Assembly (NCBI GenBank): GCA_013044035.1
Contig: JABEVE010000055.1
Span: 1-64,000 of the forward strand
Source of the DNA: Burkholderiales bacterium
Lineage (GTDB): Bacteria > Pseudomonadota > Gammaproteobacteria > Burkholderiales > Burkholderiaceae_C
DNA: 64,000 nt
Direction: 5' to 3'
Both the position numbers and the translations under genes were made by a program. The notes under the pieces were generated by a model, which saw only the letters and a program-made list of their open reading frames with translations, was not told the DNA's origin and did not search any database. Positions 1 to 64,000 of this stretch are shown here, one piece after another. Numbering within the stretch: position 1 is the stretch's first letter; every line of letters starts with the position of its first letter.

Positions 1-630
1 AACTTCGACGCCCTGATGGCCTTCGGCCGCGAGTTCGGGCACGTCAACGTGCCAAGGGACTGTCTCACGCCGGACGGCGTCCGGCTCGGCCAGTGGTGCG
101 CCAATCAACGCCAGGACTACAAGGCCGGGCGCATGCCGCCCGAGCGGCAGGCACGATTGGAGGCGCTGCCCGGTTGGGCTTGGAACGTGCTCGACGCGCA
201 GCTCGAGAAGAACTTCGATGCCCTGCTGGCCTTCGGCAGGGAGTTCGGGCACGTCAACGTGCCGGTGGGCTACGTCACGCCGGACGGCGTTCGGCTCGGC
301 GGATGGTGCGCCGGTCAACGCAAGGACTACAAGGCCGGGCGCATGCCGCCCGGCCGGCAGGCACGATTCGAGGCGCTGCCCGGTTGGGCTTGGAGCCTGT
401 TCGACGCGCAGCTCGAGAAGAACTTCGATGCCCTGCTGGCCTTCGGCCGGGCGTTCGGGCACGTCAACGTGCCGTTGGGCTACGTCACGCCGGACGGCGT
501 CCGGCTCGGCCAGTGGTGCAGCGGCCAACGCAAGGCCTACAAGACCGGGCGCATGCCGCCCGAGCGCCAGGCGCGATTCGAGGCGCTGCCGGGGTGGACG
601 TGGGGTGAAAGCATCAACCCCCGCCCGAAA
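1..630. repeat. Three tandem ~210-bp coding repeats (starting at 1, 211, 421)
   Basis: 'aacttcga[c/t]gccctg' begins each 210-bp unit; units nearly identical at DNA level. Confidence 0.9.
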
Positions 631-981
631 CCCAGCGCCGGCATCCCCCACCTTCGGGCCTTCGCCGCGGAGCATGGCCACTGCGAGGTACCCCTGGACT
701 ACCGCACCGCCGACGGCTTCGCGCTGGGCACCTGGGTGGCCAACCAGAAGTGGCTCTTCGCCCAGGGTGGCATGGATGTAGAGCGGCAGCGCGCCCTCGA
801 GTCCTTCCAAGGCTGGACCTGGATTTCAGCGACGACCGATCAGGCGGACCAATCCAACAGCGAGTCGCCCACAGCGCCGGAGGAGAAGGAATCAGACATG
901 CAGGCGGACCCGCAGGAGGCCGAGACCACTGAGGAAGACGGGGGAGATGATCCCTGGCAATCCTTTGGGCCGGGGTTGTAG
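1..981 (+). CDS. Helicase-associated (HA) domain tandem-repeat protein, 5' truncated by window edge
   Basis: Open frame from base 1; repeated 'LEKNFDALLAFGREFGHVNVP..TPDGVRLGxWCxxQRxxYKxGRMPPxRQARxEALPGWAW' units plus a diverged fourth unit. Confidence 0.75.
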   Translation, partial: NFDALMAFGREFGHVNVPRDCLTPDGVRLGQWCANQRQDYKAGRMPPERQARLEALPGWAWNVLDAQLEKNFDALLAFGREFGHVNVPVGYVTPDGVRLGGWCAGQRKDYKAGRMPPGRQARFEALPGWAWSLFDAQLEKNFDALLAFGRAFGHVNVPLGYVTPDGVRLGQWCSGQRKAYKTGRMPPERQARFEALPGWTWGESINPRPKPSAGIPHLRAFAAEHGHCEVPLDYRTADGFALGTWVANQKWLFAQGGMDVERQRALESFQGWTWISATTDQADQSNSESPTAPEEKESDMQADPQEAETTEEDGGDDPWQSFGPGL

Positions 982-1056
982 GCGCGGATTTCATATCCCG
1001 CTCCAAGCGGTGGGTGACCACCTCTTGGCCTTGAACTCAGCCTTCCTGGAGCATGC

Positions 1057-2319
1057 TCACATCGCCGGCGACCACGCGGGCGCGTTGTCCGCGTTTTCCA
1101 CATCGAGAGGCCGCTGGGCGGCTTCCGCGATGATCTCGATCGCCTGCTCGAGCGCGACGCGCTGAGGGCAGGGCGGGCATGCCTTCAGCGTCTTGGCCAT
1201 GCTGTGCAGTGCCGCCTCGGCACAGTCGGCATGCATCTGCCGCACGCTCGCGCCGCTCACGCCGGCCAAGTTGGCCAACTGGTCGATCTCCTGGGCGTCC
1301 AGCCAGTGATCGGGCTGGCCCGGATCGGTCTTCAGGATCGCCAGGGCCGGCACGTCACCTCGAATCCAGACCGGCGTGGTGAGGACGTCGAACACCGGCG
1401 ACAGCCGCGGGCGCGCGACGTCGTCGTAGACCAGGCCGAAGTTCTTGAGGTGTGCGTCCCCATTGCGCAGCACGTCGTTCATGACGAGCAGCTTGAGCAG
1501 CGCGGCGCGATCCGCGGCCCAGTCGTCCGGGTGGACGAAGCTCTCGATCATCCCGAAGAGATGCTCGGCCGTGCCGCTGTATTTTCCCGTGCGGCGGATG
1601 CCGGAGAGCGCGCAGGCGTCCTCGAAGCCCCGGCGTCGGCCGTCCGCGCCGATGTCGAATCGCTCGACGATGATCGAGGTCATGTCCGGGGAGATTTCGA
1701 CCTTGGGGACATCGAGGCCAACGGCGGCGCACGCCTTGAGGCACGCGTACTCGACCAGGCTTGCGCCGGTGTAGTTCGGCGAGTCGAACTTGATGATCGC
1801 ACCATGCCCGATGACGGTGCCGGGGCGCAAACGGTCGTGCGCGTAGACGGACATCTTGGGCATGACGCCGGACACGCCGAACATCTGCGGGCTGCTGCGC
1901 AGGATCTCCGCCAGACGGCCCGCGGCATGATCGGTCCGCGCGGCCGCCAGGATTTTCTGCTCGAGGCTGGCGTCTTGTTCCAGAGGCCCGCCAAAGGTCA
2001 CGCGCCCCACCGTGTGGCGGCCGACCAGGCGCAGCAAGGCGAGATCACTGCTGACGTCAATGGTCTTGCCGAAGCGGCTGCGGATCGCCTCCAGGACCAT
2101 GCCCTCGGGGAGAGAGACCTCGAAGGGCGGCGGCAGTCCGTTGTACTCCTGGTAGTCGCCGGGTGGCGCATCCGGCGGCATGAACAGCGAGACGGCCAAC
2201 TCGGGCGGAACGCCCGGCAGGTATTCGAAATCGATCAAACCTGTCTCGGTGTTCTCGCGCAGCACACCGACGTGCTGATCGCAGACGTAGACGTAGACGT
2301 CGAGGTCGTTGGCGTTCAT
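1057..2319 (-). CDS. hipA: HipA-like serine/threonine kinase toxin
   Basis: 420 aa; HipA-type N-terminal region and 'NDVLRNGDAHLKNFGLVYDD' kinase motif; start overlaps hipB stop (ATGA). Confidence 0.85.
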   Translation of the reverse strand: MNANDLDVYVYVCDQHVGVLRENTETGLIDFEYLPGVPPELAVSLFMPPDAPPGDYQEYNGLPPPFEVSLPEGMVLEAIRSRFGKTIDVSSDLALLRLVGRHTVGRVTFGGPLEQDASLEQKILAAARTDHAAGRLAEILRSSPQMFGVSGVMPKMSVYAHDRLRPGTVIGHGAIIKFDSPNYTGASLVEYACLKACAAVGLDVPKVEISPDMTSIIVERFDIGADGRRRGFEDACALSGIRRTGKYSGTAEHLFGMIESFVHPDDWAADRAALLKLLVMNDVLRNGDAHLKNFGLVYDDVARPRLSPVFDVLTTPVWIRGDVPALAILKTDPGQPDHWLDAQEIDQLANLAGVSGASVRQMHADCAEAALHSMAKTLKACPPCPQRVALEQAIEIIAEAAQRPLDVENADNAPAWSPAM

Positions 2320-2789
2320 GCTGCCCCCTTCTGGCGCCCGACCTGGCGAGCGCGCTCGGCCGCCATGACGTCCTTGAGACGCGGGCGGTGATCGGACGAT
2401 GCGGTCACACCCAACACACCAACCGAGTGGGTCGTCACACGGACGGTGTGCGACAGGGCCGCCGCCGGCGTGGCTCGTGCAGCGTGCAACATCGCCTGGC
2501 GCTCACGTTCAGCGCGCATGACGTCCTTGAGCCTGGGCCGCGGCGACGCCACCTGCGCGGGCTGCTTGGCGAAGGTGAGCCCCAACGCTGCCATCACCGC
2601 CAACAGATTTTGCGAGGACACGCCATTGCCGGCCTCGGCCGCGATCACCGTCGGGCGCGAGACCCCAGCTTTCCGCGCGAGCGCTGTCTTGGTCAGACCG
2701 AGCTGCTGCCGCTGGTCATGCACCAACGACCCCAGCCGCCGCTGCAGGCTCGCCACCGCCATCCCAACATCCTGCTGCTGTACGTCCAT
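2316..2789 (-). CDS. hipB: HipB-like XRE-family antitoxin
   Basis: HTH 'LGLTKTALARKAGVSRPTVIAAEAGNGVSSQNLLAVMAALGL'; start trimmed to MDVQQQD within the longer ORF. Confidence 0.8.
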   Translation of the reverse strand: MDVQQQDVGMAVASLQRRLGSLVHDQRQQLGLTKTALARKAGVSRPTVIAAEAGNGVSSQNLLAVMAALGLTFAKQPAQVASPRPRLKDVMRAERERQAMLHAARATPAAALSHTVRVTTHSVGVLGVTASSDHRPRLKDVMAAERARQVGRQKGAA

Positions 2790-2826
2790 CTCGCTCCCCC
2801 GGTGCCGGCGCGGGTTACGCGTCGTT

Positions 2827-2875
2827 GTCAATATTGTCTGACGAGACGCTGTCGCTGTCAATCTTGTTTGACGAA
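2827..2875. promoter_or_regulatory. Paired putative HipB operator: TGTCAAtattgtcTGACGA and TGTCAAtcttgttTGACGA
   Basis: Two near-identical 19-bp imperfect palindromes at 2827-2845 and 2857-2875, 30 bp apart, just upstream of hipB start. Confidence 0.7.
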
Positions 2876-2998
2876 CATGGCGAGACCTAACACGCTGGTG
2901 TGCGTGAGCCGCTTGAGGCGTGGTGCTCTGCGGTCGGGCGCCGCCGACAGTGCAACCGCCTGTGACCCGTTCTCTGGCGTGGTCACCGCTTACGGATG

Positions 2999-3967
2999 CT
3001 ACGTGGCGGTTGTCGCAGCAGAAGTCTCCTGCCGGCTCACCAAATCGAGAAGATATGCGCCCAGGTCGACAATGCCTCCCGCACGCAATGCCCGAGCCGC
3101 CGCCATCGCACGCCGATTCTCGCGAGGCAAGAGGATCGCCGTCTTCTCCGAGTGTGGCGCCGGCAGCATACGGTAGAAGTAAGGCGATCCCATCGCGGCA
3201 ATGGCACGCAGCATTTTCCAGCCGGCGAGCCCGCGGCTGTCCTGCGTTTCGCCTACCACGAACATCTCGAATTCGCGCACGAGATCGCGCACGGCGCCCG
3301 CGTTCAGCGAACACACGTACAACCGGCCGCGAATCGGCACCTGCTGGCCAAGCTGCCCGGCAATGTAACGGGCCGCAGCGAAGTGGTGTGCACCGCCAGC
3401 GTTCGACAGGAACACTCGACCGTCCCACTCGTGCTGCACGAAATGATCGCAGGTTTCGCTATTGAATATCCGAATCTCGTAGTGATCCAACATCTTGGAC
3501 AGATTGTTCGGCGAGATGTCCAAGATGTAGTCGGGGCACCGCTCGATCGCCATGGCGTCGAGCGTGTCGAATCGTCCGGGCTCGCATTTTCCAGCACTAA
3601 GACCTGCAATGTCCCGGATGTCGCACAGCCAGCCCTCGACGAGGCGCTCGCGGCCGAAGGTGGCCAGAGCTGTGCAACTTACCGTGACAATGGACTCCAC
3701 TCCGCCCTCGAACCGTACACCGCGCAACGTTCCGTCGTCACGCTGGTATAGGCCCGGTACGAAGTTTTCGAGGGGCTCGTGGGCCCATTCGTGCCAGCTC
3801 GGGACATTCCTCAACACGGACCCAACCGGCTCCAAATCGCCGATTCGCATGCGTTGCTCGTAATTCGCAATCTCCCGGCGCAAGCCAACCGGCACGCCAA
3901 CTGCATGGCGCACGTTGTCCCAAATTTTGTCTCGGAAGGTCGTTGTGGATTCCATGATCAGATTCAT
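2999..3967 (-). CDS. Conserved hypothetical protein (possibly DUF6685-like)
   Basis: 322 aa ORF with 'NAGGAHHFAAARYIAGQLGQQVPI'; family assignment tentative. Confidence 0.55.
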   Translation of the reverse strand: MNLIMESTTTFRDKIWDNVRHAVGVPVGLRREIANYEQRMRIGDLEPVGSVLRNVPSWHEWAHEPLENFVPGLYQRDDGTLRGVRFEGGVESIVTVSCTALATFGRERLVEGWLCDIRDIAGLSAGKCEPGRFDTLDAMAIERCPDYILDISPNNLSKMLDHYEIRIFNSETCDHFVQHEWDGRVFLSNAGGAHHFAAARYIAGQLGQQVPIRGRLYVCSLNAGAVRDLVREFEMFVVGETQDSRGLAGWKMLRAIAAMGSPYFYRMLPAPHSEKTAILLPRENRRAMAAARALRAGGIVDLGAYLLDLVSRQETSAATTAT

Positions 3968-4014
3968 GCCTGAATGTTGCTTGAGTTCCGAGTTCCGCTG
4001 ACTTCGCCGTTACA

Positions 4015-5322
4015 TCAGAGGTGGGCCGCCTGTCTGACAGCATCGAAGAAGGGCGCTAACGCTGCCGGCGCGGCGCCCGATTCGTCCGAAAACTCTCCAT
4101 CGACCACGATCTCCTCGCTCAGAATCGCGCTGCCACGCTGGTGGCCGCGTTCGTCCGCGAGGCGGCGTCCGGCGGCGCCGCTGATTCCCGCGATCCATCG
4201 GTACGGCCCGGCAACGCCCAATCGTCTCAGCAGCGCTGCGGCGCTTTCCAGGGTCTGGGTGTACTCGCTTTCGGAAAATATGAGTTGGTTGGCAATGTAG
4301 CCCATGGTCAGGGCGTCGATGCACCAAATTTCACCCGATGTCAGTGCGTACGAAATCATTCGAGTTGACTGACCATCATCAGTGTCGCGCGCTTTGGGGG
4401 CTATGCAAACTCCCACGCCGTCAGCGCCGCGCATGAAGTGGATATCACCCTGGTAGTGGCCTGAATTTAGCGCGTGAAGAATGGTGCCGTTATGAATGAG
4501 TTTGTCTTGAATCTTGCGCGTTGTAATTGTTCCAGGCAGGGCGTATCGCGGCATGATCCGCAGCCACATTGAGGGGCCGTCCTCCAACCAGATTTGGCTG
4601 TCCTTGCGTAGTCCGAGCATAGGTCCGATGGGGCCCAACGAATTCTCCAGCATGCCGAGCGGCCCAGTGGGCCTAAAACGCGCGGCATCGTTGGCGAAAG
4701 AGGAAGCGAAGGCGGGCCTAGGCGATGGCTCGATCGCCGGCAATGCGCCAATGGCGAGCGTCAGAGCTTCGCGCAATTGTTTCGCCAACACCGTCCGTGC
4801 TTCTCGTCTTTCGTCTTCGCCGGCGCCTTCCGCGCAATTGAATTGAATTGGGTGGCGCATGTGAATCATGTCGAACGGCAGAGACTGCGCGTTCGGCTCG
4901 CCGTATGCTGTGTTCATGACTGGTATTATGCGCTCATGGCCTAGGCTCTTGAGCGCCCACCCATATTCGATCAAGACATTCGGATTTGAGCATGGCCGAC
5001 CATCGGGGCGTTGCGCAATGAAGGTGAGATCCGGCACGAAAATTGCCGCGTTTTCGATTTTCTGAAAAATTGTTTCGGCAATCGGTGGCGATCCAGGGAC
5101 GCCTTGGGTATCCTTGTCCAGACGTAGCGCAGGCTTCGCGGTGGATACCTGCGGCTCTGCGGGATGATCTGCTTTCGTGCCCGCATCATCCGGGCGCTCC
5201 GCAGAGGCGACGGACGCCTCTGCGTGAATCTGCTCGATTACGTCCTTTAAGGCGCGTTCGATCAAATTGCGGCAGGTCGTCTTGTTTCGATCAGATTGCC
5301 AAGAATAGAAAATTGTGTTCAT
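4015..5322 (-). CDS. TIR-like domain protein, putative defence effector/sensor
   Basis: N-terminal 'MNTIFYSWQSDRNKTTCRNLIERAL' and 'SNPNVLIEYGWALKSLGHERIIPVMN'; ORF extends to 5388 but MNTIFYSW is the likely start. Confidence 0.65.
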   Translation of the reverse strand: MNTIFYSWQSDRNKTTCRNLIERALKDVIEQIHAEASVASAERPDDAGTKADHPAEPQVSTAKPALRLDKDTQGVPGSPPIAETIFQKIENAAIFVPDLTFIAQRPDGRPCSNPNVLIEYGWALKSLGHERIIPVMNTAYGEPNAQSLPFDMIHMRHPIQFNCAEGAGEDERREARTVLAKQLREALTLAIGALPAIEPSPRPAFASSFANDAARFRPTGPLGMLENSLGPIGPMLGLRKDSQIWLEDGPSMWLRIMPRYALPGTITTRKIQDKLIHNGTILHALNSGHYQGDIHFMRGADGVGVCIAPKARDTDDGQSTRMISYALTSGEIWCIDALTMGYIANQLIFSESEYTQTLESAAALLRRLGVAGPYRWIAGISGAAGRRLADERGHQRGSAILSEEIVVDGEFSDESGAAPAALAPFFDAVRQAAHL

Positions 5323-5371
5323 GGTCGCGTCCGAACTCCGCAAAGTGGCGCCATTCAATGCCGCGCCTTGT

Positions 5372-8300
5372 TCACTTGGCCGCGCCATCAGCAGACAGTT
5401 GTGCGAGCTGACTCAGCAGGGAGCGCGCCTTTTCGATATGCGCCGCCACGCGTGGCCCGGCATAGGACACCGACGATTCGAACTTGGCGTACTGGTCATC
5501 GCGAGAGGCCGATAGCCAGTTGAACGAGCCTTCCACGAACTGTGCGTCGTCGACCAGAAGCATCTTGGCGTGCAAAGGGTCCGTCACGCGGATAACTTTG
5601 ACTCCGGCCTCGCGCAGCTGCGACAGCGCGTCGTCCACGCGCTTGCGCGGATGCTCAGCATCGGTGCGCAGGCTTCGGTCGTCGGCGTAGACGACGATGT
5701 CCACGCCGCGGTCGGCGGCCGCGCGCATCTTCTCAGGCAGGGCGTCAGTGGTGATCGCCGGCATGGTCACCCAGGGTGAGACGATCGTCAGGGCCCCTTG
5801 CGCGCGGTCGATGCAATCGGTGAGCGCCTTTTGATGATCGACAAGGTCGTACAGATACGTGGGCTCGGAATTAGGCTCCAGAAGGTCCTCGCGACGCACG
5901 TCCGTGTAGGACAGCACGATCTCATTGCCGCGGTCCTTCATCAAATGCCTGGCCAGCAATCCAGAGGCGGTTTGGGCGGTGGGGCGGAAGATCCCGATGT
6001 CGCCGAAAACCAGGAAGCTGTCCCTTGCGCGCGAAACCGCGACGTTGAGAACGCTGTCCATCTTGTCGAAGAAGTAGGACTGCGCGTCGCCGCCGGCCGA
6101 GTACACGGAAGAGAAGATGATCAGCGCGCGCTCAGCGCCTTGCATGCTGTGAACGGTGCCAACTGTCAGGTTGCCCACGTCGGCGGCACCGCGGCCGAAG
6201 GCAGTATCCATCTCCTTGAGCAACGAGGCCTTCTGCAAGGCGAAGGGCGTGATGATCGCCACGCATTCGCCTAGCGTGGCCTTGCCGTAGTGTTTGCGAA
6301 TGGTCTCGCTTTCCCGCTTGAGCCAGGATGCGATCATCCGCGCCTCGAAGACGTTGCGCCGGCTGCCCGAAACTGTCTCGCATTCGCCCGGGACGTGCGC
6401 GAAACCCATGTGAGGCCAGGGATGACCGTCGACGATTCCAGTCATGCCGCGCTTGGGCTGGATGCGCCCGGCGTACGAGAGCTCGTTGCAGTAGGCGATC
6501 ACCGGGTCGACGCAGCGCCGATGCTCGAGGAGGTAAAGCCCGGTCTCGGGCATCCCCGGTGCTCGCCATGGACTGCGTCGCTGCGCGATGCCAAGAACCG
6601 AGCCCGATGCGCTGGCCATCGATTGGTCGGCGAGGCGTTCATAGGCCGCCGCGTCTGCTGCGACGTCGAGCCGCCGGGCGTTGGCGGCGTCGACGCGATC
6701 GCTGACTGACCACACCGGCGGAATCTGTTTCCGATCACCGACGGTGACTGCGCGCTGCGCGAGCGCCATCATCGGCCCAGCAATTTCCGGCGCGATCTGC
6801 CCTGCTTCATCGACCACGAGCCAATCAATGACTCCCCAATGCGGCTGCCAGTCTTCGCCGGCCGGCCGGCACGTGAAGACCCCAGATCCCGTGTGCATGG
6901 TCGTGACGAAGCAGGGCGTGAGCATGGCTCGCCGCCCCCATGCCGCCTTGCGCCAGTCCGGAGTGGGTTTCTTGAGCGCATTGGCTGCGCGGACGCGCTC
7001 GACCTCAGCGGTCCACCGCCCTTCCCAGTAGTGAACTGCGATACGAAACATCGCGTGACGCAGGGTCCGGTCGAGCCAGGGCTGCAGTCCGGTAGGTACG
7101 TCGAATTCGTCCACATCTTGCCGTCGCAATGACGCGGCGCCTTGCACCAACGCCTGCGAGGCCGCAGGCAGCCACGACTGCAGGTCCTGGTCGAGCGCGA
7201 TGTCGCGCATCGTGCGATCGAACTTGCCCACGAGCGTCATGAGGCGTGCGTGATCATCGTTGGACTTGCTCAGGGCTTCGCCAACCGATGCGTGCTTTGC
7301 CCGGGCCTGCTCGAGCCGCTGCGCAAGCAACTGCACGACAGCCTCGCGGGCCTCCTTGGACGGCACCGCATGCTCGCCAGGGAGCGCGGCTACCTCAATC
7401 CCGAGACTGCGCAACGCGGCCCGATCCCGGGCGCCTCGCGACGTACGGATCGACGGAAGAAAGCCGAAAACCCCCTGCCAGATCGATTCGCCGCCCAGGT
7501 AGGCGTCCCAGCGCTGGCCCGCTGTCGCCCAGCGCTGCTCCCGCTGGCTCGCCTCGTGTTTGGCTTTGACCAACTGCGCCTGGGCCTGGGCGATGCCGCC
7601 GAACGCGGCATAGCGACGCTCGCACGCGGCTTCGAAAGCGTTCGCCAAACGAGCACTGTCGATCACCTCGATCGTGAGACGCGAGAGTCGCTGCATGGTT
7701 GCTCGCAGGTGCGCGATGCCCTCCTCTACGGTGTCGACCTTGGGCGCCGGACAGGCCTTGCGGAACTCCTGCAGCCAATACGCCCGAGCCGCCGACGTGT
7801 ACCCGGACGCCTGCTCGAAGTCGTTGAAGTAGTCCATCTGCGGCGACGTCACGCGCATGCCTTTGGCGGCCGCCTCTTGCACCTTCGTCGATGAGGGGAT
7901 GTAGATTCCAAGGAGGTCGATCGCCTGGCCGGCTGCCGCGCTGGGCAGCGTCGGAAGCCAGCGCGGTTCCTGGACATCTTTCGCCAAGCTTTCCTGCACG
8001 TTTGTGACCGCCTGGTTGTTCGTCGACGAGACGACGATCAGGGGTGGGCGCTCCTCCCCGTCGATCGCCGCCTTGACCCACAGGCTCGACCACAGCGCAT
8101 GCAGCCACGTGGTTTTGCCGGTCCCGGGAGGCCCGTTGAGAGGGAAGAGGGCGCCTTGAGGCGTGGCAAGCGCATGGGCAATGGCCACCCGCTGCGATAC
8201 CGAGAGTGGGTGCACCGCATTGACGTGCCCGACATGGCGCGCAGTGTTCCACTTCTCCGGGGGAAGCGGGTCGCGCTGTGGCTCGTCAGCGTGCGAAGCG

Positions 8301-9064
8301 TAGGAGCCAAAGAGGGCTGATGCCGATCCCGGCGTGGCACGGATCGCGTCATAGACTGAAATGAGCCGTTGGTTCACGCCTCGGACGTCTTCGTCAGGGA
8401 ATACTCGCCCACCCGTGGGAACGATGGCATACCCCTGCTGCTCGATGCGTTCCTTCCAATCCTTGGGCAGCATCCCCTCGGCATAGGCATACCAGGCGCC
8501 CCAGGCTGCAGCCGGGTCCTGCTGGTCGCCATCGCCAGGGATTTCCGTGGCGGTCAGGTAGTGATCGAGTTCATCTTGCGACCCGATCACCAGGCCGCTG
8601 CCACCGACCGGCTCCAGGTACTCACGCGCGACCCAGGGGGGTTCGCCAGCTCGCCGCGATAGTGCGCCCGTTTCCTCCTCGAGCAAGGCTGGGATTACCA
8701 GAGGCGCCAGCACTTTCTCGGCAGATCCCATCTTGCGCCGCGACTGGTCTTCGGCCTTGCTGGCGATGAGAAAGGGGACGACGATCACCCTCAGACGCTC
8801 CCGACGCGGCTTGGTGCTTGCGCTCGCAGGGGTGGGTGCTGTTTTTGCCGGCAAGGCCGCCGTGACCTTTTGCTCCGGCACCGTTTCGAAGATCGCTTTG
8901 ACCTGATGTTCGCGCAGCACGCCCGACTGGATTTCCAGTAGCGTTGCATTGACGTTGCGCCCGTCGGGCGTCGCCTTCACGCTTTTGAGATCGGCGTCGA
9001 GCAGCGTGCGCTGCCAGTACCGGGCCATGGAAACCAATTCGGAGGTTGAACTCACGTCGGCCAT
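5372..9064 (-). CDS. SF1 (UPF1/COG1112-like) helicase with C-terminal phospholipase D-like nuclease domain
   Basis: Walker A 'NGPPGTGKTTWLHAL'; 'VVDEAGQIAPE'; 'GTVHSMQGAERALIIFSSVYS'; PLD 'HAKMLLVDDAQFVEGSFNW'; 1230 aa. Confidence 0.85.
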   Translation of the reverse strand: MADVSSTSELVSMARYWQRTLLDADLKSVKATPDGRNVNATLLEIQSGVLREHQVKAIFETVPEQKVTAALPAKTAPTPASASTKPRRERLRVIVVPFLIASKAEDQSRRKMGSAEKVLAPLVIPALLEEETGALSRRAGEPPWVAREYLEPVGGSGLVIGSQDELDHYLTATEIPGDGDQQDPAAAWGAWYAYAEGMLPKDWKERIEQQGYAIVPTGGRVFPDEDVRGVNQRLISVYDAIRATPGSASALFGSYASHADEPQRDPLPPEKWNTARHVGHVNAVHPLSVSQRVAIAHALATPQGALFPLNGPPGTGKTTWLHALWSSLWVKAAIDGEERPPLIVVSSTNNQAVTNVQESLAKDVQEPRWLPTLPSAAAGQAIDLLGIYIPSSTKVQEAAAKGMRVTSPQMDYFNDFEQASGYTSAARAYWLQEFRKACPAPKVDTVEEGIAHLRATMQRLSRLTIEVIDSARLANAFEAACERRYAAFGGIAQAQAQLVKAKHEASQREQRWATAGQRWDAYLGGESIWQGVFGFLPSIRTSRGARDRAALRSLGIEVAALPGEHAVPSKEAREAVVQLLAQRLEQARAKHASVGEALSKSNDDHARLMTLVGKFDRTMRDIALDQDLQSWLPAASQALVQGAASLRRQDVDEFDVPTGLQPWLDRTLRHAMFRIAVHYWEGRWTAEVERVRAANALKKPTPDWRKAAWGRRAMLTPCFVTTMHTGSGVFTCRPAGEDWQPHWGVIDWLVVDEAGQIAPEIAGPMMALAQRAVTVGDRKQIPPVWSVSDRVDAANARRLDVAADAAAYERLADQSMASASGSVLGIAQRRSPWRAPGMPETGLYLLEHRRCVDPVIAYCNELSYAGRIQPKRGMTGIVDGHPWPHMGFAHVPGECETVSGSRRNVFEARMIASWLKRESETIRKHYGKATLGECVAIITPFALQKASLLKEMDTAFGRGAADVGNLTVGTVHSMQGAERALIIFSSVYSAGGDAQSYFFDKMDSVLNVAVSRARDSFLVFGDIGIFRPTAQTASGLLARHLMKDRGNEIVLSYTDVRREDLLEPNSEPTYLYDLVDHQKALTDCIDRAQGALTIVSPWVTMPAITTDALPEKMRAAADRGVDIVVYADDRSLRTDAEHPRKRVDDALSQLREAGVKVIRVTDPLHAKMLLVDDAQFVEGSFNWLSASRDDQYAKFESSVSYAGPRVAAHIEKARSLLSQLAQLSADGAAK

Positions 9065-9169
9065 GCTTGTCCTTTCGCTATCGATCGGTCAAGCCGCCAG
9101 CATACTCCCGGGGCCCAGGCGCGATGGGCTCGCGCCGCGGATGGTCGGTGGGCGCCCCTGCGCGCTTTA

Positions 9170-9445
9170 TCAACGCCGCTCGTACTCGCGCATGCGCGGA
9201 CGGCCTCGCCAGTCAGGCGCATTCCAACGTGCGACCGCCGACGCCCAGTCTGCAGTCGTTTCTGGCTTTTCCCGAGTCATGGCCTCGGGGCCATGGACGC
9301 AGCCGAGCCCATCGCCATGTTCGCGTTGACAGACCAGCCGCGCCGTGGCGCCGATCCATTCACCCATGATCGCATCCTCTCGGTGACAGAGAGGGCAGGG
9401 TAGGAGGAGGGGGGATTCCGTCATTCGAAGACTGCCTTGTGCCAA
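9170..9445 (-). CDS. Lar-like restriction alleviation / small zinc-ribbon protein
   Basis: 'PLLLPCPLCHREDAI...CVHGPEAMTREKPETTADWASAVARWN'. Confidence 0.55.
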   Translation of the reverse strand: MAQGSLRMTESPLLLPCPLCHREDAIMGEWIGATARLVCQREHGDGLGCVHGPEAMTREKPETTADWASAVARWNAPDWRGRPRMREYERR

Positions 9446-9732
9446 TATGCCTTGTCGTTCCGAAACCAGTCAGCGAACTCGGGTTTGTCGAAGAGTGCCA
9501 ATTGGCGCATGTCAACGCTGTATCGGCGAAACATCGCTAGCAGTTCACGCAGCATGCCCTCGTCCACAAGGTGGGGCACGACGAGAATGCGCAGCGTGGG
9601 GCCGACCCCGTAATACCGAGCGATACAGGGCAGGCTCCGGAGCCATCTGAAAAAGGCATCTTCATCCCCGGCCGAGTAGAACCTGATGCTCCTGGCTTCT
9701 AACTCAACTGTGCCGGTGTCGTTGGTAGTCAT
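9421..9732 (-). CDS. Small hypothetical protein, candidate cognate immunity protein
   Basis: MTTNDTGTVELEARSIRF...; start overlaps the stop of the upstream toxin-like gene by 4 bp (ATGA). Confidence 0.5.
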   Translation of the reverse strand: MTTNDTGTVELEARSIRFYSAGDEDAFFRWLRSLPCIARYYGVGPTLRILVVPHLVDEGMLRELLAMFRRYSVDMRQLALFDKPEFADWFRNDKAYWHKAVFE

Positions 9733-10790
9733 GGACGTCGCACACCTCCAGGGTAGACATTGACGTAGCCGCCGCCCGGTGTTTGCACGTCCCAGTGCGG
9801 GCCGCCATGGGCTTCCCCTCCCGGCCCCGTCGGCACCCACACATTGCCAGATCGATCTCGCCAACCGTGGCCTCGCCCGTTGGGGTTTCGCTCCCACTCG
9901 TCGCCGCCCTTGGGCGCACGGAGTCCATCTGCTTCGCTGGGCTTGCCAGGTGCCTTCGCCCCCTCAGGGTCGTAGGCGTCGGCAGGCGGCTGCGTGAACA
10001 TGGCCCGCTGTTCGTGCATCTCATGCAACGCGGCTGCTCCTGCAATGGCAACTGCAGCGGCGGCAATCGGATGCTCGTTGGCCTCGTGCGCGATGCAGGC
10101 CCCGGCAGCCGCATCGCCGGCGAGCGGCGCGACCGCGCCAGCGAGCATGGGAGTTGCGCCGGTGGCAGCTGCTTCAGGGCGTAGTAGCGCAGGCTGCCGC
10201 TCTCGATGCACCATGGCACCCGCCAGAACACCCAGAAACCCGGCCTGAGTTGGCCCACCGAACAGGAGCGCGAGCAGGGCAGCCACAAACAGGCGGTGCC
10301 AGCGCGGCCGCCGCCGCTGGCGGTCCGTCACAACGGACCTCGGCAGGAAATCTTGGTATCGCCCATGCCGGAAGGATACTGCGCTCGGCGGCTCTCCCCG
10401 GCGCGGATCGAACGATTGTGCCAGGTGCAATGCCTGACAGCTTGGCCGCCGCCTCATCTGCCGCTGTTGATAACCGCAATAATCATCAACGTGCGATTTT
10501 TGGCGTAACTCGCCCCCTCTGCGGCCGCGATGCTCACGCAAGCGCCGCAAGTAGCTGATTCGGCGGGTGATCTGCGCCGCGTCGGCATCCTGGGTGCCTT
10601 TGCTCCATCTCGGCGGCGTGGCCGCAGCGGCCCATTCGGGGTGCGCTGTCGGGGCTGGCTCCCACGTCCTGCAGCGCACCCTCATCGCACGAAAAGACTT
10701 GCGCAAGACGCGAGGATGCGAAACACTACGAATCGGGGCATGTCTCGCAAGCGGCCCTTCCTCGTGTTGTCGTTGTTGTGGTTCCCGCAA
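9729..10790 (-). CDS. Putative polymorphic toxin, C-terminal Ntox37-like domain (start uncertain)
   Basis: C-terminus 'GWRDRSGNVWVPTGPGGEAHGGPHWDVQTPGGGYVNVYPGG'; hydrophobic Ala/Gly-rich N-terminal half. Confidence 0.6.
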   Translation of the reverse strand: MREPQQRQHEEGPLARHAPIRSVSHPRVLRKSFRAMRVRCRTWEPAPTAHPEWAAAATPPRWSKGTQDADAAQITRRISYLRRLREHRGRRGGELRQKSHVDDYCGYQQRQMRRRPSCQALHLAQSFDPRRGEPPSAVSFRHGRYQDFLPRSVVTDRQRRRPRWHRLFVAALLALLFGGPTQAGFLGVLAGAMVHRERQPALLRPEAAATGATPMLAGAVAPLAGDAAAGACIAHEANEHPIAAAAVAIAGAAALHEMHEQRAMFTQPPADAYDPEGAKAPGKPSEADGLRAPKGGDEWERNPNGRGHGWRDRSGNVWVPTGPGGEAHGGPHWDVQTPGGGYVNVYPGGVRRP

Positions 10791-10841
10791 GGGATGGCCC
10801 GCCGGGAACAGTCCGGCAACTCATTTCGCATCGGAGGGAAT

Positions 10842-11069
10842 ATGGCCGCGGCCGTCAAAGTCTTTGTCGTCGATTTCATGGGCAAGCAGCACCTGGTGCG
10901 CGCGCTCACCCAGCGCGGCGCCGCGCGCGGCCTGGTGGAATCCATGGTGTCCACCGCGCTCACGGGCACGCACCCGGCAACCCAGGATGAACTGATCGAG
11001 TTGATTCAGAAGGGCCAGGCGATCATCGACGTCACCGCGACCGAAACGGCCGTCGCCAGCGAAGCCTAG
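10842..11069 (+). CDS. Small hypothetical protein
   Basis: MAAAVKVFVVDFMGKQHLVRALTQRG...; preceded by 'ggaggg'. Confidence 0.55.
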   Translation: MAAAVKVFVVDFMGKQHLVRALTQRGAARGLVESMVSTALTGTHPATQDELIELIQKGQAIIDVTATETAVASEA

Positions 11070-11088
11070 ACATCCCGCCGAGGCGTCC

Positions 11089-11670
11089 ATGGACGAGATC
11101 AACCCCTCAGTTGCGGCACACGATGCTGCGGTCGAACCAACATTCTGGCGGGTGAGGCCACCGGTCGTCGGCCGCCCCATCGAGTTCGACGCGGCCAGCG
11201 GCGCAATCGGCATTCTCAGCCTGCCCATCGAGGCGGGCGTTCTGGCCATCGTGCTCGATGGCACGGCCCAGGAGCGCGACACGCCGGCCGGGAGCGCGCT
11301 GGGGATCATGTTCGACGCGATCGATCGGATGGTGGCCGCGAACTTCGCCTGCACTTCGGGCAACATCCAGTGGGTGAACATCGGTCGCGACGGGATCCTG
11401 CGTTGGGTCTCGCCGGCGCGCAATGTCGATGGAAGGACGGTGATTCTGCGCACGGTCCCCCTTCGTTGCTTCCCCGAATCGGTTGGATCGACGATCGACT
11501 TCGCGTTCATCTACGGCTCTCACGCGCGGCTGGCGTTGACCGCGGGCGTGCTCAACTTTCCGCGCCTCGTCTCGGCCATGATCGCCGCTGGTTCGCTCGC
11601 GTCCGAAGGCGGGAAGCCCCGCGCGAACCTCCCCGGCGCTCGTCGGCGCTCGCAGTCAGGCACATTCTGA
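11089..11670 (+). CDS. Hypothetical protein
   Basis: 193 aa ORF, co-oriented with neighbours. Confidence 0.55.
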   Translation: MDEINPSVAAHDAAVEPTFWRVRPPVVGRPIEFDAASGAIGILSLPIEAGVLAIVLDGTAQERDTPAGSALGIMFDAIDRMVAANFACTSGNIQWVNIGRDGILRWVSPARNVDGRTVILRTVPLRCFPESVGSTIDFAFIYGSHARLALTAGVLNFPRLVSAMIAAGSLASEGGKPRANLPGARRRSQSGTF

Positions 11671-11691
11671 CGGCCTGGCCGTCTGCGATGC

Positions 11692-13590
11692 ATGCAACAG
11701 CCTCAAGGCTCGACACGTCGACGCCGTGTCGAGCCTGCATTGCGTCAACTCGGGCGGGCTCATTTTGCATTCATGCGCGGCTATGTCCAGGGGCTGGACA
11801 TGATCGCCCTGTGGGACCGCTACCTCAACCTCGAGGGCGACGCGACCGACGCGCGCATCGTCAAGAGCACCCTGCGATGGATTCGCCAGGCACTGGCCCT
11901 GGTTGCCCTGCGGGAGGGCAAGCACAGCATGGCCCGCGTCATGCGTCTGGACGTCACCCACCTCGAATCCGTCGCGGAGGCGCCCACTCTGGACGAGTTC
12001 ATTGAGGAACAAGGAATCGAGGATCTACGGGAGTCCGAGCAGATCGAAGCGTGGGCAGAGCGCTGGGGCACGCCCTCGAAACGTGAGCGCACCCGCATGC
12101 GGATCATGGAGCGGCAACTCGCCGCGCTGCGCGAGCTCGAGGCGCTCGCGGCCCAAAAGCCTCAGGCACAGGATCGCGTGCGCGCCTGGTTGCCGGCGGC
12201 AATCGCCAATCGTCTCGAGGCGCAGGGCGTGATGACGTTGGCCGGCCTCGTGACCTTCATCAACGCCGGCGGGCGCGGTTGGTGGCGCAAGATACCTGGC
12301 ATCGGAGAGACAAAGGCCGGGCGGCTGGTGACATGGCTGGTGGCAAACTCGCTCGAGTTGGGCGCCTCCCCCAGCGAGTACGTGACCGGCATGCCGCCGA
12401 TGGCCCTCGCGGATGCGATGCCGGCGACGGCGATCATCCCTCTGGAGCGCGTGCAACTGACGTCCGCCCTCGACGGTTCGACAGGGCTCTATCGTCAGCG
12501 CATGGCGCACTGCATGTTCGAAGCCGACAACGACCTTCAGGCGATTCATGTATGGCTTGCAGAGTACAGGGGGCATACCTTGCGCTCGTATCGCCGCGAG
12601 GCCGAGCGATTCCTGCTCTGGAGTGTCGTCGCCCGCGGCAAGCCGCTTTCGAGCATGACCCGGGAGGACGTTCTCGGGTATGTGCAGTTCCTGCATGACC
12701 CGCAGCCAGCGGCGCAATGGTGCGCCCCCCGCTCGCGGCCCAGGTCAAGTTCAGCATGGCGTCCGTTCGAGGGGCCGCTCGGCGATGGTCCAGTCGCCTT
12801 CTCGGTTCGGGTCATCGGGCGCCTCATGCAATTTCTCGTCGACCAAGGCTACCTGGTTGCCAATGCGGCCGCAGGGATTCGCGCCAACAAACGGCCGAGC
12901 CTGCGGCAACAGTTCGGCTCACGTCGCCTGTCGGCCGAGCAATGGCGCATGCTGCGCGACGGGGTGGGGCAGGGCGATGGCCTGCGCGAGAGGCGTCTCG
13001 GGTTGATCCTCGACTTCCTCTACACGACCGGGCTGCGCATCTCGGAGCTGGCTGCAGCGCGATTCACCCACCTGCAGCGCGTGTCCGACGAAGATGGCGT
13101 GCCTGGCTGGATGCTTGCCGTGTTGGGCAAAGGTGCCAAGTGGCGCGAGGTACCGGTCCCTGATCATGTCGTCGAAACGGCGCTTGCGCTCGCCCAAGAA
13201 CGCGGCGCAAGTTGGGATGGGGCCTCACCGGAGAGTTGCGGCGCCCACATGATCGGCGCCATCGCGGGCCGTACCTTCGGCGAGCGGCCGCCGGCGGCGG
13301 CCGGCATTACGACTGCGGCGATCGCCGCCGAGGTGCGGCGCCACGTCCACGCTGTCGCCGATCGCGTGCGAGCGCACCATCCGCATGATGCACAGAGGAT
13401 TGAGCAAGCCTCGGTCCACTGGCTGCGCCACACGCACGTGTCGCACTCTTTGGAGAACGGCGCGGATCCAGAATGTGTGCGAGAGAACGTCGGGCATGCA
13501 TCTCTGGCGACCACGTCAATCTACGCCTCGACGGAGCAGCGCAAACGCCTCGCGGCGATGCGCCGGGTGTGGGCCAAGGTGGCCGATTGA
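11692..13590 (+). CDS. Tyrosine recombinase/phage integrase with DUF3701-like N-terminal region
   Basis: 'LDFLYTTGLRISELAAARF', 'VHWLRHTHVSHSLENGADPECVRENVGHASLATTSIYAS'; 632 aa. Confidence 0.85.
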   Translation: MQQPQGSTRRRRVEPALRQLGRAHFAFMRGYVQGLDMIALWDRYLNLEGDATDARIVKSTLRWIRQALALVALREGKHSMARVMRLDVTHLESVAEAPTLDEFIEEQGIEDLRESEQIEAWAERWGTPSKRERTRMRIMERQLAALRELEALAAQKPQAQDRVRAWLPAAIANRLEAQGVMTLAGLVTFINAGGRGWWRKIPGIGETKAGRLVTWLVANSLELGASPSEYVTGMPPMALADAMPATAIIPLERVQLTSALDGSTGLYRQRMAHCMFEADNDLQAIHVWLAEYRGHTLRSYRREAERFLLWSVVARGKPLSSMTREDVLGYVQFLHDPQPAAQWCAPRSRPRSSSAWRPFEGPLGDGPVAFSVRVIGRLMQFLVDQGYLVANAAAGIRANKRPSLRQQFGSRRLSAEQWRMLRDGVGQGDGLRERRLGLILDFLYTTGLRISELAAARFTHLQRVSDEDGVPGWMLAVLGKGAKWREVPVPDHVVETALALAQERGASWDGASPESCGAHMIGAIAGRTFGERPPAAAGITTAAIAAEVRRHVHAVADRVRAHHPHDAQRIEQASVHWLRHTHVSHSLENGADPECVRENVGHASLATTSIYASTEQRKRLAAMRRVWAKVAD

Positions 13591-13745
13591 GCATCCGCGC
13601 CGCGGGCGCGGGAGAGGCTGTTGCCTCATCGGCGGGCAACCTAGCCCAAGCCTTGCCAGCGTTGAGGATTTTGGCGCGAACGGCGACTCTGTCCACAGAA
13701 TCTGTGAAGAACCTCGGCTGCGGCACGCGCCCGCCGCCGGCGCCT

Positions 13746-15059
13746 TCAAAACCCCGGTGACATCCCCGGCGCAGCGTCCTCGCCATCGTCGATCGCACCC
13801 GCAGGCCCGCCATCGGGCGCGAGAGCCTCGATCACGCCGTCCAGTCCATTCGAGGCTGGCAGGCGAGAAAGCTGCGTTGGCTCATCCGCGATGCGCTGGG
13901 CCTCGACGGCGATCGCGAGGCAGTCCGCGGTGGACAAGAGCCAGTGCTGCAGCCGTCCCTGTTCAGAGGGCCTTTCGACCAGGATTTGTGCGTGCCAGCG
14001 ATAGAGGGCGCTGGTCGCGTCATCGCGCGTCTGGGCGATCGCGACCGGGATGGCACCTCGAGGATCCCTGCGTGGGCCCTGGTTTCCCCCGCCCGAGCGC
14101 ACCGTGAAGATCCCCGTGTCGCCGCTGCGGGTGATCACGCTGAGCGCACCACTGCTATTGGCCGGCAGCACCGGGGCATCGGCCACCAGGTGTTCAGACG
14201 CCGGCACGATCACGCGAGCCAAATTCATCTCGCCCGGAATCAGGCGCATCAACGCTTGCGCGGCGCGGACCGACCAGTCGGAGATGTGCGAGCTTTTGGC
14301 CGCCTCCTGGTGCGCGGCGTAGATGACCTCGTAGACCATCCCGACATAGTTCAGCGCGACATTGACAGCGGCCTGTTGCGATAGCCCCCCCACCACGAGC
14401 TGGGCCTGCAATGGCGTCATCACCTCAGCGCGGATCGCTTTCGGCTGAAGCGATGCGAGGCGCTGCGCGCTGAGCGGGCAGCCAGGCGCTTGCAGCTGCG
14501 AAACCGCCGCCGTGAAGGCATCCATACGGGCCTCCAGCTCGGAACGCGTGGCTCGGCGCTGCTCGAAGGCCAGGCCATACGCCACTGAGCGCAAGACGTG
14601 AAAGAAGTTCTTCGAACTGACCCTATAGAGCTGCTCGCCATGGCCGTTCGGCGGGCCGTCTTTGGCGCGCACGATGTATTCGCGGCGGTTGCCCGATGGC
14701 ATCCGCACGAGCGTGACGAAGCATCCATCGGCAACCGTCGCCGCATAGAGTTCCGTGCCGATTGCAACGTCCACGCGTGCATCGCTCGCGTCGAAATTGG
14801 CGAAATTGCGGCAGGCCGCCTGGCTGACGCTGCGCATTGCTCCGGGTAGGATTTCGCACCCCGCCCGTTGTGCCGCGGCGGCAAATGCTTCCCGGTCGAC
14901 ATCCTCCTCGAAGTAGAAGGCCGCCGGCGATGCGTAGGAAAAAGGGGTGATCCGGTCGAACACGCCTGTGAGGTGGTCGATCTGCTGCCCGAAGCGGCGG
15001 GGCACGATCAGCCACCCATGGCCGCTGTCAACGACGCGCTGCAAAGTCACGTGCTTCAT
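13746..15059 (-). CDS. Conserved hypothetical protein of mobile elements
   Basis: 437 aa ORF in the same direction as the ArdC-like gene. Confidence 0.5.
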   Translation of the reverse strand: MKHVTLQRVVDSGHGWLIVPRRFGQQIDHLTGVFDRITPFSYASPAAFYFEEDVDREAFAAAAQRAGCEILPGAMRSVSQAACRNFANFDASDARVDVAIGTELYAATVADGCFVTLVRMPSGNRREYIVRAKDGPPNGHGEQLYRVSSKNFFHVLRSVAYGLAFEQRRATRSELEARMDAFTAAVSQLQAPGCPLSAQRLASLQPKAIRAEVMTPLQAQLVVGGLSQQAAVNVALNYVGMVYEVIYAAHQEAAKSSHISDWSVRAAQALMRLIPGEMNLARVIVPASEHLVADAPVLPANSSGALSVITRSGDTGIFTVRSGGGNQGPRRDPRGAIPVAIAQTRDDATSALYRWHAQILVERPSEQGRLQHWLLSTADCLAIAVEAQRIADEPTQLSRLPASNGLDGVIEALAPDGGPAGAIDDGEDAAPGMSPGF

Positions 15060-15068
15060 CGCTCGCCC

Positions 15069-16286
15069 TCACATGCCCATGCTGGGGAATGCCTCAGCCG
15101 CCGGATCGGCCGCCATGATCGGCGGTGCGGCCACGACGACCGCTTCCTGCGCTTCAGCTTCGCGTAGGCGTTGCGCCATCCGTTGCTCCATGGCGCCCAG
15201 GACGAAATCGGCTGCCGCCGATGCATCCCTCGCCGCCGAATACGCCGCGTTCTCGCTCTTCTTGAGTTCGGCCAACCAGTGCCCGACGTAACCGGCCGAC
15301 GCGGTAAGCGCGTATTCAACGCCCAGGTCCGCGCAAATCATCGCCGCTGCCATCTCGGCCACAAGTTCCTCGCGAGCGCGCTCGGCCAGGCATTCCGATT
15401 CGACGACGTCGCTCTCGCCACCCCAGAGCGCACCGACGAAACGCCCGAGGCGATGCCCCGCGCCGGTTGAGTGAGCGATCTCGTGGGCGACCGTGGCAAC
15501 GTATCCACCCATGGTCTTGAACTGCGACTGCATGGGCAGGTATGCCGTGTCGCTACGCACGCTGTAACGTGGTTGATTCGACGGGGTTTCCACCACTTTC
15601 AGGCCCGATTCGCGCATGGCGTCGATCATGATCTGAACCTGTTCGCGCCGCGCATCTTCGCTCACGTTACGTCCGTGGCATGCCTCGCGCAATTTGCGAT
15701 TCAGGCGCCGCTCGTCGATTCCGGCGCATTGCTCAAGGTTGTAGACGTGGTAGTTGACGCACACCATGCGGGAAAGCTCATCCTGCGCGTGAGCCCAGGT
15801 GATTGCTCGCCTGGAGAAACCGCTCGCGTCGGGAACGCCGACGGACAGTCGGGATTCGATCTCCGCGGCCGAAACGCGACGCTCCTCGGCGCTCACCGTA
15901 CGGACGGTGATGCCACGGCTGTCCTGCGCGACAACCGTGACCGGCTTGCCGTCCAGGAAGACGTGAGCCTGCTTGCGGGTCCAGAAGTCATCGCGCTTCC
16001 AGAACTCGACCACCGTGGGAGCGACGTCCAAAAGGTGCCCTCCCAAATCCCTCACCTGTCGTTCCGTGAGCCACCCCGGCGAAGACCAATCCGTCCCGAG
16101 GACCAACTGGACGCGGTTGCCACCCTCGTAGCGATGTCCGCTGACGGCGTTGAACGGCCGCCCAGGCGCGATCAGACGCCATGTGCGCTCCCATTGGCCA
16201 ACGCCCGCCGTCGCCATGGCGATGAGCCTTTCGGTGAGCGCGCGACGCGCCGTCGCGCGCTCACCGTTTGATCCGGGGATCTTCAT
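15069..16286 (-). CDS. ArdC-like antirestriction protein (zincin metallopeptidase)
   Basis: 'GVGQWERTWRLIAPGRPFNAVSGHRYEGGN' and 'GGYVATVAHEIAHSTGAGHRLGR' (HExxH); start at MKIPGSN. Confidence 0.8.
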   Translation of the reverse strand: MKIPGSNGERATARRALTERLIAMATAGVGQWERTWRLIAPGRPFNAVSGHRYEGGNRVQLVLGTDWSSPGWLTERQVRDLGGHLLDVAPTVVEFWKRDDFWTRKQAHVFLDGKPVTVVAQDSRGITVRTVSAEERRVSAAEIESRLSVGVPDASGFSRRAITWAHAQDELSRMVCVNYHVYNLEQCAGIDERRLNRKLREACHGRNVSEDARREQVQIMIDAMRESGLKVVETPSNQPRYSVRSDTAYLPMQSQFKTMGGYVATVAHEIAHSTGAGHRLGRFVGALWGGESDVVESECLAERAREELVAEMAAAMICADLGVEYALTASAGYVGHWLAELKKSENAAYSAARDASAAADFVLGAMEQRMAQRLREAEAQEAVVVAAPPIMAADPAAEAFPSMGM

Positions 16287-16506
16287 CGTTCTCGGTCTGT
16301 TTAGTTTCGCAACGATGTTGCATGCGAACTCGACACTGGCGGTCGAGGGTGTCAATCCATGCTATGAGAGTTGCCACGCTGCGCGCGATTTTTTTTGCCC
16401 CTTAAGTTGAGGGGGCAGAGCGAAATGATCAATCGCCCGGAACGGCTTGCATGGGTGATTCGCGGCGTCGAAAATATGATGCACCAATATGCTTGGAGGG
16501 AACAAA

Positions 16507-17166
16507 ATGAGCAGCCAGACCACTGTCGTGGAGCGTTTGGCGCTGCGCCTCGCGGCGCGCCCGCTCGCCGGTCCGGAATTCCATGCCCTGGGCGCGTTCG
16601 CCGATGCGCTCGATGTCGAATCCGTCGATGCCGACCACCAGATGCTCAGTGCCCGCGCTGAACTCGGTTCCCGGCAGCGACCGACACCAGCCTCGCTGCG
16701 CGTGGAACTGGCGCCTGGTCAGGTCCGCCTGACCTTGACGCTCCCGGCGTCGCTCAGCAGCGGCGTCGAAGACAGCATCGCGGCGCTGGCCAATTGCCAA
16801 CGCGTTCCGCAGTTCGGGGGCGAAGCATTCCTTCGCTGTGCGGACATCCCGCATAGCGTCGACGCGGACGATTTGGTCGGGCGCATCGTCTTCGAAATCC
16901 GGCACCTGTGGTTCACAGCGCTGCAGGTTCTGGTCAACCTCGACAGGCTCGGAAGCCGCACGTCCTGCGCGATCCTCAGCGAAAGGCCGATCGACGAGGC
17001 CACGATCAGCCGCGCCTGTGGCAATTGCCCGGTCTCGACCTCAAGGGCCGAGGCCGAACTTGACGACAACAGCAGCATCGCGACGCTCGTCTACGCGATG
17101 TGCGACGCGACCACACTGCGGGCGGGCCTGAAAGGCATTCCGGGGGTGACGGACGTCATTGGCTGA
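16507..17166 (+). CDS. Hypothetical protein
   Basis: ATG preceded by GGAGGG (16495-16500); 219 aa. Confidence 0.5.
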   Translation: MSSQTTVVERLALRLAARPLAGPEFHALGAFADALDVESVDADHQMLSARAELGSRQRPTPASLRVELAPGQVRLTLTLPASLSSGVEDSIAALANCQRVPQFGGEAFLRCADIPHSVDADDLVGRIVFEIRHLWFTALQVLVNLDRLGSRTSCAILSERPIDEATISRACGNCPVSTSRAEAELDDNSSIATLVYAMCDATTLRAGLKGIPGVTDVIG

Positions 17167-17217
17167 GGAGGGCGCGGCGTACCGCTCGGACGCGTGATCG
17201 CCCCAGCCGCGGCCCAC

Positions 17218-17439
17218 CTACATCGCGGGTCCGAGCCCCGTGGGGGCGTTGAGCATGCTCCACTCGGTGGCCAGGTCAATGACCTTCGGCGGAAGATCAT
17301 GCTCGTTCTCGACCATCTCGCCGGTGGCGAGATCGATGATAGCGGCGCCATCGTCTTCCGAGTCGAGCATGGTCAGCGATGGTTCCATACGGTAGCCAAG
17401 ACTTTCGAGTTCGGCCTGGATTGCGGCGGCGCGGCTCAT
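17218..17439 (-). CDS. Small hypothetical protein
   Basis: MSRAAAIQAELESLGYRMEP... Confidence 0.45.
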   Translation of the reverse strand: MSRAAAIQAELESLGYRMEPSLTMLDSEDDGAAIIDLATGEMVENEHDLPPKVIDLATEWSMLNAPTGLGPAM

Positions 17440-17440
17440 C

Positions 17441-17647
17441 TCACTCCTTCCCATCCGCCGCGCGGCGGATGTCGGCAATTTCGTTCATCGCGACCTGCAG
17501 CGGCGACGCCGCGCTGAACGCCGCAAATTCGCGATCCTGCTCGGCGAACGCCGCGCGCTGCGCCGGCGACATCTCCGGTGCGTTCATCAGCCGCTCGTCG
17601 GCCGCTCGAAGCTCGCCAAAGCTGATGGCGCTTGCATTGTGTCCCAT
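17441..17647 (-). CDS. Small hypothetical protein
   Basis: MGHNASAISFGELRAADERLMNAPEMSPAQRAAFAEQDREF...; tightly packed with next gene. Confidence 0.45.
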   Translation of the reverse strand: MGHNASAISFGELRAADERLMNAPEMSPAQRAAFAEQDREFAAFSAASPLQVAMNEIADIRRAADGKE

Positions 17648-17722
17648 GTTGCCCTCAAAAACGTTGACGCATACATTGACTATAAAGTACTTTATGTCGC
17701 CTGCGTGGGTTTTTCCAGCCTT

Positions 17723-20700
17723 TTAGGCGCTGACTGGTGCTGCTGTGGCGTCTTGTTCAGTCTCGGCGACGTTTTGAGCTGCGGCTGCAGCTCGTTTTGG
17801 CGCATCAGCGTGGAATGCGTCCCACTTTCTGTAACCAAGCCGCAGCGCGAAGACAGCTTCGGCATGACGCTCGCGTGCGTCGGACAGATCGGCGATCGCG
17901 GCCGCATTCGATGCCTGCGGTTGATTCGCGATCGTGCTGGCCAGATCGCGCTCACGCGCGCAAAGGTCCCGCTCAGCCCGGGAATGAATATCCAGCAGAT
18001 CCTCGGACACCAGGCCCCAAACCATTCGGCCGAGTTGCGCTGCATTGTCCGTACTCGCGATGCTCGTCGAGCCGGACCATGTGATGACGTCGCCATGACC
18101 CACGCCGACCTGGGCGCGCACGATGGCCGGATAGACCGAGTAGTCGTAGCGCGAGGCAATGTGCAGGGCAATACCATCGAACACACCGATCTCACGCTCA
18201 TCCCGCCCACGTCCGGCACCTCGCACCGCCTCCAAGGCGATTAGCCCTCCAACTTCGGCCAGGCTGACGTCGGTGCGCGCGGCCGTGGCCTTCGTCGCAA
18301 GAGCATGCACCGGAATCTTGCTCACCGTGTCCATGAGCGACTTGGCTGGGTGCTTGCGCCCAGTCGCTTGAGCGTCGTCAATCTCCCGCTGCAGCGCCTC
18401 GGTGCGGGCGCGCACGGCCTCGACCGCAGTGTGGCCGAGCTCTTGCAGGGACCGTGCTTGCGGCAGCGAGCGTTGCAAATAGGCGATCGACTGACGGATG
18501 GATTCGACGCGATACTCCCACGCGGCGTGGTCCTGCCGAGCGGCCCGGATCAGGCGTTCTTTCTTCTGTGCCTCGTCTTTCAAGCGCACTTCGTCCATGA
18601 GGATTTCGTTGCCGGACGCCATCGCCTTCACACGACCGGGGTCGATCGCGGACGACTCCGGGTTTTCGATCTCGCCGCCAGATACACCCGTGCGAACCTG
18701 CTCGATGAAGGTCAGCTTCGTGTCCACGATCTGCCACAGCCCCGCATCGCCAGAGTCCTCGGTCACGTAATAGTGGATCCCAACCTTGAATGCATCGTGT
18801 CCATACTTGGCCAGGAGCGCATTACCCTGTCGCAGGCCGCGGCCGTTACGCTGCTCGAGGTCTGACGGCCGGTAGGGGGCGTCGAGATGGTGGACATCCG
18901 TGATCAAACGCTGCACGTTCATGCCCGCGCCCATCTTCGATGTGGACCCAACCAGGACCCGGATTTCGCCCGCGTTCACCGCAGCGAACAGCCGGTCGCG
19001 CTTGACCGCGGTGTCGTAGTCGTGGATGAACGCGATCTGCTGCCCAGGAATGCCGCGTTTGAGCAACTCGCCGCGAAGCGCGGCATATGCGTCGAAGCCG
19101 CCGGTGCGCAGCGCCGCTTCGACCTCAGCCTGGCTGAACTTCGCCAGTTCATCTTCGGCGGCTTCCGCTGCGTTCGCGTCGTCGCTTTCGGATTGGGCAA
19201 TCAGGTCCCGCATGCGCCGCACTTCGGCGGAATCGCCAGCCTGCGGCGTGCAAAAGTCCAAGAAGACGAGCTGCGTGCCCCGATCGTCGCCATAGCGGCT
19301 CCACGAGTCGAGCACGTTGTCCGCGCATGCCTGCAGCTTGCCGCCCCCATTGTCTGCAGCGCCGGGACGGAATGCTCGGGCGTCGAGTCCGACCTTGCGG
19401 ATGTCGCTGATGATCACCAGGACGTTGTCATCGCCCTTTTTCGGGGCGCCCTTGGGCAGGTTGTCGAGGCGCCAGAGGATTGAGCCCATCTCGTAGATGG
19501 GGTGCCCGCTGTCGTTCATGTCGACCTGGTCGCCCATCATGCGGCGCTGGGCGTCGCTCATCGGGCTGACGTGGATCGCGGGCTTGCCACCGCGAACGTC
19601 CGGGATATCGATGCGCGGCTGCCCGGCCTGCTCGAGCAGCCGGTTCATGTCGGCACGCGTGATCACGTCGGCGAAGCTGCGGTAGGACGCCAACAGCCCA
19701 TCGAGGTTGACGAACCTCGACAGCACGGTCTTTTCCTTGAATTTGCCGGTGAGGGTGAAGGCAAAATCCGACGTGATCTGCGCATAGCAGCGTTGCCACG
19801 CATCGAAGGAATGCAGGCGCTGCGCCGTAAGCGTGTCGGGATCCAGATAGCGCTGCAGGGTGTACATCTCGGCCAGCGAGTTCGAGATGGGTGTGCCAGT
19901 GGCAAAGAGGGCCTTCCCACCCGACGCACGGATGAACGACGTCTTGATCATCATGTCGTTCGCCCGGGCGGATCCTTCCGGGTTGCCCAGACCGGACACC
20001 TGCAGTTGCGTCGTATACGAAACGTTCTTGAAGGCATGCGCCTCGTCGACCGCCAGAAAATCCACGCCGAGCATGCCGAAGTGGATGCCTTCATCCTTGC
20101 GAGTCTTGGCCAGGCCCAGGATGCGTTGCTCAGCCCGCTTGATGGCCTTCTCGAGCTCTTTGCGGGTCACGCGCTCCTTGTTGGCGAGCAAGTCCTGCTT
20201 GAGCAGCGCGATCTGCTCCCCGATGTAGCGCATCTCGTGGTCGGGGTCGGCGGGGATCAGCCCGAAGGAACTGTGCGGCATGATGATCGCGTCCCAGTCG
20301 CCGAACGCGGCTCGTGCGAGAAACTGCTGCCGATTCCCGGCGGACATATCGTCAGCTTCCGCAGCCAAGATGCGAGCGGCAGGGTAGAGCGCCGCGAAGG
20401 CGTCGCGCCACTGCCCCACCAGATGGTTCGGCACCACCACCATGCTTTTCTTCGTTCGCCCCATCCGCCGCGACTCCATCACCGAGCCGACGACGGCGAA
20501 GGTCTTCCCGGCCCCGACCACGTGGTCAAAGAGGACCTGGTCCGACTGGATTGCGCGCCAGATCGCATTCTTCTGGTGCGGCCGCAGCGTGATTGCCGCC
20601 GACGATCCCTCGAGCGTGAGGTGCGAGCCGTCGTAGACGCGCTGCACAGTCCGGTTGAAGGTGGCGTTCCAGGCATCCTCAATTGCCTGCGCGCGCTCCG

Positions 20701-23539
20701 GAGTCTCGGTCACGAACTCCAGCCAACGCTCGATGACAGCCTCGACTTTCTGCTTGGCCAGGGCCGTCTGTTCTTGGTTGACAACTGCATTGCCATCGAA
20801 ATGGTCATGCACGATCGGCACCTTGCCATTGAACGCGCACGAAAGAATGTCGACGGCGGTCTTGCGATTCGTGCTGTAGCGCGCATCGGAGTTGTAGCGC
20901 GCCCCTTCAATGGCCCACTTGCCGCTCTGGGATGCATACTCCACCCGTGCGGTATCACCGCAGATGTCCTTCGCGAACGCGCGCACGATCTCCATCGGAA
21001 CCCAGGAGGCGCCAGGCAACACGACGATCTCGGAGGCACGTTTGCGCGTCGGCGCGGCTGTGGCGAGCGCCGCGACCGAGCGATCAATCTCGGCTGCCAT
21101 GCGCGGCGAACGCCCGGCGCCGGAACGCCGCGCCGTATCGCTCGATTCCATCGATTGCGCCTGCCGCGCCAGCTCGCACTTGGTCAGCACGTCACCGCTG
21201 ACGAGTTCCGCTCGTTCGACCCAACGTTGGTGGATCGGGTCAAAGAGGACGAGCTCGCCGAGTTCGTCTCGCAGATCCCACCAGTCGCGCCCGGTCAGTT
21301 CCATCATCCGCGTGGGGTCGACCGTGCCGCTTTCGCCCAGGCTGACGACGAGAGCATCGCGTGCGGAGTCCGCTTTCTGCGCGCGGCGGGCCGGCCACTG
21401 TGTGCGTTTGGTGAAAATATCCGCGCGGTCCGCGCGGGGCGCCCGAGCGGTGCTCTCGGTTTTCTTCGCCACTGCGGCGGAAACCCCGTCGTCGTAGTTA
21501 ACCTCCAAACTCGACAGCAGGGTCCACGCCGGATCGGCGCGCACGAGGCGCTTGTTCACCGCCCGCTTGAGATAGCCGTACTCGTTCTGGAATACGTCGT
21601 AGCGAGCTCGAAGCTGCTCGCGCAGATCCTCGACCATCGATTCCGTACCAAGCGGATCGACCTGGGCTCGCATGAGTTCCAGCAGGGTCTCGTGCAGGCG
21701 CAGCATCGCAACAGTGCGCCTGCGAGCGACTTCCGACTCGAACTCGACTGGCTCCGACGATTCGACCCCAAAGGCCGCCAGTGCGCTTTTGCGGCGCACC
21801 GCGTCTGCGCCGCCGGGGTTACGCCAGAGGAACATCTGCCCGGGCAGCAGCCCCGGCGGAGGTTCCACCGAGTCGGACTGCGCGGACGCTGGGATCAGCA
21901 AGGCCTGCACGCCCTCGGCCGGCATGGATCCCTCGGGCAATTCCCGCATGGCCGCATGAAGGCGCTCCATCCAATCGGGCGTTGCGCGCACCATGAGCTC
22001 GCCATCGCGATACATGCCGCGCCCGGCGCTCAGTTGACCAAGGATCTTCTCAGGGTGCTGCTGGTACCAGCCGTTAATGCGGATCGTCGGAAACGCATCG
22101 ACCGAGGCCGAATCGGGGTTGTGCATGTCGACGGTTCCCACCCACGGCAAATCGCGGGCGGCGTCCTCGCTAATCGGCTCGGCGCGCTTGCGCAGAAAGA
22201 CGATGTCCGTGACGACTTCCGTGCCGGCGTTGCGTCGAAACGCCGTGTCGGGCAGACGCACGGCGTCGATCAGTTCCACCTCCCGGCCGAGTGCACAGCG
22301 AAAGTCCACGGCGTCGACAGTCGAGCCGTCGAGCAGGTACCGAGACACCACCATGGCGGCCACGCCGCCGGCGCGCAAACCTTCGGCGGCGCGGGCGAAG
22401 AAGTAGCCATGGGTGCTCGTGGACAGGCGCGTCGATAGCGCGCTCACGGACTGGTCGGCCGCGCCGCGGCGGTCGATCAGTCGCAGATCCCCGAACGGTG
22501 GATTGCCGATGAAGAGGTCGAACTTGGCGCCGCCGGTGGAGAACGTCTCGAACGGCGCGTTCGCCACGAATGCGCGTGAATAGAGCAGCCGCGCGATGCT
22601 TGAGGTGATGGGGTCGATCTCGACCAGCACCCTCTGCGACTTGGCCGCGGTGTCCGCCGGTTGCAAGCCCAGGAAGTTGCCCGAGCCGCCAGCCGGCTCG
22701 ATGACGCTTCCACCCTTGAACCCCAGCCGCGAAACCCCAGCCCAGATCGTGCGCACCACCTCCGCAGCCGTGTAGTGCGCGTCGAGGATCGTGCTGCGAG
22801 CCTTCGCGTATTCCTCCGAGGTGAGGACGTCTTGAAGCTGCCGGGCGATCCCTTCCCAGTCCTCCTTTGTCTTGCCCTCAAGATCATAGAACGCATACTG
22901 CAGACCGCCCCAGCCCACGTAGCGGGCCATGGTCGTCTTCTCGTCCCGAGTGGCTTGACGCCCAGCCATCAGGACCAACTTCGCGGTCTTGATGGCTTCG
23001 ATGTTGTCGAGGGCCTTCTGCTTCGGTCCGCGTTCCTCGGCGAGAATCGTGTCGTCGAGCACGAAGTCCTCGACCGGGATAAACGGCGCTGGCGCCGCCG
23101 CCAGTGCTTGCTGCACGAGCGCCTGTCGGCTCTCCTCGACGTCATCGCGCACCTCTTCGGGCAGGTCCTCCAAGGCGACACGCGGCCGGGCCGCTGCAGG
23201 GCTGCCGTCAGCGACCGGCAAGCGCGTCCGCGGGCTCGATGCGGGGGGCGCCACAGATACAGATGGATCTGCCGCCGGCATCGCTTGCGCCAAGAGATCT
23301 TGCGGGGCGTTCCCGCTCACGCCATCGAGCGCGGCCAAGAATTCGTCCTGTCGGCCCTGCGGCGCCGCAGGGCCGACAGGCTGGGCTGCGCGCCGCTCCT
23401 GCGCCAAACGTAATCGTGTGTCGCGCTCGCTCTCCACGATGCGTCTGCGAGCGACGATCTCCTGGGCCGCCTCCGGCGACACCGAGTCAGCCCATCCCGA
23501 AGAGAGGTCGAAGTCGCCGAAGAGAGCTTGTGCGTGCAT
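17723..23539 (-). CDS. Giant N6-adenine methylase + SNF2/DEAD helicase fusion, DarB-like antirestriction/ICE protein
   Basis: MTase 'VIEPAGGSGNFLGL' and 'LFIGNPPFGD'; helicase 'LFDHVVGAGKTFAVVGSVMESRRMG', 'FLAVDEAHAFKNVS', 'DLEQRNGRGLRQGN'; start trimmed from 24637 to MHAQALFGDF. Confidence 0.75.
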   Translation of the reverse strand: MHAQALFGDFDLSSGWADSVSPEAAQEIVARRRIVESERDTRLRLAQERRAAQPVGPAAPQGRQDEFLAALDGVSGNAPQDLLAQAMPAADPSVSVAPPASSPRTRLPVADGSPAAARPRVALEDLPEEVRDDVEESRQALVQQALAAAPAPFIPVEDFVLDDTILAEERGPKQKALDNIEAIKTAKLVLMAGRQATRDEKTTMARYVGWGGLQYAFYDLEGKTKEDWEGIARQLQDVLTSEEYAKARSTILDAHYTAAEVVRTIWAGVSRLGFKGGSVIEPAGGSGNFLGLQPADTAAKSQRVLVEIDPITSSIARLLYSRAFVANAPFETFSTGGAKFDLFIGNPPFGDLRLIDRRGAADQSVSALSTRLSTSTHGYFFARAAEGLRAGGVAAMVVSRYLLDGSTVDAVDFRCALGREVELIDAVRLPDTAFRRNAGTEVVTDIVFLRKRAEPISEDAARDLPWVGTVDMHNPDSASVDAFPTIRINGWYQQHPEKILGQLSAGRGMYRDGELMVRATPDWMERLHAAMRELPEGSMPAEGVQALLIPASAQSDSVEPPPGLLPGQMFLWRNPGGADAVRRKSALAAFGVESSEPVEFESEVARRRTVAMLRLHETLLELMRAQVDPLGTESMVEDLREQLRARYDVFQNEYGYLKRAVNKRLVRADPAWTLLSSLEVNYDDGVSAAVAKKTESTARAPRADRADIFTKRTQWPARRAQKADSARDALVVSLGESGTVDPTRMMELTGRDWWDLRDELGELVLFDPIHQRWVERAELVSGDVLTKCELARQAQSMESSDTARRSGAGRSPRMAAEIDRSVAALATAAPTRKRASEIVVLPGASWVPMEIVRAFAKDICGDTARVEYASQSGKWAIEGARYNSDARYSTNRKTAVDILSCAFNGKVPIVHDHFDGNAVVNQEQTALAKQKVEAVIERWLEFVTETPERAQAIEDAWNATFNRTVQRVYDGSHLTLEGSSAAITLRPHQKNAIWRAIQSDQVLFDHVVGAGKTFAVVGSVMESRRMGRTKKSMVVVPNHLVGQWRDAFAALYPAARILAAEADDMSAGNRQQFLARAAFGDWDAIIMPHSSFGLIPADPDHEMRYIGEQIALLKQDLLANKERVTRKELEKAIKRAEQRILGLAKTRKDEGIHFGMLGVDFLAVDEAHAFKNVSYTTQLQVSGLGNPEGSARANDMMIKTSFIRASGGKALFATGTPISNSLAEMYTLQRYLDPDTLTAQRLHSFDAWQRCYAQITSDFAFTLTGKFKEKTVLSRFVNLDGLLASYRSFADVITRADMNRLLEQAGQPRIDIPDVRGGKPAIHVSPMSDAQRRMMGDQVDMNDSGHPIYEMGSILWRLDNLPKGAPKKGDDNVLVIISDIRKVGLDARAFRPGAADNGGGKLQACADNVLDSWSRYGDDRGTQLVFLDFCTPQAGDSAEVRRMRDLIAQSESDDANAAEAAEDELAKFSQAEVEAALRTGGFDAYAALRGELLKRGIPGQQIAFIHDYDTAVKRDRLFAAVNAGEIRVLVGSTSKMGAGMNVQRLITDVHHLDAPYRPSDLEQRNGRGLRQGNALLAKYGHDAFKVGIHYYVTEDSGDAGLWQIVDTKLTFIEQVRTGVSGGEIENPESSAIDPGRVKAMASGNEILMDEVRLKDEAQKKERLIRAARQDHAAWEYRVESIRQSIAYLQRSLPQARSLQELGHTAVEAVRARTEALQREIDDAQATGRKHPAKSLMDTVSKIPVHALATKATAARTDVSLAEVGGLIALEAVRGAGRGRDEREIGVFDGIALHIASRYDYSVYPAIVRAQVGVGHGDVITWSGSTSIASTDNAAQLGRMVWGLVSEDLLDIHSRAERDLCARERDLASTIANQPQASNAAAIADLSDARERHAEAVFALRLGYRKWDAFHADAPKRAAAAAQNVAETEQDATAAPVSA

Positions 23540-23839
23540 GTCCGAGAGTTTCCGTGGGGATGGGGGATGGTTGGTCGCCTCGGCAGCGACACTGCGGCGC
23601 CGGCGCCAATAAATATTCTGCAAGCCGCAGCGAAGCGTTGACGTAAATTTCGCATGCAGCCTTGCTGCATCATGGGATTGGCGAACGTGTTGACCGGATG
23701 ACGCGACGAAAGTAGTATGCAAGCAACCGTGTTTCGTAGCAAAAAGGACAGCGCGGCCAGGCAGCCTCCCTAGCGGACCGGCAGCTGCCCCGACTTGGCG
23801 ATTGGCGCCAAATGCCCGCGACCATCTGGATCTCAGGAC

Positions 23840-24529
23840 ATGAACCACATCAAGCTCAAGAGCATCATCCTGGCCGCCGCCATCGCCGCGGCCGCCTCCG
23901 CCCCCGCCTTCGCCGGCGGCCTCAACCTCGGCGACGCCAGCGTCGGCCTGACCGCCGGCACCCTGGGCGCCGGCCCGCAGATCGGCTGGACCATCGTGCC
24001 GAACAAGTTCGACGCCCGCCTGAACTTCGGTGCCCTGAACCGCAGCTACAACACCACCAGCAACGGCGTGGCCTACACCGGCAACCTCAAGCTGCAGAAC
24101 GTGGGCCTGCTGGGCGACTGGCACCCCTGGGCCGGTGCGTTCCGCCTGACCGGCGGCCTGTTCTACAACGGCAACAAGTTCGACCTCAGCGCCCAGCCGA
24201 CCGGCGGCAGCTACACCTTCAACGGCAACACCTACACCGCCGCGCAGGTGGGCACCGCCAACGCCAGCGTCACCTTCAATTCGGTGGCGCCCTACATCGG
24301 ACTGGGCTTCGGCGACGGCGGCACCGGCGCCGGCGCCGGCCTGCACTTCACGTCCGACATCGGCGTGATGTACCAGGGCACCCCGAAGGCCAGCATCACC
24401 GCCAGCAACCCGACCGGCAACGCCCAGCTCGCCAGCGACGTGCAGGCGTCGCAGGCCAAGCTGCAGAGCGATCTGAACAGCTTCCAGTGGTATCCGGTCG
24501 TGCAGGTCGGTGTCGTCTATCGGTTCTGA
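23840..24529 (+). CDS. Small outer-membrane beta-barrel protein
   Basis: Signal peptide 'MNHIKLKSIILAAAIAAAASAPAFA' and C-terminal '...QWYPVVQVGVVYRF' with terminal aromatic. Confidence 0.75.
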   Translation: MNHIKLKSIILAAAIAAAASAPAFAGGLNLGDASVGLTAGTLGAGPQIGWTIVPNKFDARLNFGALNRSYNTTSNGVAYTGNLKLQNVGLLGDWHPWAGAFRLTGGLFYNGNKFDLSAQPTGGSYTFNGNTYTAAQVGTANASVTFNSVAPYIGLGFGDGGTGAGAGLHFTSDIGVMYQGTPKASITASNPTGNAQLASDVQASQAKLQSDLNSFQWYPVVQVGVVYRF

Positions 24530-24530
24530 T

Positions 24531-24565
24531 CCGTCGGGGGCCGGGCTTGCCCCGGCCCCCGACGG
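24531..24565 (+). terminator. Rho-independent-like hairpin (15-bp GC-rich perfect stem)
   Basis: CCGTCGGGGGCCGGG-cttgc-CCCGGCCCCCGACGG directly after the OMP stop; no clear U tract. Confidence 0.75.
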
Positions 24566-24593
24566 TCGGCGGCAGCGCCGGCCATTCATTCGA

Positions 24594-24640
24594 TCTGTGT
24601 GTAGCGCAGCCTGGTAGCGCACATGCCTTGGGCGCACAAG
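24594..24640 (+). other. tRNA-Pro 5'-half-like fragment (D-arm GCGCAGCCTGGTAGCGCAC plus TGG-anticodon-like region)
   Basis: 'tgtgtgtaGCGCAGCCTGGTAGCGCACatgccTTGGGc'; no matching 3' half or T-arm. Confidence 0.45.
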
Positions 24641-25269
24641 ATACCCAAGAGCAGTTCCTCCGCGAAATCGGCCGGCATGAGCTCACTGTGCTGCGCAACG
24701 ATGGCCTCTACCGGCATCTCCGTTTCGCGCGCCCGGGCACGATATGCATGCACTTCGACATCCTGACCTGGCCAGGCCACCTCTGCTACACGGGCGACAT
24801 GGGCACGTACGTGTTCCAGCGGCGGGCCGACATGCTCCAGTTCTTCCGGCGCGGTGAGTCGCGACGCGACCGCGAGCCGCGCGATGCGATCGATCTGCGC
24901 TACTGGGCCGAGAAGCTGCAAGCGCATGACTCGCAGGATCCCGCGTTCGCGTTCAGCGACGAGCAGTTCCGTGAGGACGTGCGCGACTACGTGGATCAGG
25001 CGACCAGCGACGACGAGGACTGGCCGGCCGAGCGCCGCGCGGCCCTGACGGCCGCGATCGACGAGGACTTGCTGGATGGGGTCGAGGACGAGCACTCGGC
25101 CTGGTGCGCGTTGCGCGACTTCGCGTTCTCCGACGAGCACGGCCAGTTCCAATTCATCGACTGGGAACGCAACTGCAAGCGACCGACCCACCGCTTCCAG
25201 TGGTGCTGCCTGGCCCTGGACTGGGCGATCGGCGTGTTCGACGCGCAAGATGCCGAGGCCCAAGCGTGA
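24628..25269 (+). CDS. Hypothetical protein (phage-like); start uncertain
   Basis: Frame encodes ...[56 protein letters not shown]...; in-frame TTG at 24628. Confidence 0.6.
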
Positions 25270-25523
25270 GCGACACCGCAACCGGCTGGGTGCTGTACCT
25301 GCTCGAGTGCACGGACGGCTCCCTGTACGCCGGCATCACGAACGACCTTCCACGCCGCATGCAGGCGCACGCCAGCGGCCGCGGCGCCCGCTACACGCGC
25401 TCGCATCCGCCGCGCCGGGTCATCGGCACGAAACCTTTCCCGGACCGCGCCGCGGCGAGCCGCGCCGAGTGGGCCATCAAGCAGTTGCCGCGAGCGCGCA
25501 AGGCGGCGTTTCTCCAGGAGTAG
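25266..25523 (+). CDS. GIY-YIG nuclease family protein
   Basis: '[37 protein letters not shown]'; GTGA overlap with previous gene. Confidence 0.85.
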
Positions 25524-25526
25524 GCC

Positions 25527-26342
25527 TTGCAGTTTCCCCTCATCCAGCGGTTCCCCATCAACGCTGCCGGCCGCGACTTCGTGCTGGGCGACATCCACGG
25601 CGCCTTCGACCTGGTCGCGCAGGGCCTGCGCCGGGTTCAGTTCGACCCCGCGCTCGACCGCCTGTTCTGCGTCGGCGATCTGGTCGACCGCGGACCGGAG
25701 TCGCACCGTGCCCTGGCCTTCCTCGGCCTGCCCTGGGTGCATTCCGCGCGCGGCAATCACGAAGACAACCTGCTGCAGGTGTACGCCGAAGGTGACCCTG
25801 ACCCGAAGGTGTTGGCCTGGTTCGCGCAGCGGTTTCACGCGCAATGGTGGCTCGACCTGGCGCCGGCCGACCGGAGCCGATTCCTGAAGGCGTTCGCCCG
25901 CATGCCCATCGCCATCGAGGTCGAGACACCGCGCGGCCTGGTCGGCATCGTGCACGCGGACGTGCCCGCCGGCATGGACTGGCCGACGTTCCGATCTCAC
26001 CTCAAGGCCGGGGACGCCGAGACGATGGGTGTTGCGCTCGAAGGACGCAATCGCATCAAAGCCGAGAACCACGACGGCGTGCCCGGGATCGGCCGGGTAT
26101 TCGTCGGCCACACCCCGCAGTGGGGCGGCGCCCGGCGCCTTGGCAACGTCTACGCCATCGACAGCGGCGCCGTGTTCGGCCTGATCATGGACGACCACGA
26201 CGGGCACCTGACGATGGCCAACCTGTGCTTCGCCAGCCAAGCCATCATGCCGGCGCGCACGCAGCACGGTGGCTTGGCTGCCGTCGTCGCTTGCCCTGAG
26301 CATGAGGACGCACCGTTCGGCGCGTATGCACGGAGGATGTAG
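25527..26342 (+). CDS. Calcineurin-like metallophosphatase (lambda PP/PrpE-like)
   Basis: 'FVLGDIHGAFD..', 'CVGDLVDRGPES', 'SARGNHEDNLL'; TTG start. Confidence 0.8.
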   Translation: MQFPLIQRFPINAAGRDFVLGDIHGAFDLVAQGLRRVQFDPALDRLFCVGDLVDRGPESHRALAFLGLPWVHSARGNHEDNLLQVYAEGDPDPKVLAWFAQRFHAQWWLDLAPADRSRFLKAFARMPIAIEVETPRGLVGIVHADVPAGMDWPTFRSHLKAGDAETMGVALEGRNRIKAENHDGVPGIGRVFVGHTPQWGGARRLGNVYAIDSGAVFGLIMDDHDGHLTMANLCFASQAIMPARTQHGGLAAVVACPEHEDAPFGAYARRM

Positions 26343-26344
26343 CG

Positions 26345-26872
26345 GTGAAAGAAGAAACATCCCTCTTCGCCGAGCACTCCGGCGCGGTCTTCTCGCCATG
26401 CCGTCAGTATCGCTATGTCCTGTGGCGGAGCTGGGAGCCGGCCAAGCCCGCGTGCATGTTCCTCATGCTCAATCCGAGCACGGCCGACGCTGTGGACAAT
26501 GACGCAACCGTCGAGCGCTGCCAACGGCGCGCCCAGATGATGGGCTACGGCGCCTTGGTCGTGGGCAACATCTTCGCCTACCGATCGACCGATCCGGACA
26601 AGCTCTACGAGTTGGAGGATCCCGTGGGCCCGGACAATGACCGTTCGATTCTCGAGCGCGCGGCCGCCGCTGGCATCGTGATCTGCGGCTGGGGCACCCA
26701 CGGGGCGCTGCGCCGCCGTGGGGACGCGGTGCTACGCATGCTGCGCGAAGCCGGCATCACGCCGCACGCCCTGCGCATCAACGCCGACGGCTCGCCGCGG
26801 CATCCGCTGTACGTCGGATATGAGATTCGCCCTGTTCCAATGGCCGGCCAAAAGGGTGCACTCCATGGGTGA
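26345..26872 (+). CDS. DUF1643 domain protein
   Basis: 'SPCRQYRYVLWRSWEPAKPACMFLMLNPSTADAVDNDATVERC'. Confidence 0.8.
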   Translation: MKEETSLFAEHSGAVFSPCRQYRYVLWRSWEPAKPACMFLMLNPSTADAVDNDATVERCQRRAQMMGYGALVVGNIFAYRSTDPDKLYELEDPVGPDNDRSILERAAAAGIVICGWGTHGALRRRGDAVLRMLREAGITPHALRINADGSPRHPLYVGYEIRPVPMAGQKGALHG

Positions 26873-27665
26873 CGTCGTCTCGATTCGTGGATCCGCGTAT
26901 GTGGAGCCAAGATTCAAGTATCGCCGGGGCCGCCGCGTCGAGTTCGAGGCGTGCCTGGCGACCGGCCGCCGGCGAAAGGTCATCGGCACCGAGGCGCCCT
27001 TCGGACTCGTGCTGCACCGTACCCTGGTGCCCGATGCTGCGTCCACCGAATGGTTCGGTCTGGCGAAAACCTGGACCATATCCGAACCACAGACAGGATG
27101 CCGGGTGGCGGAAGGAGTCACCCGCCAAGCCGCGCTCGACGCGCTGGCCGCGCGCGTCGCCTACAGCGGCGGCGAAGCTGCCTTCACATACGCCTTGGCG
27201 CAAGCGTTGGCGTCGCTTAACACGAAAGGTGAAACGATGCAGCCAGCGACCCAACAAGGCGCGCGTGTGCGCCACCGCGCCGATAAGATTGACCCCAGCG
27301 GGCGAGTGTCGGCGCTGTGCTTCGCGAAGCCGCGTGCCATAGACATGAAGCGCGCAACCTGGGTGATGACCGACGCGGCCGTCACATGCCCCAAGTGCCG
27401 TGCGCTGATCCTGGCGCGCAGCGAGCCGAACCGAATCGGAGAGCACACCATGACCAACCAGCAACTTGACGAGATTTGGGACAGTCGAGAGGCGTCGAAC
27501 TCGGTCGTAGCGGGCCGCTGGAGCGGCGGCACTGGAACCGACCCCGCCCTCATGACGATCCCCTTCGACGGTATGTCCGCGCGAGCCTGGGAGCGCAAGC
27601 CCGGTACCACGACCTGGATCGAAGTCACCTCCGATCCGGTGGCTGCGCAGCAGAGCAAGTCCTGA
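26865..27665 (+). CDS. Hypothetical protein
   Basis: MGDVVSIRGSAYVEPRFKYRRG... overlaps preceding gene by 8 bp. Confidence 0.55.
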   Translation: MGDVVSIRGSAYVEPRFKYRRGRRVEFEACLATGRRRKVIGTEAPFGLVLHRTLVPDAASTEWFGLAKTWTISEPQTGCRVAEGVTRQAALDALAARVAYSGGEAAFTYALAQALASLNTKGETMQPATQQGARVRHRADKIDPSGRVSALCFAKPRAIDMKRATWVMTDAAVTCPKCRALILARSEPNRIGEHTMTNQQLDEIWDSREASNSVVAGRWSGGTGTDPALMTIPFDGMSARAWERKPGTTTWIEVTSDPVAAQQSKS

Positions 27666-27688
27666 AGGATCGGAAAGGAAGGGGCGCG

Positions 27689-28063
27689 ATGGGCGACGCC
27701 GGCTACATCCGCCTGGGCAACTTCAACCGCGGCATGGCGCCCGACGCCGTCCCCGAGCACGGGGAGGTCATCGTCGCCATCGATCGCAGCAACCCGGTCC
27801 TGGGTAACCGACATGCGATCGGCGCCACGCGTGACCCATCCGCACGAGACCGAGCGATCGAGGCCTACCGCCGGGACATGGATGCGGACTTCGCGATCGG
27901 CGGGCCGATGTCGGGCGCCGTGCGCGAACTCGCTGCACGCGTCCAGGCCGGAGAGCGGATCATCGCCTCATGCTGGTGCCTGCCCAGGCCGTGCCACGGC
28001 GCGGTCATCCTCGAGCGCGTGCGGCAGGTCTGCGCCGAACTCGAAGCTGCGGCGTGCGCTTGA
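27689..28063 (+). CDS. DUF4326-like protein
   Basis: 'NPVLGNRHAIGA..RDRAIEAYRRDMDADFA...CWCLPRPCHGAVI'. Confidence 0.65.
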   Translation: MGDAGYIRLGNFNRGMAPDAVPEHGEVIVAIDRSNPVLGNRHAIGATRDPSARDRAIEAYRRDMDADFAIGGPMSGAVRELAARVQAGERIIASCWCLPRPCHGAVILERVRQVCAELEAAACA

Positions 28064-28123
28064 TCTCAACGGCGACCCCTCGCTGCTGATCCCTCGTGTC
28101 CGGCAGGCACTACTCGTGGAAGG

Positions 28124-28831
28124 TTAAGTGGCACGCGGCGGCGCCGCCGCCGTCACCTCAACTTGCCGCAGCAGATCCTCGCCGTCGTTGCGGGTGTTGC
28201 CCACCGAGCGGCCGACCGCATAGGCGTCCAGGGCATTTTCCGGGGCCGGTGCGAGCATCGCCTTCAACCTGTCCAGCGACGTCGCCGGGTCGAGCCATGC
28301 GTCGATCGCGTCGCGCCCGAGGATCGCCGGCATGCGGTCGTGCAACTGCCGCATCCAGGCGCTGGGCGGCACGGTGATGATGGTGAAGGTCTCCAGCACC
28401 TGCTCGACGCCTGGCGGACTCCAGCGCTCCCACAGGCCCGCCATGGCCAGCATGTGTCCGTCGCGGCGGTGGATGTAGTACGGCCACTTCGGCCCCGCGA
28501 CGCCGAGTGCGCGCCACTCGTAGAAGCCGTCCGCGGGAACCACAGCCCGGCGGGCCTTGAACGCGGCGCGGAACGCGGGCAGAACCGCTGCCGTCTCGGC
28601 GCGGGCGTTGATCATGCGGTTGCCAATGGTCGCGCTCTCGGCCCAGGCCGGCACCAAGCCCCAGGTGAGCAGATCGGCGCGGCGCCAGCCCCCTTCCGCG
28701 CGGATCACAGGCATCGCCTGGTGCGGCGCGACGTTGTAGCGCGGTCGCCATTCAACGCGCTCGTCGAGGTCGACGTGGAGCTCCTCACGCACGCGGCCCG
28801 GGCCGCTCTTGAGCACGTATCTGCCGCACAT
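28124..28831 (-). CDS. SRAP (HMCES/YedK) domain protein
   Basis: 'MCGRYVLKSG', 'PRYNVAPHQAMPV', 'MINARAETAAVLPAFRAAFKARRAVVPADGFYEW'. Confidence 0.9.
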   Translation of the reverse strand: MCGRYVLKSGPGRVREELHVDLDERVEWRPRYNVAPHQAMPVIRAEGGWRRADLLTWGLVPAWAESATIGNRMINARAETAAVLPAFRAAFKARRAVVPADGFYEWRALGVAGPKWPYYIHRRDGHMLAMAGLWERWSPPGVEQVLETFTIITVPPSAWMRQLHDRMPAILGRDAIDAWLDPATSLDRLKAMLAPAPENALDAYAVGRSVGNTRNDGEDLLRQVEVTAAAPPRAT

Positions 28832-28902
28832 CGTCGGTCTGGAGATCTGGGTTGGGTGGACAGCATAAACGCAGCGCGTGGCGTTGCGCTTGGTTGAGAA
28901 TT

Positions 28903-28936
28903 CCGACGATTGTCGGATGACGACAATAGTCGTCAT
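28903..28936. promoter_or_regulatory. Two adjacent palindromes (CGAC-N4-GTCG), putative XRE operators
   Basis: CCGACgattGTCGG (28903-28916) and ATGACGACaataGTCGTCAT (28917-28936), centres 17 bp apart, ~33 bp upstream of the XRE start. Confidence 0.6.
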
Positions 28937-28968
28937 TCAGAGAATGGGCGGCCTGATCTTCGGTCGCA

Positions 28969-29211
28969 ATGCGCAACAAGAACAACAACAACGAATCGTT
29001 CGGCGCGGCGCTGCGGGCGCTGCGCAAAACGGCCGGCAAGTCCCAGGAAACCCTGGCCTGGGACGCGGGGCTCGACCGCACCTACATCAGCATGCTCGAA
29101 CTCGGGCAGCGCTCGCCGACGCTGGACACCATGCTCGCGCTATGCGCAGCCCTGGGCGTCTCATTCCTCGAACTGGCCACCGAGATCGATCGGCGGCTCG
29201 CGGCCCCTTGA
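28969..29211 (+). CDS. XRE-family HTH regulator
   Basis: 'FGAALRALRKTAGKSQETLAWDAGLDRTYISMLELGQRSPTLDTML'; stop overlaps rci start. Confidence 0.85.
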   Translation: MRNKNNNNESFGAALRALRKTAGKSQETLAWDAGLDRTYISMLELGQRSPTLDTMLALCAALGVSFLELATEIDRRLAAP

Positions 29212-29922
29212 TGAGCATACCCTCCAGCCAGGCGCGGGCCATGCCGGAGCCGCCGTCGCCGCCCACGCTGGCCGCCGCGGATCGCCTCGAGGCGCCGCCT
29301 CGCAACGGCCCCTTGCCGCCCGACGCGCGCATGCGCGATGTGCTCGAAGAATACCGAGCGCGAGTGTCCATCCTGAAAAAAGGCTACGCGCAGGAGCGCT
29401 ACCGCATCGAGCAGCTCGGCCGCAGCCTGCTCGGTGACCTTGAGGTGCGCTCCGTCACATCGGTCGACATCGCGACCTACCGCGACCGTCGCCTGCAGGA
29501 AGTCAACGCGAAGACCGGCAAGACGATCTCGGCGGCGACGGTGCGGCTCGAGATGTCGCTGCTGTCCGCCATCTTCGACGTCGCCCGAATCGAGTGGGGC
29601 GTCGCCGGCGACAACCCGGTGGCCAAGGTCCGCAAACCAAAGACGCCGCCGGGCCGCGACCGGCGGCTGACGGCCCGCGAAGAACGCCTGATCCTGCGCT
29701 ACTGCAACGAGTACCGCAACGCCGAGTTGCTGTCGATCGTCATCGTCGCCCTAGAGACGGCCATGCGCCAGGGCGAGATCCTGGGCCTGCGTTGGGAGCA
29801 CATCAACACGCGATCGCGCATTGCGCACCTGCCCGAGACGAAGAACGGCAGCAAGCGCGACGTGCCGCTCTCGGTCAAAGCCCGCGACGCCATCACCCGC
29901 ATGGGCGTCAAGGCCAGCGGGC
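29211..29922 (+). pseudogene. rci: Shufflon recombinase Rci, N-terminal part (interrupted by insertion)
   Basis: 'VDIATYRDRRLQEVNAKTGKTISAATVRLEMSLLSAIFDVARIEWG...ALETAMRQGEILGLRWEHINTR..AHLPETKNGSKRDVPLS'; coding continues at 47578. Confidence 0.85.
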
Positions 29923-29960
29923 GAGGCGTTCTACTAAAGTGTTGCGCTTTGGCGCGCCAC
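29923..29960 (+). repeat. Left terminal inverted repeat
   Basis: GAGGCGTTCTACTAAAGTGTTGCGCTTTGGCGCGCCAC, 34/38 identical to the complement of 47540-47577. Confidence 0.9.
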
Positions 29961-29964
29961 GATA

Positions 29965-29994
29965 GACTCCCTGTTCAGTGATGAACGGGGAGTC
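29965..29994 (+). promoter_or_regulatory. Stem-loop directly upstream of the transposase start
   Basis: GACTCCCtGTTCA-gtga-TGAACgGGGAGTC, 13-bp stem with one G-U. Confidence 0.6.
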
Positions 29995-29999
29995 ATTGT

Positions 30000-31721
30000 T
30001 TGGAAAAGTACCGTCGCCTACCGTCGCCGGCGGATGGCATTGAATTTCATTTTTGCCGCAACGTGGCATGTGCCAACTTCGGCCAGCCTCCGTCGCCGGG
30101 GCCGAAGTGGGCCAAGTCCACCATCGCTGACACTTATCGGCTTTCCGGCGGCAAAAGTTCGACGATTGTCTTGATCTGCAAGCTCTGCGGCACCAGCGTT
30201 CCCGTCAAGAGCAATGCGGCGCTTGCCGAGGAACTGAATCGTCTGTGGTCCCCATTGACCGAGAAGTCGGTACACTGCCCGACCGTTGGTTGCCTCGGAG
30301 GATCAATTCGCCGACACGGCACAACGCAGGCCGGTCAAGCCCGTTACCGGTGCCTGTCCTGTGGCAAAACCTTCACGCTCCGCAAGCGCGTTCCGAGACG
30401 ATCGCGCCGACCAGGGCTGGACGCGCAGATCCTGACCCTGTTGACGAACAAGGTCCCCATGCGACGGATCTGCGAGGCCGCAGACGTCGGCCCGGCAGTG
30501 CTCTACAACCAGATCGATCGCTGTCACGAACTGGCGGTTCGCTTCGCCGCGCGTCACGAACGGAGGCTCCTGTCGCCCGAGGGGGCTCCGGCCCGGGTGT
30601 ACCTTGCGGTCGACCGGCAGGAGCACATCTTCAACTGGGGATCGAGCCTGGATCGGCGCAATGTCGTGCTGCGCACCGTCGCTTCCTCGGATAACAACAC
30701 CGGCTACGTCTTCGGCGCGCATCTCGACTTCGACCCCAACCTGGAACCCGAGACAGTTGAGCGCCAAGCCATCCTCGCCGGCGACTATGACCGACCGTAT
30801 CCGTTTCGCAAATTCGCCCGCGTCTGGCTGCAGCAGGAATACACAGATGCCTTCCACACGCTTCGTCGGCTGCGCAAACGGCAGCAAGGATCCGGCTCCA
30901 TGGTTGCCGACCTCGCACAGACATACCGAGACGCTGACTCCACTGACGCCCAAGATGCAGTCGACCAACGGCTTCCCTCCCTGGGCATGCAGGTGCACTC
31001 CGAGTACACGCTGTACGCCCATTTCTGGTTCCTCGCTCGACTGCTGCGGCACGTCGAGAAGATTCGGGTCTTTATGGACCTAGACACGGGCATGCGGGCG
31101 GCGTGCCTTGGCGCCTTCGCGCAGCGTGTCCAGGCGCGCACGATCGATGTCTTCTTCGTGCGGATCCGCAAGGATCTGACCGTCTCCCAGAAGAAGACGC
31201 TGAAGTCCGCTGCGGAACACCGGCTGCGCGTCAAGATGCAGGAGATGGGATCCGCTGACCGCGGCGCAGCGATCCAGGCCGTCATGGAGGATCGGCTCCG
31301 CGAGATGATCGCCGTCGGTGATCAAGGCGACCGTTGGTTGCTCCACCCGTTTCCCGATATGAGCGAACCTGAGAAGGCCGTCTGCCATCTCACGCCGCGC
31401 GACGGCTACGACACGGGCCATCTGGCCGCGCTCTATCGCAAGGCCAGCCTGCATTCGATCGACAAGTTCTTCATGCAGGTACGGCGGCGCCTGAGCGTAC
31501 TGGAGCGACCGGTTCGATCTGCCAATGCCGCTCGGGTGTGGCACGGCTATTCCGCATACAACCCGGCCGTCGCCGCCCGGCTTCTAGATCTGTTTCGTAT
31601 CGTGCACAACTATGTCCTGATCGGCCAGGACGGCCGCACTCCGGCGATGCGTCTGGGGCTGGCCTCAGGCCCCTATCGGGTTGAAGAACTCCTCTCCCTG
31701 CGCGACGTCGGGAAGGAGTGA
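30000..31721 (+). CDS. IS1/IS1595-like transposase with N-terminal zinc ribbon (573 aa)
   Basis: 'CPTVGCLGGSIRRHGTTQAGQARYRCLSCGKTFTLRKR' and acidic-residue motifs 'YLAVDRQEH', 'IRVFMDLDTGMRAACLGAF'; adjacent to left IR; TTG start. Confidence 0.65.
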   Translation: MEKYRRLPSPADGIEFHFCRNVACANFGQPPSPGPKWAKSTIADTYRLSGGKSSTIVLICKLCGTSVPVKSNAALAEELNRLWSPLTEKSVHCPTVGCLGGSIRRHGTTQAGQARYRCLSCGKTFTLRKRVPRRSRRPGLDAQILTLLTNKVPMRRICEAADVGPAVLYNQIDRCHELAVRFAARHERRLLSPEGAPARVYLAVDRQEHIFNWGSSLDRRNVVLRTVASSDNNTGYVFGAHLDFDPNLEPETVERQAILAGDYDRPYPFRKFARVWLQQEYTDAFHTLRRLRKRQQGSGSMVADLAQTYRDADSTDAQDAVDQRLPSLGMQVHSEYTLYAHFWFLARLLRHVEKIRVFMDLDTGMRAACLGAFAQRVQARTIDVFFVRIRKDLTVSQKKTLKSAAEHRLRVKMQEMGSADRGAAIQAVMEDRLREMIAVGDQGDRWLLHPFPDMSEPEKAVCHLTPRDGYDTGHLAALYRKASLHSIDKFFMQVRRRLSVLERPVRSANAARVWHGYSAYNPAVAARLLDLFRIVHNYVLIGQDGRTPAMRLGLASGPYRVEELLSLRDVGKE

Positions 31722-32578
31722 GTCTTGAGCAATTCGGTTTCGAGCAGGTGCAGCTTGGGATGCAAGTGGGCAATGTTTGGGCCCAGTGCCATGGATTCCA
31801 GGAAGTAGGGAACTAGACACTCTCGCACGTCGGCGCGCCAGCGCCAATGGCCCTTGATATTCTCCATGCCGAACTCGAGAGCGATCACCTCCTGCTGTTC
31901 GGTCGACAGATCGGCGCGCGGTACGAGCGTCACGCGCACGCGCTGATTCCACTGCATATCGTCCTGCGCTGCCTTCGGCGCAGGATTTTCCGTAGGCACC
32001 GTCTTGCGGATTCGCTGCAGCACGAGATCGATGAAGTCATCGTACTTGCTGTCGAAGGCGCGTACGTGCCAGCGGGCTCCGGCGAACACCAGGGTGTGCG
32101 GCCATACCTCGCGGTCCGTCGCCTGGCGCGTCTGCAGCGACTGGTAGACGATCCGCAGACCGGTTCCCTGGCGCAATGCGCGCGTCACGTCCTTGAGGGT
32201 GGACGGGTCTACACGGCCGATCGGCGCAGGAATCAACTCAACGTGGACACCATCACCGACGGTCGGTGCGACTGCGGACTCGAAGCCGTCCGCGCCTTCG
32301 GCCGCCTCCCGCGACACGCGCAGCAGGGCAAGGTACTCCTCAGCGGTGCCGGAGGTCAGTCTCGGCCGGAATTTCCTGCCCGGACGGTACGAGCGATGCG
32401 ACAAGTCGTAATCCAGATTGCCGGGGAACTGTTTGCGGTACAGGCCGAAGTCTTTCGTCACATGGTTTTCGGTGACCCCAAAGGCCTTAGCCACGCGCGG
32501 TCGGTCGATCGCCCCTTCCCAGAAGACAACCGACTCGATGAAGCGAAGGCGTTGGCGCTGCGAGAATGCAACTTCCAT
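31673..32578 (-). CDS. WYL-domain transcriptional regulator (BrxR/CapW-like)
   Basis: wHTH 'RQRLRFIESVVFWEGAIDRPRVAKAFGVTENHVTKDFGLYRKQFPGNLDYD' and WYL-like 'WPHTLVFAGARWHVRAFDSKYDDFIDLVLQRI'. Confidence 0.8.
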   Translation of the reverse strand: MEVAFSQRQRLRFIESVVFWEGAIDRPRVAKAFGVTENHVTKDFGLYRKQFPGNLDYDLSHRSYRPGRKFRPRLTSGTAEEYLALLRVSREAAEGADGFESAVAPTVGDGVHVELIPAPIGRVDPSTLKDVTRALRQGTGLRIVYQSLQTRQATDREVWPHTLVFAGARWHVRAFDSKYDDFIDLVLQRIRKTVPTENPAPKAAQDDMQWNQRVRVTLVPRADLSTEQQEVIALEFGMENIKGHWRWRADVRECLVPYFLESMALGPNIAHLHPKLHLLETELLKTHSFPTSRRERSSSTR

Positions 32579-32696
32579 GTTCATTCCTATGTCATACATA
32601 AAAAGCAGTCGTCACTATATTTCATTGCCTCAAATTTTTCAAAGGTAGCATGCAAAAGCATTGACACTGCTACGCCGAGTGGACGAGAATGCATAC

Positions 32697-35600
32697 ATGC
32701 TCGCCGCACACAGCACATCCGGTCTACAGTCCTGGCTCGACGCCCTCGGCTACGCCGAGGCTGGGCTGGATCTCTTGACCTCGGTTGACGCTGTCTCGGC
32801 AGAAGAGGCCTTCGCTCCGGAGCTGCTGGCATTGCTCGATGGCAGCATTGATCCAGCAATCGGTGCGGTCGCTGCCGTTGACCACACCCCGACCGTTTGC
32901 TTCGTGGCGCTGGACCCTAATGCCCCCGGTCAGGCAGACCGCATCGCGGCAATCCGGCGGGCGGTGTGGAACCAGAATCTGGTCTGTCTGGTACTCGCGG
33001 TCACTCCCGATACGGCCTATCCGTATCCGGTGGCTCCCGATCTCGCGGCAGCCCAACCCATCCAGCGTGGCGACACCAATGCGGCCACGGCCTACGGCTA
33101 CAGGGGGCTTGCTGCCGGTGCCCTGCTTGAAGAACACCCGGACTGGTTCGATCGCAAGCACCGCGTGGATCGACGGTTACTGCGCAACCTCGACGAAGCC
33201 GTCGTTGCCCTCAAGAGACCCGACGAGAGCAAACTGCGCGCACAGTACCTGCTTGGACAGAGTCTGTTTATCGCCTATCTCGAGCACCGTGGAATCGCAG
33301 GAGGGGACTATCGTCGCAAGCACTGCGTGGATACGCTCTTGGCGCTTGTTCGTGCCCGCAATCGTGAGCGGCTGGAGCATTACATCGCCTGTCTGAAGGA
33401 GAGCTTCAACGGCGACATCCTTGCGCCAGAGATCGTGGGTCTAGCGGGGTGGTCGGATCTGGACGACAACGGCCTTGCAGTGATCGCAGATTTCCTGTCG
33501 CACACAGATATATCGACCGGACAGCAATCCCTGTGGGCCTACGATTTCCGCTACATCCCGGTGGAGTTGATTTCGGGGGTCTACGAGACATTCCTGGCCG
33601 ATGACAAACGCCTCGCAGGCGCCTACTACACGCCGCGCAACCTGGCAGCGTTTGCGGTGGATCAGGCGTTCGAGCACAGCGTTGACATCACCCGCGAGGT
33701 CGTTTACGACGGAGCCTGCGGGTCGGGCATCCTGTTGGTGACGGCCTTCCGACGCATGGTGCACGCGGCCGACGCGGCCGCCGGAACGCCACTGACGTTC
33801 GCCCAACGCTGCCAGTTGCTCCTGGGGCATATCCGCGGAGGCGACATCAATCCCGCGGCGTGCATGGTCGCCGCGTTCAGTCTGTACCTCTCGCTGCTGG
33901 AAAACCTCCAACCCGCCGATCTGACACGGCTCGGCAACGGTGACCACGAGGCCAGATTACCGCACTTGCGCGATGCCATTCTGTGGAGTGGCGCCAGGCA
34001 AGGCGACTTCTTCGGCAATGACAGTGGCCCTCAGGACGCCACCATTTTCCTATCGAATCCACCATGGAAAGAGCCCAGGGGCGAGGACCAAGGGTTGGGT
34101 TACGAATCCTGGGCCGAGGACCCCGCACGGCGTTGGTTTCTTCCGCACCGGCAGATCGCCGCGGCGTTTGCGCATCGCGCCCTGGATGTCGTTCCTGACG
34201 GTGGCCGAGTCTGCCTGATCCTGCCTGCAAAGCTGTTCCTCTCGGCGACCAGTCAGAAGTTCGTTCTGGAATTCCTCTCTCGCTGCAATCTCAAGCGCGT
34301 GGTGTGTCTGGCCGATGTTCGACACATGCTGTTCTCCGAGGCGGTCCATCCCTGCGTGATCGTCCTGGCTGAGCGGATGAGCGATGAGCGGCAGGATGCG
34401 GGCAATCCGATGTTTGACTACTGGGTCCCGAAGGCGGACGTGAGCGTTGCCTATGGGCGATTGACCATCCACGGTTGCGATCGGCATCAACTGCCGGCTG
34501 GGCTGGTGGCGCGGAATAACCAGCTCCTGCGGACCTATCTTTGGGGTGGACCGCACGACCAAGCGTTGCTGCTGCGGTTGCGCGCGCTCGGGAGGTTGGA
34601 CGATATGGTGAGTCGAGGTCGCCGTTCGGAATCCAAGCCGCGCTGGATCGAGGGCAAGGGCTTTCACCATCTCGATCGAAACCGCGACGGCAAGGACGCT
34701 GGATTCCTGCGGCAGGTTCCTTTCCTCGACGCGAAACGCACACCGAGTTTGCCGGTTCTCGATCCACTGCTCCTCCAGGATTTGCCGCAGAAGTTCGCCG
34801 TCGTCGCGTCGTATGGCGCGCACAACGGCGAATTGTTCCGGGGCCCGCGCGTCATGATCAACGATGGCGTGGATTACGCGACCTACGAGGCGAAGGCGGT
34901 CTTTTCTCAGCGGACGTTCTCGTTCCAGAGTTCGATCGGTGCGTTCGCCGGTCCCGATACCGACGCGGATCTGCTTCGCTTTCTTGCCGTCTATCTGCGC
35001 TCGTCGCTTGCCCGATACCTGCTGCTGGTCAGTTCGTATGCGCTGACGGTCGAGCGCCAGCGGGTGTCGATGACCGAGTTGAAGGATCTGCCCTTCGTTC
35101 CGCCCGAGCAACATCCGGATCCCGCACGCGCCAAGCGGATCGTCGGGCAGATTGCCGCCAAATCCCGCGCGATGGAGAATATGGACGGACTGCAATCGGC
35201 CGAGATCTATGACGCGGAGAAGTCGGCGTTCGACCGATTGATCGCCGAATACTTCGGACTGAACTCGATCGATCAGGATGCCGTCGGCGAGGCCGTTCGG
35301 TACTTCATCCCGAGCATTCAACCCAGATGGGGTGATCTCGGGGAAAGCCCGTTGTTGCGCACGCTGAGCAGCGATGACCTTTTCGCCTATGCGTCAACGC
35401 TCAGCCGCGAACTCCGGGATCTCAGTGTCGGACTTGGCGGGGACGGCGCCGTTCGGGCTGAGGTGGTCGCGGAAAGCACCTCGCGCCGCGGCGCCATTGG
35501 CATTTGCAGGATCTTGCGCTCGGCGGGAGACGGCAGTACGCGGCGCGACGATGACCAGGTTGCGTCAGCCATCCGATGGCTGCGCCAGCAGCGGCTGATG

Positions 35601-35777
35601 CCTCTCGCTGCTGGCGAGAGCTTTCAGCTCGCCTCAGATTTTCTGTTTTTCTGCAACAACGAGATGTTCCTCGTCAAACCGCTGGTCGCGCGCTTCTGGC
35701 TGCGGGGACAGGCTCGGCGGGATGCGCTACGTGTGGTGCGCGCCGCTCGTCAATATGCGGGGAAAGGCACCGCATGA
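32697..35777 (+). CDS. N6-adenine DNA methyltransferase (large, type IIG/PglX-like architecture)
   Basis: Motif I 'VVYDGACGSGILLVTAF', motif IV 'LSNPPWKEP'; alternative TTG start at 32661. Confidence 0.8.
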   Translation: MLAAHSTSGLQSWLDALGYAEAGLDLLTSVDAVSAEEAFAPELLALLDGSIDPAIGAVAAVDHTPTVCFVALDPNAPGQADRIAAIRRAVWNQNLVCLVLAVTPDTAYPYPVAPDLAAAQPIQRGDTNAATAYGYRGLAAGALLEEHPDWFDRKHRVDRRLLRNLDEAVVALKRPDESKLRAQYLLGQSLFIAYLEHRGIAGGDYRRKHCVDTLLALVRARNRERLEHYIACLKESFNGDILAPEIVGLAGWSDLDDNGLAVIADFLSHTDISTGQQSLWAYDFRYIPVELISGVYETFLADDKRLAGAYYTPRNLAAFAVDQAFEHSVDITREVVYDGACGSGILLVTAFRRMVHAADAAAGTPLTFAQRCQLLLGHIRGGDINPAACMVAAFSLYLSLLENLQPADLTRLGNGDHEARLPHLRDAILWSGARQGDFFGNDSGPQDATIFLSNPPWKEPRGEDQGLGYESWAEDPARRWFLPHRQIAAAFAHRALDVVPDGGRVCLILPAKLFLSATSQKFVLEFLSRCNLKRVVCLADVRHMLFSEAVHPCVIVLAERMSDERQDAGNPMFDYWVPKADVSVAYGRLTIHGCDRHQLPAGLVARNNQLLRTYLWGGPHDQALLLRLRALGRLDDMVSRGRRSESKPRWIEGKGFHHLDRNRDGKDAGFLRQVPFLDAKRTPSLPVLDPLLLQDLPQKFAVVASYGAHNGELFRGPRVMINDGVDYATYEAKAVFSQRTFSFQSSIGAFAGPDTDADLLRFLAVYLRSSLARYLLLVSSYALTVERQRVSMTELKDLPFVPPEQHPDPARAKRIVGQIAAKSRAMENMDGLQSAEIYDAEKSAFDRLIAEYFGLNSIDQDAVGEAVRYFIPSIQPRWGDLGESPLLRTLSSDDLFAYASTLSRELRDLSVGLGGDGAVRAEVVAESTSRRGAIGICRILRSAGDGSTRRDDDQVASAIRWLRQQRLMPLAAGESFQLASDFLFFCNNEMFLVKPLVARFWLRGQARRDALRVVRAARQYAGKGTA

Positions 35778-36487
35778 CGCAACAGAAGGACCATCTAACC
35801 GAGGATTGGCTCAAGGGTTTTCCAGACACGGATCTCGGGGACGCGGTACGGCTCATGCAGGCGACATGGCAGCGGTTGAGGGCGGATTTTCCAGATGCCT
35901 GTGATCCCAACCTTTCCGAGCCCGAAATCACCGCAACCTTTTGCGATCATCTGTTCCCAGACGGCGAAAAAGCCGGTCTGAATGGCACCTTTCTTTACGA
36001 AGTGCGCAGGGCAAAGACCCATCCGGAAACCGGAAAACGCATTCAGCCGATTCGCACCGATATTGAATATCGGGACACAGCGATCACGTTCCCATCCGGA
36101 AGACGTCTGGCAGTGATCTTCGAGTTCAAGAAGCTCAAGAACAACGATACGAGTCGGACTGGATATGTCGGGAAAAAGGGGATGCAGCGCTTCCTGACCG
36201 GAGACTACAAGGACCACGCCGAGTATGTCGCGTTCATGGTCGGTCTGGTCCATGACGAGGCACAAGCAGCGATTGCAGCAATCGAGGCCCGTCTCAAGCG
36301 GGCTGGGACGCGCGATCTACTACACATCCGACCCGACGATTCCGGGCGGCATGTACTCAAGCCTTCGGCATGGTTTCCGGAATCCGTGCACTTCGATACA
36401 GTGCATTCGCGTACAACGCAGATCAACGCGGCGGAGCACAGCAAATTTTCCGATCTGGTGCTCTGCCATTTTTTTTTGGAGCATTAA
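35774..36487 (+). CDS. Putative PD-(D/E)xK-like nuclease partner protein
   Basis: 'IRTDIEYRDTAITFPSGRRLAVIFEFKKLKNND' resembles D-x(n)-ExK; ATGA overlap with MTase. Confidence 0.5.
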   Translation: MTQQKDHLTEDWLKGFPDTDLGDAVRLMQATWQRLRADFPDACDPNLSEPEITATFCDHLFPDGEKAGLNGTFLYEVRRAKTHPETGKRIQPIRTDIEYRDTAITFPSGRRLAVIFEFKKLKNNDTSRTGYVGKKGMQRFLTGDYKDHAEYVAFMVGLVHDEAQAAIAAIEARLKRAGTRDLLHIRPDDSGRHVLKPSAWFPESVHFDTVHSRTTQINAAEHSKFSDLVLCHFFLEH

Positions 36488-36664
36488 CGTCGGCTTTGAT
36501 GACAGTGGTTCTTGCTGCGCACGGTGCGAATGCCTGATAGCGCACTCATGGCTGGCGGGACAATCTGACGGAACCAGCGCACGTCGAAGTAACTGCCACC
36601 TGCTGAGCAGCCACGTGGGGGCGACGGCGCTGAATCAAACCTACGCACAGGCGGGTAGGTCAAG

Positions 36665-37378
36665 TCAACCCAACATCCCAAGCATTCCCGCCCGAACGAC
36701 CGCAGCGGTCTTATTCGGCGCGTGCAGTTTGATGATTGAATTGGCAATGTGGAAATTCGCAGTGCGCTCGGAGATGTTGAGGATGTCGGCGATCTCCGAT
36801 GCCGTTTTGCCATCCGCAGCCCATCGCAGCACCTCGATCTCCCTGTCGGTGAGCAGGACTGTCGCTGCGGGCATCAGTTTGGCCGTGAGGATGCGCGACA
36901 TCCCGAGATGCGCCATCTGCGTCAGCCAAGCCAGCTGGACCTCCTTGTCGCGCAGTTCGATCTCGGAGATCGGCTCCCCCGATCGCGACACGGACAACAT
37001 GCCCATCGTGCTGTTCACGTCCCGGCTGGATTGTGCCCAGCCAAAGCACAAGCCGAACGAGCGGGCTTCTTCCCAGAGATCGCGATTCGAGGCAAAGAAC
37101 GCGTCGGACCAAACGACGGGTTGCAGGGAACGCGTGCCATGGCGGACAGTCGGGTCGACTGCAACGTAGCCCTTCTCCTTGTACCGTTCCTCCCATGCAC
37201 GCGGGTAATTGGTCAGCAACACCACCTTGGGCCGGGAGACCGGTAGCGGCATGCGCAGCCCATAGGAGCAGTGGTCGAATCCGAGGGATTGGACGATCGA
37301 AACGACGACCTCGAACAACTGCACGTCACACGTGATCGTCTGCAACGCATGGAGTTGGTGTTCCTGCCATCCCTTCAT
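36665..37378 (-). CDS. LuxR-family autoinducer-binding regulator
   Basis: Autoinducer-domain features 'LGFDHCSYGLRMPLP' and C-terminal 'LTDREIEVLRWAADGKTASEIADILNISERTANFHIANSIIKL'. Confidence 0.9.
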   Translation of the reverse strand: MKGWQEHQLHALQTITCDVQLFEVVVSIVQSLGFDHCSYGLRMPLPVSRPKVVLLTNYPRAWEERYKEKGYVAVDPTVRHGTRSLQPVVWSDAFFASNRDLWEEARSFGLCFGWAQSSRDVNSTMGMLSVSRSGEPISEIELRDKEVQLAWLTQMAHLGMSRILTAKLMPAATVLLTDREIEVLRWAADGKTASEIADILNISERTANFHIANSIIKLHAPNKTAAVVRAGMLGMLG

Positions 37379-37410
37379 GGTCTTCTCCTGCAGACAGGCC
37401 TTGTGACGGA

Positions 37411-37426
37411 CTGTCATATTTGACAC
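37411..37426. promoter_or_regulatory. Putative lux box 1: CTGTCATATTTGACAC
   Basis: TGTCA-N4-TGACA palindrome, ends 62 bp upstream of 37489 ATG. Confidence 0.65.
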
Positions 37427-37488
37427 TAGCCCTGCACTGCGTCGTCCTGTAGCGTGTCCCTTTCGAACTTCGTCGAGGACGACAACCC

Positions 37489-37923
37489 ATGACGCACGCC
37501 ACTGTCACTCATGGGCCAGCGCTGGCCCGAGCACCCATGATGACCCTTTCAGATGACGGCTTGGTCCGTCTCACTCTGGAAAGTTTAAGGGCGAACCCAT
37601 TCATCCATCTGCTGTCCGGGTTGGATGAACCCGTTGCCTCCCCCCTTCAAGAAGGCGCGAGCCTGGATCAGATCTCCGGTTACACCGAATGGGTGAGCAC
37701 TACACCTCCAGTGATCACCCTGGGCTGGGACTGGTGGTTGGATGTTTCCGCGACGCCGATCATCTATATCCGCATTGGCTCCCCCCGGAGCAATGTGATG
37801 CTCATGGATGCGCAGCACCGCGACCTGGGCAGACGCAAAACCGATGCTGCGCTGGGGACGCTGATCTCAACATTGTCCTGGCAAGCTGCGGTCGCGAAGC
37901 ATATTGGTTCACGCTACGCATGA
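37489..37923 (+). CDS. DUF4902/RsaM-like quorum-sensing modulator
   Basis: 144 aa ORF between luxR and luxI genes, matching the Burkholderia-type LuxR-RsaM-LuxI arrangement. Confidence 0.6.
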   Translation: MTHATVTHGPALARAPMMTLSDDGLVRLTLESLRANPFIHLLSGLDEPVASPLQEGASLDQISGYTEWVSTTPPVITLGWDWWLDVSATPIIYIRIGSPRSNVMLMDAQHRDLGRRKTDAALGTLISTLSWQAAVAKHIGSRYA

Positions 37924-37927
37924 TGGC

Positions 37928-37943
37928 CTGTCAGTTCTGACAG
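37928..37943. promoter_or_regulatory. Putative lux box 2: CTGTCAGTTCTGACAG
   Basis: Perfect 7-bp-arm palindrome, ends 63 bp upstream of luxI ATG (38007). Confidence 0.75.
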
Positions 37944-38006
37944 TTACGCGCCTGCTGTGGCGCCGGTTCAATCCGTCTCCAAGTGTTCGAGCCAATTGGA
38001 GGTGGT

Positions 38007-38585
38007 ATGCAGATCGTGTCAGGATCCACAGCACAACTTCATCCAGGCTTGCACGCAAGCGTTGGACGCTATCGCCACCAAGTATTTGTCGAGAAGCTCG
38101 GCTGGGACGTGCCCTCGCAAGAGGACATTGAAGCCGATCAGTTCGATCGCCCGGACACTATCTATATCGTTGGCCGGGATGATCAGGGGCATGTCTGTGG
38201 CTGCGCTCGGCTACTGCCCACCACCCGACCCTACCTGCTGGGCGAGGTTTTCCCTCAACTGTTGAATGGCCTTGCGCCACCTGCATCCCCGGATGTCTGG
38301 GAGTTGTCGCGCTTCGCGGCCACGGATTTCAACAGCCAAGCCACGTCAGCGCTGGGGAGGATGTCCTCGGAAGCGGCGATTGCATTGATGCGTGCGTCCA
38401 TTGTCTGCGCTGCGGAGCAAGGGGCAAAGCGGTTGATCATGGTGACCAATCTTGGGGTGGAAAGATTGTTGCGAAGGGCGGGTTTTGAAGCGCATCGCGC
38501 AGGGCCGCCTATGGTTATCGATGGGCATCCCATTTTTGCGTGTTGGGTTTTCTGGCCTGAAAATGCAGCGCCGATCAATTGTTGA
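38007..38585 (+). CDS. LuxI-family acyl-homoserine-lactone synthase
   Basis: 'RYRHQVFVEKLGWDVP...EADQFDRPDTIYIVGRD..GHVCGCARLLPTTRPYLLGEVFP...VWELSRFAA'. Confidence 0.93.
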   Translation: MQIVSGSTAQLHPGLHASVGRYRHQVFVEKLGWDVPSQEDIEADQFDRPDTIYIVGRDDQGHVCGCARLLPTTRPYLLGEVFPQLLNGLAPPASPDVWELSRFAATDFNSQATSALGRMSSEAAIALMRASIVCAAEQGAKRLIMVTNLGVERLLRRAGFEAHRAGPPMVIDGHPIFACWVFWPENAAPINC

Positions 38586-38790
38586 TTTGCAATTAATGGA
38601 TGAATAATAACAATTAATTTCCACCTCCAGTTAACTAATGGCCCTGGCAATATTGAAACTTCTTCGTGCAAATTGCTGGACTGCCAAGAAGTTCATCGCT
38701 TTTTACATGCCAGTGCCAGGCAAAGAATAAACTGATTCGTTATCCCTCGGATTAAACATTATTTAACACCATAGTCAGGGAGTTTAGTAA

Positions 38791-40077
38791 ATGAAATCAA
38801 CCGAATATATCGAGAGTCTTCCGACCTCAACTCACATTTCGCGGCTTGGTGCGCATTGGATTGGGTCGGTAAATCTTGAGAGGATTGTCAACTACGCTGG
38901 AACACCTGTATTTATCTATAGCGCGGCGCAGTTAACGAAGAATGCCCGCCGAGTGAAAGCTGCCGCAGGTGAGGCTGGTCTTGGGGATCGACTTTCTATT
39001 TTCGTCCCGTTTTTCCCCAATGCCAACCCGCACATTCTGAGGCCGCTGCAAGATGAGGGCGTTGGTATTCTTCTCCAGATGCCGAACGAGCACGAGATTG
39101 TTACAAAGTTTGGCTATTCAAACTTCATCGTTTCGCCCGGGCACGTATCGAACGAAGAGATCAGTTTTTGGGGACAGCATGGATACCCAACCTTCTTGGC
39201 GAGTCTCGACGAAATCACCTTTGCTCTGCAGCAAAAGGCTAAGACAATTAGTGTCCGGATCGACAGCCTCGGCTCTGACAAGCCCGGCATTAAGGTCGAC
39301 CAATTAGCCGACCTTGCACAAATGCTTAAGGCCCACGACCGTACACTTGAATGTTTCGAGGTGTACTGCGGCAGCGGCAATTCGCTTGATGACATGATTG
39401 ATATAGCACGCCAGATCTTCCGTATGTTTCTTGATCATTTTTCAACTGCGAAATCGATCAACTTTGCAGGCGGCCATGGCTTCAAATATGAAGGGTGGGA
39501 TGATCAGATAAAGCATTTTGACTGGCTTACCTACTTCAAAGCCATCCGAGTGCTTGCGGCCGAGATGGGAATTCCAGATTACGTTAATTTTTTGATCGAG
39601 CCAGCTCGGGATATTCTGGCAGACACTGGCGTACTCTTAGTTGGTGTAAAACGCGATATCGTCAAACATTCGAACGGCAGCATTGTCGTCACCGACGGTT
39701 CGCGCATGCTGATGCCTTCGGCGCAGCTACGCAACCGATCACACAATACCGTTTTTCTCGATGATACGTTTCGAGAAATTTTCCACGGCGAAGACGCTGT
39801 AACATGCAAGATTCGCGGTCGAAGTCTTCTCAGAAATGATTATATATTGCCGGGCGAGGCTGTAGCCCCTAATTCTGTCGTGGCTGGTGGTTATCTCCTG
39901 ATCTTTGATGTTGGCGCCTATTGTGCAACGCAGCACATGGAATTTTTGAACGTTCCGCCAGCCGGCGAGGTCGTTGTGAGCATTGATAGCTCAATGCACC
40001 TTGTGACCAAGCCCGGCCACCCGTTGGACAAATGGCGGAATTTGTTGCCGGAACACCAGCCCATTCCAGTCGGATGA
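38791..40077 (+). CDS. Fold-type III PLP decarboxylase-like protein (LysA/ODC family), apparently lacking the PLP lysine
   Basis: '[23 protein letters not shown]', '[11 protein letters not shown]', '[13 protein letters not shown]', C-terminal 'LLIFDVGAY'. Confidence 0.75.
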
Positions 40078-40090
40078 GGAAGTACGCGGT

Positions 40091-40756
40091 ATGGGCGAAG
40101 GCCAGGAGAAAGCAATGGATTTGGTGGGACTCAACCCGGATGTCGCATTCGAGAACGACGAAGATGGCGTCAACGGTGAGGATCCGTTCGCGCTCTTTGG
40201 GGAATGGCTTGCACTTGCACACATCAAGGAAATTAACGATGCCAATGCTATGGCGATCGCCACCTCGGATACGGTAGGGTTACCGAATGTCCGGATGGTA
40301 TTGTTGAAAGGGTTTGATTCTAATGGCTTCGTGTTCTTTACGAATACTGAATCCCAAAAAGGAATCGAGCTTTTGGCGAACATGCAGGCCGCTGCGGTTC
40401 TACATTGGAAGTCACTTCGGCGTCAGGTGCGGCTCCGCGGGCAAGTAATGCTAGTGACGGAGGATGAGGCCGACGCCTATTTTGCCTCGCGCCCACGGGC
40501 GAGCAGGATAGGCGCCTGGGCTAGTCGCCAGTCACGTCCGCTTGCGGGCAGGCATGAGTTGCGGAAGGCTGTCGCCGTTCAGGCGGTCAAGTATGCGGTT
40601 GGTGCCATCCCGCGACCGCGCCACTGGACAGGCTTCCGTATCGTCCCAACCTATATGGAATTTTGGATGGATAAGCCTTATCGGCTACATGACCGTCTTG
40701 TCTTCACGCGAAATTCACAGGGTACTCCGTGGGGTAGTCAAAGGTACTATCCATAA
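40091..40756 (+). CDS. Pyridoxamine 5'-phosphate oxidase family protein (PdxH-like)
   Basis: '[43 protein letters not shown]' and '[21 protein letters not shown]'. Confidence 0.9.
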
Positions 40757-41009
40757 CTTGTTCTAATTCGACTTCACTTGGTGAGATTATGCTGGCATAT
40801 TTTGTTGGTGAGCGATGATTTTCCATCAGCCAAACTCGCGTACTTCAGTTTGAATCGGGAGGGTCAAACGGGTGTGTGGCAGTGGTTATAGACGCCGTGG
40901 CGTAAGCTGGAGGCTACCATAAGCCTCAGTGTGAAAGACGTTAAACTCCGATGGCATCGGGTTAATGCCAAATTTGCAGCAGGAAAACGGCACAGGAAGA
41001 TGATTTAAG

Positions 41010-41906
41010 ATGACTAAATTAAAAATGGCAGATCACCTTTTCGGATACATCCTGCTCGCGCTTGCAATGATGACGGTTGGTTCAACGGTCATTGCCTCGA
41101 AGATAATTGCTGGTAATATTCCACCTTTTGCAGCTGTCGCCATGCGATTTGCACTTGCCCTACCGATCTTGTTGGTGATTGTTGTCATGTCGCACGTGCG
41201 AATGCCAAACCTCAGGCGGCGGGATTGGGGACTTTTAGCTCTGCAAGCTGCCGCTGGGAGCGTAGGGTATACGGTCTTGTTAATTTCAGGACTAAATTTT
41301 CTTCCAGCCGCGACCGCTGGTGTTGTGATTGGAACGCTTCCCGCCGTTTCTGCGTTGTTCGCAGTGCTCGTGTTGCGCGAGCGATCGGACTATAGGATTG
41401 CGGCGAGCGTCACGCTGGCCACAATAGGCGTGATGTCCGTTGCATGGACCGGCCGTGAACATGGCTCGTTGGTGGGGATGGTCCTTGTGTTGGGGGCGGT
41501 GATTTGTGAGAGTGCCTTCATCCTTCTGAACAAGCGAATGGATGTGCCGTTGCCGCCGCTACTGCAGTCGACGGTAATGACTGCGTTCGGGCTTCTGTTC
41601 TCACTTCCCTTCGTTGCATTTGGTTGGGATGGGGTCAAGCTGTCCATATCAGCCTTGGCGGCTATTGCTTGGTACGCGCTTATCCCGACCGTCGGGGGCT
41701 TCCTCCTTTGGTACGCGGGCGCAGCGCGCGTCAGCGGAGGCGAAGCTGCAACGTTCACTGCGATTGCGCCACTTACCGCCGTAGCCCTTGCTGCAGTGTT
41801 TCTAGGGGAGTCCATAGGACTGTCCCAGTTATTGGGTATGGTCACTGTGATCGCGGCAATTCTTGTGCTAAGTCTTCCAGTCAGGAGAAGGAGTGGAGCT
41901 AAATGA
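41010..41906 (+). CDS. EamA/DMT-family transporter
   Basis: 298 aa, about ten hydrophobic segments, 'GGEAATFTAIAPLTAVALAAVFLGESIGLSQLLG'. Confidence 0.85.
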   Translation: MTKLKMADHLFGYILLALAMMTVGSTVIASKIIAGNIPPFAAVAMRFALALPILLVIVVMSHVRMPNLRRRDWGLLALQAAAGSVGYTVLLISGLNFLPAATAGVVIGTLPAVSALFAVLVLRERSDYRIAASVTLATIGVMSVAWTGREHGSLVGMVLVLGAVICESAFILLNKRMDVPLPPLLQSTVMTAFGLLFSLPFVAFGWDGVKLSISALAAIAWYALIPTVGGFLLWYAGAARVSGGEAATFTAIAPLTAVALAAVFLGESIGLSQLLGMVTVIAAILVLSLPVRRRSGAK

Positions 41907-42577
41907 CGCCAATTTTTCAGCACGATACTGCCCTTCGTGCCGATTTTTCGACATTGAGGGTGGGTATCGTCCTGCTCACTAACGTTGATCGACTCGACCC
42001 CTCAAAGCTCGATGCCGCTCAGCATTTGCGCACTGCGTTTGGCCGACTCGCGGTCGGGTCTGAAAGTGAGATGCCACAGATTCGGGCCTGGCGCGGGGCG
42101 TATTCGCAGATGGGTCTGAAGCCTACGCAATACCGATGCGCCGCTGAGTCGCTTCTGAGGCGCTTGCGGACGGAAGGAAACCTTCCAACGGTAAACCCTG
42201 TTGTCGATTTCTGCAACGCGGTGTCGGCGGCTTGGGCGATTCCTCTCGCTGTCTTTGACCTCGACCAAGTCGTGGGGACACTGACCGTCCGCTACGCCAT
42301 TGGCGATGAGAGGTATGTGACTTTTGCCGGCACTGAAGAGCATCCCGAGCCGGGCGAAGTGATCTTTGCTGATTCTGCTGGCTGGGCCCATGCGCGGCGT
42401 TGGGTCCATAGGCAAAGCGGACGGTCGGCCGTTTCCAGCATGACAAAACGTGCGCTTCTTGTTACTGAGGCGCTTCATGAGAAGGCTGTCGATGATCTTG
42501 GCGCGATGACAGCGGAACTGGCTTCGGCTTTCACACTGGCTGGATGTGACGTTCAGGAAAACCCGCCGTCCAGCTGA
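41903..42577 (+). CDS. Free-standing B3/B4 (PheRS beta-type editing) domain protein
   Basis: 'AWRGAYSQMGLKPTQYRCAAESLLRRL...LPTVNPVVDFCNAVSAAWAIPLAVFDLD'; ATGA overlap with transporter. Confidence 0.8.
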   Translation: MTPIFQHDTALRADFSTLRVGIVLLTNVDRLDPSKLDAAQHLRTAFGRLAVGSESEMPQIRAWRGAYSQMGLKPTQYRCAAESLLRRLRTEGNLPTVNPVVDFCNAVSAAWAIPLAVFDLDQVVGTLTVRYAIGDERYVTFAGTEEHPEPGEVIFADSAGWAHARRWVHRQSGRSAVSSMTKRALLVTEALHEKAVDDLGAMTAELASAFTLAGCDVQENPPSS

Positions 42578-42612
42578 GGGTCTTTGAGACAAGCAGGGGA
42601 GCAAAAGGCAAT

Positions 42613-43299
42613 ATGGATAGGAAAGTTGATTTGGAAGTGGCTCTATCGAGTATCCGCAACGCTATCCAAGAGACTGCGGTTGCGTGCGGACGTCGCCCAG
42701 AGGATGTGACGCTGGTCGCTGCCTCGAAGACGGTTGAGCCGGATAGGCTGCAATCAGCAATTGATCTTGGCCAGCGGGTCTTCGGCGAGAACAGGCTGGA
42801 GGAAGCTCGGTCGAAATGGCCTGACCTACTCCAGGCCAATCCTGGGATCAAGCTCCACATGATCGGACCACTTCAGTCGAAGAAGGCGCGGGACGCCGTG
42901 GCTCTTTTTGACGTCATTCAGTCAGTCGACCGTTTGAGCCTCGCTGCGGCTATCGCGAAGGAGCGCGATAGACAGGGGCGTTCGCCTGCAATCTGTATTC
43001 AAGTGAACACAAGCTATGAGCCACAGAAGAGCGGTGTCCTACCTGAGCAAGCCGACGGCTTGATCTCAGAATGTCGGGACCAGTTGGGCCTTCATGTCGT
43101 AGGCCTAATGTGTATTCCTCCAGCCGAAGGTGAACCGGTTGATGATTTTCGGAAACTAGCAAGCATCGCCCAACAGAACGGGCTCAGTGTCCTGTCGATG
43201 GGTATGAGCCAAGACTTCGCTCTGGCGATTTCCCATGGTGCGACTCATGTTCGTGTTGGCAGTGCGATTTTCGGCGCTCGCAAGCCGCTTTCCATATGA
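42613..43299 (+). CDS. YggS/PLPBP-family PLP-binding protein
   Basis: 'VTLVAASKTVEPDRLQSAIDLGQRVFGENRLEEA', 'LHMIGPLQSKK', 'LSMGMSQDFALAISHGATHVRVGSAIFG'. Confidence 0.92.
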   Translation: MDRKVDLEVALSSIRNAIQETAVACGRRPEDVTLVAASKTVEPDRLQSAIDLGQRVFGENRLEEARSKWPDLLQANPGIKLHMIGPLQSKKARDAVALFDVIQSVDRLSLAAAIAKERDRQGRSPAICIQVNTSYEPQKSGVLPEQADGLISECRDQLGLHVVGLMCIPPAEGEPVDDFRKLASIAQQNGLSVLSMGMSQDFALAISHGATHVRVGSAIFGARKPLSI

Positions 43300-45449
43300 A
43301 ATATCCCGCTCCGCGACCAAGCTATAGCGCAGCGGATCCGATGTTCGCCCCACTATTCACACCCCTCCAGATTGGGCCAGTTACGATCCGCAATCGGTTC
43401 TATCAAGTTCCCCACTGCAACGGAATGAACAGAGTGCATCCCAGCGCAATGGCACAGATGCGAGGCATCAAGGCTGAGGGTGGTTGGGGGGCTGTCTGCA
43501 CCGAGCAGTGTGATGTGCATTACTCAGGATGTCATCCGCGCGAGCTCAGGCTTTGGGACCAGCACGACCTTCCGATCTTGGCGCGTGCCGTGGACGAGAT
43601 CCATAAGCATGGCGCGCTTGCCGGGATCGAACTGGCGCACAACGGATTTCATGTCCATAACCTTGAGACCCGCGCCATTCCTATGGCGCCGTCGCTGACG
43701 CCGACTCGAAGCAATGCACCGGTAATGGCACGCGAGATGGATCTACAGGACATTCGCAACGTCAGGCATTGGCACCGCCTTGCGGCAATAAATGCAAAGC
43801 GCGCAGGCTTTGATATTGTCTATATCTATGCAGGTCACGATATGACCTTGCCGGCGCATTTTTTGTCGCGGCGCCATAACCGTCGCACGGACTGCTATGG
43901 CGGAAGTCTTGAAAATCGCGTTCGGCTGTTAAGAGAGCTTGTCGAGGATGCGAAGGACGCAGTTGGAGATCGCTGCGCTATTGCGCTTAGGTTTGGCGTG
44001 GACGAGTTAATCGGGTCAGAAGGGTTGAGTTGCGTAGGTGAGGGGCGCGACGTCGTCCAAATGCTGGCGCATTTACCCGATCTATGGGATGTCAACATCA
44101 GTTCCTTTGAGAACGACGGGCAGTCATCGCGTTTCAGCGAAGAGGGGTTTCAAGAGGAATATATTCGGTTCGTGAAAAAGGTAACTGGCAAGCCCGTTGT
44201 TGGTGTCGGGCGCTATACTTCGCCAGATCGGATGCTCTGGCTTATTTCCACCGGGGTACTTGATCTGATTGGTGCGGCGAGACCTTCGATCGCGGATCCC
44301 TTCCTGCCCGAAAAGATTCGCACCGGCGCTTACGACGACATACGGGAATGCATCGGCTGCAATATTTGCATTGCGTCCGATAAGTTGAGCGTACCGTTGC
44401 GCTGCACCCAAAACCCGACAATTGGAGAAGAATGGCGGCGCGGCTGGCATCCAGAGCGGATCGCTGCGAAAGATACAGGCGACCGGGTCCTCATCGTGGG
44501 TGGCGGGCCAGCTGGGCTTGAGGCTGCGGTATGGCTAGGTCGGCGTGGCTATGAGACGACATTGATTGATCGCTCGCCCGAGTTTGGAGGGCGCGTGCGC
44601 CGTGAGGCGAGGCTTCCCGGACTACGCGCTTGGCAACGGGTGGTGGACTGGCGGCTTGAGCAACTAAAGAAAGACCGACATGTCACACTACTTCCAAACA
44701 ATGATGTGACGGCTGGAATCATTCTGGAGGCTGATTTCACCCTGATTGCACTTGCAACAGGCGCAGAGTGGCGCAGCGATGGGATTGGGCGAAGCCTCAC
44801 GCAACCGCTTCGTGGCGTTGAGTTGACTGCTATCTTCACCCCCGAAGACATCCTAGCTGGACGACTTCCTGAGGGGCGCGTTGTCCTGTTTGACGACGAT
44901 CACTACTATATGGGCGGGGTGATCGCTGAGTACTTGGTGGAGCGCGGCTGTGATGTGACCTTTGTCACACCAGACAGTTTGGTGTCTTCGTTCACAACGA
45001 ATACTGCCGAGCAGCCCAGAATCCAGAGACGCATGCTCGAAAAATGCTCGGCCGTACATGTTTCAACCCAATTGATAGAGGTCAGGGCGGGCGAGGCCGA
45101 CCTCGCGTGCGTTTTTACTGGGCGTCCGCGCACAATCATGGCTGACGCGATAGTGCTTGTAACATCGCAAGTGCCGTGCGACGACCTATTCTTTGATCTT
45201 CTCGCACAGGCGGCAATGGGGCCGCGCGTGGTCAGAATTGGCGACTGCTATGCCCCAGGGACCATTGCGGCAGCGGTTTATTCGGGACATCTCTTCGCGC
45301 GGACACTCGATAACCGCCTGACTGACAACCCGCCGTTTCGGCGTGAAAACACTCAACCAGATTGGGACCAGAGATTCCCTGAAGATATTGGCGTCTTTCG
45401 CGGATGCGACCATAATCATCCGCTCGAACGGAACGAATTGGGGCAATGA
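43296..45449 (+). CDS. TMADH-like NADH:flavin oxidoreductase/FAD protein with 4Fe-4S motif
   Basis: OYE-like barrel '[20 protein letters not shown]', 'ECIGCNICI', '[22 protein letters not shown]'. Confidence 0.88.
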
Positions 45450-45450
45450 A

Positions 45451-46497
45451 ATGCTCGATTTGAAACGTACTCTCAATCGCTTGGCAAGCGGTGAGCGCTT
45501 CAGCAGGGAAGAGGCCCGTACAATTTTTGATTATATGATCTCTGGCGAGGCCACAGGACCGCAGATCGGCGCCCTTCTCATGGGTCTTAGACTGCGCGGT
45601 GAAACAATTGAAGAGATTGTTGGGGCCGTTCAGGCTATGCGCCCCAAGATGATTCGCGTTGATGCACCTGCAGGGGCGGTTGATATTGTTGGCACCGGGG
45701 GAGATGGCGTCGGAACCTTCAACATTTCGACCACGGCAGCCTTTATTGTGGCTGGCGCAGATGTGCGGGTTGCCAAGCATGGAAATCGTGCTGTGTCCTC
45801 GAAGTCGGGGGCAGCTGATGTCCTCGTCGCACTTGGCGTCGCGATCGACCAAACGCCAATAGGTGTGTCCCGCTGCATTCTGGAAGCCGGACTGGGCTTC
45901 ATGTTCGCCCCGGCGCACCATCCAGCGCTCAAAGCCGTCATGCCAGCAAGGATCGAACTGGCCATGCCGACAATTTTCAATCTGCTGGGACCGCTTGTCA
46001 ATCCTGCGGGCGTCACTCGCCACTTGGTTGGAGTCTACTCCATCGACTGGCTTGTGCCGATGGCGGAGGCGTTGCGTGACCTCGGGTCGGAGCGCTGCCT
46101 TGTAGTACATGGCGACGATGGTTTGGACGAGATTACGCTAACCGGTCCTACGCAGGTCGCCATGCTCGCTGGCGGCGAGATCCGGAGATTCGAGATTTCG
46201 CCTGAGGATGTGGGGCTTTCGCGAGCCCGACTGGCAGACCTTAAAGGTAGCGACAACGAGCACAACGCGGCCGCTCTGCGAGAGGTGCTGGGCGGAAAGC
46301 CCGGCGCCTATCGGGACGTAGCACTTTTCAACGCAGCTGCGGCGCTGATTGCAAGCGGGGTGGCGCAAGACTGGGAGGAGGCAATGACAACGGCGCGCAG
46401 CTCGCTTGACGAGGGCCGTGCACTCGCATGTCTCGAGCGGCTCGTTCGCGTCTCCAATGGATACCCCACTGCCGACAATGAGGTGGGACAAAGATGA
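45451..46497 (+). CDS. trpD: Anthranilate phosphoribosyltransferase
   Basis: '[48 protein letters not shown]', '[12 protein letters not shown]'. Confidence 0.95.
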
Positions 46498-47285
46498 GCA
46501 TCTTGCAGAAGATCAGGGAGAAGAAGATAGAGGAGATCATCGAGGCCAAACGTCTAAGACCTCGAGCCGCGCTCGAGGCCGCTGTTCGCGGGCAGACGCC
46601 GCCGCGAAACTTCACTAGGGCGATCGCCAACCACTATTTCGAAGGGTCTCTTGCATTGATTGCAGAGATGAAAAAGGCGAGCCCGTCGAAGGGCCTTTTG
46701 CGTAAGGATTTCGACGTCCGTCGGATCGCTCAATCCTACCGCGATGGCGGCGCAGCGTGCCTGTCGGTTCTGACCGACCGCACGTTCTTCCAAGGCAATC
46801 CCGAATTCGTCCAGATGGCCAAGGGCGAAGTGGATTTGCCCGTCCTGCGCAAGGACTTTCTTATCGACCCGTACCAGGTTGTTGAATCGCGTGCGATGCA
46901 TGCCGATTGCATTCTGATTATCCTTGCAATGGTCGATGAGGTTCTGGCCCATGAACTTGAGGCTGCAGCAATAGAACTTGGCTTGCACGTCCTGATCGAA
47001 ATTCACGATGAGCGAGAGCTTGCGCGGGCGATGGGCATGAAATCCCAGTTGATAGGAATCAACAACAGGGACCTCGCGACATTCGAGGCCGATCTGACTA
47101 CTTCAATTCGGCTTTTTGCGCTTTTTGAGCCAGGTCGGCTTGCGATAAGTGAGAGTGGGATTTCAGGCCCTTCCGACGTTCATCGGCTCGCAGATGCTGG
47201 CATTCACGCATTTCTCATCGGTGAGAGTTTGCTCAAAGTTGACAACATAGAAAAAATCACTAGAGAACTTCTTGTTCCACGCTGA
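46494..47285 (+). CDS. trpC: Indole-3-glycerol-phosphate synthase
   Basis: '[20 protein letters not shown]', '[24 protein letters not shown]', '[15 protein letters not shown]', 'SESGI'. Confidence 0.95.
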
Positions 47286-47539
47286 TGCGTCCAGGCAGCA
47301 TGACTTCGAGCACTAAATCCGTGGTCACCAGCAGTTCTGATTGCCGCTTTCGGATGAAACTTTTACGCGCGATTGATCCCGGACGAGCATCCCCCGTTTC
47401 CACCCTCCCGATTAAGGCCAAGCCCCAGACTCTCTGCGGCGCAGTCTTGAAGGAGGGAAGGTCGTGGATCCAGCGCCTGCGCTGGCCGAGCGCGTAGCCA
47501 GCGTGCCGCGTCGTTCGTGCTGCCGCCGGTGCGCTGGGT

Positions 47540-47577
47540 GTGGCGTGCTGAAGCGCAACACTTTAGTAGAATGCCTC
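47540..47577 (-). repeat. Right terminal inverted repeat
   Basis: Complement reads GAGGCATTCTACTAAAGTGTTGCGCTTCAGCACGCCAC. Confidence 0.9.
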
Positions 47578-48154
47578 GGCCAGCGGGCGGGTCTTCGCTT
47601 ACACCAACCATGGACTGAAGTCCTGTTGGCGGGCCATGCTGCTCAAGCTGGGGATCGAGAATCTTCACTTTCATGACCTGCGGCACGAGGCCGTCAGCCG
47701 ACTGTTCGAGCTGGGCAGCTTGGACATGATGGAGATTGCATCCATCAGCGGCCACAAGAGCCTGTCGATGCTCAAGCGATACACGCACCTGCGCGCGCAG
47801 CGCCTGGTGTCGAAACTGGAGGCCGGCCGCCACAAGGGGCGCCAGCACGTGCTGGGGCACCTGGTGCCTTATCCGGCCCTTGTCGAGCCCGTGGAGGACG
47901 CTGTGCGCGTGCGCGTGCTCGATTTCGACGACCTGGTGGTTTCGGCCGTGACGAGCGCCGGCGCGCTCGAGCTTGCGCAGGACAGGCTGTTGCGGCGGAT
48001 CTTGCAGCACATGCGCGAGTCGACGCCGATCCCGGCGCCGGACCAGTATCTGATCCCGGTCGACGAGGCGGCCGTCGTCTGGGTCGACCCCATGGCCAAC
48101 TGCACGCCGTCGGCGCCGACCACGGACGAAGCCGAAGCGCAGGCCGCCGCTTGA
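47578..48154 (+). pseudogene. rci: Shufflon recombinase Rci, C-terminal part
   Basis: 'HFHDLRHEAVSRLFELGSLDMMEIASISGHKSLSMLKRYTHLRAQRLVSKLEA' with Rci-like C-terminal extension. Confidence 0.85.
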
Positions 48155-48216
48155 CACCCTCTGGGCGCAAAAGGATGCGACGATGACACCGAACCGCGTT
48201 GATTCGCAAGGCGTTC

Positions 48217-50112
48217 TTGCCAATCCGGCGTGTGGCAACCGACCGGGGGCAATGCCGGCCCCGATTTTACTAATCCTCAGTCGTTTTGGTTCAATGCCGG
48301 TAACGGTGGCCCCACAAACGGGTGGATTGGAGTTTATAAACTCTGCCTGTGGAATGGGCAAAGTTATGACACCGGCCAGGGTTCGTGGGATGTGCGCGAA
48401 GTTTTTCCAGCGTATGCGGTTGGCGGTGGATATTTCGCGTGGGAATACAATGGTTCTGCCGGCGGCGGTGGACTTGGCGCAATTTGCTATTCCTGATTGC
48501 CAATCCGGTAGCTGGCAGCCATCCGGCAGTTCCGCACCGACCAGCGGCACCATGTGCGGCATGTCCGACTATTACGGTGGCGGGGGGTATGAGCAGAATT
48601 CGACGCGGTGCGAAGGCTACGATCCTTACTACAACGGATGTCCAAGTGGATATTGGCGAGCGAACGTCGGCGCCATCTCCACGCATTGGCTTTACTCGTG
48701 CATCGCCAACTAATCGCCTTGCCAATCCGGCGTGTGGGCGAGCGCGCAAGGCGGGACGAACTGGTACACCGCCGCGTGGTGGAGCCAAGGTTCAACAGGT
48801 TGGGTCCAGAATACGACTGGCGATAATCAACTAATTCAAGCGTCGAGCGATTGGCAGCTTCGTGATTGCCAAATGCAGGGACAAGTTGATTCATGGGGAA
48901 CAGTGGCCCAAGTTTTGGATGCAACGACCTACGATGCGGGGTGCAACATAACCTTCATGGTGCCGCCAGGGCACTTTTGGGAGGTAACTGGTGGTAGATA
49001 TGGGCAGCCCTATCTAAATATACTCACATTTGTCTACACGATGTAAACAGATTTGCCAATCCGGGGCGTGGCAGAGCGCGCAGGGGAAAAGCCAAGGTCT
49101 TCAGCAAGGGCAATGGTGCCCTAGCAATCAAAGTTGCGGTGCATGGCGCGGGCCAATCTCAATCTATTATGGGTTATCTGCTGGGTACGCTGGACTTTGC
49201 TGGACAAATGACCCATCAAATGGGGGGGGTAGCTAGCGGTCCAGTTTTTTGGGGGCCTGCAGTTGGCTGGTCACCCGGTTGGTTTTCAGCCGCAGATTCC
49301 AAACCCTGCGCCACTGCTGTTTATTTTTAGTTTTGCCAATCCGGCAGTTGGCAGCCGGCAGGGGGTGGTAGCGGATTCAGCTACGCTTCCACGATGGTCA
49401 ATGCGTTTCCGTACGGCACCGTTGTTTATATTGGATCATATCGCTTCTGCGACATTGGTTATTCCAACACAGGCGTCTCGGTGTACCCAGGCGGGGAACC
49501 AGATGCCAATGGTTATATACCATGGTATTATAGTAATTACAGCGCGAATGGCATAAATCGAGTCAACTGCTTTAATTAGTCGCGCTTTGCCAATCCGGGG
49601 CGTGGCAGAGCGCCCAGGGAACCGGACTCAATAGCGGGCAAGTTGGAACCTATTGCCAGGGCAACACTTATTGCGGTCGCGCTTCAGGGGCTGGCTTAAG
49701 TCAGCCGCTGCCCACACCATAGATAAACACCCCGGCCGGATTACCACACCCGCCGCTATCCGGCGTCCAAAACGCCATATAAGAGCCAGTAGGCACGGGG
49801 ATGGAAAACGGGTAGGCATGGTTAAAGCCGGAGCCACCGTCTGGACCCCCGCGGTAGTTTCCAGAGGCCAACAGCATCGGCCCCCAGATGCTTGCGCCTG
49901 CGCCATTGAACCACTGCACGTACACGCGCCCAGGATTGCTGCCGCATGTCGAATCGTAGGCAACCCCATAGACGACCGTTGGGTTGCTGGAATACCAGTA
50001 CGGTGAAAAATATTGGTTACCGCTCCCCGCGTTGAACCAAACATCCTGCGCGCCCCAGCTCACATACTGAAAGCTCGATCCCTGCGCGCTCTGCCACGCC
50101 CCGGATTGGCAA
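48217..50112. other. Shufflon: seven sfx-like sites and seven alternative pilV C-terminal cassettes
   Basis: TTGCCAATCCGG-N4-TGG cores: + strand at 48219, 48499, 48721, 49055, 49335, 49589; - strand at 50110-50101; each encodes CQSGxW followed by a distinct ORF. Confidence 0.92.
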
Positions 50113-51368
50113 GAAAGGATTTGCCCGGATCCGTTCGCATTTGCGGCGATTGCCCCGTTGGGCGAGCAGCCAGATCCGGGCGTGGCAGCGCCATTGGCTG
50201 TGCCAACCTGAAGTTGGTTGTTCGCCCACACGACGCCGGAGCTATTGGCGCCTGCGGCAGCCGGGCCACCGGCCGGGCCCGCGGCGACCGATCCCGTGCC
50301 ATAGACGTCGTAAGACGTCACGCCGCAGCCCCAACCTGTCGGGCATGTCGACCTCGAGGTGCCCATCGCATGGATCTGTTGGGGCGTGCTGATGTCGCCT
50401 GCGGCGATGACGTTTCCAGATTGATCGACGGTGAAGAGATTGCCGGTCTGCGCGCTGTTGACCAGGGTGAACGTGCCCTTGGCGCTCTCCACGTGGATCC
50501 AGGTTCCGTTGGCACCTTTGAGGCTGAGTACGCCGCCCTCCGGCACCTGATCCCAGGTGACGACGGTCCCACTGGCAGTCGTCAGCGACGGCGTGCCGAC
50601 ACTGCCTCCCGCCTGCAGGGCCGTCAGGCTTTGCGCGCTGATCGCTTGAGCGCCGCTGATGTTGTGCAGCCCGCCGGACGTGTCGGTCATCGACAGGTCG
50701 GTCTGCATCGCGTTGAGCTCAGGGTGCCCAGCCACCTGCACCCGATACAGGTAATTGCCATTTATGGGGGTGCCTGCCGAGTTGAAATCCAGAAGCGCCA
50801 CCACATGGCCGGGCCCGGGGTTCGGATAGGACGTGCCGCCACCGATGGCTATCGGGCCCCAGCCGCCGTACGCGCCGCAGGCTTGGTTCGCGCTGCAGCC
50901 TGGAATCGACAGCGTGCCTGAGCCACCGCCGATCGTGCCGCCGATCGCGTGGATCTCGTTGGCGATCTCGACTGCGTCAGTTCCATCGATGGCGACGCCG
51001 CCACTGGACTCGAGCAGCGCTTGCAGGTTGCCCTGCGCATCCTTGGCGACCGTCACGCTCCAGCTCTGATTGAAGGGATTGGTCGGCCTCCAGCCCTGAG
51101 GCAGATACCCGTTGGTGAGATCGGGCTCACTCCCCGGGCAAGTCCCAGGCGTGGCGGGCACGCACAGCGTGAGCGGACCGGAGTTGACCGCGGTCTGCAC
51201 CGAGGCGGTGTTGGCAAGCACGTAGGCCTGCGCCGCACCGGCGATGTCCTGCGCCTGCCGCGCAGCTGCAGCCCCTGCGATCTGCTGCCCAGCCACGTGC
51301 GCGAAGTGGTCCAGCACAGGCAAGAGGATCGCGAGCGCCCCCAGCACGAAGATCATCGAGATGCCCAT
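49701..51368 (-). CDS. pilV: PilV-like shufflon pilin/adhesin (currently expressed form)
   Basis: Hydrophobic N-terminus, long constant region, 'ILSCQSGAWQSAQG' at the recombination site, variable C-terminus. Confidence 0.85.
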   Translation of the reverse strand: MGISMIFVLGALAILLPVLDHFAHVAGQQIAGAAAARQAQDIAGAAQAYVLANTASVQTAVNSGPLTLCVPATPGTCPGSEPDLTNGYLPQGWRPTNPFNQSWSVTVAKDAQGNLQALLESSGGVAIDGTDAVEIANEIHAIGGTIGGGSGTLSIPGCSANQACGAYGGWGPIAIGGGTSYPNPGPGHVVALLDFNSAGTPINGNYLYRVQVAGHPELNAMQTDLSMTDTSGGLHNISGAQAISAQSLTALQAGGSVGTPSLTTASGTVVTWDQVPEGGVLSLKGANGTWIHVESAKGTFTLVNSAQTGNLFTVDQSGNVIAAGDISTPQQIHAMGTSRSTCPTGWGCGVTSYDVYGTGSVAAGPAGGPAAAGANSSGVVWANNQLQVGTANGAATPGSGCSPNGAIAANANGSGQILSCQSGAWQSAQGSSFQYVSWGAQDVWFNAGSGNQYFSPYWYSSNPTVVYGVAYDSTCGSNPGRVYVQWFNGAGASIWGPMLLASGNYRGGPDGGSGFNHAYPFSIPVPTGSYMAFWTPDSGGCGNPAGVFIYGVGSG

Positions 51369-51393
51369 CCTGTTCTCCTGTGTATGTCGACGT

Positions 51394-51876
51394 CTACTTC
51401 GCGCTCACGACCATGGCGCCGTTGGGGACCCCCGCCGGGGCAGGTTGCGGGTTGTTCATCTGCGGATTGACCAACGTGCCGTTCTCGTCGACGGTGATCG
51501 ACAAGTTGCCGGCGGCCACGGCGTCCTGTTTGATCAGCTTGCCTACCGCGCTGCCGGTCTGCGCCGTCGGCAAGAGCGCCCAGGCGTAGGGCACGCCACC
51601 GGAGACGAACGCTCCGTGCTGCATGCCACTGCGCGTCATCGCGGCGGGTAATGTCGACCAGGACGAGCCAAGCTCAGTGACCATCTGCTGATCGCTAATC
51701 TGGCCGCTGTAGCCCGGGTTCGCGGTGAGAAACGCGCCCGCCGCCTGGCCGTACATCTGCGTCCACTCCGCCTGCGTCGTCTGTTGGGCCGCGAGCGGCG
51801 ACGGGGCCACTGTGTCCTTGATGTAACCCATCACTGCCAACGCCGCCAGAAGCACAATCACCAATGCATAGGCCAT
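51394..51876 (-). CDS. PilM-like (R64-type) pilus protein
   Basis: 160 aa; N-terminal TM then 'TEWTQMYGQAAGAF'-type region, located in the pil operon. Confidence 0.55.
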   Translation of the reverse strand: MAYALVIVLLAALAVMGYIKDTVAPSPLAAQQTTQAEWTQMYGQAAGAFLTANPGYSGQISDQQMVTELGSSWSTLPAAMTRSGMQHGAFVSGGVPYAWALLPTAQTGSAVGKLIKQDAVAAGNLSITVDENGTLVNPQMNNPQPAPAGVPNGAMVVSAK

Positions 51877-51888
51877 GCCTGTTCTCCT

Positions 51889-52164
51889 TCAGTGCAGGCT
51901 GAACGCCAGGGCCACGATACGCGAGCGACGCCGGGTCCACGCCAGGATGCGGCTCGACCATCCGAGGGCGGCAGACACCAGCAGCAATGCGCTCCAAACG
52001 GCGTTCAGAGCGATCCAGCCCGCCGCCGTTGCATGGCGATACTGCCAGATCGCCCAGGCCAGGCTGGCCGCGCCCAGGGCGGCATCGACCCACCGCCAGA
52101 CATCACGCCAGGGCGCCGGCGCGTTCTCGCTCCGAGGGGGCGTGGCGCTCATCATCGTGTTCAT
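51889..52164 (-). CDS. Small membrane protein
   Basis: 91 aa with two hydrophobic segments; ATGA overlap with upstream ATPase. Confidence 0.5.
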   Translation of the reverse strand: MNTMMSATPPRSENAPAPWRDVWRWVDAALGAASLAWAIWQYRHATAAGWIALNAVWSALLLVSAALGWSSRILAWTRRRSRIVALAFSLH

Positions 52165-53093
52165 CGCTGCTCCGTTGCCAGAAAACGCAGACGTTGCCGC
52201 TCGAGGTCATCGGCCAGCTTCGCCACGTCACCCTGCCGGATCTTGGTCCGGATGATTTCGTCGTCCTTCGAGCGCGGGTCCAGGACCAACGGTTGGGTGC
52301 GCAAGATGCTTTCGCTGCCGCCGGCGGATGCAGCGCGGCGCTCCAGGCGCATGGAAATCACCACCCGCAGCGACTGCGCGAGAGACTGCCAGTTGCCGAG
52401 CAGGCCGAGCTTGAGAACGGCTTGCTGCACGGTCTCGGCGTGCAACGTGGACACGACCAGCATGCCGGAGGCGGAAGCGAGTTCGGCCACGGTCGCCGCC
52501 GACGTCTCACGGATCTCGCCGATGTAGAAGGTGTCGGCACTCGATCGCAGCGTGTCGGCGAACACGCGTCCGATTTCCGTGTCCTCGGCGATGTCCTCCT
52601 GATAGCACTGCCCTTTGCCGTGGACGCCCTGCAGGTCGTATTCCACCGGGTTTTCCGCTGTCCAGGTGAAGCCGCCGATCTCGCGCATGCGTGCCAGCAG
52701 CATCGCGCAAGCGGCTGTGGTCTTCCCGGCGGCGGGCGGGCCACAGAAGATCACGAGCCCGCTGCGCAGTTCGGGATCGCGCAGCTGTTTGGCGACGCTG
52801 GGCGCGAGACGGAGATCGTCGAGCTCGCGCACCTGGCGCTCCACCCGCCGCACCATGAACACGGGGCCGCGTTGCGTCTCGCGTCGTTGTGCACGCAGCC
52901 GAAGGCCGTGGAAATCGACCAGAAAGCGCGGCACCTTCTTGTCCGACAACGCCTCGTGCAGGTCGCGCAGCTCGGGCCACATCCCATTGGGCAGCACCTC
53001 GAGCTCCAGAGAGCGCCCGCGCGTCTTCGCGCGACAGGCCTCGGGTTCGGCCTGCACGGCCAGGTCGGTGAATGGCAGATCCGCCAGACGCAT
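52161..53093 (-). CDS. PilT/PilJ-like secretion ATPase
   Basis: 'VIFCGPPAAGKTTAACAMLLARM', 'YIGEIRETSAATVAELASASGMLVVSTLHAETV'. Confidence 0.8.
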   Translation of the reverse strand: MRLADLPFTDLAVQAEPEACRAKTRGRSLELEVLPNGMWPELRDLHEALSDKKVPRFLVDFHGLRLRAQRRETQRGPVFMVRRVERQVRELDDLRLAPSVAKQLRDPELRSGLVIFCGPPAAGKTTAACAMLLARMREIGGFTWTAENPVEYDLQGVHGKGQCYQEDIAEDTEIGRVFADTLRSSADTFYIGEIRETSAATVAELASASGMLVVSTLHAETVQQAVLKLGLLGNWQSLAQSLRVVISMRLERRAASAGGSESILRTQPLVLDPRSKDDEIIRTKIRQGDVAKLADDLERQRLRFLATEQR

Positions 53094-53202
53094 GCTCAGT
53101 TCTCCACGGGGTAGACAGACGCCCGCACCTGGTCGAGCTTCGACCGGGGGCGGGGCAAGGATGCGGCCATCATGACGGGGTGCTTGGTGTAGCCGCCGGC
53201 GG

Positions 53203-53234
53203 TCTTGTGGCGACTGCCCGTCGTCGCCACAAGA
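53203..53234 (-). terminator. Stem-loop just after pilS stop (attenuator or mRNA stabiliser)
   Basis: TCTTGTGGCGAC-tgcccgtc-GTCGCCACAAGA, 12-bp perfect stem, 3 nt after the stop codon. Confidence 0.65.
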
Positions 53235-53237
53235 TCC

Positions 53238-53756
53238 TCAGTTGCCCAGGGTGTAGGTGAACGCCAGCGAGTTGCCATTCGCGTTCGTGCAGATGGTGGC
53301 CGCTTGCGCGTCGGTCGCCACGCTGTTCTGGCTGTTGACCCCGGCGCCCACCGTCGTGCCCGAATTGGTCCCGTAGTCACTCACCGTTCCAGCGAGCTTG
53401 ATGCACTCCTGCTGGGTCAGGTTGTTCACGCCCAGGCCGACGGCGTTGTTGCTGCCGCCATTGACGCTTGCAGTGCCGAGCACGGCGAGGGTGCCACCAT
53501 ACGGCGTGTTCACGGTTCCGGTGGCCGTATCCACGTTGCCGGACGGGATGTCGCCGTTGGCGATCTCGGTTGCGGTCGTCGCGCCGGCGAACGAACCCTC
53601 GGTCGTGTAATGCGAACTCATGTTGGCCGAGACCGTGCCGATTTCCTCGGCCATGGCCTCGTTCTTGGACCCACCCAGGACGGACTTGCCCTGGATCAGC
53701 GAATACACGATGAAGACGATTGCTGCGCCGAGCGCGAAGATGATGGCGATGGCCAT
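53238..53756 (-). CDS. pilS: PilS-like type IV major pilin
   Basis: Hydrophobic N-terminus 'MAIAIIFALGAAIVFIVYSLIQ', '...GDIPSGNVDTATGTVNTPYGG', C-terminal Cys pair; between pilR-like and pilV-like genes. Confidence 0.75.
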   Translation of the reverse strand: MAIAIIFALGAAIVFIVYSLIQGKSVLGGSKNEAMAEEIGTVSANMSSHYTTEGSFAGATTATEIANGDIPSGNVDTATGTVNTPYGGTLAVLGTASVNGGSNNAVGLGVNNLTQQECIKLAGTVSDYGTNSGTTVGAGVNSQNSVATDAQAATICTNANGNSLAFTYTLGN

Positions 53757-53783
53757 GGTGTTGCTCCCTTGTGTGTAGAAAAC

Positions 53784-54929
53784 TCAGTGGGCCGCCGACT
53801 GCATCACGGTCTGCAGGGACATCATCCCGAAGACCGTGATGAGCATGACGACATTGACCAGGATGTTGCTGACGGTGCCCAAGACCGTGATCAAGCCGAC
53901 CACCTTGGCCTCGTACTCTTCGAACCACTCGCCGGCCACGCGTTTGATCGTGGCCGGAAAGTCCGCGAACCCGGAAAACGCCTTGAGATCCATGATCAGC
54001 GTCTTCTCGGGAAAACCATGCCCGGCCGCCGCGAATGCGGCGCCGAGTTCCATGCCGCCTTGCACGCGAATGCGCGCGGCCGCCAAGCGCTCGCGCATCC
54101 AGGGCGTCGACCACGACTCCTGCTGCTGCAGCGCCCGGGCGACCGGAGTGCCAGCCGCAAGAAAGTCCGCGAAGGCCATCACCCACTCGGCCGCCTTGAG
54201 CGCTTTGTAGATCGACCAGGGAGGGAGCGAATCCAACTTCACACGGATCGGGCCCGTGAAGTTGGATAGCGTGGCGAACGCCAGCGCGATCAACCCGATG
54301 AAGCCGAGCAGAACCCAGGCCGACCACGGCGAGTTCGCCACGGCCGCCATCGGCAGCAGCAGCTTGGCCATCGGCGGCCACTTGCTTGGGGGCGCCAGGG
54401 ACATCATGGGCGGGACCATCTGCGAACCAATCAGATCGACGAGGTAGATCACCGAGCCGAACGTCACGAGCGGATCGAACAGCATGCCGCCGATTTTTCG
54501 CACGATGCGCTTGACCACGGCTTGCGTGCCGGCGGCGCTGCGCAGCGTCTGCGGCAGCGCCCCCGAGGCCTCGCCCGAGCGAATGAGGCCGCGCTCGGAG
54601 TCCGGCGCCCAGCCGCGCAAGGCATCGGCCAGCGTCGAGCCTCCGCTGACGCGCAGCGCAACCTCCGAGAGCGCGCGCACGTTCACGTTGAAGCGGCGCT
54701 TCCAGGCCGGGCCCGCCATCTCGACGGTCTGGTCGCGCAGCTCCAGGATGGCCGCCGCCACCTGCTTGCCGTTTTCGACGTAGGTCGCCAGCCGCCGGTA
54801 GAACTGCATGCGCTGCGCCGCGCCCCACCGGCGGCGCTCCAGCGCATCGTTGATCTCGCGCAGCCGGGCCACACCCGGCAACTCGCCCAACAGCGCTGCG
54901 CCATCGGCGATCATGTCCTCAAGCCTCAC
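53784..54929 (-). CDS. pilR: PilR-like (GspF family) inner-membrane platform protein
   Basis: GspF-like repeats, 'LADALRGWAPDSERGLIRSGEASGALPQTL'; ATGA overlap with pilQ. Confidence 0.8.
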   Translation of the reverse strand: MRLEDMIADGAALLGELPGVARLREINDALERRRWGAAQRMQFYRRLATYVENGKQVAAAILELRDQTVEMAGPAWKRRFNVNVRALSEVALRVSGGSTLADALRGWAPDSERGLIRSGEASGALPQTLRSAAGTQAVVKRIVRKIGGMLFDPLVTFGSVIYLVDLIGSQMVPPMMSLAPPSKWPPMAKLLLPMAAVANSPWSAWVLLGFIGLIALAFATLSNFTGPIRVKLDSLPPWSIYKALKAAEWVMAFADFLAAGTPVARALQQQESWSTPWMRERLAAARIRVQGGMELGAAFAAAGHGFPEKTLIMDLKAFSGFADFPATIKRVAGEWFEEYEAKVVGLITVLGTVSNILVNVVMLITVFGMMSLQTVMQSAAH

Positions 54930-56791
54930 AGGTTGTTCTCCTTCAGCAGTTCTTCCTCGGTGAGCAGGTCTTCCTTCGTCAGGTCACGCTGCTCTTCGCA
55001 CGGTGGCTTGATGGCGCCGAGCGCTTGCACGAGATCTCGCGGATCCACGAGCCCGCTGAGGACCTTGAGCGCGCCGTGAGCCATCATGTCGGGCTCCGCG
55101 TCACTGCGGGCGGCGTAATTGCGCCGCGCAACGGCCGCACCGTGCTCGAGCAGCTCGGCCAGTAGGGTGTCGTCGGTCAGAACGACGTGGGCCACGACCG
55201 TGCGCCCACTCTCGCCGGTGCCCTGGCAGTGCTTGCAGCCGCCTTCGCGGCGCACGCGCACCCGCGACAGATCCCCAAGAAACGGGGCGCGCCGGGCCCA
55301 CATCCGCAGAGCTTTTGCCTCGTCGGCCGGCAGGATCTCTTGGATGTCGCCCACGGTCGCGGCGCAATGCGGGCACACCGTCTTGACCAGACGCTGGGCG
55401 GTGAGTGAGGTCAGCACCGTCGGGTCGCCCAGCATGAAGCGGTCCACACCCATGCCGACGAGGCGCGGCATGGCCATGAAGATGTCGCTCGCATGCAGGG
55501 TCGACCACACGGGGTGGCCCGTGATCGACGCATTGATCGCCTCTCGGGCAACTTCCAGTCCGCGGATTTCCCCCACCATGATCACGTCCGGATCCTGGCG
55601 CAACGCCGTCTTGAGCTTGCCGGCGAAAGCAGTCGATTTCTCTTCGTCGCTGTTGGCGTTGTTGATGAGGTACTGCCAGATGCTCGGGTGGTCGAACTCG
55701 TCCTCCACCGGGTCTTCCATCGTGATGACGCGAATGTCATTGCGCGCATCCACGATCGCGCGCAGCTGCTGCGCAAGCGTCGTGGATTTGCCCGACCCTG
55801 TGGGGCCGGTGAAGAGGTTGATGCCCATGGTCTCGCGCGCAAGCCGTGCGTATGAGCGCTGGTGGCGCGCGCAATACCCAAGCCTGGCTAGGCGCGCGGA
55901 GCCCTGCGCGCTGATCTGCCCATCCTCGCGGCGGCGGTACAAAAGGCGTGCCGCGAGATTCATGCCGCGGACCGTGACGCTCCGCGCCAGTCGCACGCCA
56001 GACAGGGGCAGCTCCTGCCCGTCCGCGGTGCGCAGAAAGACGGCATCGGAGATGACCGCGTGCTGGTCATCCCCCTCACGCACCTGGCTATCGGCCACCT
56101 TGGCCATGCCTTGGAACATGGCGCGCAACATGGCGTCGCCATCAGCCCAGGGCTTGATCTCGCGCACGATGCGCAGGGATCCGTTCAGGCGGAACTGGAC
56201 GAGCAGGCCCCCTTCCTCTGCGTCCGCTGCCAGGGTCAAGTGGATGTCGGACGCTCGCTTCTCGACCGCTTCGGCAATCAGCATGCTCACACGGCGCACG
56301 GCGGCCTGTCCGGCAACCTCTTTCTTCGGCGATGCGGCGACGCTGCGACGCTTGCGGAATTCTTCCTTGTCGCATGTGACGACGTGCAAGAGATCGCCCG
56401 CGCGGCGGGCGGCATCCTCCTGCCACGACAGCAGCGGGGCCGAGCTGCGGCGACCCTGCTCGACATAGAGCGTCCCACCGTCGATGACGGCGTATTCCTG
56501 CGCGACCGAGGGCAGCGGCGCGAGTGCAAGTTTTCCGATTTCTTCGGACACGGCCGCGCGCAGCGCAGCCTCGGTGATCAAGTGGTCATGGACCAGGATG
56601 TGCTGCAGCGCCGCGCCTGTCTCGCGTTGCTTGCGCAGCGCTTGCGTTATCGCCTCGCGCGTGATCAGCTCGCGGCGCACGAGCAAGGTGGCCAGCCGTG
56701 AGACTGCCGCGGCAGGGACAGCGGCGGGCGCACGAGCGGCGCTCGCCGCACTACGCTGCGGCGAGCGCAGTGCGCTCTTCAGTCCCAGCAT
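54926..56791 (-). CDS. pilQ: PilQ-like (GspE family) secretion ATPase
   Basis: 'LFTGPTGSGKSTTLAQQLRAI', 'EDPVEDEF', 'VGEIRGLEVAREAINASITGHPVWSTLHASD', C-terminal CxxC Zn motifs. Confidence 0.85.
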   Translation of the reverse strand: MLGLKSALRSPQRSAASAARAPAAVPAAAVSRLATLLVRRELITREAITQALRKQRETGAALQHILVHDHLITEAALRAAVSEEIGKLALAPLPSVAQEYAVIDGGTLYVEQGRRSSAPLLSWQEDAARRAGDLLHVVTCDKEEFRKRRSVAASPKKEVAGQAAVRRVSMLIAEAVEKRASDIHLTLAADAEEGGLLVQFRLNGSLRIVREIKPWADGDAMLRAMFQGMAKVADSQVREGDDQHAVISDAVFLRTADGQELPLSGVRLARSVTVRGMNLAARLLYRRREDGQISAQGSARLARLGYCARHQRSYARLARETMGINLFTGPTGSGKSTTLAQQLRAIVDARNDIRVITMEDPVEDEFDHPSIWQYLINNANSDEEKSTAFAGKLKTALRQDPDVIMVGEIRGLEVAREAINASITGHPVWSTLHASDIFMAMPRLVGMGVDRFMLGDPTVLTSLTAQRLVKTVCPHCAATVGDIQEILPADEAKALRMWARRAPFLGDLSRVRVRREGGCKHCQGTGESGRTVVAHVVLTDDTLLAELLEHGAAVARRNYAARSDAEPDMMAHGALKVLSGLVDPRDLVQALGAIKPPCEEQRDLTKEDLLTEEELLKENNL

Positions 56792-56813
56792 CGCGATCCA
56801 CTCCACCACGCTC

Positions 56814-57326
56814 TCACACGCCCAGGCGCCGTACCGTGCCGCCGTGCGAGACGGTGACTTGCGACACGGTAATGCTGAGCACCGTCCAGCCGCCGGGCAG
56901 CGTGTCGCCGACATGTGCCTCGACCACGTGGCCGCCCACCAGCAGTTGTGCGCTCAGATGCCCGTTCACGCCCGAGACGAGCTGAACGACCATGGTCTCG
57001 TCGTCGTTCGTGCCCGGACCGCGCCGCATGGTGCGGTTCGGTACGCCGCCCTGCCAGGCCGGTGCCCCGACATAGCCCAGTCCACCGGCGTTCGTGCCGC
57101 CGAGCGGCTTCTTGGCGCCCGCGATTTCGGCATCCTTCTTGGCGATTTCCGCCTGGACAGTCTTCACCGCGAGTTGTGCGTACAGGGCGCTGAGTTGCGC
57201 CCCGACCTGCGCGGGCGCCATCGGTGGCACGCTCGCGGCCTCAGCCGGGGCGCTCGCCGCCCACGCGCTTCCCATGGCGCACACGGCGGCGATGGCGAAG
57301 GAGATTCGTGCGATTCGACGTTTCAT
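56814..57326 (-). CDS. pilP: PilP-like pilus biogenesis protein
   Basis: Signal peptide; 'VGAPAWQGG...LVGGHVVEAHVGDTLPGGWTVLSI'. Confidence 0.7.
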   Translation of the reverse strand: MKRRIARISFAIAAVCAMGSAWAASAPAEAASVPPMAPAQVGAQLSALYAQLAVKTVQAEIAKKDAEIAGAKKPLGGTNAGGLGYVGAPAWQGGVPNRTMRRGPGTNDDETMVVQLVSGVNGHLSAQLLVGGHVVEAHVGDTLPGGWTVLSITVSQVTVSHGGTVRRLGV

Positions 57327-57333
57327 GGTGTCC

Positions 57334-58563
57334 TCAACGGGTGTATAGATCGCCAGCGGCCGCCCAAGGCGCCCCACCGGTTGGCGACCAGGAGACTTGG
57401 GTCAGGCGCAGTCCGGCGATGCCGTCAAGGGCATCGCCCAGGCCCAGCGCCCAAAGCGGCGCGATCGACTCGATGCGCACGCGCAACACGCTCCACTCGG
57501 GCGCTGGGCCAGAACTCTTCGAAACCGGGGCTTGGGGAGGTTGCGCGACTGACACCTGGACTCCGTAGCTCGTGCCCAGCGCGAAGAGCGCGCGAAGCGC
57601 CTGCTCGCGCGGCAGCGCGATGGATGGGCCCTCGACGGCAATCGCGCGCCCGAGCGCCGCGGCGTGCGACGTCCGGGCGCCGGAATCGAGTACGCCGGGC
57701 GCATCCATGGGCGAGCCGCCGACGATCTTCCACCAGGTGTCCACGCCCACGCGCGGCCCGGCTACGGCGCAGCGCCAATCGGTCAGATTCCAGCCGGCGA
57801 CATTGACCGGCTGCCGATCCCACGTCGCCTCGCACGCATCAAGGACAACGTTCGGCTGCGGCACGCTCTCCCATGGAACATGGGCAGCTGCGGCGCGGGC
57901 CGCGGCGTGGGCCTGCATGGCGGCCTCAATAGCCATGCGCTGGGCTAGCGCAGCAGCCCGGCGCATGGCTATCTCGCGCTCATGCGCCAACCAGAAGTGC
58001 CGGCCGGTCAAGGCCATGCCTGCAACGATCGCCACGCTCAGCAGACCTGACGTGAGGACGCGACTGCGCTGCAGATCCCCGATGCGGGCGTAGCGCTGGC
58101 GTTTGGGAACCTCGTCGCGCAGCAGATTGGCCAGGTCCTCGGCGGTGCCGCGGGCGAAATCCCAATCATCGCCGAGAGAGGCCAGCTCCGCGCTCAAGCG
58201 CTCGATCGTGTCGAAGTCGCCGATGATGTCGCCACGGGGGAGGATCTCCTGGTTGTCGCGCACCGCGATCAGCCAGAATCGTCCATCGCCCAGGTCGTAG
58301 ATCCCTTGCCAGGGTTCGGGGCGAACATCGGCGAGGATCGCCGCGAGCGACAGCAGCCCACGCGGGCTTTTGAGCCCGCTCAGCGGCTCCAGATAGCCGC
58401 TCTGGAAGCTGCCCAGCGACGTCTTGCGCGACAGCCCCCAGCGCCCGAACTCTGCGGACGCCCGGGCAAGCGCGCTCGTTCTCGGCAGACGGTCCTCGTG
58501 GCGCCAGTACAGCCCGGCGACGAAGCGGTGCGAGAACCCGGGCAGTTCGACGATTTCGGCCAT
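57334..58563 (-). CDS. pilO: PilO2-like type 4b pilus protein
   Basis: Position between PilN and PilP; 'WQGIYDLGDGRFWLIAVRDNQEILPRGDIIGD'. Confidence 0.75.
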   Translation of the reverse strand: MAEIVELPGFSHRFVAGLYWRHEDRLPRTSALARASAEFGRWGLSRKTSLGSFQSGYLEPLSGLKSPRGLLSLAAILADVRPEPWQGIYDLGDGRFWLIAVRDNQEILPRGDIIGDFDTIERLSAELASLGDDWDFARGTAEDLANLLRDEVPKRQRYARIGDLQRSRVLTSGLLSVAIVAGMALTGRHFWLAHEREIAMRRAAALAQRMAIEAAMQAHAAARAAAAHVPWESVPQPNVVLDACEATWDRQPVNVAGWNLTDWRCAVAGPRVGVDTWWKIVGGSPMDAPGVLDSGARTSHAAALGRAIAVEGPSIALPREQALRALFALGTSYGVQVSVAQPPQAPVSKSSGPAPEWSVLRVRIESIAPLWALGLGDALDGIAGLRLTQVSWSPTGGAPWAAAGDLYTR

Positions 58564-58573
58564 CGTCAGGTCC

Positions 58574-60283
58574 TCACAGCAGCCGAGCGGTAATGACCAC
58601 GGCGAGCACCGTGTCGCCGCGCTGTGCATCCACCCCGCCGCCCAGCAGCGCCATATTGGGGTTGCCCACACCGGTGTTGGTCAGGTTCGCGGTGCTCGTG
58701 CGGTTGCCCACCATGACCAGCGACTGCCCCGACTTCAAGGACACCGAATTCAGAAGGGTCGCCTGAATCTCATTGATGAGTTGCACGAGCGAGCCGTTGC
58801 TCGAGACCTGCTGGAAGGGAAGCAAATCCGTCAGCTGCATGTGGAAGTTGATGAGGATCTTGCCGCCCACGGCACGCGGCAGGAATGCACCCGTGATGCC
58901 GCCGACGGCCGTGGCCGTCTGCATGGTCGTCATCGCGCCGGCGTTGGCTTCCACCGTGGTCTGCGCGTTGGGAACGTAGCCCTTGATGGTGGCGTTTTGC
59001 AGCCCGGCCTCGTCGCCGTTCAGGGCGATGCCTTCCACCTCCTGAACCTGCGAAACCTTGCCCAGAGAAGACAGCGCCTGTACCGCGGCTGAGGTCCCGT
59101 CGAGGGTGCCGCCCAGGATCGAGGCCGTGAAACTCATCGGGGTCGAGTTGCCCGTGATAGTCGGCACCTGTGCACCGGTCACCGAGATGCCGGTATGTCC
59201 GCTCGCGCCCTTGTAGGCCAAGCTCAGGTTCAAGCCGTAGTTGTCCTCGGCCGTGAGGGTGACGTTGTACATGCGCACGTCGACCACGATCTGCTTGGAC
59301 ATCTCGGTGTCCAGGTTCGACACCCACTCGGTCACGCGCTGGATCTGCGCCGGCGTGCCGGTAGCGGTCAGCATGTCGAGGTTTCGGTCCACGATGACCG
59401 ACGCTCCGGGGCCGCCGACCGCCTGCGCCATCTTCTGCAGCCCTGTCCATTGGTCCACTTTGCCACTTTGGCTCATCGACACTTGGCTGCCCGAGTTACT
59501 GCCACTGCCGCCGCCGGCCGACGTGGGCGTCGAGCTCGACGTGCCCGTGCTGGAGATCGATCCGTTGATCTCGAACGCAGCAGGCAGCGCCGGGAGTTCA
59601 AAGGTTTTCGTCTCCGTCTTGAAGATCGTGATCCGGCCGTCCTTGAAGCGCCAGAAGTCGCCGAAGCGCGTCGCGATCATGTCAAGAAAGCCCGAAAGCG
59701 CGCCCGAGTACCGCAGCGGCCCCAGGCCATCCTGGTCGCCGCCGGACGTCGAGAGCGCGGTCGCTCCCGAAATCGAGGGCATGCCAGCGAACGCCGGACT
59801 GGGCAGTCCGCCGCTCGTGCTCAGCGACGACGGCACAGGCGGAATCGAAGTCATCTGGCCGCCCACCGCCGACGAAAGCCCGGTCGCCGCGAGCGAAGCG
59901 CCGACGCTGCCGCCAGGCGCTGCGGACTGCGGCAGCGCTGAGGGGTCGACCACCACTTCGACCCCCGTGTTGGCCTCGATCCACTGCGCGAGCGCCGCGA
60001 GGGTCGGCGGCGTCGGTGACGCATAGTCCACCAGGTTGCCGAGCAGGGCGGGCTTCGGAGCAGTCGGCGCGACTTCTTCACCGAGCAGCCAGGCGCCGCG
60101 GTCGATCTGCACGACGGTGCCGGCCGGCGGCATCGATGCGAATTGGTGCTCGGCTTGCGCCTTGATCTGGGCCTGCTGAATCCGGGCCTGATCGACACCC
60201 GCGCAGCCGGAGAGACTCAGCGCCCCCAGCGCTGTGGCCAGCGGCAGCAGGAGGAAGCGGCTGGGGGAAATTTGGCGGATCAT
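58574..60283 (-). CDS. pilN: PilN-like lipoprotein secretin
   Basis: Lipobox 'LSLSGCAG'; secretin-type C-terminal '...SVSLKSGQSLVMVGNRTS'. Confidence 0.85.
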   Translation of the reverse strand: MIRQISPSRFLLLPLATALGALSLSGCAGVDQARIQQAQIKAQAEHQFASMPPAGTVVQIDRGAWLLGEEVAPTAPKPALLGNLVDYASPTPPTLAALAQWIEANTGVEVVVDPSALPQSAAPGGSVGASLAATGLSSAVGGQMTSIPPVPSSLSTSGGLPSPAFAGMPSISGATALSTSGGDQDGLGPLRYSGALSGFLDMIATRFGDFWRFKDGRITIFKTETKTFELPALPAAFEINGSISSTGTSSSTPTSAGGGSGSNSGSQVSMSQSGKVDQWTGLQKMAQAVGGPGASVIVDRNLDMLTATGTPAQIQRVTEWVSNLDTEMSKQIVVDVRMYNVTLTAEDNYGLNLSLAYKGASGHTGISVTGAQVPTITGNSTPMSFTASILGGTLDGTSAAVQALSSLGKVSQVQEVEGIALNGDEAGLQNATIKGYVPNAQTTVEANAGAMTTMQTATAVGGITGAFLPRAVGGKILINFHMQLTDLLPFQQVSSNGSLVQLINEIQATLLNSVSLKSGQSLVMVGNRTSTANLTNTGVGNPNMALLGGGVDAQRGDTVLAVVITARLL

Positions 60284-61143
60284 GGCTGTGCTCCGTTGGC
60301 TCCGGCGGGATGGATGAGAACCACGTGATTGGCCTCCTTCACCTGGATGCGCGCGTCTGCACCGTTCGCGGCCATGGTCGTCACGACCTGCGTGATCGCC
60401 TTCACGAAATCGTGTCCGTAGTCGATCTCACCGGGCACGGTCCAGTTGTGGGGCAGTGACCACATGACCGCCCAGTGCTGATCGGGCGCCGGGCCCCACT
60501 TAGCCTTCTTCCCCCACGCGATCAGCTGCTGCTCGATCGGCTCGCCCGTGACGAGATCGAAAGACGGTCCGGGCGCCATCCGCGCGAGATCGGCGACATG
60601 CGACGCCGCGGTCGCTGGGACTTCCGTCGGCCTCGTGGCGGCTGACGCTGGCGGCGGCGCAGGCGCGGGGGCTTCCATCGACACGGTATGGCCGGTCCAG
60701 TCCAGTACGACCGTCCAGCCATGGCGGTCGGCGATCTCGCCCAGGGCCTGCGGCCACGATTGGCCGTTGCGCCACGAGACGGGTGTCCGTCCGGGAATGC
60801 CTTCGATCCCGCCGACCCAGTTCGACGGCACGAGCATCTTCATGGCGATGTCGAGCGGAACCGAGCGACCGAAGCCCGATGACGTGATGATGCCCAGCGC
60901 CGGGGCGCCGATCTGCACGAGCCCCGCCGCCTGCCCTGGCGAGGACGCGCCGCCCTTGGGCGGCGCCGTGACGGCGATCGGTCGCACGGGGGCCGGCGCG
61001 GGCTCAACGAGACCGCCCCAGGCCCACGCGGAAGTCGGTGCGGCGCCTGCAGCGAGGGCTGCCGTGATCGAGCCCCACAGAATCCGTCGCTGGAGTCCTT
61101 TAAACAGTGCGGAAGGCACAAGCGTGCGAACGAAAAATGGCAT
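60280..61143 (-). CDS. PilL/TcpQ-domain pilus protein
   Basis: 'GRSVPLDIAMKMLVPSNWVG', 'SWPQALGEIADRHGWTVVLDW'; ATGA overlap with pilN. Confidence 0.75.
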   Translation of the reverse strand: MPFFVRTLVPSALFKGLQRRILWGSITAALAAGAAPTSAWAWGGLVEPAPAPVRPIAVTAPPKGGASSPGQAAGLVQIGAPALGIITSSGFGRSVPLDIAMKMLVPSNWVGGIEGIPGRTPVSWRNGQSWPQALGEIADRHGWTVVLDWTGHTVSMEAPAPAPPPASAATRPTEVPATAASHVADLARMAPGPSFDLVTGEPIEQQLIAWGKKAKWGPAPDQHWAVMWSLPHNWTVPGEIDYGHDFVKAITQVVTTMAANGADARIQVKEANHVVLIHPAGANGAQP

Positions 61144-61146
61144 ACT

Positions 61147-61440
61147 TTAATCCCTCGGGTGAACCCACCAACCCAGCAAATGGGCGTTCATTCGATCCCG
61201 CACAGCGCCGATGCGGGCCGGAGCGGGCCGGATCGAACCGCCGGCCCAGAAACGGAACTTGCGAAACAATTCGACGGGGCGCATGCCCAAAAATTGCCCG
61301 ACGATAAACACCATCGTCACGCCGATCGAAAACCGGAGCGTTGCCCAGGACCAGTGCACCAGAAAGGGCACCATGCCGAGCGCGGCGGTTGCGTCGATGC
61401 CGAACAGCTTCGCAAACCGCCCGCCGTCGCGCCAGCTCAT
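61147..61440 (-). CDS. IcmT/TraK-family T4BSS protein
   Basis: 'MSWRDGGRFAKLFGIDATAALGMVPFLVHWSWATL...RPVELFRKFRFWAGG'. Confidence 0.8.
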   Translation of the reverse strand: MSWRDGGRFAKLFGIDATAALGMVPFLVHWSWATLRFSIGVTMVFIVGQFLGMRPVELFRKFRFWAGGSIRPAPARIGAVRDRMNAHLLGWWVHPRD

Positions 61441-62603
61441 GCCACATCTCCCCCGGCGGCGACCGCCTCGAGACGCTTTTCCGCGACGATCTGCACGTAT
61501 TCGGTTTCCTCGATGATGCCGGCGTCGAAAAGGCGCTTCGCTGATCGCAGCAGCGGCATGCCGCACTCGTGGACCTTTCTGTCCAGATACGCGTAAAGGC
61601 CTGATAAAGGCATGCTTAACATCTCGGTGCGCATCGTTTCATCGAATGCGAGCCATTCTCGCACGGCCACACGCTTGCCGTCACAGGTTTTGAGCAATCG
61701 TTGTTGGACGATCAGACGGATCGCGCCCAGGAATCCAGCGGCCATGCTGGGCTGGTCGTCCGAGGGGAAAACGTTGATAACGCGCCCTGGCGTTGCCGCC
61801 ACCGAAGGCGTGTGCGCCGTCGCGTACACGGCCGTGCCGACCTCGGCCTGCTCGATCATGCCGCCCACAGTCTCGGGGTCGCGCGCTTCCCCATACAACA
61901 CGACATCGGCCGCACGGCGAGTGCTATTTTTGGGCGCGACGTCGAACGAGGAGAGATGCAGCCCGATCTCCGACTGCACGACGAATGCGCCTGCGCCGGT
62001 CGTGTCGTTGAGCGACATCAGGTCGAACTCTGTGGGCGCCTCGAATGTCAGGACGTGTTTGTCCGTCGTCTCGATGATCTCACGTAACACCGCTGCCAGC
62101 GTCGTGCTCTTGCCAGAGCCCATGACGCCCGTGACAAGCACCAACCCGTTGTTGGGGAATAGCGCCCCACGCAATTGCGCTTCGATGCCGAGGTCGTCCA
62201 TGCGCGGTGGAAGGCTTGGGATCGTCCGGAAGACGATGGACAAACCCACGCCATTGCCGTCCCGACAAGCCGTCGCGTCGACGCGGAAGCGGCGCTTCTT
62301 CCACGGCGTGCCCGGCAGCGGTACCTCGTAGGCGTAGTCCATGAACTCGCGCCCTTGCACCCGCGCCCATGCATCCTGCGCCCGCGTCGTCTCGATCAGA
62401 GCGGGCACCATCGACGCCTGCGTCTCTACGGTGCGCACGCCCACGCGGAGCCAGCGGCCGTGCAGACGCACCCGCGGTTTGATGCCGCTGGTCAACACGA
62501 TGTCGGAGGCCCCGAGATCCGCTGCCCACAGCAGGAACGCATCGAGGTCGTCGCGTCGCCAGGCTAGGGCCGGCTCGCGTTCGTAAAGGAGGCCGTCGGT
62601 CAT
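61437..62603 (-). CDS. DotB/TraJ-like T4BSS ATPase
   Basis: 'NNGLVLVTGVMGSGKSTTLAAVLREI', 'VVLYGEARDPETVGGMIEQAEVGTAVYATAHT'. Confidence 0.88.
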   Translation of the reverse strand: MTDGLLYEREPALAWRRDDLDAFLLWAADLGASDIVLTSGIKPRVRLHGRWLRVGVRTVETQASMVPALIETTRAQDAWARVQGREFMDYAYEVPLPGTPWKKRRFRVDATACRDGNGVGLSIVFRTIPSLPPRMDDLGIEAQLRGALFPNNGLVLVTGVMGSGKSTTLAAVLREIIETTDKHVLTFEAPTEFDLMSLNDTTGAGAFVVQSEIGLHLSSFDVAPKNSTRRAADVVLYGEARDPETVGGMIEQAEVGTAVYATAHTPSVAATPGRVINVFPSDDQPSMAAGFLGAIRLIVQQRLLKTCDGKRVAVREWLAFDETMRTEMLSMPLSGLYAYLDRKVHECGMPLLRSAKRLFDAGIIEETEYVQIVAEKRLEAVAAGGDVA

Positions 62604-62615
62604 CGCGATCGGCCT

Positions 62616-63569
62616 CTAGGGCGTCCGGCCGCCGATGGCGGGCGACGCGACAAACCCGATATCCGGCGCTCCAGGCGCGGCGGTGTCGGGTTTGTCGTCG
62701 GCCAAGCCGGGCAGGACCGGCGCGCTCGATGCGACGGGCGTCCAGCGACTCGTCGGCAGGAACGATGAACCCATGGTCAGCCGGAAGATCTGCTGTCCGA
62801 TCGCCAGCGCGCGGCCGGAAACCTCCACGCCGACCTGCCCGTTGGCCAGCATCGGGGCCGATACCATGCCCTGCCGCTCAAGACGGAGGAACAGGAGCAT
62901 GCCCGTGAGGTCCTGCTGCAGCCGGCGCAGGCTGACGGCGAAAATCGCATTCGCCTGATCAACGCCCGCACTCCACCCGCGATCGACCGCTTCGCGCCAC
63001 AGCGTTCGGTCGTCGTCAGTCTGAGGCAGGACGGCCGGGTCGGGCTGCATCGGTGCGGGGACCGATTGCATCAGCCAGTTTCTCCAATTCGGCGCGATCG
63101 GCGCGATGCGCGCCGGCGCGATGATCCGGTACTCGACTTGGGCACTGCGGGCCACCGCGGCGTCGCCGCTCCAGGTCGAGCGGGCCTCCTCGATGACCGG
63201 CGGGACGACCATCCCGCTATCGAGCATCAGGGGGCGGAAGTCGTAGATCCGAGCGAGCCTGGGCGCAAGCTGCTGCAGCTGCGCGTTGATCTGCGCGGCA
63301 CGCCAGCGCAGACCATGCTGAGCCCCCAGCGCTGTGGCTGCCTCCATCATGGCCTGCGCGCGCATCTTGGCATAGGGAGCACTCTGCGCCGCGTTCGAAT
63401 CGGGCGTCGCGTGCATGGATTCAAGGCCGGACAGATCCGCTACAGGCGCGGCACCTTGGGAGCCATCAGCATGCGCGAGGGCAGGGCAGAGGCCGGCGAC
63501 AACCAAAGTGATCACGCTCGCGGAAAACATGCGCATCGGTATGGCATGCAAATGTGTTTGTCTCACCAT
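62616..63569 (-). CDS. DotC/TraI-like T4BSS protein
   Basis: 'ALGAQHGLRWRAAQINAQLQQLAPRLARIYDFRPLMLDSGMVVPPVIEEA'. Confidence 0.85.
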   Translation of the reverse strand: MVRQTHLHAIPMRMFSASVITLVVAGLCPALAHADGSQGAAPVADLSGLESMHATPDSNAAQSAPYAKMRAQAMMEAATALGAQHGLRWRAAQINAQLQQLAPRLARIYDFRPLMLDSGMVVPPVIEEARSTWSGDAAVARSAQVEYRIIAPARIAPIAPNWRNWLMQSVPAPMQPDPAVLPQTDDDRTLWREAVDRGWSAGVDQANAIFAVSLRRLQQDLTGMLLFLRLERQGMVSAPMLANGQVGVEVSGRALAIGQQIFRLTMGSSFLPTSRWTPVASSAPVLPGLADDKPDTAAPGAPDIGFVASPAIGGRTP

Positions 63570-64000
63570 GATCTGCCCTTCGCTCCGGCAGGCGCCGCGG
63601 TTTTTGGCGCCCACACCAGACTGATTTTGCGGGCGGCGGGGTCGATCAGCACACCAGCACGATCGCCGCATTGCAGACCGATCGACTGGAGAACATCGAA
63701 AACAGACTCGGCATCCGTATTGATGTCCACGATAACCGGATTCGGACTTGGAACGCCGATCACCGAGACCCGGTAATCGATCATGCGGCCAATCGAGGCC
63801 ACAACGTCATGCACTGGGCCTTGCCAGTGCAGATAAATCGAACGTTGAAGTTCAACCGGCAATTTGACGCCATCCGGCGGGCCTTTGGGGATCATCGCCG
63901 GATTTTGCGCGGCCGACATGCGCGCGATATCCGCTTGTGCGTCGGCCACGCGGCTTGCCGAGGCATCGATTTTCTTGAGAAGCCAATCCGATTGAGATTC
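63563..64000 (-). CDS. DotD/TraH-like T4BSS protein, truncated at window edge
   Basis: 'LPVELQRSIYLHWQGPVHDVVASIGRMIDYRVSVIG'; frame appears open to the window end. Confidence 0.75.
   Translation of the reverse strand, partial: ESQSDWLLKKIDASASRVADAQADIARMSAAQNPAMIPKGPPDGVKLPVELQRSIYLHWQGPVHDVVASIGRMIDYRVSVIGVPSPNPVIVDINTDAESVFDVLQSIGLQCGDRAGVLIDPAARKISLVWAPKTAAPAGAKGRSW

Follow-up and report, generated by a model that had tools for sequence, protein, structure and literature searches.

A conserved LysA-fold protein family with phenylalanine at the Schiff-base lysine position, encoded beside B6 and tryptophan-pathway genes

Introduction

Textbooks recognise PLP enzymes by the lysine that forms the internal aldimine, and in enzymes of the LysA/ODC type the lysine that binds PLP lies in the motif (A/V)(L/V)KAN.NP.(I/V)L. 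Here we ask what a protein of this fold may do when that lysine is gone. The gene comes from a Burkholderiales bacterium (GCA_013044035.1, JABEVE010000055.1, positions 1 to 64,000 of the forward strand; "the window" denotes these 64,000 nucleotides), and we call its product PLPx. An initial annotation had proposed that the catalytic lysine was apparently lost and that the protein might be a pseudoenzyme, a carrier or a cofactor-repurposed enzyme. If a clade spread over several phyla has fixed Phe for Lys and otherwise preserved its PLP pocket, then either the fold has a new mode of B6 catalysis, or a site once built for the cofactor now serves another ligand.

PLPx belongs to the LysA/ODC fold

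The open reading frame (Table 1) contains the strings that had been quoted from it, including FAGGHGF, which is its Gly-rich loop. PLPx matched NCBIfam TIGR01048 over two stretches (E value = 1.3e-20), its 73.3 bits being below the curated cut-off of 297.9, and had no Pfam match at an E value of 0.001. Among PDB sequences it matched 1knw (E value = 6.7e-8). A profile of the PLPx family matched 2yxx (E value = 9.4e-20) and BtrK (E value = 1.1e-18), with LysA structures and BtrK ranging from 1e-19 to 1e-17. The fold-III assignment was borne out by an AF2 model built from 23 sequences, which has the LysA fold (pLDDT 86, pTM 0.87) and whose top Foldseek match was 1ko0 (E value = 1.2e-23, TM 0.75); the 50 Foldseek matches listed were LysA, BtrK, DokD, SbnH and ODC. 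Both the TIM barrel and the C-terminal beta domain of the superfamily are present in PLPx according to AF2 and Foldseek. PLPx is thus a member of the LysA/ODC fold but shows no defining catalytic feature of LysA. An assignment as a true LysA was rejected, and the host genome encodes its own LysA elsewhere (510.7 bits).

The Schiff-base lysine is replaced by phenylalanine

Next, we asked which residue of PLPx takes the place of the Schiff-base lysine. The profile alignment is free of gaps there, with BtrK FYLSLKANNNIH / QFYLSLKANNNIH standing over the family consensus elyvpffpnsnPh, and RYAVKANS / AVKANSS of the host LysA aligns to PFFPNAN of PLPx. Phe75 was invariant in 24 aligned homologues, and two plasmid homologues (from Ralstonia and Mesorhizobium) also have Phe, giving 26 sequences whose hosts include soil and marine bacteria, Streptomyces and one archaeon; most genome loci were fetched by patterns containing VPFFPN, which biases the set towards Phe75. 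Outside that bias stand the plasmid homologues, found by tblastn, and a relative found only by another pattern, YCATQHM, all with Phe. The latter lies on a Pacearchaeota MAG contig (L027, 3937-5172; 33 to 35% identical), and in its sequence LYVSYFANSNPH (SYFANSNPH) F-A-N aligns with K-A-N. These results indicate that the position of the Schiff-base lysine in PLPx is unambiguous and that Phe75 occupies it; from one sequence, the initial annotation had put Phe or Pro there. In the archaeal contig, a methyltransferase-like ORF lies downstream of the PLPx relative.

PLPx could still be a PLP enzyme if the role of the Schiff-base lysine had passed to Lys168, located where the helix that follows strand 4 begins; no other residue is a candidate for such a move. 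Lys168 is invariant in 24/24 sequences, even where the neighboring Lys164 is not, and none of the LysA proteins aligned here has a lysine at its position. However, the strand would differ from that of any known fold-III enzyme, and Lys168 could equally bind a carboxylate or a phosphate, so that we consider such a relocation very unlikely.

Phosphate contacts are kept and catalytic residues are lost

We placed the remaining pocket residues by profile alignment of the PLPx family with the LysA and BtrK structures, also at HxHxGS, where a MAFFT alignment of one LysA with the family slips by two columns. The residues that we take, from their roles in LysA/ODC, to contact the PLP phosphate and pyridine nitrogen (the GG loop, EPxR and GAY) are all kept and invariant: Gly227-Gly228, Glu270 and Arg273, and Tyr377. 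The counterpart of Glu270 contacts pyridine N1 in LysA/ODC. Ser195 is kept in at least 90% of the sequences. The His of HxHxGS, which stacks on the PLP ring in the fold-III superfamily, is replaced by an invariant Tyr192 (EVYCGSG in PLPx).

In LysA, the CESxD motif contributes a catalytic Cys from the partner subunit. The initial annotation was right that this motif is lost but misplaced it: VAPNSV lies downstream of the true equivalent, in which R-G-R-S-L-L-R-N-D (residues 342 to 350) aligns with A-G-P-L-C-E-S-G-D of 1knw. PLPx has Leu346 at the Cys position, where many relatives have Ile, and retains Asp350. Compared with LysA (1knw/1ko0, 2yxx), PLPx therefore has the same overall fold, length, Gly-rich loop and EPxR and GAY residues but lacks the Schiff-base Lys, the stacking His and the CESxD Cys, and its strand-4 loop is shortened. 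Residues invariant in the 24-sequence alignment and specific to the family are Lys168, His242, Trp245, His318, Gln381, His382, Asp413, Lys414 and Arg416.

The family is conserved, rare and patchily distributed

A recent pseudogene or a sequencing artefact might also lack the lysine, and one relative, the Aureimonas glaciei copy (L026, 9980-11240), indeed has a frameshift close to the equivalent of residue 304 in the PLPx of the window. However, the frame in the window is open, and the same substitution occurs in all 26 sequences. The mean column identity of the family was 60 to 65%, and comparison with the nearest relative (L006, 93% identical) gave a dN of 0.035, a dS of 0.146 and a dN/dS of 0.24 (simple NG86 estimate from this one pair), indicating that PLPx is under purifying selection. 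With Phe75 invariant as well, these figures, which come from sequence comparison, mark PLPx as a conserved functional clade and not a product of decay. The conserved family refutes the pseudogene reading, to which we give next to no credence.

Members were found in the Pseudomonadota, Actinomycetota and Acidobacteriota and on the one archaeal MAG contig. Random genome samples of the host's class (1/387) and phylum (1/399) held no member other than the host itself, so that the family is rare and patchy, and the viral contigs searched gave no match. Searching the open-access literature for the gene combination or for fold-III proteins that lack the lysine yielded nothing of relevance; in that literature we found no account of the family, and the biosynthetic cluster described below is apparently undescribed.

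PLPx accompanies PdxH, YggS and tryptophan-pathway genes

In its first genomic setting, PLPx occurs with PdxH, a B3/4 protein, YggS, an OYE-type flavoprotein, TrpD, TrpC and an exporter (Table 1) in Alpha- and Betaproteobacteria, Streptomyces and Kineosporia. We counted 17 complete clusters of this trp type (the window, Ralstonia L002, L006, L008 to L015, L017 to L020, Kineosporia L022 and Roseibium L024). PdxH and YggS, whose presence nearby had been noted as remarkable for the window, are kept in 17/17 of them across two phyla, a stronger linkage than one locus could reveal. A further cluster, in Aureimonas ureilytica (L007), is cut at the contig end, with TrpC, PLPx and PdxH visible. L016 had seemed to belong to the PdxH group as well; as no PdxH-like ORF of this locus bears that out, the assignment was rejected. 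The cluster PdxH and YggS retain their own signature residues, and the host has housekeeping copies of TrpD, TrpC, PdxH and YggS besides those of the cluster.

Table 1. Features of the window around PLPx and of the transposon that carries it
Feature	Position	Strand	Evidence or remark
Transposon (17.7 kb) with PLPx cluster	29913..47586	.	8-bp target duplication GCCAGCGG; 42-bp imperfect inverted repeats
Zinc-ribbon transposase-like ORF, transposon cargo	30000-31721		No Pfam match
WYL-domain protein, transposon cargo	31673-32599
N6-methylase/Eco57I-like protein, transposon cargo	32661-35777
LuxR-type regulator (autoinducer-binding domain and GerE)	36665..37426	-	Domain match
LuxI-type acyl-homoserine-lactone synthase	37983..38585	+	Domain/NCBIfam match
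PLPx, lysine-less LysA-like fold-III protein, 428 aa	38791..40077	+	NCBIfam, PDB-sequence, profile, alignment, AF2 and Foldseek matches
Codon of Phe75, at Schiff-base lysine position	39013..39015	+	Sequence and alignments
Codon of Lys168, sole other invariant Lys in barrel; family-specific	39292..39294	+	Alignments
Residues 343-350, GRSLLRND, equivalent of GPLCESGD (CESxD) region	39817..39840	+	Profile alignment
PdxH-type pyridoxamine/pyridoxine 5'-phosphate oxidase	40091..40756	+	NCBIfam; second copy in genome
EamA-family exporter	41010..41906	+	Domain match
Stand-alone B3/4 domain protein	41903..42577	+	Domain match
YggS-family PLP protein, lysine present	42613..43299	+	NCBIfam; second copy in genome
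OYE/dienoyl-reductase-type FMN/FAD/4Fe-4S oxidoreductase (CIGCNxC...CTQNP)	43296..45449	+	Domain/NCBIfam
TrpD, anthranilate phosphoribosyltransferase	45448..46494	+	Second copy
TrpC, indole-3-glycerol-phosphate synthase	46494..47285	+	Second copy

The usual streptomycete has no TrpF. PriA stands in for it in these organisms (PMC13055916). A TrpF-type gene nevertheless adjoins PLPx in all 12 Streptomyces clusters (the L009 copy was identified), and the host of the window encodes TrpF elsewhere in its genome. Since the Streptomyces clusters thus add what the window host already has, the cluster probably needs the full route from anthranilate to indole-3-glycerol phosphate (IGP). An amino-acid-like product is hinted at by the exporter, which is of the EamA type in the window and of the LysE/RhtB type in Roseibium, Aureimonas, Streptomyces and Kineosporia. 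B3/4 is an editing domain in PheRS, and we speculate that the stand-alone protein would fit self-protection against such a product. The adjacent LuxR and LuxI genes suggest that the window cluster is probably under quorum control.

A second clade occurs in a C-nucleoside-like setting

A second setting was found at six loci (L003, L021, L023, L025, L026 and L028), the hosts being Mesorhizobium, an Acidobacteriaceae MAG, a gamma MAG, Prosthecomicrobium and Aureimonas glaciei. Here the neighbors are varying subsets of a beta-RFAP-synthase-like protein, PurC, PurH and a divergent TrpF-like protein. The five intact PLPx sequences from this setting formed one group in a maximum-likelihood tree (100/100). 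The Prosthecomicrobium locus has PdxH and YggS; neither was seen in the fetched flanks of L003, L021, L023 and L025. The KxCG motif of TrpF holds its catalytic Cys, and in the TrpF-like isomerases of L028 (6489-7199), L025 (9013-9672) and L021 (1-477) this N-terminal motif is apparently missing (VLTQVYE / MLTQVYE), so that these proteins are probably not PRA isomerases. The second-clade loci resemble the formycin and pyrazofurin C-nucleoside clusters in their beta-RFAP-synthase-like, PurC and PurH homologues (PMC8724604). The passages found in that review link neither a LysA-type decarboxylase nor PdxH or YggS to the formycin and pyrazofurin pathways, and the first PLPx clade has trp genes instead.

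The two settings bear on whether the former PLP site now accommodates a phosphosugar, making PLPx a B6-free TIM-barrel enzyme that acts on a phosphoribosyl-type intermediate (PRA, CdRP or IGP in the trp-type cluster, or a C-ribosyl nucleotide in the C-nucleoside-like cluster). Both have PRPP-derived intermediates and TrpF or TrpF-like isomerases, the pocket residues that are kept are mostly phosphate contacts, and the residues of Schiff-base chemistry are all gone. However, the pyridine-N1 residue Glu270 is just as invariant, and PdxH and YggS accompany PLPx in every complete trp-type cluster and at one second-clade locus. We regard this conversion as possible, if doubtful.

A strictly non-catalytic role, in which PLPx would regulate or scaffold a cluster enzyme or carry a B6 vitamer, has a precedent in antizyme inhibitor, an animal pseudoenzyme of the ODC fold that binds antizyme, acts as its regulator and regulates ODC. 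Like antizyme inhibitor, PLPx is a fold-III protein without the catalysis of its parent, its fold kept and its catalytic residues lost, and the trp-type clusters always encode a second fold-III B6 protein, YggS. The likeness goes no further than this precedent: the PLPx clade is bacterial and archaeal, is tied to biosynthetic genes and keeps other residues. Moreover, its many invariant polar residues (Lys168, His242, His318, Gln381 and His382) seem to go beyond the needs of a scaffold, and the partner genes are mostly missing near the second clade. We consider this role improbable. With Asp413, Lys414 and Arg416 added, the same polar residues, together with the strict linkage to biosynthetic genes, make a repurposed active site more plausible to us than an inert pseudoenzyme. 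The loss of the lysine itself extends to the whole clade.

A B6 vitamer or adduct is the slightly favored candidate ligand

The best explanation, which we advance tentatively, is that PLPx is a repurposed enzyme of a specialised pathway and accommodates a phosphorylated ligand where PLP once bound, most likely a B6 vitamer or adduct. As we picture it, a dedicated branch from anthranilate through PRA and CdRP to IGP, made up of TrpD, a TrpF of the host or the cluster, and TrpC, would feed the pathway. PLPx would bind its phosphorylated ligand without an internal aldimine, and the likeliest single ligand would be PMP or a PLP-substrate aldimine, the latter either assembled away from the enzyme or handed over by the cluster YggS and PdxH. 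As reductive partner we propose the OYE-type Fe-S flavoenzyme, and the amino-acid-type exporter would serve the pathway.

Recruitment of the LysA fold to a specialised pathway has a parallel in BtrK, the L-glutamyl-[acyl-carrier-protein] decarboxylase of butirosin biosynthesis (2j66, 7ru7), which is among the best profile matches; however, BtrK retains the lysine of K-A-N, which PLPx lacks, and we recognised no gene for an acyl-carrier protein among those of the PLPx cluster. The working principle may be that of ColD and E1, fold-I PMP enzymes in which Lys is replaced by His and of which E1 works with an Fe-S/flavin reductase. The proposed common principle, offered as an analogy only, would be B6 chemistry without an internal aldimine; PLPx differs from both enzymes in having fold III and Phe in place of the Lys.

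A B6 vitamer or adduct is slightly favored over a phosphoribosyl substrate because Glu270 is invariant and PdxH and YggS are linked to PLPx; the phosphoribosyl substrate is almost as probable, its chemistry being found in both settings. An argument against a B6 ligand is that PLP normally owes much of its affinity to the Lys and the stacking His, both of which PLPx has lost, and Phe75 and Tyr192 could make the site narrower. The trp-type cluster may also have a use for B6 apart from PLPx, since the second-clade flanks mostly lack PdxH and YggS. In its boldest form, our explanation would make PLPx the first fold-III (LysA/ODC) enzyme to perform B6 chemistry with no lysine to form a Schiff base. 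It would act on an IGP-derived intermediate by means of PMP or of a PLP adduct made beforehand and supplied by the cluster PdxH and YggS, in a mobile and possibly quorum-controlled cluster common to Proteobacteria and Streptomyces; we judge this form rather unlikely. The occurrence of the cluster in culturable Streptomyces makes both the nature of the site (new B6 mode or converted site) and the cluster itself testable.

A transposon carries the window cluster

The cluster lies on a transposon (Table 1) with inverted repeats at 29919-29960 and 47540-47581, of which the LuxR/LuxI-PLPx cluster forms the remaining cargo. The insertion splits a tyrosine recombinase gene (28878-29981 and from 47636), whose flanks, when joined, give one open frame across the junction. 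Positions 36403-47581 of the window are 95% identical to L006 7603-18793, and outside this stretch similarity is limited to an inverted copy of the terminal repeat; L006 has the right repeat in common with the window transposon and a different flank. The G+C content falls from 65% in the window's outer parts to 55% in the cluster. Beside the transposon (53200-62600, minus strand) lie type IV pilus / type II secretion-like genes, including a T2SSE ATPase (54926-56914) and a secretin-like gene (58574-60283), which suggests that the transposon target was itself a mobile element.
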